A stretch of 43,177 bases of DNA from IMG/VR virus record IMGVR_UViG_3300012923_000005, positions 1-43,177 of that record, one strand, 5' to 3'. Below are positions 1 through 43,177 of the stretch, one piece after another. The translations under genes were made by a program, and so were the position numbers. Within the stretch, counting starts at the first letter, position 1. The number at the start of each line of letters is the position of its first letter. The DNA comes from a virus. The notes below the pieces were generated by a model, which saw nothing but the letters and a program-made list of their open reading frames with translations, searched no databases and had not been told where the DNA came from.

Positions 1-123
1 ATCTAGCGGCATTATTCCTTCTTGGCTTTCTTACGAAAGTAGATAAACGTTGCAGTTGATGCAGCAATAGCCGTCGCGGCTGCCCCCAGCTGTGCGATGG
101 GCAGAATTACGGACGCAAAGAGC
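1..123. repeat. Left copy of 123 bp terminal direct repeat
   Basis: Bases 1-123 are identical to bases 43055-43177. The repeat joins the end of a small membrane-protein gene to the start of the 591-aa virion gene, so the two ends close into a continuous minus-strand operon. It may be a circular-assembly overlap or a true short terminal repeat; the sequence alone cannot tell. Confidence 0.95.
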
Positions 124-170
124 GCCAACCATGCGGCAACGTTGCCGATTAATGCTTTCAAGTGTTCCAT
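12..170 (-). CDS. Small membrane protein (52 aa)
   Basis: This 52-residue ORF has a central hydrophobic stretch (about residues 8-45, possibly two short membrane helices separated by Gly/Ala-rich sequence) and a basic C-terminus ending FRKKAKKE. Its stop overlaps the start of the 591-aa virion gene in a TAATG junction once the ends are joined, the coupling style used throughout this phage. It sits between the JAMM-like gene and the ejection-protein genes. A holin-like or virion membrane role is possible, but I recognise no family. Confidence 0.7.
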   Translation of the reverse strand: MEHLKALIGNVAAWLALFASVILPIAQLGAAATAIAASTATFIYFRKKAKKE

Positions 171-176
171 CTGACT

Positions 177-707
177 TTAGTTTGCTGAGGGACTTGCAGG
201 CTGCGCTGCATTTGTAGGGAGCGTAGCGGCTAGCGCGGGAGTAGGAAGATTGACGGGATCGCCGCGGGATACCTTAACCGGATTGCGAGAGCCAGCAGGA
301 TACCTAGTTGTTGTTTGAGTCTGCCCTGGGACGTACTTACGGACAGTCCCATCATGCTCAAAGTAGATGTAACTAGGGACTTTGAGCTGATTGGCTACGG
401 CAATATCGTTAGGAGAGAAAACCTGCCCATCTCCGTCATCGCCGGGATGGTTGTGATAGATGCCGGCGATCTTATGGCCTTTCTGTACCTGAGCACGCAG
501 TCCGAAACCGTCGTGCTGGTTCTGTGTAATCGGAGCGGAGTAGCTATGCTCTCCATTATCGTTGGAATATAGAACCCCAGCAGACTCAACAGTACGTTTA
601 CCGGTAATGTCTTTGGGTAGGGTTTTAAACGCTGCGAATGCTGCAGCATCCGCGTCAGGATGCCAAGCTGCGCTGGGGTCCAGAGATGCAATAGGAAGAT
701 CCGCCAT
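177..707 (-). CDS. JAMM/DUF4329-like metalloprotease-fold protein
   Basis: This is a 176-aa protein. It carries an intact JAMM-type metal motif: Glu41, His85-x-His87 followed by Pro, Ser98 and Asp101 (H-x-H-x10-S-x2-D). The spacing matches JAB/MPN domains, and the sequence around YHNHPGD resembles the DUF4329 family. The C-terminal ~45 residues are Pro/Ala/Thr-rich and probably disordered. The start overlaps the stop of the upstream fibre-like gene (TAATG). Its place among tail genes suggests a virion-associated isopeptidase or peptidase, but the substrate is unknown. The fold call is good; the role is inferred. Confidence 0.7.
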   Translation of the reverse strand: MADLPIASLDPSAAWHPDADAAAFAAFKTLPKDITGKRTVESAGVLYSNDNGEHSYSAPITQNQHDGFGLRAQVQKGHKIAGIYHNHPGDDGDGQVFSPNDIAVANQLKVPSYIYFEHDGTVRKYVPGQTQTTTRYPAGSRNPVKVSRGDPVNLPTPALAATLPTNAAQPASPSAN

Positions 708-1885
708 TAGTTCAACAGATAGGCAATGGTCTGTGAGTTATTGGAAATACCTTTGGTCCCGGCGTTTGTCCAGAGCGTGCTACCGGCAACCCACATAGTG
801 ATGGTTCCAGATCCGGCAGTGATTTGAGCTGCTGCATTCGTTACGACGCCGCTATTGTTTTGTGCAAATCCGACTGGAACAATTTGTGTCAGCGTCGCCG
901 GCTGAATGGCAGCAGGCAGCCCGGTCACGGTAAACGATGCGGAATTGCTAGTCCCTGTTGCGACAGGAAGATTTAGCAACACTAGCTTACCGATACGAGT
1001 CCAAGTCGCTGTACCAGTGACGCTCGCTGTCATACCTGTGTAGGTGGCGGTAAACGTTCCTGTGTCTGGGGTCATATCCACCAGAGCCGCAGCTACAGGC
1101 CCGTTGCCCTGAATTAGGCCATCACCGCGCACCTGAAAGTATGTTAGCGATGCTGCCGCATTGTTGATCGTCAGCGCGTTATCGCTGGAATTCGTTCCCG
1201 CAGAGATCAGCGGCCCAAAGGACTGACTTGCTGTGTTCGGAGATGTGAGAGTAAGGGGGCGCGCATTGGCAAGGGCAGTTACTGCTAGAGCAACCCCGCT
1301 GCTAGGAGCATTAATAGTTACATTCCCGCCTGAGCCAAAGATAGACCCAATAGCAGCGCCATTAGCTGTTGCGATAACGATTCGGCCGCCGACTCCAGGC
1401 GAGAATACGAAATCGGTTACCGCAGCTCCAGTGACCGCGTTGGTTCCTAGACCGATGAATCCGCGATTAATAGTGTTAGTCGTATCACGAAATGCTAGAT
1501 TCCATCCTGCCCCGGTATTCGGGCCGGATAGACGGAACGCGATTGGAGTCTGAATGCCCGTAGCATCAACAGCTACTCCGCTGGCAGTGCTAACCACTAC
1601 ACCGGAATTGAATGTGTGCTGTCCGGTCCACGTCGGTACGATAGCCTGAGACAGCTGCGGGGCTGCATCCGAACGCATGTACGTAGACGCGGCGCCGTTA
1701 ACCGCAGACAGTCCAATAGACGCGGTAGGGTTAGCAGCTGACGAGCTATCCAGCTTAGTGGCGATAGCTGCTGCGATAGCCGCCAGCTCCGGATCTACAT
1801 CCGCTCCCCGAATCAGCTTGGCCGGATTGCCAGGAAGTAGCGCGTCTTTAGGCGCGAAGAACGTTGCTTGTATGTAATTGCTCAT
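707..1885 (-). CDS. Tail fibre/appendage-like protein
   Basis: This 392-aa protein is rich in Ala, Thr, Ser, Gly and Asn, with repeated short beta-strand-like segments and no enzymatic motif. That composition is typical of phage fibre or spike shafts. The N-terminus (MSNYIQATFFAPKDALLPGN) looks like the attachment segment of podovirus fibres. The C-terminal ~110 residues (GTFTATYTGM onwards) look like a beta-sandwich tip. The gene follows the 521-aa tail protein directly. Host-recognition function is inferred from composition and position. Confidence 0.6.
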   Translation of the reverse strand: MSNYIQATFFAPKDALLPGNPAKLIRGADVDPELAAIAAAIATKLDSSSAANPTASIGLSAVNGAASTYMRSDAAPQLSQAIVPTWTGQHTFNSGVVVSTASGVAVDATGIQTPIAFRLSGPNTGAGWNLAFRDTTNTINRGFIGLGTNAVTGAAVTDFVFSPGVGGRIVIATANGAAIGSIFGSGGNVTINAPSSGVALAVTALANARPLTLTSPNTASQSFGPLISAGTNSSDNALTINNAAASLTYFQVRGDGLIQGNGPVAAALVDMTPDTGTFTATYTGMTASVTGTATWTRIGKLVLLNLPVATGTSNSASFTVTGLPAAIQPATLTQIVPVGFAQNNSGVVTNAAAQITAGSGTITMWVAGSTLWTNAGTKGISNNSQTIAYLLN

Positions 1886-3451
1886 TTAAGCGATGCGCCC
1901 AAGTTTGGCAAAAATCTCAGCCTGTTGAATTGCGAAGTCGTTAGAGACGTCGGCTTCTGCAGAGAAGCGGAAGTATTGACCAGCACCGCCAGCGGCGATG
2001 TGGAGCAGCTGTAGTAGAGCCCCACCGGACCACTCGGATAGCCCCCACTGTCCGGAGCCCCACTCAGCAGCATTACCGCCGCTTGTGGCCGTCTTGGTTT
2101 CTTGTCTGCCGATTGACGAGAAATCGACGTAGTACCGGAAGATGACGTTGACGGTATTGCGTACGAAGACGATTGCCCCGATACGCTTTAGAATCTTCAG
2201 TCTAGTACTATAGTCCGAGCCCAGGTCAAGCCAGGGGGTTTGGAACTTGTAGCGATAGGTGTTGCCATTGTCCGGACCTGCCGCATACTGGCCTACTGTC
2301 CCGCCGGCAATACCCGACGTGTAGAAGATGCGACCGACAGTCTCAAACAGCGCAGTAGGCGCGATAGTCCACCGAGTGACCGGAGACACAGTGTCTCCGT
2401 CTGGGTCCTGAAAGGACTTGCGGAGATCGACTAGCCACGTGTAGCGGGATGTCGGAAAGCTAACAGCGTAGAAGCCGTAAGTAGGAGAGTAGACAGAGCG
2501 GATATTGTTCTCTGTTTCGCTAGCCAGCTGTGCCACAAGAGCATCTCGTACGTACTTGGTAAGGCTCGATACCGGGCGGCTGCGCTGCACGAGCAAGCGC
2601 TGCATAGTCTGAATGCCCGTAGGGCTCAGCCAAACCAGATCCGTATCACCGACGTGCTGTACTGTGTGTTGCGATACACAGCCCGTGCCGTTGATGACAT
2701 CAACTACGCGGAGAGTGGAGACGTCCAGGCCCAATACCGTAGGGTTCTGGTCTCCTAGGAATACTAGCTGCTTGCGCCCAAAGACAACCATAGTATGGTT
2801 GAATGCAACGAGGGCGGTAATCTCGTCTGTGCCCTGTGGCCAGACGTTAGCCATATCGAACTGACCAGCCCCGCCACTATTCCAGGCAGTCTCATCTAGC
2901 AGTCCGGAGTACTGGATTGTGTGTCCGTCTGCCCCGACTTGCCACACACGGCCATACGCAGCAGTACCGACACCGCCAGTAGGAGCAGTACCAGAAGACT
3001 CAACAACAGTAGCGAAGTTGCCCGCAGAACGGACAATAAGCTTCTGCCCATTCTGGAATCCAATAACCTTGTTATTGAAGTTCGCAAAGTGCCACGTCCC
3101 ATCCGCAGTAGTAACGCCCCCGCTGATGTCAGATCCAGACGGGTTAGAGACTGACGAGCTGATACCGCCATTCCAGGCAACAATAACAGTCGAACCGCCG
3201 GTAGCAGTGCGCTGCTCAAACAGCGTCTTGATAACTGGTGTACCAGCAATAGGAGAGCCGGTTACCGTGTTGATACCCAGACGAGCAGCTAGACGTCCGG
3301 AGTTATCAATAACCGCATTCTGGGCTTCTGTGGCCCAGTCAGGAGGCAGCAAGCTAGACTCCTGCTGCAAGTTGAGCCCCAGATGACCTGGGGTTACAAC
3401 GTTAAGCGGAAGTAGCTGCGGGTGCGGCGGGATGCGCGCTAGGCGTGGCAT
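1886..3451 (-). CDS. Tail/head-tail structural protein (521 aa)
   Basis: The protein opens with a Pro-rich segment and then GHLGLNLQQESSLLPPDWATEA, a pattern I associate with podovirus proteins acting like P22 gp10 or tail tubular protein B. The rest is beta-rich (repeated WxVGADG and W-S-G-type turns), compatible with a propeller-like tail nozzle. It lies directly between the 238-aa adaptor-like gene and the fibre gene, where podoviruses encode the nozzle. I assign a structural tail role; the exact family needs a profile search. Confidence 0.6.
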   Translation of the reverse strand: MPRLARIPPHPQLLPLNVVTPGHLGLNLQQESSLLPPDWATEAQNAVIDNSGRLAARLGINTVTGSPIAGTPVIKTLFEQRTATGGSTVIVAWNGGISSSVSNPSGSDISGGVTTADGTWHFANFNNKVIGFQNGQKLIVRSAGNFATVVESSGTAPTGGVGTAAYGRVWQVGADGHTIQYSGLLDETAWNSGGAGQFDMANVWPQGTDEITALVAFNHTMVVFGRKQLVFLGDQNPTVLGLDVSTLRVVDVINGTGCVSQHTVQHVGDTDLVWLSPTGIQTMQRLLVQRSRPVSSLTKYVRDALVAQLASETENNIRSVYSPTYGFYAVSFPTSRYTWLVDLRKSFQDPDGDTVSPVTRWTIAPTALFETVGRIFYTSGIAGGTVGQYAAGPDNGNTYRYKFQTPWLDLGSDYSTRLKILKRIGAIVFVRNTVNVIFRYYVDFSSIGRQETKTATSGGNAAEWGSGQWGLSEWSGGALLQLLHIAAGGAGQYFRFSAEADVSNDFAIQQAEIFAKLGRIA

Positions 3452-4168
3452 TTAATCGACTACTAGCTGATCTAGGCTGCCGGATTCTGCGCTGTCGCGA
3501 GACACCGCATCGTCTAGGGATGTGCGGTAGCGTTCTTCTGTGAAGGCTCCACTAGCCCCCATCTCTTCGCCTCGATCAATCAGCAAATACCAGATAGTCC
3601 CCTTGATTAGGGGCAGATCCGGAATCTTTAGAGCTGTATCTAGGTCTGTTTCCGCTAGCGTAGTCTGCGGAACATGCATGTAGGCAGCAATTGATCTATT
3701 CGTATTGGGTTTGGGGTAGACGTACATCACCGCCTGATCTGCCGAAACATCTACGGCAAATCTGTCTGGCTGTACTGTTGTTGTGTTCGTTCCGGCCTGG
3801 GTCAGAAGGAACAGAAGTTCCGCTAGCGGACGTTCCTGCAGCTGGACCGGGTTTGTTGGGTCCGTAATGTCAAAAACGAGCGGCACTAGTTGCCCGATTT
3901 GTGGCTCCGCCACTCGGACTACTCTTGCGCGCTCGTCTGTTCCGCTGATTACAGCGTTAGTTGTATTAGCAAGGATTGTAAAAGTCAGGTACTGACGTAG
4001 AGAACGCCAGAGCGTAGCTTCTTCAATCTCTTCTTTGATCTGGTTGAGGAACTCCAGAGCCTTCAACGCGAGAGTGTCAGTGATCGTAGCCACTGCCGCG
4101 TCAATTTTCGATTCACCAATCGCGGTTAGAACGCGATTAAGAACCACTCTTAGAGTTGTCGCTGCCAT
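3452..4168 (-). CDS. Head-tail adaptor / tail tubular A-like protein
   Basis: This 238-aa protein has a helical N-terminus (VLNRVLTAIGESKID, then ALKALEFLNQIKEEIEEATLWRSLRQYLTFTI). The layout resembles podovirus gp11/gp4-type adaptors and tail tubular protein A, whose N-terminal helices dock on the portal and which have a beta-rich middle. It lies between the capsid region and the 521-aa tail protein, as expected for the adaptor. Its start overlaps the end of a 56-aa gene by 32 nt. No catalytic motif is seen. Confidence 0.6.
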   Translation of the reverse strand: MAATTLRVVLNRVLTAIGESKIDAAVATITDTLALKALEFLNQIKEEIEEATLWRSLRQYLTFTILANTTNAVISGTDERARVVRVAEPQIGQLVPLVFDITDPTNPVQLQERPLAELLFLLTQAGTNTTTVQPDRFAVDVSADQAVMYVYPKPNTNRSIAAYMHVPQTTLAETDLDTALKIPDLPLIKGTIWYLLIDRGEEMGASGAFTEERYRTSLDDAVSRDSAESGSLDQLVVD

Positions 4169-4307
4169 CTGCTACAGGTTCCTCTGCGGCTGCCTTACCA
4201 AGCTTGTCGTATAGGCTCACGAATCGGGCAGCTGCCTGGATTCCTTGAACTGTGGCCCCTGAAATGAGGCTCTGTAGGTCTTTGAAGTCTTGTTGCTCGA
4301 ATTGCAT
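4137..4307 (-). CDS. Small hypothetical protein (56 aa)
   Basis: This 56-residue ORF has a strong Shine-Dalgarno (GGGAGAGAG) just upstream of ATG and a helical, Gln/Glu-rich N-terminus (MQFEQQDFKDLQSLISGA). It overlaps the adaptor gene start by 32 nt. Position between capsid and adaptor genes suggests a minor head or completion protein, but I recognise no family. The good RBS and tight packing are the main evidence. Confidence 0.7.
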   Translation of the reverse strand: MQFEQQDFKDLQSLISGATVQGIQAAARFVSLYDKLGKAAAEEPVADGSDNSKSGS

Positions 4308-4350
4308 ACGGTCTCTCTCCCTTAGTTATCCGCACTTCGTTTGAGTGCGT

Positions 4351-4381
4351 ATAAGAAAGGGACCTGGGATTGCTCCCAGGC
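4351..4381 (-). terminator. Probable terminator/attenuator after major capsid gene
   Basis: On the minus strand a 7-bp perfect stem (CCTGGGA, loop GCAA, TCCCAGG) is followed by CCCTTTCTT, just after the capsid stop codon. The T tract is interrupted, so termination is probably partial. A second hairpin (CGCACT...AGTGCG) follows before the next gene. Confidence 0.6.
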
Positions 4382-4394
4382 CCGTTCTACTAAC

Positions 4395-5390
4395 TTAGCC
4401 GTCAGTGAAGCTTGCCGGGGTAACGATTGGGATAATCGAAGTAGAGCGGAGACCCGCTGTACCGTAGATCATGTCCGCAGTGAACAGGTCAGCAAGCCAT
4501 TCCTGCTTGTACTGAGTCTGTGTACGAACTCCCATCTGCTCTACCAGCAACAGCGCGTCGCGCTGGAACATTAGGAGCAGATCATTGGCAGGGGAACCTG
4601 TAGCGTCTTCAACCTGCTGCAGCTGGTTTGTCACGTACACCTGTACGGCGTATGTGTCACCTACCAGACCATTGCGGATTGTGTTGCTACCAGCAGCTTC
4701 GCCAGTGAAGGCGTGCTCTGTGAAGCGGCTCCATCCCATCATGTCAGCCTTTACGTTCGGGCTGACAAGTAGGAAGCGGCCCGCCATCGGCGCATCAACG
4801 CCGTCTAGGCGCTTAACGAAACGACGGATACCCAGGTCGGATAGATCCGCAGCGTTACCTGTGTTTGTGTTCGCTGTAGGAGCCCAGGCAGCGGAGTCAT
4901 CACCAATACGGAAGTTCGTATCAGTAGATGTGCTGTCAATATTGCCTGTAGAACCGTCTTCGATAATCGTGCTACCACCTAGACCAGAAGTCGCAGCCTG
5001 TAGAATCAGATCGCGATCCACACGCTTCGCGATAGCGTATCCGCCGTCGTCAGTGTAGAAGCGTCGCAGCGAGCCAAGGGCCTGCACGTCAACGATATCT
5101 TCGATGAAGCGGGAGTATTCCTTGTGCTTGTTGATCTGCACAGTAAGCCCAGTGTCCGCACCGTGTGCAATCAGTGTAACCTGAGTGCTTGCCGCCTTAG
5201 TTGAGGCAGCGCCACGTGTCGGCGTAGGAATCAGGATGCTTCCACCCTTCTTACCACGGAAGTTCAGTTTGCGGACGAGTTGCGCTACTACAACGTTTGC
5301 TTTGTAGGAGACGATAACTTCGTCTGACCATAGCTGCGGGATGAAATTCGGTACCGCAGTTAGGACAATGTTATTTGTACCAAGACCCAT
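4395..5390 (-). CDS. Major capsid protein
   Basis: The product is 331 aa. The N-terminus (IPQLWSDEVIVSYKANVVVAQLVRKLNF) and the segment KGGSILIPTPTRG followed by VQINKHKEYSRFIEDIVDVQ are characteristic of HK97-fold capsid proteins of podovirus-like phages, containing the N-arm, E-loop strand and the conserved DRDLILQA helix region. It directly follows the scaffold gene. Hairpins flank it on both sides, so its mRNA segment may be set apart for high expression. Confidence 0.85.
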   Translation of the reverse strand: MGLGTNNIVLTAVPNFIPQLWSDEVIVSYKANVVVAQLVRKLNFRGKKGGSILIPTPTRGAASTKAASTQVTLIAHGADTGLTVQINKHKEYSRFIEDIVDVQALGSLRRFYTDDGGYAIAKRVDRDLILQAATSGLGGSTIIEDGSTGNIDSTSTDTNFRIGDDSAAWAPTANTNTGNAADLSDLGIRRFVKRLDGVDAPMAGRFLLVSPNVKADMMGWSRFTEHAFTGEAAGSNTIRNGLVGDTYAVQVYVTNQLQQVEDATGSPANDLLLMFQRDALLLVEQMGVRTQTQYKQEWLADLFTADMIYGTAGLRSTSIIPIVTPASFTDG

Positions 5391-5422
5391 TTAAATCAAT
5401 AATCCTGTGAGAGAGGAAGGTC

Positions 5423-5436
5423 GCCCCGTACGGGGC
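5423..5436 (-). promoter_or_regulatory. Palindromic hairpin in capsid gene 5' leader
   Basis: GCCCCGTACGGGGC is a perfect 14-nt palindrome between scaffold and capsid genes. It has no T tract on the minus strand, so it is more likely an mRNA-stabilising or processing hairpin than a terminator. Confidence 0.45.
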
Positions 5437-5461
5437 TTCCATTTGTTAGGGGGGAGCGTTC

Positions 5462-6334
5462 TTACCGCACTCTGTTTTCGGCGTAAGCGAGTTGAATTTC
5501 CGCGTTGTAAGCGTCATCGTAGTACTTGTCCGGATTCTCAAGCTTCAGACGCATTAGGTCCGCGCGTGAGTAGATCTTTCCTGACTTCTTGGTGCCTGTT
5601 TCAGGGCTGTTTGAAGCTCCAGACTCCAGAGAGGCTGAGCGAGCAGCCCGAATGTTCTCGTCCTGCACTTCCTCATTACCCTTCTTAGTCGGGGCCTGAC
5701 GGCCTTTAAACTCAGTCATCAAGTCATCAGCGGCGCCGTAATCCCCAGCAGCAGCAGCGTTAGCCGCACGCTGTCGTGTAGGACTCTGGCGTACCCAATC
5801 AACGAACTCGGTAGACTTGGCTACTGTCTGCACGTCAGGATGCTTTACAGCAAACGTCTGTGCGACTGTGGCCTGTTCTAGCCGGCTCAAGCGATCATTC
5901 AACTTAGCTTCAAGCGCCGATTCGCGAGATGTGGCAAATCGTTCTAGAGCTTCTGTTGGTTTGTCGAGCAGTTCAGCACTGGAGATATCAACCTTTTTGG
6001 GCTGATTCTGCGGAGCGCTATTCCGCCCTAGGTCATCTGTGCGCTTTAGATCTAGGAGCCGATCCGTAAGTGAACGTTGCTGGCCAAGGTCATTAGCCAT
6101 ACGACCGTTCATGCTTTCAAGGTTCTGGTACATCTCCGCAATTTCGCGCTTAGACTTGCCGCGTAGCTTCTCGGGAAGTACTGACTCGTCCTCTTGGACG
6201 TTTGAAGTACTATCGCCTTGCTGAGAGCTGCCGCCTTCCTGTCCAGTAGCGCGGGAGTGAACCGCCTCGCCTAGATCACGCTCGATCTGGGCCAGATTGC
6301 CGACTTCCGGCACAACATCAACCAAACTAGTCAT
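5462..6334 (-). CDS. Scaffold protein
   Basis: This 290-aa protein is highly charged and Gln/Glu/Lys/Arg-rich, with predicted coiled-coil helices in the middle (REIAEMYQNLESMNGRM and the LEAKLNDRLSRLEQ region) and a basic C-terminal segment (RADLMRLKLENPDKYYDD). Composition, size and position immediately upstream of the capsid gene match phage scaffolding proteins, which drive procapsid assembly and are then released. No protease motif is seen. Confidence 0.75.
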   Translation of the reverse strand: MTSLVDVVPEVGNLAQIERDLGEAVHSRATGQEGGSSQQGDSTSNVQEDESVLPEKLRGKSKREIAEMYQNLESMNGRMANDLGQQRSLTDRLLDLKRTDDLGRNSAPQNQPKKVDISSAELLDKPTEALERFATSRESALEAKLNDRLSRLEQATVAQTFAVKHPDVQTVAKSTEFVDWVRQSPTRQRAANAAAAGDYGAADDLMTEFKGRQAPTKKGNEEVQDENIRAARSASLESGASNSPETGTKKSGKIYSRADLMRLKLENPDKYYDDAYNAEIQLAYAENRVR

Positions 6335-6374
6335 AAACTCCTATGAACCGCCCTAAATGGGTTATGGCTTCGGA

Positions 6375-6710
6375 TTAAGGTGTAGGATCGGAAACGAAGT
6401 CACTTTCGCTAGGGATATGGAACCCTGCACCGCCATCACTGCCGGCTGCTGGACCATAATCACCGTTGTCACGGTAGTGCCTGTCTTCGATTGCCCTACG
6501 TTCTCTGTGAATACGTTCGAAGTAATCCACGCTAGTAGGCGAAGCTCCAGACTGGAGTGCCATACCCGTTTTATCGATACGTACCGCAGAGATTTGCCGC
6601 GTACTAGTTCGCTTGCATTGAGGGCATGGGATCGTCTTTACAGACGATTTGACCAGATCCTCAAACAAGCCATGTACCGGACATGCGAAGTCAAATAAAA
6701 TTAACTTCAC
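6375..6710 (-). CDS. FmdB-type zinc ribbon protein
   Basis: A 111-aa protein with an N-terminal single zinc ribbon: FACPVHGLFEDLV followed by CPQCKRTSTRQISAV, i.e. Cys-x-x-His and Cys-x-x-Cys knuckles at about residues 9-40. This is the regulator-type FmdB/CxxC ribbon common in phage structural operons. The C-terminus is Gly/Asp-rich and disordered. It overlaps the preceding 104-aa gene by 4 nt (ATGA type), next to portal and scaffold. A head-assembly or regulatory role is inferred from position only. Confidence 0.7.
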   Translation of the reverse strand: MKLILFDFACPVHGLFEDLVKSSVKTIPCPQCKRTSTRQISAVRIDKTGMALQSGASPTSVDYFERIHRERRAIEDRHYRDNGDYGPAAGSDGGAGFHIPSESDFVSDPTP

Positions 6711-7021
6711 TCGAAATCTTCTTCTTCCTTGTCGGCTAGCTTCTGTTTAGCTGCCGTCGCTTTCTGTTCGAACTCGGCTTCCGTCGAGTCCTGCAAGCTA
6801 GCTACCATGTTGTAGCCGTAGCCTTGCCCGATAGCGATCCTGTTTTCATCCCAAGACTTTGCGAAAGCTGCTCTGTCCCTAGCTTCTAGGGCCAGCTGCT
6901 CCATCAGACTCGTTACTAGCTTCCAGCCCGGCTGAGAGAACAGCCGTTCTAGAACCATGTAGCGATTTTTGTCCTCATCACTGAGGTACTTAAGCGCTTC
7001 TAGGTCCATCCCCTCTCCCAA
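6707..7021 (-). CDS. Hypothetical protein (104 aa), portal-scaffold interval
   Basis: This acidic, helical 104-aa protein contains LEALKYLSDEDKNRYMVLERLFSQPGW near the N-terminus and ends in a Glu-rich tail (KLADKEEEDFE). It lies between portal and the zinc-ribbon gene and overlaps the latter by 4 nt. Small helical proteins of unknown function are usual here. I do not recognise a family. Confidence 0.7.
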   Translation of the reverse strand: MGEGMDLEALKYLSDEDKNRYMVLERLFSQPGWKLVTSLMEQLALEARDRAAFAKSWDENRIAIGQGYGYNMVASLQDSTEAEFEQKATAAKQKLADKEEEDFE

Positions 7022-7030
7022 GGGTTAGGT

Positions 7031-9088
7031 TTATTGGCTACTGCCTGTCGGCGTTTTCTTAGCTGCAATCAGTGAGGCATCAGCCTTCTTATTCTCGATT
7101 GACAGCTTGGCGCGCGATACGTGAATCTGCTCGCGCTGATTCTGAATGTTTGCCCACTCTTGTTGTAGACGCTGCTGCTCGATCTGAATCTCTTGGTCGG
7201 CAACGCCTGCCTTGTGCGCTTCCATCGAAGCGCGGGCTAGCAGTTCTCGAATCTCGGCAATAGTCTTCTGATTGGCTAGCAGATGCCCTTGTAGCTCAGC
7301 CTCTAGGGCTGCCTGCTGCAACTGCTGCATATGCTGCTGCTCTTGCGTAGGAGGAGGAGGATTAAGGACAGAGTTAACTACCTTAAGGATCTGCGTCTTG
7401 TTCTCTACGCTGCTGTTCTGAATGATGCCCTGAGCAAGCACCAACTTAACCTGATGTAGCTCATCAGGCAGACTCAGCATCAGCTGCGTCAGCTGCATTG
7501 CTTCGACTTCGCGGGCAACGATGCCCATTGAAGTCTTTACTCGGAACTCGAAGTCTGACGGGTAGCGTACCGGATCAAACTGCATGTAGCGCCACATTGC
7601 TTTAGTCACTACAGGAGTGAGCAAGTTGCGGTCTACGTTATGGATGGCACGCTTAGCGCGCTTTACGAACGCCCCCATTAGCATGCTGTTCGCAGATGCG
7701 CTGTTAGCGCCGGAGGCACTCTGACTCTTCAGAGCCGTAGCTGTGTCGAAGGCTCCGGTACCCATCTGTAGCATGCGCTCCATTTCTGAAGCGACATTGA
7801 ACAGATTAGGGTCTAGCTGTCCGACTTGGACAGGGCGCAAAACCTCGTCAGGGGGTCCCTGTGTAAGCCACACACGGCCCGGATGAATGTTTTGTTTGAA
7901 GCCACGAGGCATGCGCCCGGAGTCAATACCTAGCATCGGAGCAGCAACGTAACCGAGGGCATCGATGTAGCTGCGGATTGTGGCGTCTAGTGCCTTCTGC
8001 GGGTTGTAACCCTTTTCGGTTACGCCTCTACCCCAGAAGCGGCCAGGAACACGTTCGTATTGGAAAGCAATGATGCTGCGATCCTTCATCACGAACGGGT
8101 TAGCAATGGCCCGTAGCAGCACGTTCTGATTGGCAATCGTTACAATCGCTTCAATCAGCTGCGTCTCGTCAATCTCGCTGGTATCACCTTCAGCTAGTAG
8201 TGCGTCCAGCCCGGTCTTCTGCTCCGTTAGGGCATTCAACATACCCAAAGGAACCTTGCCGTGATACTCCACTACGTCTACTTCGTCACTATCAGTCATA
8301 GTGATGATTGACTGCGGATCTACTTCACGGTCTACGTCGTAGTTCACCTGACGGTGCTGCGGCAGGACCTGTGATAGGGCATCCTTACGGTAGATGCCTA
8401 GTTCGATCTTCTCAAGAATGCTGTGCTGCGTCTTAACTCGACGTACAGCAACGCCAAGCATCTCGTCTACCGTCTTAGCGGCGGGATCTGGAATGAACTC
8501 GTCAGGACGGATCGATTCAACCGTAACCCATACGCGCTCTTTGGTAGAGGGACCTAGTAGGCCCGTGTCCTTGTCGCGCTTTGGGCGCTTCTCAGCCGCT
8601 ACTAGCGTGTTGATCTGGACAATACCCGTACCGAAGATAGCGGCGTTTAGAACAGCTTCGCTAATAGCGTCCTTGACGTTGACCTTATCGAAGTCACGCA
8701 GAAGTGTATCGCGGCTTTCTAGCGCTGGAGCCTTGTCGCCATCTTCCGTATCATCTGGGATGTCAAACCAAACATCCTTAGAGAATACGGCTTCTTCGAT
8801 CTCCGCTACGCTAGCTTCAATAGCCTGCCCAATAGCCGGAGCAATCAGGCGAGAACGCTCAGACTGGCGTGTCTGATCTTCCTGCGCCCACTTACCGCGC
8901 CACATGCGCCAGTACTCAGACCATAGACGGCCATAGCCACGGTCGCGGACGTTTTCCCATACGCGCACCTTGCCCATTACCCAGGACGATAGCGCTTGCC
9001 CTGGAGCGTCCGTGTACTGCTTGAACTGCTCCGCCATTTCTGGCGTGTCAACAATATGGGCCTGACCTTGAAGCGGAATAACTGACAT
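7031..9088 (-). CDS. Portal protein
   Basis: A 685-aa protein of the podovirus portal type. It has an N-terminal wing with WRMWRGKWAQEDQTRQSERS, a central region with PDEFIPDPAAKTVDEM and VEYHGKVPLGML, and a C-terminal helical, Gln-rich barrel (EQQHMQQLQQAALEAELQ). Length and position directly after large terminase fit a portal. ATG at 9088 is preferred because it overlaps the terminase stop (TGATG); a TTG lies one codon upstream. The dodecameric portal is the DNA channel and terminase dock. Confidence 0.85.
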   Translation of the reverse strand: MSVIPLQGQAHIVDTPEMAEQFKQYTDAPGQALSSWVMGKVRVWENVRDRGYGRLWSEYWRMWRGKWAQEDQTRQSERSRLIAPAIGQAIEASVAEIEEAVFSKDVWFDIPDDTEDGDKAPALESRDTLLRDFDKVNVKDAISEAVLNAAIFGTGIVQINTLVAAEKRPKRDKDTGLLGPSTKERVWVTVESIRPDEFIPDPAAKTVDEMLGVAVRRVKTQHSILEKIELGIYRKDALSQVLPQHRQVNYDVDREVDPQSIITMTDSDEVDVVEYHGKVPLGMLNALTEQKTGLDALLAEGDTSEIDETQLIEAIVTIANQNVLLRAIANPFVMKDRSIIAFQYERVPGRFWGRGVTEKGYNPQKALDATIRSYIDALGYVAAPMLGIDSGRMPRGFKQNIHPGRVWLTQGPPDEVLRPVQVGQLDPNLFNVASEMERMLQMGTGAFDTATALKSQSASGANSASANSMLMGAFVKRAKRAIHNVDRNLLTPVVTKAMWRYMQFDPVRYPSDFEFRVKTSMGIVAREVEAMQLTQLMLSLPDELHQVKLVLAQGIIQNSSVENKTQILKVVNSVLNPPPPTQEQQHMQQLQQAALEAELQGHLLANQKTIAEIRELLARASMEAHKAGVADQEIQIEQQRLQQEWANIQNQREQIHVSRAKLSIENKKADASLIAAKKTPTGSSQ

Positions 9089-10437
9089 CAATATCCTGAA
9101 ACTGGGTCAAGTGGTTCCCATTCTTCAATGTCGTCTCCGTCTTGGTAGACAACAGTTGAGAGCTGATCGACGTACGCCAAAGCGTCAATACCGTCGTCAT
9201 GCGCTAGGGGATCTGGGAAATCTGCGATCTGTGATAGCAGCCAGTCATTCCATTCTCCTTTGACTAGCTTGATGCGCCCGCGCTGGGCGCGTCCCTGGAG
9301 AGCCCAGAGGATGCGGTCAGCTTTGTGCTTGTTACCGTGGCGGAGTTCTTCAACAGTGCGGTACGTATTGAACGTACGCATGTATTCCTCTAGGTAACCG
9401 GATACAGCCTCTTTAGCCATACCCTGCTCGATTCCTAGGCGCGCAGTGCCGTACTGGCGCATAGTGTCAACAATGTTGTAGGCCGTCTCTCGGACTTCCC
9501 AGTGGCCGTGCTTCACATTCAGCACGTACCACGTATCCTCGACTACTAGGACTTCCGCAATTACTGACTCGTCCGTACGGAGAGGCTTGTTGCCTTCTTT
9601 CTTGAAGCCCGCCAGATCGATAGTAACGTAGACAGTGCCAGAGTTTTTAGAAGGGGCATGCTCTACAATCGCGAACCAATCAGGCTTTAGGTGCTTACCG
9701 CCGCCAGACAGGAACGAGGCTTCAACTTCCTGCTTGATGGTTTCAATCGAGCGATTGCCACCAAGCATGCGTTTCTTTTCCTTGTCGGAAAGAAACGGGT
9801 TATCCATTGATTGGAAGTGGAAGGCTTCCCAGTCTGACCAGTCCTCTGGTCTGCCGGTCTGGGCGTTATGAGTTGGCTTTGTTAGAGCCCCCATGAACAG
9901 CCGGTAAAAGTGGTTCTTACCCTTCGGCGTACCGATGAATAGGGCGGAGCCTTCTACGTCAGACAGGGCGTCTGATAGGATCTCATCCCAGACAGTAGCC
10001 TTCATGTCGGCGTACTCGTCTAGAACTACGAACGAGAGACCGATACCGCGCAAGCTGTCTGGATTGTCCGCACCCTTGATATAGATGCGTCTTCCGCTGA
10101 TCAGCTCTAGCCAGCCGTCGTTAGTATTCTCATTGCGGATCAGTCCGCCGTTGCGTTCGAACCCCAGGAGGGTGCGAAGCTTGGGCCACATGATCCTTTT
10201 TGCTTGGTCTTGCGTAGGCGCTACGTAGTAGACGCCGTGCTCTGCGGTTAGCTGATAACCGTTCTTCTCAGTCATCATCGCTTCTTGTCCAAGTAGGACA
10301 GCAGCGATGTGCGATTTACCGAAACGACGCCCGGCAGCTACAACCTTGAAGCGCGCTGGGCTGTTGTAGATTGCCGATTGCCCAGCATGGAGCTTGACTA
10401 CGAATGCGCGTGAAGGTACTGAGCTGCCGCCTGACAA
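9088..10437 (-). CDS. terL: Terminase large subunit
   Basis: A 449-aa packaging motor. The ATPase domain has Walker A around residues 34-42 (AAGRRFGKS), Walker B FVVLDE at about 136-141, and an adjacent motif near FIGTPKGKNHFYRLF. The nuclease domain shows VTIDLAGF at about residue 273 and HDDGIDALAY near the C-terminus, consistent with the RNase H-fold acidic triad. The likely start is TTG at 10437, overlapping the HNH gene by 40 nt. It cleaves concatemers and translocates DNA through the portal. Confidence 0.92.
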   Translation of the reverse strand: MSGGSSVPSRAFVVKLHAGQSAIYNSPARFKVVAAGRRFGKSHIAAVLLGQEAMMTEKNGYQLTAEHGVYYVAPTQDQAKRIMWPKLRTLLGFERNGGLIRNENTNDGWLELISGRRIYIKGADNPDSLRGIGLSFVVLDEYADMKATVWDEILSDALSDVEGSALFIGTPKGKNHFYRLFMGALTKPTHNAQTGRPEDWSDWEAFHFQSMDNPFLSDKEKKRMLGGNRSIETIKQEVEASFLSGGGKHLKPDWFAIVEHAPSKNSGTVYVTIDLAGFKKEGNKPLRTDESVIAEVLVVEDTWYVLNVKHGHWEVRETAYNIVDTMRQYGTARLGIEQGMAKEAVSGYLEEYMRTFNTYRTVEELRHGNKHKADRILWALQGRAQRGRIKLVKGEWNDWLLSQIADFPDPLAHDDGIDALAYVDQLSTVVYQDGDDIEEWEPLDPVSGY

Positions 10438-10799
10438 AGAGCCTGATCATCCCTAAAATGACCGAGCCCTTTATTGCAGAGTCCGCAGAGAAGACTTCTT
10501 ACATTTCCAGTAGCATGATCATGGTCTATATGCGTATGTTTTCCGGGCTGCATTGGCTGGCTGCAGATTGCACACAATCCCGCCTGTAGCTCCAGCATGG
10601 CATCGAACTGTTCTAAGCTGATGTCATAGTCTCTACGTATGTTTGTACGTAGATCTACTCGCAGAGATTTACGTCTAGCGCGATTGCATTCCATGCATTG
10701 CGGATACACTCCGTCAGATCGCTTGACGTCTCTAGAGAAATCGGAAAGTTGCCTATATCTGAAACAACGACTACAGCGTTTTTCAGTAGCTATAGTCAT
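10398..10799 (-). CDS. HNH / recombination endonuclease VII-like nuclease
   Basis: A 133-aa protein using ATG at 10799. It has a zinc site CSRC...CMEC near the N-terminus and the endonuclease VII core CAICSQP...HIDHDHATGNVRSLLCGLCNKGLG, which combines two further Cys pairs with the catalytic His-Asp-His. T4 endonuclease VII resolves branched DNA, and HNH enzymes next to terminases also assist packaging-linked cleavage. Position immediately before terL favours the packaging role, though a homing origin cannot be excluded. The longer TTG-started frame (10865) is not needed. Confidence 0.85.
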   Translation of the reverse strand: MTIATEKRCSRCFRYRQLSDFSRDVKRSDGVYPQCMECNRARRKSLRVDLRTNIRRDYDISLEQFDAMLELQAGLCAICSQPMQPGKHTHIDHDHATGNVRSLLCGLCNKGLGHFRDDQALCQAAAQYLHAHS

Positions 10800-11004
10800 T
10801 GTTGGAGTCAGTGCTCTGGCCGTTACGCATGCGGCCAAGATCAGCATCCGACACCGCGCTATCAACCGTCTGCTTACGCCGTGTGATAGAACGAGGGGCT
10901 ACCGCCTGTGCCACAGCAGACACAGCATCTCTGATAGCCCCGGATACTCCAGGGCTGCCAGGAGAGGACTGACCGCGTGGGCGGCTGTAATCAGGAGCGC
11001 CCAT
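10783..11004 (-). CDS. Hypothetical protein (73 aa)
   Basis: A 73-aa Ser/Asp/Arg-rich, probably disordered protein. Its ATG overlaps the preceding stop codon (TAATG) and its 3' end overlaps the HNH start by 17 nt. No family is recognised. Tight coupling on both sides supports translation. Confidence 0.6.
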   Translation of the reverse strand: MGAPDYSRPRGQSSPGSPGVSGAIRDAVSAVAQAVAPRSITRRKQTVDSAVSDADLGRMRNGQSTDSNNDYSY

Positions 11005-11327
11005 TACTTGCCCATGAATCGCAGTACAATGATTTGGTAGACAGTCGCGGCGTTATACGGAGTAGTAAGCGCGCCAGCTGTGTTGTTGAGAACAGCAAGA
11101 CGAACCGTATTAGCTGCGGAGACATCACCAACAATAGGTGCGCCAGCTGTCAGGGCACCGCCGGCTCCGTAGGTAAAGACTAGAACTTCGTCGCCTACCT
11201 TGACGCCCTGAACAGTAACCGTAGTAGACGACGTAGTACCGGAACCAGCTCCGCCAGTGCCGATAGTCGCAGTTACGTTGCCTGCAAAGACAACATCAAA
11301 CAGCGACTGAAATAGACGATGTGCCAT
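11004..11327 (-). CDS. Hypothetical structural-type protein (107 aa)
   Basis: This 107-aa protein is Gly/Thr/Val-rich with short beta segments (TVTVQGVKVGDEVLVFTYG, then TVYQIIVLRF at the C-terminus). The pattern resembles small beta-barrel decoration or fibre-knob proteins and is similar in style to the 119-aa protein at 12378-12737. It starts directly after the stop of the 60-aa gene. A capsid decoration role is a guess from composition and position. Confidence 0.65.
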   Translation of the reverse strand: MAHRLFQSLFDVVFAGNVTATIGTGGAGSGTTSSTTVTVQGVKVGDEVLVFTYGAGGALTAGAPIVGDVSAANTVRLAVLNNTAGALTTPYNAATVYQIIVLRFMGK

Positions 11328-11510
11328 TTAGGTTGATCCCTTCGGACGGCTGGTATCTTGGTTGTCTGGCTGGCCTGAACGCCCTTGGAATGGCTTAACC
11401 TGATAGCGGACTGGCTGCTTAAACGTCTTGCCGCCGCTGCTGTTGCCGCCGCTTGAGTCGCCGTCGCCAGGAGTGGCGAACTGGTTACTCTTCTCTGCAC
11501 CTGTGCTCAT
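11328..11510 (-). CDS. Hypothetical disordered protein (60 aa)
   Basis: A short Gly/Ser/Gln-rich, low-complexity 60-aa ORF whose ATG overlaps the DUF5681 gene's stop (TAATG) and whose stop abuts the next start. It is probably translated as part of the operon. No function can be assigned. Confidence 0.55.
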   Translation of the reverse strand: MSTGAEKSNQFATPGDGDSSGGNSSGGKTFKQPVRYQVKPFQGRSGQPDNQDTSRPKGST

Positions 11511-11914
11511 TACTGTGTCTGTTCCTCTGAGGGAGACGCTACTTCCGTAGCCGTTACGTCAATCACTTCAATTGGAGTTTGTGTTTTAGTTTGTTGTGCT
11601 GCGAAAGTTGCATTTTCGATGCGGAATACAACTGTTCTCCCATCATTCGCGCCGTTGTCGTCTGCATCGCGCGCATTACTGATTACTTTGTCGAGAATCA
11701 GCTTGGCTGCACCAACATGCCCATCAGCTGCCTTCTCAACCATCTTATTGATGATTCTTTTGACCTTTTCAACCGAGATATGCTCACGTAGAGCAATCTC
11801 AAGGTCTAGTTGGATGTCCTTTAGTTGTTGTTTCTTAGGACGGCCAGAAGGGTTTCCGGATACACCTTTGACAAACCGCCCTGCAGGGCTTGGAACAACT
11901 TCCGTGTCTGTCAA
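11510..11914 (-). CDS. DUF5681 protein, probable small terminase subunit
   Basis: The N-terminus carries the DUF5681 signature FVKGVSGNPSGRPKKQQ, followed by a helical domain (DIQLDLEIALREHISVEKVKRIINKMVEKAADGHVGAAKLIL) like DNA-binding small terminase subunits. I start it at TTG 11914 (134 aa), preceded by GAGGA. The open frame extends further upstream, but that part lies inside the tRNA-Gly gene. DUF5681 proteins are typically found just ahead of large terminases, as here. Confidence 0.7.
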   Translation of the reverse strand: MTDTEVVPSPAGRFVKGVSGNPSGRPKKQQLKDIQLDLEIALREHISVEKVKRIINKMVEKAADGHVGAAKLILDKVISNARDADDNGANDGRTVVFRIENATFAAQQTKTQTPIEVIDVTATEVASPSEEQTQ

Positions 11915-11928
11915 GGTATCCTCGGGCT

Positions 11929-12003
11929 TGGAGCGAGCTGCGGGAATCGAACCCGCGATCAGAACATTGGCAATGTTCGGCACTACCATTATGCGAAGCG
12001 CGC
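11929..12003 (-). tRNA. tRNA-Gly (GCC)
   Basis: A 75-nt cloverleaf with CCA encoded. The anticodon arm is GAACA/TTGCCAA/TGTTC, the D-loop AATGGTA and the T-arm GCGGG/TTCGATT/CCCGC. The acceptor pairs except one C-T mismatch at position 4. It is the last tRNA of the cluster. Confidence 0.88.
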
Positions 12004-12007
12004 TGAG

Positions 12008-12081
12008 TGGATGACAGACTTGGATTCGAACCAAGGTCTACAGGGTCAAAGCCTGCGGTCCTGCCGCTAGACGATCTGTCA
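12008..12081 (-). tRNA. tRNA-Gln (TTG)
   Basis: A 74-nt cloverleaf with a perfect 7-bp acceptor (TGACAGA/TCTGTCA) and CCA encoded. The anticodon loop is CTTTGAC, the D-loop AGCGGCA with the usual GG, and the T-loop TTCGAAT. This is the canonical glutamine tRNA, in contrast to the atypical tRNA-Gln(CTG) at 13496. Confidence 0.92.
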
Positions 12082-12090
12082 GAAGTTTTA

Positions 12091-12126
12091 GCCTAATTGT
12101 TTTGGGATTCAAACCCACGGATAGGC
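12091..12126 (-). other. tRNA minihelix-like remnant
   Basis: A 5-bp outer stem (GCCTA/TAGGC) encloses a T-arm-like hairpin, TGGG/TTTGAAT/CCCA. D and anticodon arms are absent. It looks like the acceptor/T-arm half of a decayed or deleted tRNA between tRNA-Val and tRNA-Gln. Confidence 0.4.
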
Positions 12127-12138
12127 CGGCCACCGAAT

Positions 12139-12212
12139 TGGTACTCGCTGTCAGAATCGCACTGACCAAGACAGCTTTGTAAGAACCGTCCGCACACTAG
12201 CGTCAAACGAGC
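12139..12212 (-). tRNA. tRNA-Val (TAC), atypical elbow
   Basis: Acceptor GCTCGTT/AGCGAGT pairs over 7 bp with G-T pairs, and ACCA is encoded. The anticodon arm is CGGTT/CTTACAA/AGCTG. The T-arm GTCAG/TGCGATT/CTGAC has G instead of T at position 55, and the D-loop TAGTGT lacks the GG pair. The fold is complete but the elbow is non-canonical. Confidence 0.7.
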
Positions 12213-12223
12213 AATGGAGGATT

Positions 12224-12300
12224 TGGTAGGCTACCAGGGATTCGAACCCTGAAAATCTGCGTTCTAAGCGCAGCACGTTTGCCAGTTACGTCAGCAGCCC
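12224..12300 (-). tRNA. tRNA-Leu (TAG) with short variable loop
   Basis: A 77-nt tRNA with CCA encoded. Anticodon arm CTGCG/CTTAGAA/CGCAG, leucine-type D-arm (3 bp ACG/CGT with an 11-nt loop containing GG), T-arm CAGGG/TTCGAAT/CCCTG and discriminator A. The variable region is only ATTTT, whereas bacterial tRNA-Leu normally has a long variable arm. Confidence 0.85.
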
Positions 12301-12305
12301 AAAGA

Positions 12306-12377
12306 TGGTGGACCTGTCGAGAATCGAACTCGCAAGGCTACATTGCAAGTGTAGCGTCCGTCCCAACGGACAAGCCC
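12306..12377 (-). tRNA. tRNA-Ala (TGC)
   Basis: A 72-nt cloverleaf. The anticodon arm is CTACA/CTTGCAA/TGTAG, the T-loop TTCGATT and ACCA is encoded. The D-arm TCCG/TTGGGA/CGGA directly follows the acceptor, without the usual two linker bases. Its 5' end abuts the stop codon of the 119-aa gene. Confidence 0.85.
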
Positions 12378-12737
12378 TTACGAAAGACCTTCACCGCGTT
12401 GCACGTAGATCAGTGCAGGACCAGCAGCACTGCCGATAGCAGCGAAGCTGTCAGCGTTCGCAGGGATCTGAATCACTACTCTGGCGCCTTTCGGCACAAC
12501 ATGCCCAACAGAGCCAGCGGGCGGACCCGCATCGACGGGGAATACGAGAGTAGGGGCACCAGCAGAATTCAAATACGCAGCAAATAGGACATCGTTGGGA
12601 CCTGAGTTGTACACGGCGCAAGCAGTACCGCCGGATGCAAAGCCTACAGGCGTAGTTGCATTAACCTGCGCCGCCGTAATGCTACGTGCGTACGTCAGAT
12701 TCTTTTTCGGATTGAATGCTACGCCGGGAAGGGCCAA
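12378..12737 (-). CDS. Hypothetical structural-type protein (119 aa)
   Basis: A 119-aa Ala/Gly/Val-rich protein with beta-strand-like runs (ACAVYNSGPNDVLFAAYLNS, ARVVIQIPANADSFAAIG). The pattern resembles small phage decoration or head-fibre proteins with a beta-sandwich. It is embedded in the tRNA cluster, with its stop codon directly adjoining tRNA-Ala. No family is recognised with confidence. Confidence 0.7.
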   Translation of the reverse strand: MALPGVAFNPKKNLTYARSITAAQVNATTPVGFASGGTACAVYNSGPNDVLFAAYLNSAGAPTLVFPVDAGPPAGSVGHVVPKGARVVIQIPANADSFAAIGSAAGPALIYVQRGEGLS

Positions 12738-12770
12738 CTAAAGACTCCTGCTGTATTCTAGAATCAAGAA

Positions 12771-12847
12771 TGGTGCCTTTGGACTGGATTTGCGCCGTCC
12801 TCTATCGCTTACAAGGCGATCCCCTCGCTATCTAGGGCTTCAAAGGC
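12771..12847 (-). tRNA. tRNA-Thr (TGT), atypical elbow
   Basis: Perfect 7-bp acceptor GCCTTTG/CAAAGGC with ACCA encoded and a perfect anticodon arm ATCGC/CTTGTAA/GCGAT. The T-arm has a bulged A and loop CGCAAAT (positions 54-55 not TT). The D-loop TAGATAGCGA lacks GG. Acceptor and anticodon stems are well kept, so it may function despite the odd elbow. Confidence 0.65.
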
Positions 12848-12852
12848 ATGCG

Positions 12853-12926
12853 TGGTTGTTCCTGTACGAATCGAACGCACGTCAAACGGTAATCGGCCGT
12901 CCGCACTGCCATTGTGCTAAGGAACA
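12853..12926 (-). tRNA. tRNA-Ile (GAT)-like, unusual anticodon loop
   Basis: Perfect acceptor TGTTCCT/AGGAACA with ACCA encoded, D-arm GCAC/AATGGCA/GTGC and T-arm GTGCG/TTCGATT/CGTAC. The anticodon stem GACGG/CCGTT closes loop CCGATTA, which reads as GAT but has C at position 33 and T at 37. Decoding ability is therefore uncertain. Confidence 0.6.
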
Positions 12927-12939
12927 GAAATCTGTGATA

Positions 12940-12985
12940 GTAGGATTTTACGCGATTAACGCGGAGTATTCCGCTATAATCCTAC
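12940..12985. promoter_or_regulatory. Multi-hairpin element with plus-strand TATAAT
   Basis: An 8-bp inverted repeat (GTAGGATT/AATCCTAC) encloses two alternative inner hairpins: CGCG-ATTAA-CGCG and GCGGA-GTAT-TCCGC. TATAAT at 12975-12980 reads on the plus strand, antisense to the tRNA operon, but no good -35 lies 16-18 bp upstream. It could be an RNA processing element or an operator-like site. Confidence 0.35.
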
Positions 12986-13071
12986 GATGGTAGGAAGTTG
13001 GTCGCACTGTCGTAGGACGCACGGCTAGTTACAGGACCCGCAATAGCGGTCACGCCACTAGGCTGGGCTGC

Positions 13072-13146
13072 TGGTAGCGGGCAGAGGAATCTAACCTCTG
13101 ACCATATGGTTATGAGCCATCTGCTCTTACACTGAGCTAGCCCGCT
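13072..13146 (-). tRNA. tRNA-Met/Ile2 (CAT)
   Basis: Perfect acceptor AGCGGGC/GCCCGCT with ACCA encoded, D-arm GCTC/AGTGTAA/GAGC and T-arm AGAGG/TTAGATT/CCTCT. The anticodon loop is CTCATAA. Position 19 is T and position 56 is A, replacing the universal G19-C56 pair with a T-A pair. Elongator Met versus lysidine-type Ile cannot be decided. Confidence 0.85.
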
Positions 13147-13153
13147 ATAAACT

Positions 13154-13221
13154 TGGCGCTCCAATTCTCTCCCAATTGTATTCTCTGTGCACAGAGTGTG
13201 TATTGAAAGAGAGAACGGAGC
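13154..13221 (-). ncRNA. tRNA-like rod 1 (function unknown)
   Basis: On the minus strand GCTCC pairs with GGAGC, TTCTCTC pairs with GAGAGAA, and the central palindrome CTCTGTGCACAGAG caps a long imperfect rod. It ends GCGCCA followed by AGTTT, as the neighbouring tRNAs do. It has no credible anticodon loop or T-loop. Confidence 0.4.
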
Positions 13222-13230
13222 AGAAACTTG

Positions 13231-13288
13231 TTAGGCACTCCGGAAAGTAGCCGGAGCTTTAAGACCCACTTTGCTTGGGCCTGCCTAA
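13231..13288 (-). ncRNA. tRNA-like rod 2 (function unknown)
   Basis: A perfect 7-bp outer stem (TTAGGCA/TGCCTAA) encloses only two hairpins: GGCCC...GGGTC and a 6-bp CTCCGG/CTACTTT/CCGGAG arm. It resembles a tRNA lacking one arm, without encoded CCA, and lies between tRNA-Leu(CAA) and rod 1. Confidence 0.4.
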
Positions 13289-13291
13289 ACT

Positions 13292-13368
13292 TGGTCCCGC
13301 CTAGAGGATTCGGACCTCTAGAATCTCAGTTTTGAATTGAGAATGTCTGCCTATTGCATCAAGGCGGG
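13292..13368 (-). tRNA. tRNA-Leu (CAA) with short variable loop
   Basis: Acceptor CCCGCCT/AGGCGGG with ACCA encoded, leucine-type D-arm (ATG/CAT with an 11-nt loop containing GG), anticodon loop TTCAAAA on a 4-bp plus one mismatch stem, and T-arm AGAGG/TCCGAAT/CCTCT. The variable region is ATTCT only. Confidence 0.8.
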
Positions 13369-13400
13369 AATTGTTTTTGGCCGATATGCTGGCCGATAAT

Positions 13401-13490
13401 TGGCGGATACGTTCTCGATTCGAACGGAATCAGCTTTCGCCGACATGCGGTTTTCAAGACCGCTGCGGAGCCCCTCCGCTTATCGTATCC
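13401..13490 (-). tRNA. tRNA-Ser (TGA)
   Basis: A 90-nt class II tRNA. Perfect acceptor GGATACG/CGTATCC, anticodon arm GCGGT/CTTGAAA/ACCGC, a long variable arm of about 17 nt, T-loop TTCGAAT, discriminator G and CCA encoded. One T-stem mismatch is visible. Confidence 0.9.
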
Positions 13491-13495
13491 ATGTT

Positions 13496-13568
13496 TGGTT
13501 CTCCACCAAGGACTCGCACCTCGATAGCTTGCTTCAGAGGCAAGCGTCCTACTTTAGACGAGCGGAGA
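13496..13568 (-). tRNA. tRNA-Gln (CTG), atypical elbow
   Basis: Acceptor TCTCCGC/GTGGAGA with ACCA encoded and a perfect anticodon arm CTTGC/CTCTGAA/GCAAG. The T-loop is TGCGAGT (G at 55) and the six-base D-loop AAAGTA lacks GG. Compare the canonical tRNA-Gln(TTG) at 12008. Confidence 0.75.
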
Positions 13569-13575
13569 ATAAAAT

Positions 13576-13647
13576 TGGCGACCCAGTAAGGAGTTGCACC
13601 TCACCTTGCAGTTTTGGAGACTACTACCCCGCTCCGGGGACCGAGCC
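13576..13647 (-). tRNA. tRNA-Trp (CCA), atypical elbow
   Basis: Anticodon arm GTAGT/CTCCAAA/ACTGC. Acceptor GGCTCGG pairs with CTGGGTC through several G-T pairs, discriminator G, CCA encoded. The T-loop is TGCAACT and the D-loop is only about 5 nt (GGAGC between CCCC and GGGG). Confidence 0.7.
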
Positions 13648-13650
13648 GAA

Positions 13651-13869
13651 CTAGTCGTTGTACTTGTGCGGCATATGCACTAGCCCGTGGCGTGTGCGCG
13701 TACCCTTGGCTTTAGGGCCGGCGATCTGCGCTGCGGTGTAGTGCACACCTGCATCTAGCTTTGGCATCTTGGGACGGTCAATCTTCATCCCCAGGCCAGG
13801 ACGTGGACGAACAGCCCCGTCGAGAGGGGCTGTCAATCCGAACATCTTGCCGCCGGCGATCTTTGCCAT
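13651..13869 (-). CDS. Hypothetical basic protein (72 aa)
   Basis: A 72-aa Lys/Arg/Pro-rich protein starting MAKIAGGKMFGLTAPL and ending RHGLVHMPHKYND. It lies within the tRNA cluster, with its stop codon three bases from tRNA-Trp. The leader contains a hairpin (AAAGCACG, 5-nt loop, CGTGCTTT at 13889-13909). No family is recognised. Fixed gene-tRNA spacing suggests one polycistronic precursor. Confidence 0.55.
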   Translation of the reverse strand: MAKIAGGKMFGLTAPLDGAVRPRPGLGMKIDRPKMPKLDAGVHYTAAQIAGPKAKGTRTRHGLVHMPHKYND

Positions 13870-13919
13870 ATGTGCTTTACAAGGATCAAAAGCACGGGAT
13901 TCGTGCTTTATAGGTACTC

Positions 13920-13993
13920 TGGAGTGTCGTTCTGGTATCGCGCCAGATATGGCGTTCTTTCACAGAGAAGGCCGGCTACTTAGCCGACGACAC
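13920..13993 (-). tRNA. tRNA-His (GTG), atypical elbow
   Basis: Perfect acceptor GTGTCGT/ACGACAC followed by TCCA, anticodon loop CTGTGAA on a 4-bp plus one mismatch stem, T-arm TCTGG/CGCGATA/CCAGA. The D-arm is GGCT/AAGT/AGCC, a 4-nt loop without GG. The first base lacks an obvious G-1 partner. Confidence 0.6.
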
Positions 13994-14052
13994 GAATAGA
14001 TGCCACGTCTTTTTATATAGCGGCTACGTGGCCAAACGCGCTATCGCGATTC

Positions 14053-14138
14053 TGGTGCAGCGTCTAGGAATCGAACCTAGAGGGAGGTTAGTCGGCAGGG
14101 TTACAGCCTGCCCCGTCTCCATACCGGTCTAACGCTAC
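14053..14138 (-). tRNA. tRNA-Tyr (GTA)
   Basis: An 86-nt class II tRNA, the first of the cluster in the direction of transcription. Acceptor GTAGCGT/ACGCTGC, anticodon arm GCAGG/CTGTAAC/CCTGC, extended variable region, T-arm CTAGG/TTCGATT/CCTAG and ACCA encoded. Confidence 0.92.
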
Positions 14139-14145
14139 GAAAGCA

Positions 14146-14361
14146 TTAGCCGGGATAACTGCCCTTCTTGTACGTGCGGCCATTGAGGGCCTGTCCCTCA
14201 TTCCACGTCTGATCGAAGCCATTGCTGTCCTCGAAGCGCGGGGAGGTTTCCAAGTACGGCAGGCTCATTGACGGGCCGAGCGCATTAGGATCACTGCGAG
14301 TCTTGCGGTCTCCGTGGTTCTCGGATTCAGCCGATTGATTGTCTACTTCGGGCTTCGCCAC
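14146..14361 (-). CDS. Hypothetical hydrophilic protein (71 aa)
   Basis: This ORF encodes a Ser/Asn/Glu-rich 71-aa protein without recognisable domains. I choose GTG at 14361 because AGGAAG lies 8 nt upstream; the frame also opens at TTG 14376. It overlaps the preceding 59-aa gene by 35 nt and is followed 7 nt later by tRNA-Tyr. Confidence 0.5.
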   Translation of the reverse strand: MAKPEVDNQSAESENHGDRKTRSDPNALGPSMSLPYLETSPRFEDSNGFDQTWNEGQALNGRTYKKGSYPG

Positions 14362-14506
14362 GGAATTCTTCCTCAAAATTACTAGTGATGGCTTCAGCCA
14401 TCCGTTCTACTTCGTAGATGCGGGCCACAGCCCAGTCGAATGTTTCTGTACCCATTTGGTACTCGCCGGCGCGGATCATCGCGCGGAGCGCTGATGCTTC
14501 AACCAT
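14327..14506 (-). CDS. Hypothetical small protein (59 aa), first gene of late arm
   Basis: A 59-aa helical ORF beginning MVEASALRAMIRAGEYQMG and ending EEEFRGEARSRQSIG. It is the first convincing ORF downstream of the putative late promoter at 14693-14755. The RBS is weak (AGGGAC). No family is recognised. Balanced composition with Trp, Tyr and Phe argues for a real protein. Confidence 0.5.
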   Translation of the reverse strand: MVEASALRAMIRAGEYQMGTETFDWAVARIYEVERMAEAITSNFEEEFRGEARSRQSIG

Positions 14507-14692
14507 ACTGTCCCTAGTTGCCGTCTTGGTGACGGCTGCAAAGCGCAGAGAGTTCTAGATAGCGAAGCTAGATTAGCTCCGACAGTCCCAGTATCTGGTC
14601 CTGTCTTCGCGGAGTCACCAAAGACGAAGCGTCTTTGTCTCCTCCGTTAGTCGTCGTGCTATCAAGCACTCCTCCTAACTAATCTAAGAAAT
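14507..14692 (-). other. Leader region of the late/tRNA arm
   Basis: No convincing gene lies here. On the minus strand it holds two AGGAGGA-type sites followed only by very short frames, and an inverted repeat AAAGACG-CTT-CGTCTTT near 14617-14633. It is probably the untranslated leader of the late transcript. Confidence 0.4.
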
Positions 14693-14755
14693 CTTATCCC
14701 TTGCCAATGTTCTTCAGTCGTTTTAGTACTTTTGTTCCAAACTTGGAACAGAAAC
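14693..14755 (-). promoter_or_regulatory. Putative phage-sigma promoter repeat, copy R1 (late arm)
   Basis: On the minus strand this differs from the 26768-26827 copy at only about five positions and shares the GGAAC-N16-CTGAA core with 22404-22455. It points into the leader of the late/tRNA arm, about 190 bp before the first ORF. Its upstream half contains the palindrome TGTTCCAA-AC-TTGGAACA. It resembles an ECF-like bipartite promoter, and the phage encodes a sigma factor. Confidence 0.65.
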
Positions 14756-14930
14756 TACACGCCAAACTACTGAAAGTAGAAAGGTTTCTACCCGTCGCGA
14801 TGTCGAATTTTTCTACATCGCAAAAAAGCCAATTAGTACTACTATTCAGGGAAATCCTGAGAGATTTGATAAAGTCTATGTTATCAAACTACTTTAGACT
14901 TGAAGCAATTTCTAGTCATTTAGCGCGGTT
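14733..14930. repeat. AT-rich cluster of perfect inverted repeats
   Basis: Four perfect inverted repeats lie in about 155 bp: TGTTCCAA/TTGGAACA (14733-14750), GTAGAAA/TTTCTAC (14776-14791), GCGATGT/ACATCGC (14797-14821) and TTTGATAA/TTATCAAA (14865-14888). The segment is visibly more AT-rich than the genome. Candidate replication origin or multi-operator control region; the plus-strand ORF across it looks non-coding. Confidence 0.55.
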
Positions 14931-14943
14931 TAAGCGGCGCTAG

Positions 14944-15356
14944 TAGCCGTCCTGTTTCGTATTCCTGTTAACACCCGCCACAAAAGTATCTATTCATCAG
15001 CACTTTCAATTAGTTATCTCTTGTGATTAGGGACTCGGTTTTACCTGTTTCGTGGCTGTGCTGGGGTCCGGGACAAAACAAAACTGGATACCGGGGGGAC
15101 CCCCTGCCTTTATAGCTCGTTCGAGCTCGTTATAGCTGCAGCAGCCTGGATGTAGTGAGATGTAGTGATACGATGCCGACTCACGGAATCGGTTGGATGC
15201 CTAAGCTATTGATCTTATATGTAGTAGATATAGTAGCGATATAGTTACCCCCAAGTATTACCCCCAGCTTAAGAGAGAGGTAGATAGGATGGGGTCAATT
15301 GGCTGCTGATCTAGATATGGTGGGGGTAACGAGTACAGCGGGGCTGCTCCCACGTC
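14944..15356. other. Intergenic region: probable attP and control sequences
   Basis: I see no gene here. It holds the palindrome AGCTCG-TT-CGAGCT (about 15116-15129), a G6/C5 inverted repeat near 15092, direct repeats of GATGTAGTGA (about 15150-15175), two TATAGT motifs at 15220-15245, and GTTACCCCC-type sites described separately. Confidence 0.5.
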
Positions 15357-15545
15357 CTATCCACTCACTGGCACGGGATGCTTAGGGGAATAGACAGCTG
15401 TCTTGATTACCCAACCATCATCGAGAGTAGTGACAGAGCTGTGTGGTGTCTCCTTAGCCATTGATAATGCTTCGGAATAGTCCTCTGTCTCTCTGCGAGC
15501 AGCAACGGTATTCCCGTTGTAGTTCTCGATTGAGTAGTAATACAT
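15357..15545 (-). CDS. Hypothetical small protein (62 aa)
   Basis: A 62-aa protein beginning MYYYSIENYNGNTVAARRE. I use ATG 15545 because GGAG lies 6 nt upstream; the frame opens at 15557. It stands alone, divergent from the 69-aa gene and integrase, in the putative attP region. Size and location would suit a small DNA-binding or recombination-directionality factor, but no helix-turn-helix is evident. Confidence 0.55.
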   Translation of the reverse strand: MYYYSIENYNGNTVAARRETEDYSEALSMAKETPHSSVTTLDDGWVIKTAVYSPKHPVPVSG

Positions 15546-15589
15546 TTGCGTCTCCATCTAGTCAGTGATTACGATGGGTAGACTATACC

Positions 15590-15630
15590 GATTCGATTCC
15601 GTACTTTGCAAGTCTTGATTCGATTCCGTA
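15590..15630. repeat. 14-bp direct repeat upstream of integrase operon
   Basis: GATTCGATTCCGTA occurs at 15590-15603 and 15617-15630, a 27-bp period. It lies between the divergent 62-aa gene and the 69-aa/integrase genes, so it is a candidate regulator or recombinase binding site. Confidence 0.5.
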
Positions 15631-15685
15631 TTGTGCTGTCTGTCGCAGTTACCCCCGATACAATACCCCCAGGAGAGTACTCATC

Positions 15686-15895
15686 ATGCCTATCGATATA
15701 GTTAAGCCGACTCCAGCTCAGATCCGAATAGATGCACTCGCTGGTATGGCATGGTGGAATGCCCTGAGCGAGGTAGACCGTGCTAGATGGCTGGAAACTG
15801 CTCGGAAGCGTAACCAGCTAGCAGCTGGGCATGTCCGTTACACACTCGATGATATCCCGTCAGCTGCTGACGCATGGGCTGCATTCAAGGCTTAG
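15686..15895 (+). CDS. Hypothetical protein (69 aa) upstream of integrase
   Basis: A 69-aa protein with AGGAG 11 nt before ATG. It contains a helical segment (ALAGMAWWNALSEVDRARWLETAR) and ends two bases before the integrase ATG, so the two are probably co-translated. A small gene in this place often encodes an excisionase-like or regulatory protein, but no diagnostic motif is seen. Confidence 0.7.
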   Translation: MPIDIVKPTPAQIRIDALAGMAWWNALSEVDRARWLETARKRNQLAAGHVRYTLDDIPSAADAWAAFKA

Positions 15896-15897
15896 GC

Positions 15898-17124
15898 ATG
15901 TCTAAGCTGATAGCACAGCAACTGGACCATGCCGAGCCACGCCCCAAGCCGTACAAGCTCTACGATGGGGATGGACTGCTGATCATCATTCGTCCCAACG
16001 GTAACAAGTGGTGGAGGTTCAAGTACCGCTATGCGGGGAAAGAGCAGAGCTACTCGGTAGGCGTCTATCCTGTCGTGTCTATTGACGGTGCTAGGGAGAT
16101 CCGTGATTGGTGTAGAGAGCAGCTGTCTAGAGGGATCGATCCCAATACAGTCAAGAGGGAGAGCAAAGCCAGGGAGAGGACAGAGGCAGAGATAGAGCAA
16201 GCCAGGAGGGCTGAGCTAGTGCTCACGCAGTTCAATACCATTGCTGAAGAGTGGTACAAGCTCGAAGAGAAGAAATGGAAAGCTCAGACACTCAGTGCTC
16301 TGAGACAGCGCTTGGATGATTACATTCTGCCTGTCCTGGGAAAGCTGCAGATTGCAGCTATAATAGCCCCGGATTACCTGCCGATACTGCGCAGCCTGGA
16401 GGCTGCGGATAAGCTCGATACGGCTCACAGAGTCAAAGACATCATAGGCAAGGTATTGCGCTACAGCGCGGCTACACGAGCCCTAGGAATCGATACAACG
16501 GGCAACCTGCGCGGCATGCTCGTTCCCATCAAGGGGGATAATCATCAGGCTATAACCGATCCGGATAAGCTAGGTCCTCTACTGCGTTCGATCTGGGATT
16601 ACAACGGCAAGCCCGTTGTGAAAGCAGCGCTACGCCTGGGAGCCTACCTGTACAAGCGTCCATCTGAGCTGCGCCTAGCTGAGTGGCAGGAGTTCAGATG
16701 GAATGATCGAGAGTGGCACATCCCAGGGTTGCATAGAATGAAGATGGAGGAAGACCATATTGTCCCTCTACCATCCCAAGCAGTGGAGATTATCCAGGGA
16801 TTGCAGCAGCTAACAGGCGCTTACCGGTATGTATTCCCGAATGATCATGACTGCGCAGTACCGATGAGCAATGGCTCAATACGCCGCGCCATGATCAAGT
16901 TAGGATATCAAGATCAACATACCGAGCATGGCTGGAGAGCCACAGCTAAGACAATTTTGGAAGAACGTCTGGGGTTCGATTCCAAGTATATCGAGATGAG
17001 CTTAGCTCACGTAGTCAAAGATCCGAATGGGACGGCGTACAATCGGGCTGCGTTTCTTCCTCAGAGGAAGAACATGATGCAGACTTGGGCGGACTATCTT
17101 GACCAGCTGCGGCTTTCTGCTTAG
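15898..17124 (+). CDS. int: Tyrosine integrase (P4-type, DUF4102 N-terminus)
   Basis: A 408-aa recombinase starting at ATG 15898. The N-terminal DUF4102-like region (YKLYDGDGLLIII...KWWRFKYRY, residues 19-44) and a SAM-like core-binding domain precede the catalytic domain. Catalytic residues are visible: Arg254 (KRPSEL), His344-x-x-Arg347, His371 and nucleophile Tyr381 in GTAYNRA. All are intact, so the phage can probably integrate. P4-type integrases commonly use tRNA genes as attB. Repeated GTTACCCCC sites upstream support a nearby attP. Confidence 0.92.
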   Translation: MSKLIAQQLDHAEPRPKPYKLYDGDGLLIIIRPNGNKWWRFKYRYAGKEQSYSVGVYPVVSIDGAREIRDWCREQLSRGIDPNTVKRESKARERTEAEIEQARRAELVLTQFNTIAEEWYKLEEKKWKAQTLSALRQRLDDYILPVLGKLQIAAIIAPDYLPILRSLEAADKLDTAHRVKDIIGKVLRYSAATRALGIDTTGNLRGMLVPIKGDNHQAITDPDKLGPLLRSIWDYNGKPVVKAALRLGAYLYKRPSELRLAEWQEFRWNDREWHIPGLHRMKMEEDHIVPLPSQAVEIIQGLQQLTGAYRYVFPNDHDCAVPMSNGSIRRAMIKLGYQDQHTEHGWRATAKTILEERLGFDSKYIEMSLAHVVKDPNGTAYNRAAFLPQRKNMMQTWADYLDQLRLSA

Positions 17125-17318
17125 GAGGACGGCCTTAGCCGCTTGCCAGGACCCGCTATGCGCTTCTGCGGTATGCGGGGTATACAGGGCAGCCCTACTA
17201 GTCTGCAGTACTCCTGATCGTCTATCAGCCCATATATAGCCAGGGCTTCCGGAGTCCATTCGATTCCCTTTCCCATAAACGCAAAATCCCCCTGTTTCCA
17301 GAGGATCTTACGCGTCAT
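17121..17318 (-). CDS. Hypothetical protein (65 aa), last gene of minus operon
   Basis: A 65-aa protein (MTRKILWKQGDFAFMGKGIE...). It converges on integrase and overlaps its stop by 4 nt. The middle (TPEALAIYGLIDDQEYCRLVGLPC) could form helices. It ends the five-gene minus-strand cluster running from 18213. No family is recognised. Confidence 0.5.
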   Translation of the reverse strand: MTRKILWKQGDFAFMGKGIEWTPEALAIYGLIDDQEYCRLVGLPCIPRIPQKRIAGPGKRLRPSS

Positions 17319-17330
17319 AGAGACTCAGGG

Positions 17331-17483
17331 CTAGCCGTAGATAACGTAGTAGCGGATAGCTCCATATATTAGGTCCAGCTTATCCGCGCGATGCTGCGCC
17401 CGCTTGCGCGATGCGTATCCCTTGCTGACCAGCTTTCCCGTCTGTCCATCCTGTATGTAATACCGGCGATCTAGCGGGCTCAT
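17331..17483 (-). CDS. Small basic protein (50 aa)
   Basis: A 50-aa ORF rich in Tyr, Arg and Lys (YYIQDGQTGKLVSKGYASRKRA). Its ATG overlaps the stop of the 150-aa gene (ATGA), so translation is likely coupled. No family is recognised. A nucleic-acid-binding role would fit its charge but is not shown. Confidence 0.6.
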   Translation of the reverse strand: MSPLDRRYYIQDGQTGKLVSKGYASRKRAQHRADKLDLIYGAIRYYVIYG

Positions 17484-17932
17484 GCTGCTTGTCTCCGTAG
17501 CAGCGCTACGCTGGACTCGTCAGCAGTCTCTTCAGTGACCGCAAAATAAGTTTCTGGATCTACGTATTGCACAGTAAAGCTGGCGGCTAAATTGGCGTAC
17601 TGCTTTCGCCCAATACCGCTGACTTTTGTAAAGCTTGTGCCAGAAAACGCTGTGATACTGGTAACGCCATGCGCGCGGCACCATGTGAGGTATTCCTCGC
17701 GGACGGTTTCCTTGCTGCGGGAATACCCCTCATAACGAGAACGGCGCAGTTTTGGGTTGGAGATCGGCCAAGCCCTGTCCACGCGCACTAGGCGACGTGT
17801 GACCCCCGCCAACTGCTCGAATGCTGCAAAAACTACGGAATACTCGCCGGTTACGTCGGGCCGATAGTCGCGGCCATCAAGTAGCTGCAATTGATATTCG
17901 ATACCGTCAGTCCCTAGGACTATGCGACTCAT
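17480..17932 (-). CDS. Hypothetical protein (150 aa) in regulatory operon
   Basis: A 150-aa protein. The middle (KLRRSRYEGYSRSKETVREEYLTWCRAHG) is basic and helical; no catalytic motif or clear helix-turn-helix is visible. ATGA junctions link it to genes on both sides. It is the largest product of the minus operon divergent from the DUF932 gene, so it is a candidate repressor or lysogeny factor by position. I do not recognise the family. Confidence 0.7.
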   Translation of the reverse strand: MSRIVLGTDGIEYQLQLLDGRDYRPDVTGEYSVVFAAFEQLAGVTRRLVRVDRAWPISNPKLRRSRYEGYSRSKETVREEYLTWCRAHGVTSITAFSGTSFTKVSGIGRKQYANLAASFTVQYVDPETYFAVTEETADESSVALLRRQAA

Positions 17933-18060
17933 GACGCATCTCCCGCGTCACACAGCACCCTACCTAGGATCTGGCCCGGCAGGAAGTCTCCTGTCAGATC
18001 AAACCATTCATTGAAGAACGCCAGCCGTGTCCAAAAGTCTGTGTGTTCGATGATTTCCAT
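17929..18060 (-). CDS. Small acidic protein (43 aa)
   Basis: A 43-aa ORF with several aromatic residues (HTDFWTRLAFFNEWFDLTGDF). Its TGA overlaps the next ATG (ATGA). Conserved gene packing is the main evidence. No function assigned. Confidence 0.55.
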   Translation of the reverse strand: MEIIEHTDFWTRLAFFNEWFDLTGDFLPGQILGRVLCDAGDAS

Positions 18061-18072
18061 TGCCCGTTACTC

Positions 18073-18213
18073 CTATGCCATTAGCGAATCGATTACGCCG
18101 CGCGCTTCCTCTACATCCTTGACTGTCTGGATGTAGACACCTCCCTTCTCTACCCACATAGCCCCAGTCATGCCGTTGCGGCAGATCAGGTAGCTGCGAT
18201 AAGCGGTTTTCAT
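18073..18213 (-). CDS. Small protein (46 aa), first gene of minus operon
   Basis: A 46-aa ORF (MKTAYRSYLICRNGMTGAMW) with a GGAG site upstream. It is the first gene behind the divergent minus promoter at 18250-18277. The N-terminal beta-hairpin-like part resembles short phage proteins of unknown function. Confidence 0.6.
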   Translation of the reverse strand: MKTAYRSYLICRNGMTGAMWVEKGGVYIQTVKDVEEARGVIDSLMA

Positions 18214-18232
18214 CTCTGCAATCTCCGTCAGT

Positions 18233-18389
18233 TCCGATGTAGTAGCTCTACTATATCGTTATAGCTGGAGAATACAAGCCTATCTCGATACAAATAAAGT
18301 GAATCAGTTCACGATATAGTACTTGTATTGCGTTGTAGTTGAGATATAGTAGATCCAACGTCGGAACTAGCTACATCTACTACATCGGA
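18233..18389. promoter_or_regulatory. Divergent promoter/operator region
   Basis: Two matched promoters point outward. The plus one has TTGTAT (18323-18328), 16 bp, TATAGT (18345-18350). The minus one has ATACAA (18272-18277) and ACTATA (18250-18255), again 16 bp apart. Between them is GTGAA-TCAG-TTCAC (18299-18312), an operator-like palindrome. A 13-bp inverted repeat TCCGATGTAGTAG (18233-18245, inverse at 18377-18389) flanks the region just ahead of each gene's RBS. Confidence 0.7.
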
Positions 18390-18399
18390 GATTACGAAC

Positions 18400-19482
18400 A
18401 TGTCACACGAAATAGAAACAGCGGTATTCATGGCTTCTGAAGGGGCGGGCTGGACTGGCCTGGGCAAGGCAATCCCGACTGAGATCGCCAAAGACCCCCG
18501 CAAGATTGCGGAATTCCTGGGAGCCATCTGGACTGTCGAAACTCGCGAAGCCTTCTATAAGAAGGCAGACGGCAGCTACAGCCCCATCAGCGGCGCAGCT
18601 GTGCAGGTCCGCAGCGACACGGGACGTGTCCTGTCAGTCACTTCTGATACGCGGTATCACGTCGCCAACCGGCAGCCCTGCGATGTGTTCGAAGCCTTCC
18701 GAGACGAGCTGGCGTCAAACGGGATGGACATTTCACACGCTGCCGTATTGCGCGGTGGCCAGCAGATTGCTGTCTCTGCGGTGCTGAATGGGGATCACGA
18801 CGTCATAGTAGGTAAGGGAGACGTCCTCAAGTCATACGTGACTCTGAGCACGGGCTACGATAAGAAGCACGGGACCAAGGCGACGAAGGGAACCATCCGC
18901 GTTGTCTGTGCGAACACGCTGCAGATGAGTATCAATCAGGCTGCAAACACAGATCAGCTTCGCGTCATCCGCGCCAGCACAGAGCTGGAATTCAACTCCC
19001 TCAAGGATTTGGTAGCCCAAGTCAAGTACCTCGAAGCTGCTGAGCGCAACACGTTCAATGATCTGGCCAACTGGGAAATGCGTGATGCGGATGTGGCCCG
19101 CTATTTCGCGAATGTGCTTGAGATCAAGATCGAAGATCTGGACAAGCGGAATGTCAACGGCAAGGAACTGGTCAGCACGAAGTCTAAGAACATGCTCGCA
19201 GCCCTGACGAATGCATACACCAAAGCGCCTGGAGCTGTAATTGCCCAGGGGAGTGCTTGGGGTGCACTCAACGCAGTCACCTACTACGCAACGCACGAGA
19301 AGACGGTGCGAGACACAACCGAGGACGGAGCAACGCTGGCCCGTATCGCTTCAAATATCAGCGGAGACAGCGCCAAGCTGAAGCAGCGTGCTCTGAAGTT
19401 GCTCTCCGACACAAAGCCAGAGCTTGCCTCGCTGCTTGCACAGGGGGACGACATGTCCCGTCTGATGCTCAAGGCGGTATGA
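18400..19482 (+). CDS. DUF932 phage/plasmid-like protein
   Basis: A 360-aa protein matching the DUF932 (phage/plasmid-like TIGR03299) pattern: N-terminal WTGLGKAIPTE, FYKKADGSYSPI and SDTRYHVANRQPCDVFEAF, a central TKGTIRVVCANTLQM, and a helical C-terminus. Function of the family is unknown; it is common in plasmids and phages and suspected to act in DNA metabolism. It has its own promoter and an intrinsic terminator, so it is transcribed mostly as a single gene. A GGAG site precedes ATG. Confidence 0.88.
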   Translation: MSHEIETAVFMASEGAGWTGLGKAIPTEIAKDPRKIAEFLGAIWTVETREAFYKKADGSYSPISGAAVQVRSDTGRVLSVTSDTRYHVANRQPCDVFEAFRDELASNGMDISHAAVLRGGQQIAVSAVLNGDHDVIVGKGDVLKSYVTLSTGYDKKHGTKATKGTIRVVCANTLQMSINQAANTDQLRVIRASTELEFNSLKDLVAQVKYLEAAERNTFNDLANWEMRDADVARYFANVLEIKIEDLDKRNVNGKELVSTKSKNMLAALTNAYTKAPGAVIAQGSAWGALNAVTYYATHEKTVRDTTEDGATLARIASNISGDSAKLKQRALKLLSDTKPELASLLAQGDDMSRLMLKAV

Positions 19483-19498
19483 ATCTTTTTACCACCCC

Positions 19499-19538
19499 AA
19501 AGGGGGCATGGCCTAACAAGCATGCTCCCTTTATTTTT
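19499..19538 (+). terminator. Intrinsic terminator after DUF932 gene
   Basis: The inverted repeat AAAGGGGGCATG ... CATGCTCCCTTT (one unpaired base) is followed by ATTTTT. It lies 16 nt after the stop codon and insulates the DUF932 unit from the genes downstream. Confidence 0.8.
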
Positions 19539-19554
19539 GGGAGTTATGCTAATC

Positions 19555-19743
19555 ATGGACAATCACGCAAAACAGCTTCTAGACCAGTGTCGTGATGCGA
19601 TCAAGGCGGGAGACTGGGCCAAGGCTAATGAGCTGCTGGAGCAGTATGAGTATTGGAGAGCCACAGGGGGCGCCGCCCCGCCAGACGGCGATTACCGGGC
19701 GCTGGCTTACCGGATGCAAATCAATATGGGTATGCGGAAGTAG
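19555..19743 (+). CDS. Small helical protein (62 aa)
   Basis: A 62-aa protein (MDNHAKQLLDQCRDAIKAGD...) predicted as two or three helices, rather like a TPR-type hairpin (GDWAKANELLEQYEYWRATGG). GGGAG is about 11 nt upstream of ATG 19555. It stands between the DUF932 terminator and the next promoter, so it must have its own promoter or depend on readthrough. No family recognised. Confidence 0.6.
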   Translation: MDNHAKQLLDQCRDAIKAGDWAKANELLEQYEYWRATGGAAPPDGDYRALAYRMQINMGMRK

Positions 19744-19778
19744 CCACAAAGATATTACGATATATTGTCCAATTGCCG

Positions 19779-19806
19779 TTGTAGCTATATCTGGGGGAGT
19801 TATAGT
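19779..19806 (+). promoter_or_regulatory. Promoter for 19.8-21.3 kb genes
   Basis: TTGTAG (19779-19784), exactly 16 bp, then TATAGT (19801-19806), followed by AGATCC as in the 18345 promoter. The match in hexamers, spacing and flanking AGATCC supports a common promoter class. Confidence 0.6.
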
Positions 19807-19841
19807 AGATCCACTACATAGTTTTGTGGAGTTCCTACTAG

Positions 19842-20243
19842 ATGAACGTAACCCCCCCATTCGTAATCTTCAGCGTATCTCGCACGGAATATGCTGACGA
19901 GCTGACCGCAGATCGAACGGAGTTCGCCGCACGCCAACTCCAGGCCCGCAACATAGCATACATACGTATTGACGGAGTGTTCTCTGGGATCACTACGCGG
20001 GCCTTTCTGGTCTTCACACACGAACGAACGTACGAAGCCCAGGAGATCGAGAGTTTAGCAGCTCGCTACGGACAGAAGAACATTCTGTACGTTGACGCTG
20101 CTGGACTCGCTTATACGCGCCCAATGGATGGGGGACCTGACGAGGAGATAGGGCGCTTTAAAGAAGTCAGCTCGTACGATGCCTCGCGGCGCGAGGGGTA
20201 TCTCTACGTCAATGGCAAGTACTACGCCACAGGGAGTAAGTAG
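19842..20243 (+). CDS. Hypothetical protein (133 aa)
   Basis: A 133-aa alpha/beta protein (FVIFSVSRTEYADELTADRTEF..., ARNIAYIRIDGVFSG, RAFLVFTHERTYEAQEIESLAARYGQ, ILYVDAAGLAYTRPMDGG). It is the first gene after the 19.8 kb promoter and lies just before the phosphoribosyltransferase gene. The strand pattern resembles small nucleotide-binding-type domains, but I see no P-loop or catalytic signature and do not recognise the family. Confidence 0.7.
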   Translation: MNVTPPFVIFSVSRTEYADELTADRTEFAARQLQARNIAYIRIDGVFSGITTRAFLVFTHERTYEAQEIESLAARYGQKNILYVDAAGLAYTRPMDGGPDEEIGRFKEVSSYDASRREGYLYVNGKYYATGSK

Positions 20244-20245
20244 CG

Positions 20246-20662
20246 ATGGATATCTTGCACAGACCAAACGGCTATTTTGATGAACTGTTTACGCAGCCGG
20301 CGGAAGTCCTCTCCTATGCAGTCGCGGAGCTGACAGGAAAAGACTTCGATACGATAGTCGGGTCAGGACTATCCGGCACTGTCGCAGCAACACTCATTGC
20401 CCATCAGATGGGCAAGAATCTAGTAGTTGTCCGCAAGGCTACCGAAAACTCCCACAGTTCTAACCTTATCGAGGGGAAGCTGGGGAAGCGATGGATATTC
20501 ATTGACGACTTCATAGCCAGCGGAGCAACGCTGAGTCGCTGTAAGGATGCCGTGCGCGCCACTGCATTAGGGTACGCATTCGATACACAGTACGTCGGCG
20601 CCTACCTCTACGCACGTCGCAGTAATACCTACGCGCCTGCTTGGGAAGATGCACCGCTATGA
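20246..20662 (+). CDS. Phosphoribosyltransferase-like protein
   Basis: A 138-aa protein of the type I PRTase fold. The PRPP-binding signature WIFIDDFIASGATL lies at residues 83-96 with paired Asp87-Asp88. A loop VGSGLSGTVAATLIAHQMG at 38-56 matches the upstream strand-loop-helix. The enzyme would transfer phosphoribose from PRPP to a base or related acceptor; the missing hood gives no clue to the acceptor. GGAG precedes ATG. It is an unusual auxiliary gene for a 43 kb phage. Confidence 0.8.
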   Translation: MDILHRPNGYFDELFTQPAEVLSYAVAELTGKDFDTIVGSGLSGTVAATLIAHQMGKNLVVVRKATENSHSSNLIEGKLGKRWIFIDDFIASGATLSRCKDAVRATALGYAFDTQYVGAYLYARRSNTYAPAWEDAPL

Positions 20663-20754
20663 AGGATGTTATCTGGCTAGCCACGCTAGTCCGGCTGTTT
20701 GGCTGGGCTGTATCCCTAACCGTTCTAGGACTCATATGGGGGCACCATATATGA
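20659..20754 (+). CDS. 31-aa single-span membrane peptide
   Basis: A short ORF, MKDVIWLATLVRLFGWAVSL followed by 11 more residues, forming one hydrophobic span. It overlaps the PRTase stop (ATGA) and the next start (ATGA), which argues for real coupled translation. Function unknown. Confidence 0.6.
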   Translation: MKDVIWLATLVRLFGWAVSLTVLGLIWGHHI

Positions 20755-21266
20755 GCGAATGTAACCTACCGCCGTATAGGGCCAGTAAGGCTCTAGAAGA
20801 CTTCATCAAGGTACAAGCCGGCCCTCACTACATCTGTGATGAAGGGACGTGCATGGCTGATCTGGACGCGCTACAGCGCTGGAAAGAGCAGCACGGAGAC
20901 GAGCGATTCCATACGCCTATCCCGGTGTATCCCTGTGGGTCTGATTCCCCATTCACGCCAGAAGGAGATGCAGCCTATCAGGCGTGGCATGACCGGCTAC
21001 ATGCAGAGGGGGAGTACGAGTTCAACATTGCAGGGGAGCTGAAGCTAGCAGGCGTGCATATGGCGCTAGCCAAGCGCGGGGGACTCTCAGACCATGACGT
21101 GATGTTCCTGTATCACTTCATCGTTACCCGCGTGATGTATCACTACTGGCACGATGGAAAAGATCCCCCGGACCGCGCCCGCTTCATCACCGCATGCTTT
21201 GTGTACGGTTGCCGAGCTGCGGCCAGGGGAGATCATGAATTGCAATATGCAGACCACTGCAGTTAG
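20751..21266 (+). CDS. Hypothetical protein (171 aa)
   Basis: A 171-aa protein starting MSECNLPPYRASKALEDFI at ATG 20751, coupled to the 31-aa peptide gene. It is rich in His, Tyr and Trp, with Cys residues near YICDEGTCMADL and FITACFVYGC. The helical middle (LKLAGVHMALAKRGGLSDHD) has no catalytic motif. It overlaps the convergent HTH gene by 4 nt. Family not recognised. Confidence 0.7.
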   Translation: MSECNLPPYRASKALEDFIKVQAGPHYICDEGTCMADLDALQRWKEQHGDERFHTPIPVYPCGSDSPFTPEGDAAYQAWHDRLHAEGEYEFNIAGELKLAGVHMALAKRGGLSDHDVMFLYHFIVTRVMYHYWHDGKDPPDRARFITACFVYGCRAAARGDHELQYADHCS

Positions 21267-21607
21267 GAGCGATTCTTATTAGCCCACGCGCCTAGCAGCT
21301 GTGCCAGATCCAGAATCTGAGTGATAGACGGATTACTGCCTGGGACAATCGTCTGTGTGTGATCCAAATTGTCATCTGGAGTGTCATTCCTTGAAACTAA
21401 CAATTGATCTATCGGAACGTCGGGATTCTTCATAGCCACGGAATAGGCGTACTTACCGAGCCACTGTTCTAGCTGGTAAGTCTGCAGTCCGTACTTAGTC
21501 TTGGCAGCTTCGAAAGTGACTTTGCGAGAGAGAACTGCCGCAGCAACTTCATGCTTCTGTTCCGTCGTGAAGTAGTCGCGCGTTCGATGCTCTGGTTTCT
21601 TAGTCAT
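21263..21607 (-). CDS. Transposase-type HTH regulator-like protein (114 aa)
   Basis: This protein has an N-terminal helix-turn-helix of the IS3/HTH_28 type: FTTEQKHEVAAAVLSRK followed by FEAAKTKYGLQTYQLEQWLGKY (about residues 13-55). I start it at ATG 21607 (GGAG upstream); a TTG at 21682 would add 25 residues. It is transcribed divergently from the sigma factor gene across a ~120 bp region containing the palindrome TTGG-GAA-CCAA, so it probably regulates that pair. No transposase catalytic domain is present. Confidence 0.65.
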   Translation of the reverse strand: MTKKPEHRTRDYFTTEQKHEVAAAVLSRKVTFEAAKTKYGLQTYQLEQWLGKYAYSVAMKNPDVPIDQLLVSRNDTPDDNLDHTQTIVPGSNPSITQILDLAQLLGAWANKNRS

Positions 21608-21730
21608 GAACAAATGCTCCAGTAATCCACAAGTTGATGGGTTATTGCCTTGATTCTTGGGAACCAAATAATACTTAGCCAAAATTCGAAATCTGTGACG
21701 GAAGTCGCATTAGATAAAAGGGATATAGTT

Positions 21731-22438
21731 ATGTCAATAGTTGCTGAGATAAATCAGACTGATGTCGCAGTAGAGCACGTCGCAAAATCGCTACAACCGG
21801 AAGCAATCTTAACCCTTGTTAATTCGATCCTCAGTACGCTGTCCAGGCGATATAGCCTGCAATATGCAGACCAAGAGGACCTTAGACAGGCTGGGACCAT
21901 TGCTGCTCTGCAGATATACGAGGGCTATGATCCAGACGAAGGGACGATAGAAGCCTTCCTAGCCCCCCGCATCCGCTTTGCCATGCTGGATGAGATGGAT
22001 ACGCTCCACGCTGGCGGCATTACAGGCGATTACAGCGGAGATCGGCCTACCAGCCTAGAGACGCGCCAGCCTGATTGGTTCCAGGCTAATAGCGCTTCTC
22101 TGGACGATGGGAGCAGCACTCCGTCAGAACCTACGCTAAGGGAATCCCTGGAAGATACAGGCAGCCCGGATCTGGACCGGGAAAAGCTTGCAGACGATGT
22201 AGTTGCTGCTTTATCGAGCCTCCCCTACCGGTCTAGCTCCATTCTAGTGCGCTACTACGGACTCAGGGGGGTCACTCCGCACACTATGCGGGAGCTTGCG
22301 GGCAAGTACCGGGTAGGAGTGGCGGAGATCCATCGGCGAATTGACCGAGCCCTGAAAGAGCTGAAAGATATAGTCGAATCAACTACATCTAGCTATATCG
22401 CCGGACAGAATTTGGAACAAAAACACGAAAACGACTGA
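21731..22438 (+). CDS. Phage-encoded sigma-70-family sigma factor
   Basis: A 235-aa protein. Region 2 lies at about residues 46-90 (YADQEDLRQAGTIAALQIYE, then EAFLAPRIRFAMLDEMD), including the core-binding DLRQAG motif. Region 4 lies at about 162-214 with a helix-turn-helix (PHTMRELAGKYRVGVAEIHR then RIDRALKELK). An acidic, disordered ~70-aa linker replaces region 3. It would redirect host RNA polymerase to phage promoters. ATG 21731 is preceded by AAAAGGGA. Three promoter-like repeats in this genome are candidate targets, one overlapping its own 3' end. Confidence 0.85.
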   Translation: MSIVAEINQTDVAVEHVAKSLQPEAILTLVNSILSTLSRRYSLQYADQEDLRQAGTIAALQIYEGYDPDEGTIEAFLAPRIRFAMLDEMDTLHAGGITGDYSGDRPTSLETRQPDWFQANSASLDDGSSTPSEPTLRESLEDTGSPDLDREKLADDVVAALSSLPYRSSSILVRYYGLRGVTPHTMRELAGKYRVGVAEIHRRIDRALKELKDIVESTTSSYIAGQNLEQKHEND

Positions 22439-22455
22439 ATAACAGTGGCCAGGGC
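22404..22455 (+). promoter_or_regulatory. Putative phage-sigma promoter repeat, copy R3
   Basis: This shares TTTGGAACAAAA, AAAACGACTGAA and the spacing GGAAC-N16-CTGAA with the copies at 14693-14755 (minus strand) and 26768-26827. It is the most diverged copy. It overlaps the last codons of the sigma gene and points to the gene at 22659. Confidence 0.6.
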
Positions 22456-22658
22456 TCTGATTTGTGCCCATTTATCAACCCTGGGCCAGTTTCATACCCA
22501 AGTATGTGCTGAGGCTAGCTAGGGCTAGCAACCGGAATACACCGGATTCTGTGACTCGGATCTGATCTTAATTGCTCGTCTTTGTTGACTCGCAAGGAAG
22601 AAATGAAACGGCCATAGAAAGGGCTAGGTTTTGTCTGAATTTAGGAGATTTGATCAAT
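22456..22658 (+). other. Leader region before the replication block
   Basis: No gene is apparent. It contains short inverted repeats (GCTAGC-TAGG-GCTAGC, CCGG-AATACA-CCGG) and ends with TAGGAGA ahead of ATG 22659. It looks like an untranslated leader of the R3 transcript. Confidence 0.4.
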
Positions 22659-22898
22659 ATGGCTATTGTAAAAGTTGTTCGTGCCGTGCCTGTCATTCCT
22701 GTGATCGAGAAAGTTGTACTTGAGCTGACGGAGCAGGAAGCCCATGACTTGCGCTGGATAGTTGGCAGCATTGGTGGACATTACGAGCTTTCCCCGCGCA
22801 AGACGCTATCCGACATCTGGAGTGCTCTGGCGGACGCGGGTATCGAAGGTACTGACGGGTTCAAGTTCCGAAACGGAGCTGTAATTGATCGTGAGTGA
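22659..22898 (+). CDS. Hypothetical protein (79 aa)
   Basis: A 79-aa protein from ATG 22659, which has TAGGAGA upstream; the frame opens earlier but without an RBS. Sequence ELTEQEAHDLRWIVGSIGGH followed by LSDIWSALADAGI resembles small phage proteins with a conserved helix and GG turn. It is the first gene behind R3. Function unknown. Confidence 0.7.
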   Translation: MAIVKVVRAVPVIPVIEKVVLELTEQEAHDLRWIVGSIGGHYELSPRKTLSDIWSALADAGIEGTDGFKFRNGAVIDRE

Positions 22899-23160
22899 TC
22901 GTCACGAGCTTTTCGATGAACTAGACGCCTGTGAAAGGCGCTGGCGCAGTACATACATGACTCTGGCAGAAGCTGCTGCCGGCTGCAGATGCCTAGATCT
23001 GTTCGCAGACTACTTAGCCACTCCTGCAGGACTCGCCTACGCCCAGCGTCACGCCAATGTACCGACGTATCTGCAGGATATCCAGAGGGAGCAAGCGCTG
23101 GCCAGATCAGCCTCTCTACCTTTCAATCTCCAGACAGTTGGGAGTGTCAAGAATGTATAG
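22891..23160 (+). CDS. Hypothetical helical protein (89 aa)
   Basis: An 89-aa helical protein (HELFDELDACERRWRSTYMT...). GTG 22891 overlaps the upstream gene; TTG 22885 is the alternative. It overlaps the next gene by 8 nt. No family is recognised; the translationally coupled position supports it. Confidence 0.65.
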   Translation: MSDRHELFDELDACERRWRSTYMTLAEAAAGCRCLDLFADYLATPAGLAYAQRHANVPTYLQDIQREQALARSASLPFNLQTVGSVKNV

Positions 23161-23713
23161 GCTGATATTCGGAATACCGGGATGGCTACTGTACTTCATC
23201 CTGATGACTACGCTGATGCTGTTAGGAGTTCCACTGATAGCTCTGGCAATCCACTATCAAGCCTATCGAGACCAAAAAGATGATGGGTTTGTTCGTACTC
23301 ACTGGGTAAATAGTTGGATGTGGCTTTGGGACAATGACGAAGATGGGATAGACGGAGACGCTATTAGCAGTACAGGGGGCTGGAAAAATCTAGATTGGAT
23401 AAAGGCGACGAACAGGTGGAGCGTAGCTAAGCGGATCTTCATATGGAGTGCATGGCGGAACAGTGTAGGGAATGCCCGATGGACAAGGCTGTTTGGGATG
23501 ACGGTAGATCCTAGGCAGGTACATGTCTGGTATCCGACAGAAGAGATGAACCTCAAATTAGGTCCGTACCTTGTACGTCAGGGCTGGCGGTACGAGCTGC
23601 GATTCCCGTGGGGCAGCAGCAAGTGCTTCTTCTGGATGGGCTGGCGGATAGCTCAGCAGACACAGAAGACAGAGGCAGTAGGGTTTGCATTCCAGCCCTT
23701 TGGCAAGCTTTGA
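23153..23713 (+). CDS. Membrane-anchored phage protein, DUF7338-like
   Basis: A 186-aa protein. Residues 2-35 form one or two membrane spans (IFGIPGWLLYFILMTTLMLL, then GVPLIALAIHY). The soluble part is Trp/Arg-rich with WLWDNDEDGIDGD and KRIFIWSAWRNSVGNARW. From memory this pattern matches DUF7338, widespread in phages and of unknown function. GGAG lies 9 nt before ATG 23153. A membrane location is clear; the role is not. Confidence 0.7.
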   Translation: MYRLIFGIPGWLLYFILMTTLMLLGVPLIALAIHYQAYRDQKDDGFVRTHWVNSWMWLWDNDEDGIDGDAISSTGGWKNLDWIKATNRWSVAKRIFIWSAWRNSVGNARWTRLFGMTVDPRQVHVWYPTEEMNLKLGPYLVRQGWRYELRFPWGSSKCFFWMGWRIAQQTQKTEAVGFAFQPFGKL

Positions 23714-23759
23714 GAGCCAAAGTGGTTGTTAACCTTGTTAACTGTCCGTGGGGGAAGTT

Positions 23760-24407
23760 ATGAGTATCCGCTGGCAGGGCACCCCGCAGAAGCCCACACA
23801 GCTGAAGCCATTCGAAGGGGCTCTGTATCCACTGGCCGCAGAAGATTTAGCATTCTTCAGAGCGAAATACGAGATAGACACATTATACGCGCACTACCAC
23901 ATACAACGTGGATTTGATAATCGTGTCTGGACTGATCGCTACGTAATGTCTATTTGGAGCCCAGTAGGTAAGCGCAGGGGGCGTGTTAGTCGGGAAGGTT
24001 GGGAGGGCAGCCCGTTAGAGGCTGTCAGTCGCGGACGAGTTAAGGCGCTTACTTCACCAGAAGTGCAGGAGCCTCTACAGAGCTGGTATTTAAAAAGGGC
24101 TAGTGCAGATAGCTTGATTGTAGTTGAAGATCAGCTATCCGCTATCAAGCTTTATTCCCACGGCTTTAGCGCTGTTGCTCTGCTAGGCGTGCCAGGGGAC
24201 GGCAACATAGGAGCAGACAGGGTTAGGGAGCTAGCCAGCTGGAGCCGTGGGGAAGTGATCATAGCCTTGGATGCAGATGCTACAGACAAGGCTTTCGAGT
24301 TCGCCAGACGCTGGGGGATGGCATTCAGGAAGCTCCGCGTAGCCATCCTAGAACGGGATCTGAAAGATGAACCAGCAGCTAACTTCGGAGAGGTGCTAGG
24401 GCTATGA
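23760..24407 (+). CDS. Toprim-domain protein, primase-like
   Basis: A 215-aa protein with a Toprim fold: Glu in SLIVVEDQLSAIKLYSHG (about residues 118-135) and the DxD motif in VIIALDADATDKAFEFA (about 173-189). The N-terminal ~100 residues lack a typical zinc-binding primase domain. It lies just ahead of the DnaB-like helicase gene, so it probably primes DNA synthesis or forms a split version of the T7 gp4 primase-helicase. ATG 23760 with GGGGGAAG upstream is preferred to GTG 23748. Confidence 0.75.
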   Translation: MSIRWQGTPQKPTQLKPFEGALYPLAAEDLAFFRAKYEIDTLYAHYHIQRGFDNRVWTDRYVMSIWSPVGKRRGRVSREGWEGSPLEAVSRGRVKALTSPEVQEPLQSWYLKRASADSLIVVEDQLSAIKLYSHGFSAVALLGVPGDGNIGADRVRELASWSRGEVIIALDADATDKAFEFARRWGMAFRKLRVAILERDLKDEPAANFGEVLGL

Positions 24408-24634
24408 AGATATCGATAAAAGACTTGTCCGGCGATCTATTGGTAATAGAAGGCTGGCACGAAAAAGTTATCCTGACTGCTGCCACAAAAGGGCCTAGAG
24501 CCGGTGCAGCAACTATAGCATTTAATCTAGATCATGCCAGGACTGTAGTTGTTGCCTTGAGCAACGCGATTGCGCACGAAGAAGCCAATAAGACCCGTAG
24601 GCTGTCAAGGGAGAGTCAATGTCCGGCTATCTAA
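24404..24634 (+). CDS. Hypothetical protein (76 aa)
   Basis: A 76-aa protein with an ATGA overlap to the Toprim gene. The N-terminus is beta-rich (MKISIKDLSGDLLVIEGWHE) and the rest helical (DHARTVVVALSNAIAHEEA). No family recognised. Coupled position in the replication block supports expression. Confidence 0.65.
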   Translation: MKISIKDLSGDLLVIEGWHEKVILTAATKGPRAGAATIAFNLDHARTVVVALSNAIAHEEANKTRRLSRESQCPAI

Positions 24635-24738
24635 TGCATCTCGGTTGCTGGCTGGGGAGGTTCCCCAGAGCTGTACAACGGATACGGCGCAGACGCGCTG
24701 CATGGAGATGGGCATTAACAAGAGGGAGAAGTTTGTAA
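24619..24738 (+). CDS. Small Arg/Trp-rich peptide (39 aa)
   Basis: A 39-aa ORF starting at ATG 24619 behind GGGAGAG. It is strongly basic (residues 16-30 hold nine Arg) with several Trp. It overlaps its neighbours by 16 nt and, via a TAATG junction, by 1 nt. Reading between two coupled genes suggests it is translated; function unknown. Confidence 0.45.
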   Translation: MSGYLMHLGCWLGRFPRAVQRIRRRRAAWRWALTRGRSL

Positions 24739-24899
24739 TGCGATTCTGGATTGGAGGGGCACTAGGGACGGCGGTTGCCATGCTCGGCAGCGCAGGTATT
24801 ACTATAGGGCTGCATTTGGATACTGCCGCAGCGGTCCTAATAGGTATATCACTTGGTACGCTTCTACCCGTTGCTGGAGTTCTTATCGCGGATGCTTGA
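24738..24899 (+). CDS. Two-span membrane protein (53 aa)
   Basis: A 53-aa hydrophobic protein with two Gly/Ala-rich membrane helices (FWIGGALGTAVAMLGSAGIT and AAAVLIGISLGTLLPVAGVL). ATG 24738 overlaps the preceding TAA and has GGGAG upstream. It ends inside the helicase start. Function unknown; it may anchor replication proteins or be an inner-membrane modulator. Confidence 0.65.
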   Translation: MRFWIGGALGTAVAMLGSAGITIGLHLDTAAAVLIGISLGTLLPVAGVLIADA

Positions 24900-26100
24900 T
24901 GCAGAAATCCTAGCGGCAGCAATCGCTAGCAGAGAAGCTTACGACAGGGTAAGCCCGCACATCACCGGGAAGGATCTAACTCCCGATGTCGGATTCTGGT
25001 ACGACCTAGTAGGAGCATGGTATGAGAGAGATCGCAACGCTAGTAGCGTCGATGTTAACGCTATTCGGGCTCTGGGGGAGTCTCGCATATCTAACCCAAA
25101 GCAACGTGAATCTATTCTCGTTGCTATTGGTAATCTCCCTGTTGCTGTTAGTGCTAGCAACGTGGCTCATACAGCGCTGGAGATCAAGAGGCACAATACA
25201 GGGCTTGAGCTTGCAGCAGCCATCGCCAAAGGCGACACGAAGCGAACCCAGAGGCTCCACGTGCTTTATGGGGATCTGCTCAAAGCCACGGAGTTAGGCT
25301 CTAAGAAGCGGCCAGAGTGGCAGCTAGCCACATCGATTGACGAGCTGTTCAGTAAGGTAGGGAATGCAAACAGAATCCCAATTGCTCCTAACGTCCTTAA
25401 TCAACGCATTAATGGCGGAGCACTCCCCGGCCATCATATCGTCGTATATGCACGCCCAGAGATGGGGAAAAGCACATTTGCTATTAACTTTGCCGTACAG
25501 CTTGCCATCAGAGGGCACAGAGTCCTCTATGTCGGCAACGAGGATCAAATTGATATCCTTAAATCACGATCTGTCAGCAGAGCTACCCAGCTAACAGCCG
25601 CAGAGATCGAGCAGGATCTAGCCAAGGCTATCAAGCTCTACAGGGATCGCGGCGTAGAGGATCGCCTTATCTTCGGGCAGCTCAGAGACGGCAATCCCGA
25701 CACAATCAGGAAGCTTGTTGATGAATACGAACCGCAGATTCTAGTTATTGATCAGATCCGTAACCTTGCCGGCGGGGGGGATGGCCTTGTAGCTAATTTG
25801 GAAGCCAACGGGCAGGCCGTCAGACGAATCCTACTCGAATATGGCCTTATCGGCCTTAGCGTCTCTCAGGCTGGCGTAAGCGCTGATTTCAAGCTGTGGC
25901 TTGATATGGGGGATCTGGACAGCTCTAAGACTGGGCTGCCGGGGACAGCTGACTTGCTTATCGGCATCGGCGCTACGCAGGAGATGTTAGACCGCAACCA
26001 GCGGGCGCTAGCCTTGCCTAAGAACAAGCTCAGCTCTGCCGCCAATGCCCATGAAGGGATCATAGTGGAAATTGACAAGTCACGGAGTCTGTACAAATGA
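24892..26100 (+). CDS. DnaB-like replicative helicase
   Basis: A 402-aa RecA-fold helicase. The N-terminal ~130 residues are helical, like DnaB's N-domain. Walker A is ARPEMGKST at residues 187-195, Walker B ILVID at 283-287, and RNLAGGG with downstream SQAGVSADF and LPGTADLLIGI correspond to later DnaB motifs. It would unwind the phage fork ahead of the family A polymerase. ATG 24892 follows GGAG. The Toprim protein 0.5 kb upstream is the likely primase partner. Confidence 0.85.
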   Translation: MLDAEILAAAIASREAYDRVSPHITGKDLTPDVGFWYDLVGAWYERDRNASSVDVNAIRALGESRISNPKQRESILVAIGNLPVAVSASNVAHTALEIKRHNTGLELAAAIAKGDTKRTQRLHVLYGDLLKATELGSKKRPEWQLATSIDELFSKVGNANRIPIAPNVLNQRINGGALPGHHIVVYARPEMGKSTFAINFAVQLAIRGHRVLYVGNEDQIDILKSRSVSRATQLTAAEIEQDLAKAIKLYRDRGVEDRLIFGQLRDGNPDTIRKLVDEYEPQILVIDQIRNLAGGGDGLVANLEANGQAVRRILLEYGLIGLSVSQAGVSADFKLWLDMGDLDSSKTGLPGTADLLIGIGATQEMLDRNQRALALPKNKLSSAANAHEGIIVEIDKSRSLYK

Positions 26101-26462
26101 GAGTTATTGTCAGTGGAGGACGGGACTATAAGGACAGAGCCAGCGTATACCAATGGCTAGACCGGCTGTTTATCGAAGTAGACGGCTATGACTGCAATCC
26201 TGCTGTTGAGCTGATTGTAGGAGGTGCCAGAGGGGTAGATACGTTTGCAGAACAATGGGCAATAGAGAGGCTCGTAAGCTATGACGTATACAGAGCCGAC
26301 TGGGAAGCCGACGGCAAGGCTGCGGGACCTATCCGCAACCGCCGGATGCTGGAGGAAGGCAAGCCAGACTTGGTTATAGCTTTCCCTGGGGGCAGAGGTA
26401 CGGCAAACATGATCGAGATTGCACGTAAGGCCAGGGTAGCTGTATTGGAGATCCCAGAATGA
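26097..26462 (+). CDS. SLOG-domain (DUF2493, YspA-like) protein
   Basis: A 121-aa Rossmann-like protein. It has the SLOG signature: N-terminal VIVSGGRDYKD, central IVGGARGVDTFAEQWA, NRRMLEEGKPDLVIAFPGGRGTANM and a final strand. SLOG/DUF2493 domains bind nucleotides or nucleotide-derived ligands. It overlaps the helicase stop (ATGA). Role in the phage is unknown; a link to nucleotide sensing is inference. Confidence 0.85.
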   Translation: MRVIVSGGRDYKDRASVYQWLDRLFIEVDGYDCNPAVELIVGGARGVDTFAEQWAIERLVSYDVYRADWEADGKAAGPIRNRRMLEEGKPDLVIAFPGGRGTANMIEIARKARVAVLEIPE

Positions 26463-26746
26463 AGATTGAACGGAAGGGGCTGGAGAAGTCTCTGGCAATC
26501 GTTGCAGAGATCCTGACGGCGCGTAAGCGCTGGGGGAAGGGGATGCGTAGCCCCTACACCCCAGATCAGCTGTATGACGCGCTAATCGTGCTAGACGAGC
26601 ATGGCCGGTTCACTGGCACGTCTGACGAGGAAGTGACAAAGCTTCGGCGGCAATTAGCCGCATGCCAGAATAGAGAAAAGGGGCGCAAGTCTGCACTAAC
26701 TCCAGACGAAATTGTCTACGGCAAGACTTCGCCGGAAGCCCCGTAA
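26459..26746 (+). CDS. Hypothetical protein (95 aa)
   Basis: A 95-aa basic, helical protein (GLEKSLAIVAEILTARKRWG..., VTKLRRQLAACQNREKGRKS) with an ATGA overlap to the SLOG gene. The C-terminal half may be a short coiled coil. It ends the block before repeat R2. No family recognised. Confidence 0.65.
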   Translation: MKIERKGLEKSLAIVAEILTARKRWGKGMRSPYTPDQLYDALIVLDEHGRFTGTSDEEVTKLRRQLAACQNREKGRKSALTPDEIVYGKTSPEAP

Positions 26747-26767
26747 ATCTAGCACTTTCGCATCAGA

Positions 26768-26827
26768 TTCTGTTCCAGACTTGGAACAAAAGTCCTAAAA
26801 CGACTGAAGAACATTGGCAAGGGATGA
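26768..26827 (+). promoter_or_regulatory. Putative phage-sigma promoter repeat, copy R2
   Basis: This copy matches the R1 repeat (14693-14755 reversed) almost base for base through CATTGGCAAGGGAT, and has GGAAC-N16-CTGAA. It lies in the only real gap of this gene block, upstream of the 120-aa gene and DNA polymerase. Confidence 0.65.
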
Positions 26828-26855
26828 GTTTTTCAAACAACGGAGATTCCAGACG

Positions 26856-27218
26856 ATGTGCGGATTCAAAGGATATGTGAAGGAGCCCGTTCCTTCGGTA
26901 GAGATCACGCGAGACTCCCTCTCGTATACCGAGCCGGTCTATGCAATTCGGCATCTGACGAAAGATCAGATTCAGTACGTAATCGGCGCACTTGGTACCA
27001 CGCTCGCCAATGACACTCCAGTTGGTCAGGCGACGTATGAAGTGCTTTTCGAGGAAGCCATAAAGGCGGATCTCGAAATCAATCCGGTGACGCTGGGATT
27101 GCTCAAGGTCTCGGATCTGCCGACAGCTGAGGCTTTCTTTTACGAGACGATTGTCCCGGCTGTGATTGCCAAGTCGAAGGCGAACGCGCGGGCAACGCAG
27201 GCAGCCGCAACGGTCTAA
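26856..27218 (+). CDS. Hypothetical protein (120 aa) upstream of DNA polymerase
   Basis: A 120-aa protein beginning MCGFKGYVKEP, with CGGAG before ATG 26856. It looks mixed alpha/beta (VYAIRHLTKDQIQYVIGALG, AEAFFYETIVPAVIAKSKAN). It is the first gene behind R2 and is followed within 2 nt by the polymerase start. It may be a polymerase accessory factor, but nothing in the sequence proves that. Confidence 0.65.
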   Translation: MCGFKGYVKEPVPSVEITRDSLSYTEPVYAIRHLTKDQIQYVIGALGTTLANDTPVGQATYEVLFEEAIKADLEINPVTLGLLKVSDLPTAEAFFYETIVPAVIAKSKANARATQAAATV

Positions 27219-27219
27219 G

Positions 27220-29202
27220 TTGCTCCCAGCATTCCTAGCTAACCTCAATCCCGAAATCTACTTCAGCGATAACTACTTAGTTCTCGATTTCGAGATTGCC
27301 ACTAATCACGGAGACTATGGAAGCGCGATTCACTCCGACAACCAAATGCTACTGGGCGTTTGGAAGTACAAGGGAGTAACGCGGGCTGTTTGGGGGGACG
27401 AGTTCGATCAGGGATGGGAGCAGCTAAGGAAGGATATGGCTAGTGCTGACTTCTTTGTTGCGCACTACGCTAAATACGAGCTGAAGTGGCTGAAGCGGCT
27501 AGGAGTGGATCTTAGAACGGTATTCCCGTTCGATACAGGACTTGCGGAGTACGTACTTTTAGGGAATCTGGCAGCAGGGGCGAAGGAATTAGGGATAGCG
27601 CCCAGAAGCACAAGTTTGGATATGTGCTGCCGGCGGAGGGGACTCCCTATTAAGGACCCCGTTGTCGATACGCTAATCGGCAATGGGATAAACCCGGTAC
27701 GTATTCCGCATCCGTGGCTAGAGGGTAGATGTCGGCAGGACGTTGACACAACGGAGCAAGTATTTCTAGACCAGCGGAAGGCTCTCAAGGAACGTGGACT
27801 ACTTGCGGTGCAATACACCAGATGCCTTCTAACTCCGGTACTGGCTGATATCGAAGGGGAGGGAGTAGCGCTAGATCCGGAGGAAGTTAACAAGGCCTAT
27901 GCGGACTACAGTGAAAGGCTGGCTAAGCTCCAAGCGGAAATGGATGCTTTCACTGGTGGCATCAACGTTAACTCGACTAAGCAGAAAGCTGAGTTCATTT
28001 ATGACACGCTGGGATTCAAAGAGCTTACCAACAAGCGAGGACAGCCTAAGCGCAGCAAGCCTACTAAGCTTCATCCGAACGGCTCAAGAAAGACTGACGA
28101 CAAGACACTGCAACTGCTTAAGGCGACAACTGCACGGCAAAAGAAGTTCATTAAGCTGCGAAAAGAACTTGCGAAAGTCTCTGCAGCGGTATCTAAGAAC
28201 CTTGCGTTCTTTAAGGGTGTCATAGATGAGTACGGGGGAGTCTTCTTTGCCGAGATACATCAGACAAACACGGCAACACACCGTCTGGCGTCTACTGGGA
28301 TTCCTCTCGTATTCAAGACGATCAAGACAAAGGATGGTGAGCCTGCAACGAAGTCTGTCCAGTTTCAGAACACTCCCAGGGGGTTTAAGAAGCTATTCCG
28401 CGCTAAGCGGAAAGGTTTCAAGATTGCGGAGCCTGACGGATCTGGGCTGGAGTTCCGCATTGCAGTCTTTCTTGGAGATGACGCCCAGGGAAGGGCGGAT
28501 ATCGAAGATAGGACATTCGATCCTCACCGGTTCACCGCTAGCGTAATCAACAACGCGACGATTGACGAAGTAAAGGCGAATGAGAAGGCGTCTGGCGAGA
28601 AGAATGTTGATAGCTGGCGGCAGCTGGCGAAGCCGGATACGTTCAAGCCGCTTTACGGCGGTACTAAGGGAACTCCTGAGCAGGAAAGATACTATGCAGC
28701 CTTCCGCTTGCGTTATCCGGGTATCGCAGCGGCACAGGAAAGTTGGGTAGATTCGGCTCTGCTTCATAAGTACCTGATCACTCCGTGGGGATTGGTCTAC
28801 TACTTCCCTACAGCGAGGAGGTCAGAGAGTGGATACGTCAATGTCACCAGTACTGTCTACAACTACCCGATTCAAGCGCTGGCAACAGCAGAGATTATTC
28901 CGATTGCGCTGGTCTATCTGTGGCACCGAATTCGAGAGTGTAAGTTGGAAGAACACGTATTCATCGTTAACACAGTGCATGATTCTGCACCTTGTGAAGT
29001 ACGGGAAGGCAAAGAGCCTGAGTTCATTGATCTGGCTAAGCAGACATTCACTCTGGATGTCTATAACTATCTTGACCGTGTTTACGGTCTGGACTTCAAC
29101 GTCCCCCTAGGCATTGGCCTGAAAATAGGGACACATTGGGGGACCGGGACTGAAATGGCTTTCAATATCTACAAAGATGGACGTGAGGTAAAGGTAAAAT
29201 GA
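27220..29202 (+). CDS. Family A DNA polymerase
   Basis: A 660-aa polymerase. The N-terminal 3'-5' exonuclease begins with the Asp-Phe-Glu motif at residues 23-25 (LVLDFEIATNHG). The palm has motif A in EPDGSGLEFRIAVF, the finger region in KPLYGGTKGTPEQERYY, and motif C TVHDSAP near residue 595. No 5'-nuclease domain is fused; a separate T7 gp6-like exonuclease is encoded downstream. TTG 27220 is the likely start, since the exonuclease motif is already close to the N-terminus; TTG 27166 would be an alternative. Confidence 0.9.
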   Translation: MLPAFLANLNPEIYFSDNYLVLDFEIATNHGDYGSAIHSDNQMLLGVWKYKGVTRAVWGDEFDQGWEQLRKDMASADFFVAHYAKYELKWLKRLGVDLRTVFPFDTGLAEYVLLGNLAAGAKELGIAPRSTSLDMCCRRRGLPIKDPVVDTLIGNGINPVRIPHPWLEGRCRQDVDTTEQVFLDQRKALKERGLLAVQYTRCLLTPVLADIEGEGVALDPEEVNKAYADYSERLAKLQAEMDAFTGGINVNSTKQKAEFIYDTLGFKELTNKRGQPKRSKPTKLHPNGSRKTDDKTLQLLKATTARQKKFIKLRKELAKVSAAVSKNLAFFKGVIDEYGGVFFAEIHQTNTATHRLASTGIPLVFKTIKTKDGEPATKSVQFQNTPRGFKKLFRAKRKGFKIAEPDGSGLEFRIAVFLGDDAQGRADIEDRTFDPHRFTASVINNATIDEVKANEKASGEKNVDSWRQLAKPDTFKPLYGGTKGTPEQERYYAAFRLRYPGIAAAQESWVDSALLHKYLITPWGLVYYFPTARRSESGYVNVTSTVYNYPIQALATAEIIPIALVYLWHRIRECKLEEHVFIVNTVHDSAPCEVREGKEPEFIDLAKQTFTLDVYNYLDRVYGLDFNVPLGIGLKIGTHWGTGTEMAFNIYKDGREVKVK

Positions 29203-29414
29203 GTGTTGTAGTTACAGAGAAGACGGTTAAAACCGTCACGATTGAGATATCCGAGCAGACAGCCAAAAAGATCAACAGCTTGATCGAAGAACATGGCGAC
29301 ATCTTTTCAGAGGGAAGTGTGGATTTGCGAGCCTTGTCCTTGGATCTAGACAGCGCCGAGCTGTTCTCAGATGCAGCCTTGTTCGGAAGTGATGATGACT
29401 CAGAGGGTTGCTAA
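29199..29414 (+). CDS. Acidic small protein (71 aa)
   Basis: A 71-aa protein with an ATGA overlap to the polymerase stop. The first 35 residues are beta/alpha (VTIEISEQTAKKINSLIEEH); the C-terminus is very acidic (FGSDDDSEGC). No family recognised. It may interact with the replisome, judged only by position. Confidence 0.65.
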   Translation: MSVVVTEKTVKTVTIEISEQTAKKINSLIEEHGDIFSEGSVDLRALSLDLDSAELFSDAALFGSDDDSEGC

Positions 29415-30137
29415 TTGAGTCAGTTCAAGGGATTCATTGCCAAGATAGGCACTAAGGAAGGGACTAGCGCCCGTGGCAAGTGGACTGCCTATTCCTTCAA
29501 AGTTGAAAAGGATGACGGGAGCGAATATGAAGATTGGGTCAACTTCGGATTCGAGCGCCCCCCGTTCAAGGAAGGCGACTACATCGAGTTTCAGGCCGAC
29601 CAAAACGAGCGTGGTTTCCTTCAGTACATCAAAGGGACAGGAAAGCCAATCAAGAACCCTCCTGCCAGAGCAAGTGCCAAGCAATCGGGAAATGCTGTAT
29701 CTGGAAATCCTGCGACAGGAGCAGGTACGGGCACGGCGGGTAGCACTGCAGCGAACGCTGGAGCTGATCGCCAGACGCAAATAGTCCTGCAGCACTCACA
29801 GGAGATCGCTATCCGCGTTGTCGCGGTGCTGCTGACTAACGATGCGTTGCCGATGTCGGAGGCTAAGACGAAGGCAGGGACGGCTAAGCGCTTTAACGAG
29901 ATCATGGCCTTTGTAGACAAGCTGACTGTGAAGTATCACAACGACGCTGCTACAGGACGGATTCTCACGACGGTTGCCGATAGTCCGATTGATACATCTC
30001 CAGATGGGCCTATCCCGCCAGCGGCTACCGAGAAGCCTAAGAAGGCTAAGCCTCGCGTGAGTGATCCTGAGCCGGAGCCAGAGGGCGACGCAATCGACTC
30101 TGACGAGCAAGACGACGACAACGTAGGAGTCTATTAA
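29415..30137 (+). CDS. Single-stranded DNA-binding-like protein
   Basis: A 240-aa protein from TTG 29415, directly after the previous stop. Residues 1-75 look like an OB fold (FKGFIAKIGTKEGTSARGKW, YSFKV, YIEFQADQNERGFLQY). A Gly/Ala/Thr linker leads to a helical segment and a highly acidic tail (SDEQDDDNVGVY) ending in an aromatic residue, as in T7 gp2.5 and bacterial SSB. Between the polymerase and exonuclease genes this is the best SSB candidate. Confidence 0.65.
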   Translation: MSQFKGFIAKIGTKEGTSARGKWTAYSFKVEKDDGSEYEDWVNFGFERPPFKEGDYIEFQADQNERGFLQYIKGTGKPIKNPPARASAKQSGNAVSGNPATGAGTGTAGSTAANAGADRQTQIVLQHSQEIAIRVVAVLLTNDALPMSEAKTKAGTAKRFNEIMAFVDKLTVKYHNDAATGRILTTVADSPIDTSPDGPIPPAATEKPKKAKPRVSDPEPEPEGDAIDSDEQDDDNVGVY

Positions 30138-30398
30138 GTGGCAGAGAAGACGTTCTACCCGGAGGCGTTCAAGGCTCCAGAAACAGCCGATTACAAAGTG
30201 GAAGTTGTTCAGCTGACTATGGATGTCCCTCTGCCGGCTATGAAGACTCGCTTTGCCGTGGTCCACAAGCCCACAGGTGTTATTACGGTTGTCTCTCCGT
30301 CATTTCCTGAAGCGCTGAGCATTATGCATGGACAGCAGGAAGCGCTGGACCAGCTGATTGCTTCGCAAGTGCCCGTACCGCCTGGGCGTTCGAACTAA
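30138..30398 (+). CDS. Hypothetical protein (86 aa)
   Basis: An 86-aa protein from GTG 30138, immediately following the SSB-like stop codon. It has beta strands (DYKVEVVQLTMDVPLP, TRFAVVHKPTGVITVVSPSF) then a helix. No family is recognised. Confidence 0.6.
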   Translation: MAEKTFYPEAFKAPETADYKVEVVQLTMDVPLPAMKTRFAVVHKPTGVITVVSPSFPEALSIMHGQQEALDQLIASQVPVPPGRSN

Positions 30399-30408
30399 GA
30401 CGAGATTG

Positions 30409-30510
30409 AAGCTGGCAGACGCCAGCGATGCATCCTGTGAGAGGGAGGGACTCTTAACGAGTCTCAAGTTATGGGGCACTAGCCTAGATAGACCCCTATT
30501 TCTAGGAGTG
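30409..30510 (+). promoter_or_regulatory. Intergenic hairpins before the 69-aa gene
   Basis: Three inverted repeats are visible: GCTGGC-AGAC-GCCAGC, GACTC-TTAAC-GAGTC, and CCTAGA...TCTAGG whose right arm adjoins the AGGAG of the next gene. None is followed by a T tract, so processing or RBS control is likelier than termination. Confidence 0.4.
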
Positions 30511-30514
30511 TGAT

Positions 30515-30724
30515 ATGGCTGCTAAAGCCAAGAAGAAGACATTTAACGTAGAACGTCGAATTGAAGTTTGGGTTAGCTCAGACATCACTGCAGACAGCTT
30601 TGATGATGCCGTAGCCAAAGCGAAGGAGCTGAAAGTAGAGGACTTCGTACAGACTTCGTACGAAGGAGACGGCTTTATCGATTACAACTGGCTTCCCGGA
30701 TTCGGCGTTCGCGAGAACTTTTGA
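30515..30724 (+). CDS. Hypothetical protein (69 aa)
   Basis: A 69-aa protein with a basic N-terminus (MAAKAKKKTFNVERRIEVWV) and a pattern like short beta-alpha phage proteins with a helix (FDDAVAKAKELKVEDFV). AGGAG precedes ATG. It overlaps the exonuclease start by 4 nt. Confidence 0.7.
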   Translation: MAAKAKKKTFNVERRIEVWVSSDITADSFDDAVAKAKELKVEDFVQTSYEGDGFIDYNWLPGFGVRENF

Positions 30725-31692
30725 TAAAGCTGCTGATTGACAGCGATCCAATCGTATACAGATCGGGGTTCGCTGCGGAGTCCGTAGAGCTAGACACGGT
30801 ACTCGAAACGGCAAGTGGAGAGCTTCAGCAGTGGTACTTCAAGCCGGGAGACGGGCAGACCGCACTACAGCAGCTAAACTCCGTACTTGCAAACGGGCCA
30901 GCGACGCTAGTCAGTAAAGAACGGATAGTAAAGGCAGAGCCGGTAGAGCACGCCTTGCAGATTGTCGGATCGACAATCGACTCTATAAAGGCCGCTGTTA
31001 AAGAGAAGTTCGATAGCAAGCCGGACGTTAGGCTGGTTCTGTCCGGTCCCGGTAACTACCGGTACAAGATTGCGACAATCAAGCCATACAAGGGGAATAG
31101 AGATCCGAGTCACATCCCCGTCCACTACCAAGCCATCCGGAACTATCTGACAGACATCTGGAGAGCCAGGGTTATACACGGGCGTGAGGCAGACGACGAA
31201 GTCAGCATCGAGGGGTGGAAGCTCTGGCGAGAGAATCAGGGGAAACAGACCAAAGCATCTAGCGCTCCGCAGTATGTAGTCGCGTCTATCGACAAGGATC
31301 TAGACCAGATCCCTGGATGGCACTACGACTACATGAAGAAGGTTTTCTACTTCGTAGATGAAGAGTCAGCACGTAAGCAGCTCTGGACACAGATCCTAGC
31401 TGGGGATAGCGGAGACAATATACCGGGATGCTGGCGGATCGGATACGAGAAGGCTGCAGAGATCATACAGCGGGAGATAGATAGAGGGGCCGGGGATCTG
31501 GGGCTGTGGTTGGAAGTGCAGAACCAGTATACGGCCAGCAAGGAAAAGAAAGGCTGTCCATACCCTGACAAGTTCCCGCCGGATGTAGCCACAGAAACCG
31601 CACAACTTGTGTATATGCAGCAACGCCCAGGGGAGCTTTGGCAGCCCCCAGGCACAGAATTCGGAACGGTTACGGGAGACGTGGACGATTAA
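30721..31692 (+). CDS. 5'-3' exonuclease (T7 gp6-like / FEN family)
   Basis: A 323-aa protein from TTG 30721. It has the FEN/PIN pattern: LLIDSDPIVYRSGF with Asp at the N-terminus, FSGPG-type strand RLVLSGPGNYR, RATIKPYKGNR, GREADDEVSI and DKDLDQIPG, then the helix-hairpin-helix-like AGDSGDNIPGCWRIGYEKA. These supply the acidic metal-binding residues. It would remove primers and digest host DNA. The family A polymerase lacks this domain, so the split matches T7. Confidence 0.85.
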   Translation: MIKLLIDSDPIVYRSGFAAESVELDTVLETASGELQQWYFKPGDGQTALQQLNSVLANGPATLVSKERIVKAEPVEHALQIVGSTIDSIKAAVKEKFDSKPDVRLVLSGPGNYRYKIATIKPYKGNRDPSHIPVHYQAIRNYLTDIWRARVIHGREADDEVSIEGWKLWRENQGKQTKASSAPQYVVASIDKDLDQIPGWHYDYMKKVFYFVDEESARKQLWTQILAGDSGDNIPGCWRIGYEKAAEIIQREIDRGAGDLGLWLEVQNQYTASKEKKGCPYPDKFPPDVATETAQLVYMQQRPGELWQPPGTEFGTVTGDVDD

Positions 31693-31868
31693 TGGAAGAT
31701 CGACAGATGGAATTTTATGCCTTGTTGGACTCATACAACCAAGGCATCGAACCGCTAGAGAACTGGACAACTGAGGACTTGGTAAAGCTGGCAGTGTTGA
31801 TAGACACGGAGATTCAGAACCGGGAATACAACGCCAGATTGCCTGATCATCTGGAAATACTTCGATGA
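31692..31868 (+). CDS. Hypothetical acidic protein (58 aa)
   Basis: A 58-aa helical, acidic ORF (MEDRQMEFYALLDSYNQGIE). ATG 31692 overlaps the exonuclease TAA (TAATG) and its own TGA overlaps the HD gene (ATGA). No function known. Confidence 0.65.
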   Translation: MEDRQMEFYALLDSYNQGIEPLENWTTEDLVKLAVLIDTEIQNREYNARLPDHLEILR

Positions 31869-32449
31869 GTCTGATACTCAGCCCGTCAGCGGGATACAAA
31901 TCAAATGCTTATATTCACACACAAGCAGGACGTTTTTATGCTGATCGTCCTACTTGGGATGTGCACGCCATTGCCCATGCACTGGCTCAAACGGCTCGCT
32001 ATCGCGGGAATAGTGATGAGTTCTATTCAGTTGCTGAGCACAGCGTACTTGTTAGTCTTTTGATGCAGGAAGTGACCGGCGGAGATCCGTACGAGGGGCT
32101 ATTCCATGATGCAACTGAGTCTGTCCTTCCTGATGTTAGTAGCCCTTTTAAGCAGCTGTTTCCTGATCTTAGAGCTGTGGATAAGCGGTTTGATCTGGAT
32201 CTTAGACAGGCTCTCAAACTTCCCTTGGAGAAGTCACAAGCCTGCGCACGCGCTGACTGGCTGGCTCTATTCATCGAGTCTGCTCAGATCCTACCGGAGC
32301 GAGGGAGTGATTTTGAAGACCCTTACAACTTCCGTAAGGAAGCACTGAAGCTGCGGGAGCAGGGAGGGTGGAGGATTGCTTGCCTTGACTGGAGATCGGC
32401 CAAGGAAGCTTTCCTAGAGAGGCTGGCAGAATTGAAAGGACAGGCATGA
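31865..32449 (+). CDS. HD-domain phosphohydrolase (YfbR-like)
   Basis: A 194-aa HD protein. His59 (SVAEHSVLVSLL), the His81-Asp82 dyad (GLFHDATESVLPDV) and a later Asp in CARADWLALF give the metal-binding set. The pattern, including the N-terminal HAIAHALAQTARYRGN, resembles YfbR-type 5'-deoxynucleotidases. It may adjust dNMP pools with the diphosphohydrolase-like gene 1.6 kb downstream. Substrate is inferred from family only. Confidence 0.8.
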   Translation: MSLILSPSAGYKSNAYIHTQAGRFYADRPTWDVHAIAHALAQTARYRGNSDEFYSVAEHSVLVSLLMQEVTGGDPYEGLFHDATESVLPDVSSPFKQLFPDLRAVDKRFDLDLRQALKLPLEKSQACARADWLALFIESAQILPERGSDFEDPYNFRKEALKLREQGGWRIACLDWRSAKEAFLERLAELKGQA

Positions 32450-32598
32450 TTTACGTCATAGCTGCTCGCTTTCTGCTGGATATGGGAGCTGTGATTACCC
32501 TGGGCTATAACGACAAACTCGCCTGGGCTACCGTATTCCTGGGGCTGGGAATTGCCGACGCTGCTACTTGGTACATGCTCTCTCATGCCGCGACGTAA
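32446..32598 (+). CDS. Two-span membrane protein (50 aa)
   Basis: A 50-aa hydrophobic ORF with two membrane helices (YVIAARFLLDMGAVITLG and WATVFLGLGIADAATWYM). It overlaps the HD gene (ATGA) and the resolvase gene by 14 nt. Function unknown. Confidence 0.6.
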   Translation: MIYVIAARFLLDMGAVITLGYNDKLAWATVFLGLGIADAATWYMLSHAAT

Positions 32599-33112
32599 GG
32601 CTGTTGCTAAGCCTGTAATCCCAGGCAAGCGCACAGGTAGCAAGCGATCAGACTTTCGATGGACCGCACCAGACGGGACAATCTGGGGGAGTCGATTCGA
32701 GTTCGAAGTCTTCACAACACTGACAGAGCAGGGATATGCAGTCCGAAAAACAACATCGCAAGATAGCATGGCTTATACGAGTCCCGTTAGGGGCGGTAGA
32801 TGCCAGAAATGCGACTCTGATTCAGTGGCTCAAGAACACGTCTATACACCCGACCTATATGTTGATTCAAAGCCCAGACCTGACGGGAAGGAAAATGAGT
32901 CATCAGGGTATTATATCGAATCTAAGGGCTACCTACGCGGATCAAGACGTGCACTTCTCCGTCATTTCCGAAAAGCGAGGGCGGATGTTGATCTCCGTCT
33001 CGTCATCCAAAGAGATTACAAAGTCGGAAAAGGAACACTGGTTTCATGGGCTGAGAAGTACCTGAAGGTTAAGGTGCTTGTTTGGAAGGGAAGCCTTACG
33101 GAGGGATGGTAA
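32585..33112 (+). CDS. T7 endonuclease I-like Holliday junction resolvase
   Basis: A 175-aa PD-(D/E)xK nuclease from ATG 32585. Candidate catalytic residues are a Glu in GSRFEFEVF (residue 39 or 41), Asp90 in YTPDLYV, Glu112 and Lys114 in YIESKGYL, matching T7 gp3 (E20, D55, E65, K67) order. FRKARADVDLRLVIQRDYKV follows as in T7 gp3. A Cys73-x-x-Cys76 pair before Asp90 is an extra feature. It would resolve branched replication intermediates before packaging. Confidence 0.8.
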   Translation: MPRRKAVAKPVIPGKRTGSKRSDFRWTAPDGTIWGSRFEFEVFTTLTEQGYAVRKTTSQDSMAYTSPVRGGRCQKCDSDSVAQEHVYTPDLYVDSKPRPDGKENESSGYYIESKGYLRGSRRALLRHFRKARADVDLRLVIQRDYKVGKGTLVSWAEKYLKVKVLVWKGSLTEGW

Positions 33113-33270
33113 TGAGGTTTTTCGCATCTATCGCGATTGAGATCGAGGCAGAGGACGACGAGGCCGCAGAGAACACGCTAGACCTAGCAGTACAGGGAGC
33201 GGATGTGTACGGAGTTGTAGACGTCTTCATTGCTCAGTATCCGGAGGAGCATGAACCAGAAGAAGGGTAA
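33112..33270 (+). CDS. Small acidic protein (52 aa)
   Basis: A 52-aa protein (MRFFASIAIEIEAEDDEAAE...) with a TAATG junction to the resolvase gene. Alternating hydrophobic strand followed by an acidic helix. No family recognised. Confidence 0.65.
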   Translation: MRFFASIAIEIEAEDDEAAENTLDLAVQGADVYGVVDVFIAQYPEEHEPEEG

Positions 33271-33276
33271 CACGCG

Positions 33277-33531
33277 TTGAATTCAAAGCGCGCTAAAGCT
33301 ATCCGCCGGGCTCTTAACGACAGCTTGAAGCAATACGGCCTAACAACAAAGGCAAGGATCGCAGAGACAGTCACAGTACCTAGCCGTAGGTACAGCATCA
33401 CTATCAACGAGGAAGGGAAAGCCCCTCGCGTGATGAAAAATACGGCTACGCAGGTCCGCTTACAGGCGGGCTCACCAAGACAAGTGTATCAGCGAGTTAA
33501 ACAGCATGTATCAAGTAATAGGGATTCCTAA
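33277..33531 (+). CDS. Small basic protein (84 aa)
   Basis: An 84-aa basic protein from TTG 33277, with GAAGGGT about 11 nt upstream. It has KRAKAIRRALNDSLKQYGL and RQVYQRVKQHV segments. Its stop overlaps the next start (TAATG at 33531). Possibly nucleic-acid binding by charge; no motif. Confidence 0.6.
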   Translation: MNSKRAKAIRRALNDSLKQYGLTTKARIAETVTVPSRRYSITINEEGKAPRVMKNTATQVRLQAGSPRQVYQRVKQHVSSNRDS

Positions 33532-33793
33532 TGCCTCTGGATTCTTCGAATCTTTCGAAACTCTGTCCGACGAGCAAAGCAGAAGTGGACTCCTGGAATC
33601 TTGGAGTACACCTGAACAAAGAGCTTACAACGCCAGCACCGAACAATGTCGGGAGTGCCATGGTTGGGGGTACCGCATACAGCGCAGAGGGCGTGACGTT
33701 ATCCGGGAACGAGCAGGTTGCCCAACGTGCCTTGGACTCGGGAAAGTTCCACGGTCCGAGTCTGACACTGCCGGCGCAGCAGCAGCAGGCTAA
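33506..33793 (+). CDS. DnaJ-type zinc-knuckle protein, overlapping frame (95 aa)
   Basis: A 95-aa ORF with two CxxCxGxG-like knuckles: CRECHGWGY (about residues 48-56) and CPTCLGLGKV (about 72-81). This is the zinc-centre motif of DnaJ-type proteins and unlikely to arise by chance in a shadow frame. It overlaps the previous gene by 26 nt and the diphosphohydrolase-like frame for its last 263 nt. RBS is weak. Confidence 0.6.
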   Translation: MYQVIGIPNASGFFESFETLSDEQSRSGLLESWSTPEQRAYNASTEQCRECHGWGYRIQRRGRDVIRERAGCPTCLGLGKVPRSESDTAGAAAAG

Positions 33794-34124
33794 CGCTGGC
33801 GTCAAGTTCGATGCTGGCAAGGCTCCCATAGCACAAGCTTTCATTGCGTACTTCCCTCGGGCTATCCAGGCAGTAGCTAACATCTCCGCCTTTGGGGCTA
33901 AGAAGTACAACGTCCATTACTCCGATCAGAACTGGAGTCGAGTAGATGGGGGACCTGGGCGGTACGAAGATGCACTAGCCCGACATTCGAAAGATCATCT
34001 GCAGGGAGAACTATATGCGCAGGATTCTAAACTTCTTCACGCGGCCCATAGGGCCTGGAACGCCCTCGCCACCCTTGAACTTATCCTCCGTGCAGGAACC
34101 CCCGAAAGAGACAGTACTGACTGA
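33531..34124 (+). CDS. dATP/dGTP diphosphohydrolase-like protein
   Basis: A 197-aa frame whose conserved part starts at residue ~90 (VKFDAGKAPIAQAFIAYFPR, ISAFGAKKYN, then GGPGRYEDALARHSKDHL and LLHAAHRAWNALATLEL). That pattern matches the N-terminal domain of phage dATP/dGTP diphosphohydrolases. ATG 33531 is coupled to the previous stop (TAATG); ATG 33660 has GGGAG upstream and is an alternative. Residues 1-88 look disordered and overlap the zinc-knuckle ORF. It may hydrolyse dNTPs to alter pools. Confidence 0.75.
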   Translation: MPLDSSNLSKLCPTSKAEVDSWNLGVHLNKELTTPAPNNVGSAMVGGTAYSAEGVTLSGNEQVAQRALDSGKFHGPSLTLPAQQQQANAGVKFDAGKAPIAQAFIAYFPRAIQAVANISAFGAKKYNVHYSDQNWSRVDGGPGRYEDALARHSKDHLQGELYAQDSKLLHAAHRAWNALATLELILRAGTPERDSTD

Positions 34125-34464
34125 AGCGCAGGGTAACGCGCTGCTGAGTGAGTTCCTGACGGATGCAACCAAGGTTCGCATCTATCAGCTGGAGGAAATG
34201 GTTAAGCGCAACATTGTCGGCAGACAAGAGACGTTAGAGGCAAGGCAGCGGGCATTCCAGCAGGAGCAGCGCAAGACGATTGCCCAAGCGGAGAAGTCTA
34301 GGCGCTACCGCAAGCAGCTCCGTGAGCTGAATGCATCCCATCGATTGTTGAAATTGGAATTCAAGGAACTGAAAAATAAGTATGACTCGACGCTTAGAGG
34401 CATCGCAGAACAGAAGGCATCTGGTAATCCCGGACACACAGCTTCGTCCGGGGGTTGCAACTGA
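34015..34464 (+). CDS. Coiled-coil protein (149 aa)
   Basis: A 149-aa protein overlapping the diphosphohydrolase-like gene by 110 nt and the metallophosphoesterase gene by 83 nt. From about residue 50 it is a long Lys/Glu/Gln/Arg-rich coiled coil (EARQRAFQQEQRKTIAQAEK, then RRYRKQLRELNASHRLLKLE). The strong heptad pattern supports a real protein. No family recognised. Confidence 0.6.
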   Translation: MRRILNFFTRPIGPGTPSPPLNLSSVQEPPKETVLTEAQGNALLSEFLTDATKVRIYQLEEMVKRNIVGRQETLEARQRAFQQEQRKTIAQAEKSRRYRKQLRELNASHRLLKLEFKELKNKYDSTLRGIAEQKASGNPGHTASSGGCN

Positions 34465-35182
34465 GCACATTGACTGGGCAGCCCAAGCAATCGTTGATTA
34501 CAAGCCAGATGTAATTGTAGTCATTGGCGATTGGTGGGATATGCCGAGTCTAAGTACACACGAGCAGCCCGGATCTATCCACACCGAAGGTAATAGAATA
34601 CGTGATGACATTGCTTTCGGAAATGAAGCGTACGGACGGTTGGTCAAGCCTCTACGAACTGAGCAGAAGCGCCTCATTGCTGGACGGCGCAAAGCATGGA
34701 CGCCCGAGGAACACTTCCTCATGGGGAATCATGAATTCCGCATCAACCGAGCAGTCAGTACTGCCCCCAAGTTTGAAGACGTGCTCTCTACAGACGATCT
34801 TGACACTCAGGGATTCACTCGACATGAGTTCCTCGAAATTGTCGAAATCGACGGAATCTCGTATAGCCACTACTTTAGCAACGTCCATTCAGGACGCCCT
34901 ATTGGCGGCAGCATTGACAACCGACTCAACAAAATCGGGAACAGCTTCGTCCAAGGACATCAGCAAGGGCTGCTGTACGGGATTAAACCTTTTCCCGGTT
35001 CCGGCCCTAGAGCGCAGCGGCATGGGCTAGTAGCGGGCAGCTTCTACCTGCATGACGAGCATTACAGGGATGCCCAGAGCAACGGGGAGTGGAGGGGGAT
35101 TGTGGTTCTCAATGACGTAGAGAACGGCGATTACGACGTAATGCCCCTATCTAACAAGTACTTGAGGTTTCGATATGGCTGA
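34382..35182 (+). CDS. Calcineurin-like metallophosphoesterase
   Basis: A 266-aa metallophosphatase. Motifs: Asp18 in HLVIPDTQLRPG, GDWWD at residues 49-53, GNHEF at about 114-118 and GHQQG near 198. They form the usual D-x-H-like / GD / GNHE / GH series, although the first motif has Gln20 in place of the usual His. It would hydrolyse phosphoesters, possibly nucleic acids or nucleotides. ATG 34382 places motif I close to the N-terminus, so the 83-nt overlap with the upstream gene is probably genuine. Confidence 0.8.
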   Translation: MTRRLEASQNRRHLVIPDTQLRPGVATEHIDWAAQAIVDYKPDVIVVIGDWWDMPSLSTHEQPGSIHTEGNRIRDDIAFGNEAYGRLVKPLRTEQKRLIAGRRKAWTPEEHFLMGNHEFRINRAVSTAPKFEDVLSTDDLDTQGFTRHEFLEIVEIDGISYSHYFSNVHSGRPIGGSIDNRLNKIGNSFVQGHQQGLLYGIKPFPGSGPRAQRHGLVAGSFYLHDEHYRDAQSNGEWRGIVVLNDVENGDYDVMPLSNKYLRFRYG

Positions 35183-35330
35183 GCAGTATATAGGGGAGCG
35201 AAAGCGCCCGGAGTTAGACGATCTAGACTGGATTCTAGAGAAGCTGGAGAAGTATGACCGATTCACCACTCAAGGGCTGATCGACTACCTAGCGCACTGG
35301 AACAAAGTAAGGCCGGCGAATGGCACTTGA
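35175..35330 (+). CDS. Small protein (51 aa)
   Basis: A 51-aa acidic, helical protein (MAEQYIGERKRPELDDLDWI...). It overlaps the phosphoesterase stop by 8 nt and the next gene by 11 nt. Regular helical pattern with Trp residues supports coding. Function unknown. Confidence 0.6.
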   Translation: MAEQYIGERKRPELDDLDWILEKLEKYDRFTTQGLIDYLAHWNKVRPANGT

Positions 35331-36051
35331 AGGGAAGGACATTAACGACTCTGCGATTATCGATCAGACGCAGCAGCTACGGAATGCACAGGGTAAAACA
35401 CAGTTCAAGATCACACTCCCAAGTGGGAGGGAGTTAGAAAGCGAATGGTTGAGCGAGGACAATGTAAAGAAGGCGTTATGGCCGTGGGTGGATACGGTAC
35501 GGAACGAGATGGTAGCGGACGCGGAGGAACAGAGAGCGCAAGCGCGGAGACTGGCAGCGAGCAGGCCGAAGGCCCCTGCTTTAGTGTCCGTCTCGGGAGA
35601 TGCCCTCAGTGTGGAGCCCCCGCAATCGGTTGTAGCTACCGTCCCGAGTGGATTGCAGACGAGATTACCTATGCCTGTGGCGCAACCTTCCGTCTCGACT
35701 GTGAGCCCGACGGCTGGCGCGGTATCAACACCTGATCAATTCGCTAGACAGGGGCTAGAGCAAGCCAGGAAGGATGCGGATTACTGGCAGGGGGTAGCTC
35801 AGGGAGCTATGGGGAAGTGGCAGGAAGCTTCCGCCAACGTCGAGAAGTGGGAACGGATATTGGCAGCCATGAATGGCCTGCCTGGAGGGATTCAAGTTGT
35901 TTCGAACGATCATAGCGGTGATAGCCGCAGTCAGCCTGGGGTTACTAGTCGCAGAGGGCGTAAGCCTGGGAGCAAAAACAAACCCAAACCAAGCATGGGT
36001 AGCGTCCCACTCGAAGGAGCTGCCGGTAGGATCATCGTCGAGCTTGAGTGA
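35320..36051 (+). CDS. Protein with C-terminal AT-hook-like motif (243 aa)
   Basis: A 243-aa protein with three parts: a conserved-looking N-terminus (KTQFKITLPSGRELESEWLS, residues ~26-60), a Ser/Pro/Val/Thr-rich linker (~90-145), and a helix (ARKDADYWQGVAQGAMGKWQ). The C-terminus has RRGRKPGSKNKPKP, an AT-hook-like DNA-binding motif. Two other credible frames overlap it (35445-35735 and 35873-36304). Possibly a DNA-binding accessory protein. Confidence 0.65.
   Translation: MALEGKDINDSAIIDQTQQLRNAQGKTQFKITLPSGRELESEWLSEDNVKKALWPWVDTVRNEMVADAEEQRAQARRLAASRPKAPALVSVSGDALSVEPPQSVVATVPSGLQTRLPMPVAQPSVSTVSPTAGAVSTPDQFARQGLEQARKDADYWQGVAQGAMGKWQEASANVEKWERILAAMNGLPGGIQVVSNDHSGDSRSQPGVTSRRGRKPGSKNKPKPSMGSVPLEGAAGRIIVELE
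35445..35735 (+). CDS. Nested zinc-ribbon ORF (96 aa)
   Basis: A 96-aa ORF wholly inside the 243-aa gene, in another frame. Its C-terminal half reads as a zinc ribbon: RCPQCGAPAIGC...ITYACGATFRLDC..DGW. GGGAGGGAG lies about 11 nt upstream of ATG 35445. The host gene's frame in the same stretch is a low-complexity linker, which would tolerate dual coding. The N-terminal half (Gly/Ser/Glu-rich) is less convincing. Confidence 0.55.
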   Translation: MVERGQCKEGVMAVGGYGTERDGSGRGGTESASAETGSEQAEGPCFSVRLGRCPQCGAPAIGCSYRPEWIADEITYACGATFRLDCEPDGWRGINT

Positions 36052-36304
36052 GCCGCTAGCTCTGCCTGTGATAGTCCAGCTGGACGCTAAGACCGGCCAG
36101 ATACGCGGTATCAAGCCAGAAGGGGAGCCTATCCCGGCTAGTAAGTGCATAGAGATCCAGCGGGCTAAACCGCCTGAAGCCGTTGTAGACGGCATTGCAA
36201 CACTGCATGTATGTGCGGTTAAGAAGGAAGAGGCAGACAAGCTGAAAGAGTGGCACGATCCGCCTAATCAGCGGCTAGATAGAAAGGATAGCGTGACAAT
36301 ATGA
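35873..36304 (+). CDS. Signal-anchored exported protein (143 aa)
   Basis: A 143-aa protein with a signal anchor at residues 8-30 (LFRTIIAVIAAVSLGLLVAE) followed by a hydrophilic domain with two Cys (SKCIEIQ, LHVCAVKKEE). It overlaps the 243-aa gene's AT-hook-coding end by 179 nt in another frame, and the next ATG by 4 nt. A periplasmic or membrane-anchored product is likely. No spanin or exclusion family is recognised with confidence. Confidence 0.65.
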   Translation: MACLEGFKLFRTIIAVIAAVSLGLLVAEGVSLGAKTNPNQAWVASHSKELPVGSSSSLSEPLALPVIVQLDAKTGQIRGIKPEGEPIPASKCIEIQRAKPPEAVVDGIATLHVCAVKKEEADKLKEWHDPPNQRLDRKDSVTI

Positions 36305-36618
36305 GTGTACCGAATCTACTGAAGACAGTAACTGTAACGCACCCGGAGACCGGTGTCGGATTGTCGTTCCAAGTGAACGCCGCACTGGACTTCAAAGAAC
36401 TGACAGACGAGCTGTCCCGCAGCTTCGAATTCCCCGGCGGGGATGTCATCACAGTAGACAAGCCGGCACTCATGGCCGGTAAGCCAAACATCTACGGCAT
36501 CCCTGGAGGTGGATCTATGCGGATCATTGATCTTGGCGGCGCCGTCCACTACATCCCATATGGATGGCTCCGGCTCAAGTGGTCTCCACGCCCAGGATTC
36601 CCGACTGTGGCTTTCTAA
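36301..36618 (+). CDS. Hypothetical protein (105 aa), last plus-arm gene
   Basis: A 105-aa protein with ATGA overlap to the exported protein gene. It looks beta-rich (KTVTVTHPETGVGLSFQVNA, GDVITVDKP, SMRIIDLGGAVHYIPYGW). It ends 70 nt before the plus-strand terminator. No family recognised. Confidence 0.65.
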   Translation: MSVPNLLKTVTVTHPETGVGLSFQVNAALDFKELTDELSRSFEFPGGDVITVDKPALMAGKPNIYGIPGGGSMRIIDLGGAVHYIPYGWLRLKWSPRPGFPTVAF

Positions 36619-36623
36619 CGGGC

Positions 36624-36657
36624 AATAAAAAGCCCCCTGCTGTACGAGCCAGGGGGC
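36624..36657 (-). terminator. Intrinsic terminator for the late (minus) arm
   Basis: On the minus strand an 8-bp GC-rich stem (GCCCCCTG/CAGGGGGC, 10-nt loop) is followed by TTTTTATT. It lies downstream of the SprT-like gene and ends the leftward arm. Confidence 0.85.
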
Positions 36658-36685
36658 AGTGGGAGAGAAGGTAAATACCTTTACT

Positions 36686-36725
36686 AAGGCTGGGAGCTAA
36701 TTAAGCTTCCGGCCTTTTTCTTTAT
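36686..36725 (+). terminator. Intrinsic terminator for the early (plus) arm
   Basis: AAGGCTGGGAGCT pairs with AGCTTCCGGCCTT (two G-T pairs) and is followed by TTTCTTTATT. Together with the minus terminator 30 bp away, it forms the convergence point of the two arms. Confidence 0.85.
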
Positions 36726-37159
36726 TAGCGGCTTTTCTTCATGTTTGGTAGCTTTGTGATGAATCGCAGTTTACGCGACTTCAGCGAGGGGATAAGGGCA
36801 TCATGCGGGGCTACTTTGAACGTCAGTAGCAAGTCTAGGTAGATGCCTAGATATTCCTTGCCATGATTCTGCACAGTCTTGCCGTACATGCATCTGGTGA
36901 CATGATGGGCAACTTCATGCAGCGCGGTAGCGAGATTGTAGTGATTGCCCTTAAGCATCCAGATCCCCCGCTTAGTCTGCTCGCTATACTTCTTATTCTT
37001 ATCCTTCTGTCTAACTACCTTGCCCGGATAGGGCACTCCGTAGCGGTCACATGCCGCGTGGATAACAGCACGTAGCTGTTTAAGTTTTAGACTGTCTCTG
37101 TTCCAGTCGAAGAATTCCCGTTCCCAAGCATATAGCTTGCGCGCCTGTGGATCTTTCAC
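36725..37159 (-). CDS. SprT-like zinc metallopeptidase-fold protein
   Basis: A 144-aa protein with the zincin motif HEVAHH (His81-Glu82...His85) and a downstream His99 in QNHGKEYLGIYLDL as third ligand, as in SprT/Spartan-like domains. It is the last gene of the late arm, directly after the holin. Phage versions have unknown roles, possibly cleaving DNA-bound or cell-wall-associated proteins. The first 60 residues are basic and may bind nucleic acid. Confidence 0.75.
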   Translation of the reverse strand: MKDPQARKLYAWEREFFDWNRDSLKLKQLRAVIHAACDRYGVPYPGKVVRQKDKNKKYSEQTKRGIWMLKGNHYNLATALHEVAHHVTRCMYGKTVQNHGKEYLGIYLDLLLTFKVAPHDALIPSLKSRKLRFITKLPNMKKSR

Positions 37160-37165
37160 AGCTGC

Positions 37166-37570
37166 TTACTTCTTGAAAATTGCCGCCACTGCTGGCGCGA
37201 TCTTCTCCACGCTACGGCCTACGGTATAGCCGCCTAGGCATACTTTGATGATTCCGAACAGCTCTAGCACCAGTGCTTCTGATAGGTTCGCTGCGCGCAG
37301 TCCGTACCAGTAGGAGACCACCAGCCAGACGAAGGTTAGGGCGGTCATAGGACGCCAATTGCGCTGTAGCCAGGACTCACCAGAGGCTTCCGCCTTGACG
37401 ACATCCAGCCCCGCTAGCTGGACCTTTACATCGTCCTCAACCTGCTTGGCATAGTCGGTTTCCTTCAGCGCTTCTAGCTGCGCTTTGGCAGCGTCATTAG
37501 CTGCCTTGTCAGGAATAACCTTGTCAATGATGTGCTCAACCGGAGCAATAATCGTCTCCCAGATACTCAA
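37166..37570 (-). CDS. Holin (GTA/3TM type)
   Basis: A 134-aa protein of the 3TM holin family: a charged helical N-terminus, then SWLQRNWRPMTALTFVWLVV, YWYGL, and a second hydrophobic segment (ELFGIIKVCLGGYTVGRSVE). WLQRNWRP before the membrane spans is the recognisable signature. It overlaps the endolysin gene by 4 nt. It would permeabilise the inner membrane to release or activate the endolysin. Confidence 0.85.
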   Translation of the reverse strand: MSIWETIIAPVEHIIDKVIPDKAANDAAKAQLEALKETDYAKQVEDDVKVQLAGLDVVKAEASGESWLQRNWRPMTALTFVWLVVSYWYGLRAANLSEALVLELFGIIKVCLGGYTVGRSVEKIAPAVAAIFKK

Positions 37571-38013
37571 ACGAATTCTCCCGATAGAAGTTGATTTGCT
37601 AGTCTGTTGGATCTATTTGGCCCAACTTGTTTGGCCCATAGGCTGTCTAATAGGCCGCTGTGGGCCGCATCCCATTGCTTATGCGCCAAAGCAGCCCTAG
37701 TAAGGGCGAACTGTTTCCAGTGAGCTAGCCCCATGTTGAATACAAGCTCGATTAGGGCGTTCTGTCTGGCGTCCGTATCAAGGGAGGGCCACTCTAGAAG
37801 CCCCTGGGCATTGGACTCTGCAGTAGCTACGTCTTCATCAAGCCAGCGATCTACCGTGGCTACGCTGAATACCTTCCCACCCCAGGGCAGGTCCTTGTCC
37901 CCTGACAATAGATGCCCGACGCCAGCGGTCCAGAAGCCTAGGGAGTCCCTATAGGCCGTGTAACGAACGCCTTCCGCTTGCTTAAGCTGTGATTTAAGTC
38001 TCGAAATATCCAT
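37567..38013 (-). CDS. Endolysin, GH24 lysozyme
   Basis: A 148-aa T4-type lysozyme. The catalytic set has canonical spacing: Glu14 in QAEGVRYTAYRD, Asp23, and Thr29 in LGFWTAGVGH (E-x8-D-x5-T). Residues ALIELVFNMGL and LLDSLWAKQ match the C-terminal lobe. No signal peptide is present, so release depends on the holin. It cleaves the GlcNAc-MurNAc backbone of peptidoglycan, which suggests a host with an accessible wall after holin triggering. Confidence 0.92.
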   Translation of the reverse strand: MDISRLKSQLKQAEGVRYTAYRDSLGFWTAGVGHLLSGDKDLPWGGKVFSVATVDRWLDEDVATAESNAQGLLEWPSLDTDARQNALIELVFNMGLAHWKQFALTRAALAHKQWDAAHSGLLDSLWAKQVGPNRSNRLANQLLSGEFV

Positions 38014-38038
38014 TTCGTTGGCCTAGAATCAGACCCCT

Positions 38039-38131
38039 ATGAAGGAGTGGATTAAAAAGAACTGGCGACCGCTGATAGCAGCAGCAGTTGTGCTGGTAGC
38101 CTTAGAAGTCTTTACGAGGGTGTATCCGTGA
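38039..38131 (+). CDS. 30-aa membrane peptide antisense to late arm
   Basis: A 30-aa ORF, MKEWIKKNWRPLIAAAVVLV plus 10 residues: a basic start, NWRP, then one membrane span. It resembles the W-x3-NWRP stretch of the holin. It lies on the plus strand in the 208-bp gap between endolysin and the 537-aa virion gene. RBS is not evident, so confidence is moderate. Confidence 0.4.
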   Translation: MKEWIKKNWRPLIAAAVVLVALEVFTRVYP

Positions 38132-38304
38132 TAACCCTGGTAGGCTGGCTGACCGTGATTCTTGTACTAGGGCCACTGGCCTGCGCTTTTGCAGCAGGCT
38201 TCATGGCGGGGCTGATCGAGCTTATTGCCCGTCCTGTTGTTGCCCTGCGTCGCTGCCTTGCTTCGCAAGCTCCGTCTGATAAGCAGCCTGGAAAGCGGGG
38301 CTAG
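38128..38304 (+). CDS. 58-aa membrane protein antisense to late arm
   Basis: A GTG-started ORF coupled to the 30-aa ORF (GTGA), with GAGGG 9 nt upstream. It has a long membrane segment (ITLVGWLTVILVLGPLACAF...) and a basic C-terminus. It overlaps the end of the 537-aa virion gene on the opposite strand by 83 nt. Confidence 0.4.
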   Translation: MITLVGWLTVILVLGPLACAFAAGFMAGLIELIARPVVALRRCLASQAPSDKQPGKRG

Positions 38305-39835
38305 TACGTAGAAGCCCCGGTACGCGCTGCGCTACTGATAGCGCCATCTGCTGAGGAATCTGCCTACCGCCGTAGTACAGACGAGAGAAGACAGCCATTC
38401 CAGCTTTCATCGCTAGATCCGTCTTGCTGCTAGGAATGATGTTACCCGGGGTTCTGGTAGCTGTTCCAGAGTCCGGTACGGCTGCCTTGAATGACTGAGC
38501 GAAGCGAGTAGCAACATAGTGCGGTTGGTTGTTCCGCTGATAGACAAAGCCGTTCTTATCCGTCTTCTGCAGGAAGTTAGCCATCGCTACACCGTTCACG
38601 TGCCCTGTGGACGGATTGACGTTGCTGACACGGGCCTGCAGCTGGGATAGAGCCCGCCATTGCTGTCTTGCCTGGGCATACTGGGCAGTGTCTGCCTCGG
38701 ATAGCCCCTGCTCGATTAGATCGTCTACATGATCCTTTACAGCATTCAGAGCACGTCCCAGCTCTCGATCTCCCCCTACGGAAGTCATTTCCTTGTAAGC
38801 GGCTCGGCCGAGCTTGCTAGACAATCCCCCCAGCTGAGCGCCAGTTGCGTTGCCGTTATTGGCATACGACATGAAGCGCTGTACTAGCGGCTCGCGAGTG
38901 ATCGTGCCGTTCATGCCACGGGGGAGCAGCCCTTCAAAGTCATCGTCTACTTGGGCGATGATCTGACGGACATGGTTAGGCGTCACGAGACGCGGACGGT
39001 CATCCCGTACGTTCTCGAATACATCCCCCAGGCGATCTGCAGCACGGGACATGACTACGCCGTCTGGCGCTGGAGCATCCTCCCCAATAGCACTAGCCCA
39101 GGATCGATCTAGAACAGCAACGTTATTGTTTTTGATCCTTGTAGCAGGGCCACTACTCCAAGGATTGCTCTCTAGAGCCGCTTCCGTCTGGGCAGCCGCC
39201 TTATTCCCAGCCCGCGTAGCTGGGGTAAGACGCATGCCGAGCTGCTCACCAGCAGCTGCATTAGCTGCCTGAGCCTCGGATAGCCCCGATGTAGCTACAT
39301 CGGCTCCACGCAATAGTGAGCCCCCGACCCTGCCTAGAACGGTTGGTAGGGCCTGTACGAGCGTATTAGCGCCAGCCCCCAGGGCGGGGCTTCCTGTAGC
39401 GTCCGATACAGCCTGGCCCGCTACATCTCCCCCTTTGGCGATCAGCTCCCCAGGCTTGCCGATTACGGCGTTTACCTGCTGTGATCCCTCATCCTGTGGC
39501 TGGTAAGTGAAGCGATTCTGGATGTCCCGTACCGCGTCTGCCGGATCGCCGAAGGGATGCTTAGCCCCTACTATATCGGCAGCTGTATTGCCTGCCAATG
39601 CCCCGATACCGGCCAATCCGCCGCCAATAGTAGCCAGGGTGCCAGTACCGAGCTGTAGCAGGGTCTTAGATGCACCTTTCTGTGCCTCTTTAAAGGCGTC
39701 TACAGGACCCAAGTTAGCGACGTGATCCTTCCACAGGGCATCTTTGATACGCCCCATAGAAGCTGTATCGCCGGCCTGCTGGGCTTCGTCGTAGAGATCC
39801 GCTAGCTGTGACTTCTGATCATCTGATAGGGCCAT
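38222..39835 (-). CDS. Ejection/internal virion protein (537 aa)
   Basis: A 537-aa Ala/Gly-rich protein. It has a Gly-rich hydrophobic segment (residues ~58-85, TLLQLGTGTLATIGGGLAGI) and long helical, Gln/Ala-rich regions. This is typical of podovirus internal or ejection proteins that form a trans-envelope channel. It overlaps the 479-aa gene by 1 nt and forms a trio of large proteins just ahead of lysis genes. Confidence 0.65.
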   Translation of the reverse strand: MALSDDQKSQLADLYDEAQQAGDTASMGRIKDALWKDHVANLGPVDAFKEAQKGASKTLLQLGTGTLATIGGGLAGIGALAGNTAADIVGAKHPFGDPADAVRDIQNRFTYQPQDEGSQQVNAVIGKPGELIAKGGDVAGQAVSDATGSPALGAGANTLVQALPTVLGRVGGSLLRGADVATSGLSEAQAANAAAGEQLGMRLTPATRAGNKAAAQTEAALESNPWSSGPATRIKNNNVAVLDRSWASAIGEDAPAPDGVVMSRAADRLGDVFENVRDDRPRLVTPNHVRQIIAQVDDDFEGLLPRGMNGTITREPLVQRFMSYANNGNATGAQLGGLSSKLGRAAYKEMTSVGGDRELGRALNAVKDHVDDLIEQGLSEADTAQYAQARQQWRALSQLQARVSNVNPSTGHVNGVAMANFLQKTDKNGFVYQRNNQPHYVATRFAQSFKAAVPDSGTATRTPGNIIPSSKTDLAMKAGMAVFSRLYYGGRQIPQQMALSVAQRVPGLLRTSPAFQAAYQTELAKQGSDAGQQQDGQ

Positions 39836-41274
39836 TATTGACCCCCTAGGATTGAATCAATGCGCTTGCCTAGCGGCTTGCTGGGAGCTACTCCGCCAGG
39901 AGCAACAGTGGCAGCGCCGGGAGTCTTGCCGCTAACGTCTGGGACGGTAAATAGACTGTCCTCTGTGCTTCCCGGAGGTGCTACTTCCCCTACACCAATA
40001 CCCAACTTCTGCTGGATCTTCTGTACGGCAGAATAGCGACGGGTATTCTTGCCAATCATCTCCAGTGTTTCGTCTCCAGCGTCCTGCAGCTTGACAATCT
40101 CCCCATTAACGATCTGATCAATCGCCGCTTTCATAGCTGGGATACCGTCTGCAACGGACAGGTAGCTATGTGCTTCGTCACGCGCTGTATCAGTTGTAAC
40201 GCCAGTACCGCCTGATAGCGCCCGGGCGTATTCCGTTACGAGAGCTTGTACGGCCAGAGCATAGCGCTTTTCTGCTGGATTGCTGAATTCAGACTTACCG
40301 GATGCAATCGCAGAGTTAATTGCCATGATGTTAGTTCTGTCTAGTCCCTGCGCTGTCAGCAATACCTGATCTCCTAGCCCCTTGATGGAGTTATGCAGGA
40401 AGTCGACGTTACCTACGCGGGAGCCTTCCGCTTTAGCGGCCGCTTGCAGAGCTTTAATCTGTGTCTGGGCTTGGATCTGATCAGCGTAGGTGATGCCAGA
40501 CACGCGCAGAGCATGAATGGCAGCCATGCGAACTTCAGGAGTCTGACGAGCTAGCGCATTGTTGTTGAAAGCGTACATACCCGCCAGATATTTGATATCT
40601 TCTGGACTCTGATTCCCCTGCTTAAGCTGCTCACGGATTAGTGCTAGCTGCTGCTGAGAGGCAGCCTTCTCTGTAGCGATAGCCGCGCGGTTAGCAAACC
40701 ATTGCTGTTGAGTAGCTACCTGACTACCGGGGTTCTGCTGCTGCAGTGCGGCAAGCTGAGATGAGAAGTCGGGGTTTGGAGTGCCATCAGGAAGGAAACG
40801 ACTGACAGAACCAAACTCCTTTGTACCGTCTGGAGATCCAACAACAAACGTTCCCTGTGTCTGCTGCTTGATTAGATCGTCATCTTGACGACCCTTAACC
40901 TCAGATGAGATCAGCGCTTGCTGCTGTTTGGCCTGCTGCAGAGATACAATATGGTCCGCTACCTTCTGCGCCGCGTTCGCGTCGATTGGGGCAACAGCCT
41001 GATACATGGCATGAGTCTGACGAATCTGATAGTCGATATCTGACTCGTTAGATCCCTGGGGCTCGAGATTTTGCTGAGCTGTCTGGTTAGCTGTCTGCTC
41101 CGCTCTGGCCTTATCAACCTGTGGATCGCCGAAGGCAAAGCGAGAGAATAGACTACCTAGAGCAGCCCCCCTTTGTGTTGCATTACCGGCTAGCCCCTGC
41201 TGAATATCATCATTTTTCTGCTGAAGAATATCGTCAGGATTGTCTAGAGCGAATGCGTTAAGAACTTTTGCCAT
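39835..41274 (-). CDS. Ejection/internal virion protein (479 aa)
   Basis: A 479-aa Gln/Ala-rich, almost wholly helical protein (FDPQVDKARAEQTANQTAQQ-like runs, ALQQQNPGSQVATQQQWFAN), with no catalytic motif. Composition and context match the long helical ejection proteins of P22- and T7-like phages. It lies between two other candidate ejection genes and starts 16 nt after the 591-aa gene stop. Confidence 0.65.
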   Translation of the reverse strand: MAKVLNAFALDNPDDILQQKNDDIQQGLAGNATQRGAALGSLFSRFAFGDPQVDKARAEQTANQTAQQNLEPQGSNESDIDYQIRQTHAMYQAVAPIDANAAQKVADHIVSLQQAKQQQALISSEVKGRQDDDLIKQQTQGTFVVGSPDGTKEFGSVSRFLPDGTPNPDFSSQLAALQQQNPGSQVATQQQWFANRAAIATEKAASQQQLALIREQLKQGNQSPEDIKYLAGMYAFNNNALARQTPEVRMAAIHALRVSGITYADQIQAQTQIKALQAAAKAEGSRVGNVDFLHNSIKGLGDQVLLTAQGLDRTNIMAINSAIASGKSEFSNPAEKRYALAVQALVTEYARALSGGTGVTTDTARDEAHSYLSVADGIPAMKAAIDQIVNGEIVKLQDAGDETLEMIGKNTRRYSAVQKIQQKLGIGVGEVAPPGSTEDSLFTVPDVSGKTPGAATVAPGGVAPSKPLGKRIDSILGGQ

Positions 41275-41290
41275 AGTGTTACTTTATACC

Positions 41291-43066
41291 TTACTTCTTA
41301 CTAGTGACAATGCTCTGAGATCGCCCTGCGCCACCCGGCATAGAGTAATTGATGTAGTTGGCCGGAGTGTTGCCAGCGGTTTGCCATGGAATACCGTACT
41401 GGTTAGCCAGCGCGATAGCGGCAGGGTCGCCGCGCTGAGCACTCGTAGTCAGCTCACCTACTCCAGCATCATACGAATACTGCCCACTTGCGTCTGTTGG
41501 TCTGCCTTTGCCGAGCATGTTACCCATATCACCCCAGTATTTTCCTGACATACTGTAAGCGGGCTGTGTCAGACCATAGAGCGGAGCTGCAATAGCCAGC
41601 GCAGCTGCGGCAGCAGGTAGAGCTGCGGCCCCAAAGCTACTAAGGGCGCTACTCCCGCCAGCAGCACTCGCGCCGCTTCCGGCTGCTCCCCCACCAACCG
41701 CCGCGCTAGACGAGGCTGCGGCTGCATCCAAGCCAGCCCCGAGTGATCCTGTTACGTCTGCTAGTCCTGCAGCACCCGCTCCAGCCCCCGCAGCGCCTGC
41801 TGCTCCAGCGGCTCCCCCGCCAGCGGAGCTAAAAGCACCACCCGAGCCACCAAGCCATGCATCATTCGCAGCGGCTACATCACCTGCAACACCGGACATA
41901 GCAGACCCAGTGCTTGCACCTAGCTCGCTACCTAGACTTCCTAGCTCACCCGCGCTAGCTCCGTATCCTCCCGCTCCAGCAAAGTAGTCGTATAGGCTCT
42001 TACCGCCCTTGAGTAGGCTCTGTAGTGACCCTCCGCCGCCCTGTTGTCCACCACTAGTAGCCAGACTGCCGAACAGTCCTGTCAATAGATTACCGGTACC
42101 ACCAGCGAATCTAGGATCATTAGCAAGCTGAGAGTTACCTAGTGCCAAAGACCCCGCGCGAGCTGACGCCTGATTCTGCCCTAGGGATCCCTGTAGACCG
42201 GCATTGAACAAGCCAAGCCCCTGCTGAGTGATGTTCCCCGCGCCCTGGATAGCCCCCAGTCCGTTGTTGAGATACCCGCCAGCGATATTCGGACCCAGCT
42301 GGGCTGTCTGTCCGAAGTTGCTGAAAGCGGAATTGAGTAGTCCTTGGCCTAGTCCGCCTAGCTGTGAAGCTGTGTTTGTGTCAGAGGCTTGCGCCTGCAG
42401 CCCTAGCTGAGAGGCGTTAACCGCGTCTTGGGTATTCTCCATACCCAGCCCTTTAGCGAAGGCTGTAGTCTGTAGAGCGCCGGAGCTAGCCCCTAGCTGC
42501 CCATTACCGAATAGGCTGCTCTGCAGATTGTTGAAAGCGTTCTTATCGCTATCGGCGTGCAGCCCTTGGAGTGCAGCGTATTGCTGCTTGACTTGATTGG
42601 AGTAGCCGCCACCAGCAGCTTGCGCTGCGTTAGCAGCCCCCAGGAAGGCATTGTTACCTGCTAGGCCGGCAGCCCCAGGATTGAATCCAGCTAGGCCCGT
42701 GTTAGCCTGACCGAAGGCACCATTGATACCAGAATTCAGCCCGTTGGGGGCTTGGATGCCGCCAGCACTACCGAATTGTCCACCAGCAAGACCCGTCAGT
42801 TGGGTATATGGATTCTGTAGAGATCCGTAATTGAAAGTGGGGCCAGTCGGAGACCAGCCCGCGCTAATACCTCCCGCACCAGTCGAAGCTGTGTATGGAT
42901 TAAGCGTACCTGTGGCGTTAGCAAACCCACGAGCGAGGGACGACAGGCCATCTTGTTGGTTGGCCGTGTAGATGCTAGAGCCTAGAGACCCTAGGCCCCC
43001 AAGCAGCGGTACTAGCTGGCTAAAATCAAACCCGCTAGCACCGTTCGTGCTGTTATCTAGCGGCAT
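41291..43066 (-). CDS. Gly/Ala-rich ejection-type virion protein (591 aa)
   Basis: A 591-aa protein rich in Gly, Ala, Ser and Asn. It has repeated Q-L-G/N-G-L motifs, a very Gly/Ala-rich zone around residues 415-490 and a hydrophobic stretch (ALPAAAAALAIAAPLYGLTQ). Such proteins occur in podovirus operons as internal or tail-tip components. The start codon at 43066 corresponds to base 12 of the left end, so the gene is intact and follows the 52-aa membrane gene (TAATG). Confidence 0.65.
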   Translation of the reverse strand: MPLDNSTNGASGFDFSQLVPLLGGLGSLGSSIYTANQQDGLSSLARGFANATGTLNPYTASTGAGGISAGWSPTGPTFNYGSLQNPYTQLTGLAGGQFGSAGGIQAPNGLNSGINGAFGQANTGLAGFNPGAAGLAGNNAFLGAANAAQAAGGGYSNQVKQQYAALQGLHADSDKNAFNNLQSSLFGNGQLGASSGALQTTAFAKGLGMENTQDAVNASQLGLQAQASDTNTASQLGGLGQGLLNSAFSNFGQTAQLGPNIAGGYLNNGLGAIQGAGNITQQGLGLFNAGLQGSLGQNQASARAGSLALGNSQLANDPRFAGGTGNLLTGLFGSLATSGGQQGGGGSLQSLLKGGKSLYDYFAGAGGYGASAGELGSLGSELGASTGSAMSGVAGDVAAANDAWLGGSGGAFSSAGGGAAGAAGAAGAGAGAAGLADVTGSLGAGLDAAAASSSAAVGGGAAGSGASAAGGSSALSSFGAAALPAAAAALAIAAPLYGLTQPAYSMSGKYWGDMGNMLGKGRPTDASGQYSYDAGVGELTTSAQRGDPAAIALANQYGIPWQTAGNTPANYINYSMPGGAGRSQSIVTSKK

Positions 43067-43177
43067 TATTCCTTCTTGGCTTTCTTACGAAAGTAGATAA
43101 ACGTTGCAGTTGATGCAGCAATAGCCGTCGCGGCTGCCCCCAGCTGTGCGATGGGCAGAATTACGGACGCAAAGAGC
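43055..43177. repeat. Right copy of 123 bp terminal direct repeat
   Basis: Identical to bases 1-123. It includes the start of the 591-aa gene and part of the 52-aa membrane gene, confirming that the ends join in frame. Confidence 0.95.

Follow-up and report, generated by a model that had tools for sequence, protein, structure and literature searches.

The sigma factors gp36 of phage phiEco32 and gp47 of phage 7-11 redirect the host core RNA polymerase to the late (and middle) gene blocks; the two proteins are 15% identical and have dissimilar promoters, which occupy similar genome positions (PMC8948821, PMC4331800). There are six such promoters in phiEco32 and eight in 7-11 (PMC8948821, PMC4331800), and those of 7-11 have the form GTAAtg-(16)-aCTA (PMC8948821). 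This pair is the closest precedent for the system described here. Phage-encoded sigma factors also drive middle or late genes in SPO1 (gp28 and gp33-34) and T4 (gp55). T7 and its relatives (Autographiviridae) have a single-subunit RNA polymerase and ~23 bp promoters; their early transcription depends on the host, and the replication and late genes are then transcribed under phage direction. VpV262, a member of the Zobellviridae, and roseophage SIO1 belong to the T7 supergroup and have no RNA polymerase; a literature search found no account of a replication and late gene switch in T7-related phages of this kind (VpV262 and its relatives).

The phage genome analyzed here (the window, meaning the whole 43,177-nucleotide stretch) gave no match to named phages in a DNA search. 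Its closest named relative by DNA polymerase is VpV262 (41% identity over 97%); the polymerase relatives are VpV262-type, and no phiEco32-type phage is among the polymerase matches listed. By DNA polymerase type and opposed-arm layout the window phage is related to the Zobellviridae. No RNA polymerase gene was found in the window (no PF00940 match, in a search run without a positive control, and a largest ORF of 686 aa), and Rfam matched nothing but tRNAs. The relevant features are:

11929-14138, minus strand: nine tRNA genes with which the late arm begins, downstream of R1
14689-14756, minus strand: R1, promoter-like element heading the tRNA/late arm; GGAAC (-35-like) 14734-14738, CTGAA (-10-like) 14713-14717
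14733-14750, unstranded: palindrome TGTTCCAAACTTGGAACA over the R1 -35-like box, read from the sequence; putative operator
15874-17124, plus strand: tyrosine integrase, presumed early region
21263-21682, minus strand: small HTH (transposase-HTH-like) gene beside the sigma gene; weak Pfam/PHROG matches
21731-22438, plus strand: sigma-70-family factor, 235 aa, with regions 2 and 4 (Pfam, PHROG 351, TIGR02937, predicted fold)
22411-22463, plus strand: R3, promoter-like element over the 3' end of the sigma gene, before the replication block; GGAAC 22414-22418, CTGAA 22435-22439
22659-22898, plus strand: first gene after R3 (ORF list; start set at an ATG with a ribosome-binding site)
23748-24407, plus strand: TOPRIM primase-like gene of the replication block (weak Toprim matches; sigma-primase-helicase-polymerase order conserved in relatives)
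24853-26100, plus strand: DnaB-like replicative helicase
26765-26832, plus strand: R2, promoter-like element before a small gene and the DNA polymerase gene; GGAAC 26783-26787, CTGAA 26804-26808
26771-26788, unstranded: palindrome TGTTCCAGACTTGGAACA over the R2 -35-like box, read from the sequence; putative operator
26856-27218, plus strand: small gene between R2 and the polymerase gene (ORF list)
27166-29202, plus strand: family A DNA polymerase, 41% identical to that of Vibrio phage VpV262; the true start is probably some codons inside the ORF

Each of the three elements is ~60 bp long and consists of GGAAC-N16-CTGAA with conserved DNA on either flank; the conserved stretch extends 15-18 nt beyond CTGAA. 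The first-pass annotation had picked out these sites at the heads of gene blocks, and they are indeed exact matches (14713-14738 on the minus strand, 22414-22439 and 26783-26808 on the plus strand), each oriented into the block that it precedes. R1 and R2, described there as nearly identical, agree at 56 of 62 aligned positions, R1 and R3 at 47, and R2 and R3 at 44; the repeat alignments give 90% identity over 68 nt for R1/R2 and 83% over 53 nt for R1/R3. It is these extended copies that make the set unusual, not the short consensus, which with one mismatch allowed has 4 matches in place of the 2.45 expected. A weight matrix built from R1-R3 scores the three at 69.8 or more and the next best site at 0.7, and by this measure there is no fourth copy in the whole genome. 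R3 scores 31.2 against R2, a value reached once by 2,000 random gene-end/gene-start pairs from the same genome (the rest scored 15.9 or less). The palindrome TGTTCCA-N4-TGGAACA covers the -35-like box in R1 and R2 and is missing from R3; an operator role for it is possible. An exact-pattern search of the viral collection for the window's own element found nothing, and within the collections searched its exact sequence is private to this phage.

The sigma gene, too, is real (ATG at 21731, stop at 22438), and its last codons and stop are covered by R3, as had been claimed; since R3 lies at the 3' end of the gene, as a promoter it would not feed the sigma gene itself. The protein passes the cut-offs of both Pfam models (Sigma70_r2, 31.1 bits against 24; Sigma70_r4, 25.7 against 24.1) and barely passes that of TIGR02937, a broad superfamily model (44.1 against 42.9), and the best Foldseek matches of its predicted structure are sigma factors. 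A single-protein search of the viral collection gave no match to it. The GGAAC box had been likened to the -35 of ECF-type (group 4) promoters; this does not stand, as GGAAC occurs in the window phage only and its relatives have GTTRAC, GGTAAC, TTGTGC, GGTGAC or A-rich boxes, and no ECF subfamily model exceeds its cut-off for the protein. The sole subfamily-level resemblance of the window sigma is a weak one to FliA/WhiG (sigma28) region 2, but at 39.0 bits against a cut-off of 189.6 that family was also rejected; one copy of the element in relative G040 matches the FliA/WhiG promoter TAAA-N15-GCCGATAA at 10 of 12 positions, and others match at 6-9. The small HTH gene beside it has a counterpart in position and direction in contig L009, an ORF at 110-475.

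Because the element sequence is private to the window phage, relatives were gathered through DNA polymerase searches; searches with terminase, helicase and capsid brought in few further genomes of use, and among bacterial genomes a scan turned up a similar polymerase on one MAG contig (L108), the other polymerases being distant. Four divergent VpV262-related phages (G005, G040, G045 and G054) each have a lineage-specific element of their own, in every case on the strand that is transcribed, and its three sites are those of the window: where the sigma gene ends, just upstream of the DNA polymerase gene (or of the small gene preceding it), and where the late arm starts. In G005, whose DNA polymerase is 56% identical to the window's, an element unlike R occurs at exactly three places (sigma 3' end, polymerase upstream, tRNA/late head); G040 and G054 have further distinct elements in these places, as does G045, where the third copy is cut by the contig end. 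The fit of G069 and L013 is partial, with elements present at the sites that their contigs include. Thus, the R1-equivalent site is occupied in G005, G040, G045 and G054, the R3-equivalent site in these and G069, and the R2-equivalent site in these five and L013. Wherever a relative shows both, the sigma gene lies ahead of primase, helicase and polymerase. Spacing between the -35-like and -10-like boxes is 16-17 nt in R, G045, G054, G069 and L013, G040 fits the same frame, and the box spacing of the G005 element is less certain. When the sigma-end/polymerase-upstream pair (in G045, sigma-end/late-head) was compared with 2,000 random gene-end/gene-start pairs per genome, the observed similarity was reached by 1 random pair in the window, 0 in G005, 0 in G045, 2 in G069, 7 in G054 and 8 in G040; these counts are conservative, since the null still contained some of the element sequence. 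The motif had been called novel, which holds for its exact sequence in the window phage and not for the kind of site, which relatives share.

The first-pass annotation had held that repeats in relatives lacking the sigma gene would refute its reading. This was not the case: among relatives with complete or nearly complete genomes in which no sigma gene was detected, VpV262 being one, a repeat scan showed no three-site set of this kind. G058 is borderline, having a comparable set that includes a site upstream of, rather than at the 3' end of, a later-found candidate sigma gene, and its score with the sigma HMM is circular because that model had taken in the G058 protein. The HMM also gave independent, though weak, matches in G048 and G049, neither of which yielded a site set. 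No convincing site set was found in the sigma-bearing relatives G003, G020, G022, G025 and G043. Repeats in G043 (28811, 29995) and G049 look coding and were rejected as sites (a G043 match scoring 14.4 lies within coding sequence), and G020, G025 and G068 have palindromic repeats that represent another type of site. The description of the phage as temperate holds for the window phage; no homologue of its integrase was found in the relatives tested.

Element and sigma sequences differ together while their positions are kept: the elements at the shared sites are lineage-specific, and between the window phage and G040 the sigma factors are only 33% identical, whereas primase, exonuclease, helicase and polymerase are 48-68% identical (68% for DNA polymerase). 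It seems likely, from such sequence comparison, that R1-R3 are promoters at which the host core RNA polymerase is directed by the sigma factor that the phage encodes. The pairing of promoters with the phage sigma that was first suggested from one genome gains strong support from five phages with the same sites, where sequence shifts with the sigma; we infer promoter identity, reading by the sigma and temporal order alike. Transcription would begin in the early region (~15.6-22.4 kb), which includes the integrase and sigma genes, and would at this stage be the work of the host sigma70 holoenzyme. The phage sigma should then open R3 for the replication block, R2 for the small gene, DNA polymerase and remaining right arm, and R1 for the tRNA/late arm.

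Several observations count against this assignment. Among them are the five sigma-bearing relatives with no convincing site set, the different placing of the G058 site and the less certain spacing in G005. Conservation past the -10-like box, seen in every lineage and reaching about +8, exceeds what a plain sigma promoter needs, and the G054, G045 and L013 elements match the sigma70 consensus at 9-11 of 12 positions. The last two would fit promoters used by the host primary holoenzyme and run by another phage DNA-binding protein, which would recognize either the conserved DNA around the start site or, in R1 and R2, the palindromes that cover the -35-like box, the phage sigma serving elsewhere. 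We regard this as unlikely. The elements of the window, G005 and G069 do not resemble sigma70 promoters (6-8 of 12, where shuffled sequences average 7.3), R3 has no palindrome, and no repressor gene was recognized among the small early ORFs tested; moreover, the elements lie next to a sigma gene that changes fast, and they vary where it varies.

It is less probable still that the elements at the block heads are not promoters but serve in protein binding or as signals in an RNA leader (in antitermination, replication or packaging, for instance). The conserved sequence would be partly transcribed, and the R1 leader is unusually well folded (z -5.2), but the leaders of R2 (z -0.3) and R3 (z -0.8) do not share this structure, Rfam has no match other than tRNA, and the boxes are paired at 16-17 nt in most lineages. 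All copies at orthologous sites are also oriented with transcription, and sites for replication or packaging would have no need of that. A recent, functionless internal duplication might account for the close likeness of R1 and R2, but it is scarcely credible for the three copies and is contradicted by the unrelated sequences that hold the same three sites in four other phages. A T7-type promoter was considered because the string ACGACT is present, and was dropped; no RNA polymerase was found and the string is not common to the relatives.

If R1-R3 are promoters for the phage sigma, the findings suggest how a large T7-related group without its own polymerase could switch on its genes, and for part of that group they give a testable answer: one sigma, three sites. 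We lean, by a small margin, to the broader view that a broad T7-supergroup lineage lacking RNA polymerase controls all of its replication and late expression through a minimal regulon, three sites read by a fast-diverging sigma; sites and sigma would change in concert at fixed positions, possibly driven by an arms race with the host's control of transcription or by exclusion of co-infecting relatives. The relatives supply at least five natural sigma-element pairs with differing sequences and a single architecture, useful for study of the evolution of sigma specificity and as candidate orthogonal transcription parts.

The window phage shares with VpV262 the primase-helicase-polymerase order and the opposed replication and structural arms, and as in VpV262 no RNA polymerase gene was found, but VpV262 has no detectable sigma gene, no three-site repeat set and no homologue of the window integrase. 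The proposed succession of early host-dependent and later phage-directed transcription parallels that of T7 and the Autographiviridae, with a sigma factor and bipartite sites in place of their single-subunit RNA polymerase. A sigma factor for middle or late genes, as proposed here, recalls SPO1 and T4; those are large virulent phages with many promoters per class, whereas the window phage has one sigma and three sites. The likeness to phiEco32 and 7-11 goes further: the window family, too, has differing elements at equivalent positions together with diverged sigmas, and the 7-11 promoters are bipartite with a 16-nt spacer like the window element. The differences are that those phages have six and eight promoters where the window phage has three fixed sites, and that the window family is VpV262-related, is known from sequence and has a promoter-like site at the 3' end of the sigma gene itself.

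All three exact GGAAC-N16-CTGAA matches claimed in the first-pass annotation were found where it placed them: R1 (14689–14756, minus) heading the late arm, which begins with nine tRNA genes, R3 (22411–22463, plus) over the 3′ end of the sigma gene, and R2 (26765–26832, plus) ahead of a small gene and the DNA polymerase gene. The short motif alone occurs at a frequency near chance; the extended copies are above chance. Of 62 positions, pairs agree at 56, 47, and 44, and the matrix made from the three copies picks up no further one in the window. A palindrome spans the −35-like box in R1 and R2 and is absent from R3. The leader of the late/tRNA transcript after R1 (14600–14708, minus) folds far more stably than shuffled versions of itself (z −5.2), contains a strong stem around CAAAGACGCUUCGUCUUUG, and has no Rfam match; a potential CCAGGG...CCCUGG stem lies directly past R3 (22447–22487, plus), where the leader overall is no better folded than shuffles (z −0.8).

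The window, an entire 43,177-base IMG/VR virus record, has a 123-bp direct repeat at both ends, so the genome is probably complete. Among named phages, the polymerase nearest to its own (41%) is that of Vibrio phage VpV262, a member of the Zobellviridae assigned to the RNA-polymerase-less section of the T7 supergroup (PMC6775973). A tyrosine integrase is present, with no homolog in the relatives compared. The 235-amino-acid sigma protein contains regions 2 and 4 and passes the general TIGR02937 model but no subfamily model (the closest, FliA/WhiG, scores far under its cut-off); its AlphaFold model is of moderate confidence (mean pLDDT 67.6; ∼80–90 in regions 2 and 4), and the top PDB matches are sigma factors. 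It is thus a divergent two-domain sigma factor, not demonstrably ECF, and the earlier suggestion of ECF-type promoters is not supported.

Polymerase-based searches gathered ∼140 related contigs. Pfam detected a sigma factor in ten examined phage records beyond the window and none in VpV262; where visible in relatives, the sigma gene precedes those for primase, helicase, and polymerase. The polymerase encoded on a 44-kb Myxococcota MAG contig (L108, JASJCT010000065.1) shares 45% identity with that of the window; the contig may be of phage origin and may hint at the host of the group. Repeated elements in relatives, with boxes picked by eye from aligned copies, include the following:

G005 (IMGVR 3300033067_000720), 39181–39230: dispersed repeat AGATACTTCTAGTAAGGG plus upstream box, at the sigma gene 3′ end
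G005, 1118–1167: the same element, immediately ahead of the polymerase gene
G005, 34690–34739, minus: third, weaker copy, head of the tRNA/late arm
G040 (3300050821_005589), 6621 (plus), 11148 (plus), 955 (minus): GACCGATATAGATATATGGGG-type elements, same three places as the G005 set
G054 (3300025687_000049), 26789 (plus), 30452 (plus), 20787 (minus): GTTRAC-N16-CGATAATAGTAATATT, same three places
G058 (L359–L361), 7579 (minus), 18190 (plus), 27805 (plus): TGTCACAATTATTTGACTAAGCTA-type element, three copies

The third G005 copy scores 21.5, against at most 18.9 in shuffled genomes (100 trials). In relative G045 (3300008050_000099), CGGGATATATTGTAGTTG occupies the late head and the 3′ end of the sigma gene, and a diverged third copy immediately precedes the polymerase gene where the contig ends; G069 (3300002460_000106), whose contig does not extend to the late head, carries GGTAAC-N16-CCTTCAAGCCGCGGA upstream of polymerase, at the 3′ end of the sigma gene, and at a third right-arm place. 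Contig L013 has a copy upstream of polymerase and, at the contig edge, another 2.5 kb ahead of it. In the related G058 set, the candidate sigma gene (a 175-amino-acid ORF, 18277–18804) follows one copy instead of preceding it, and another copy precedes genes ahead of ribonucleotide reductase. Box spacing is 16 nt in R1–R3, G054, and G069, 16 or 17 in G045, 17 in L013, and less certain in G005.

The sigma-end/polymerase-upstream pair (sigma-end/late-head in G045) was compared with 2,000 random gene-end/gene-start pairs from the same genome, of which 1 scored as high in the window, 0 in G005 and G045, 2 in G069, 7 in G054, and 8 in G040; some of these are probably the elements themselves, incompletely removed from the null. 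Sigma-end/polymerase-upstream comparison gave nothing in G003, G020, G022, and G025, and the sole G043 match falls inside coding sequence. The G040, G054, and G069 results are each modest alone and gain weight from recurrence at the same places. Between the window and G040, polymerase, helicase, exonuclease, and primase are 68, 63, 60, and 48% identical and the sigma factors only 33%; their elements differ in sequence and keep the same three places.

The simplest account, in which we infer promoter function, sigma dependence, and timing alike, is that the host enzyme would transcribe the early phase, after which the single phage sigma would open the replication, polymerase, and late blocks through three promoters. 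One might speculate that a repressor on the R1 and R2 palindromes could hold both, R3 staying free. The elements of some relatives are near the sigma70 consensus, and in those phages the host holoenzyme might use them.

Other repeats occur among the relatives. Perfect palindromes (AAGCTTGTACGTACAAGCTT; AACCTTAACATGTTAAGGTT), several near gene boundaries, are repeated in the sigma-bearing G020 (L098; 1443, 3806, 12300) and G025 (L099; 4991, 6687, 8312, 12586, 19234) and look like repressor operators. Two relatives without detectable sigma carry, respectively, many ATGTTGTCTAGACAACAT copies (G068, L362–L364; e.g., 10532, 11420, 12699, 15580, 20769) and two perfect TTGACA-N17-TATAAT promoters sharing a downstream box (G010, L104–L105; 38024–38072 and 43939–43987, minus), probably early promoters. 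G014 (L106) has two GATGAYGACATACCCTTTTAGKAGTA copies (3995 and 11402, plus).

The same logic has been demonstrated experimentally in phages phiEco32 and 7-11, whose sigma factors are 15% identical and whose dissimilar promoters (GTAAtg-(16)-aCTA in 7-11) occupy similar positions (PMC8948821). We found no paper on a three-site sigma system of the VpV262 lineage among the open-access papers searched. The phage-sigma logic is already known; unlike phiEco32 and 7-11, the window phage belongs to a different, VpV262-related lineage and has a putative three-site regulon in which one of the sites falls at the 3′ end of the sigma gene itself, and this is what is new here.
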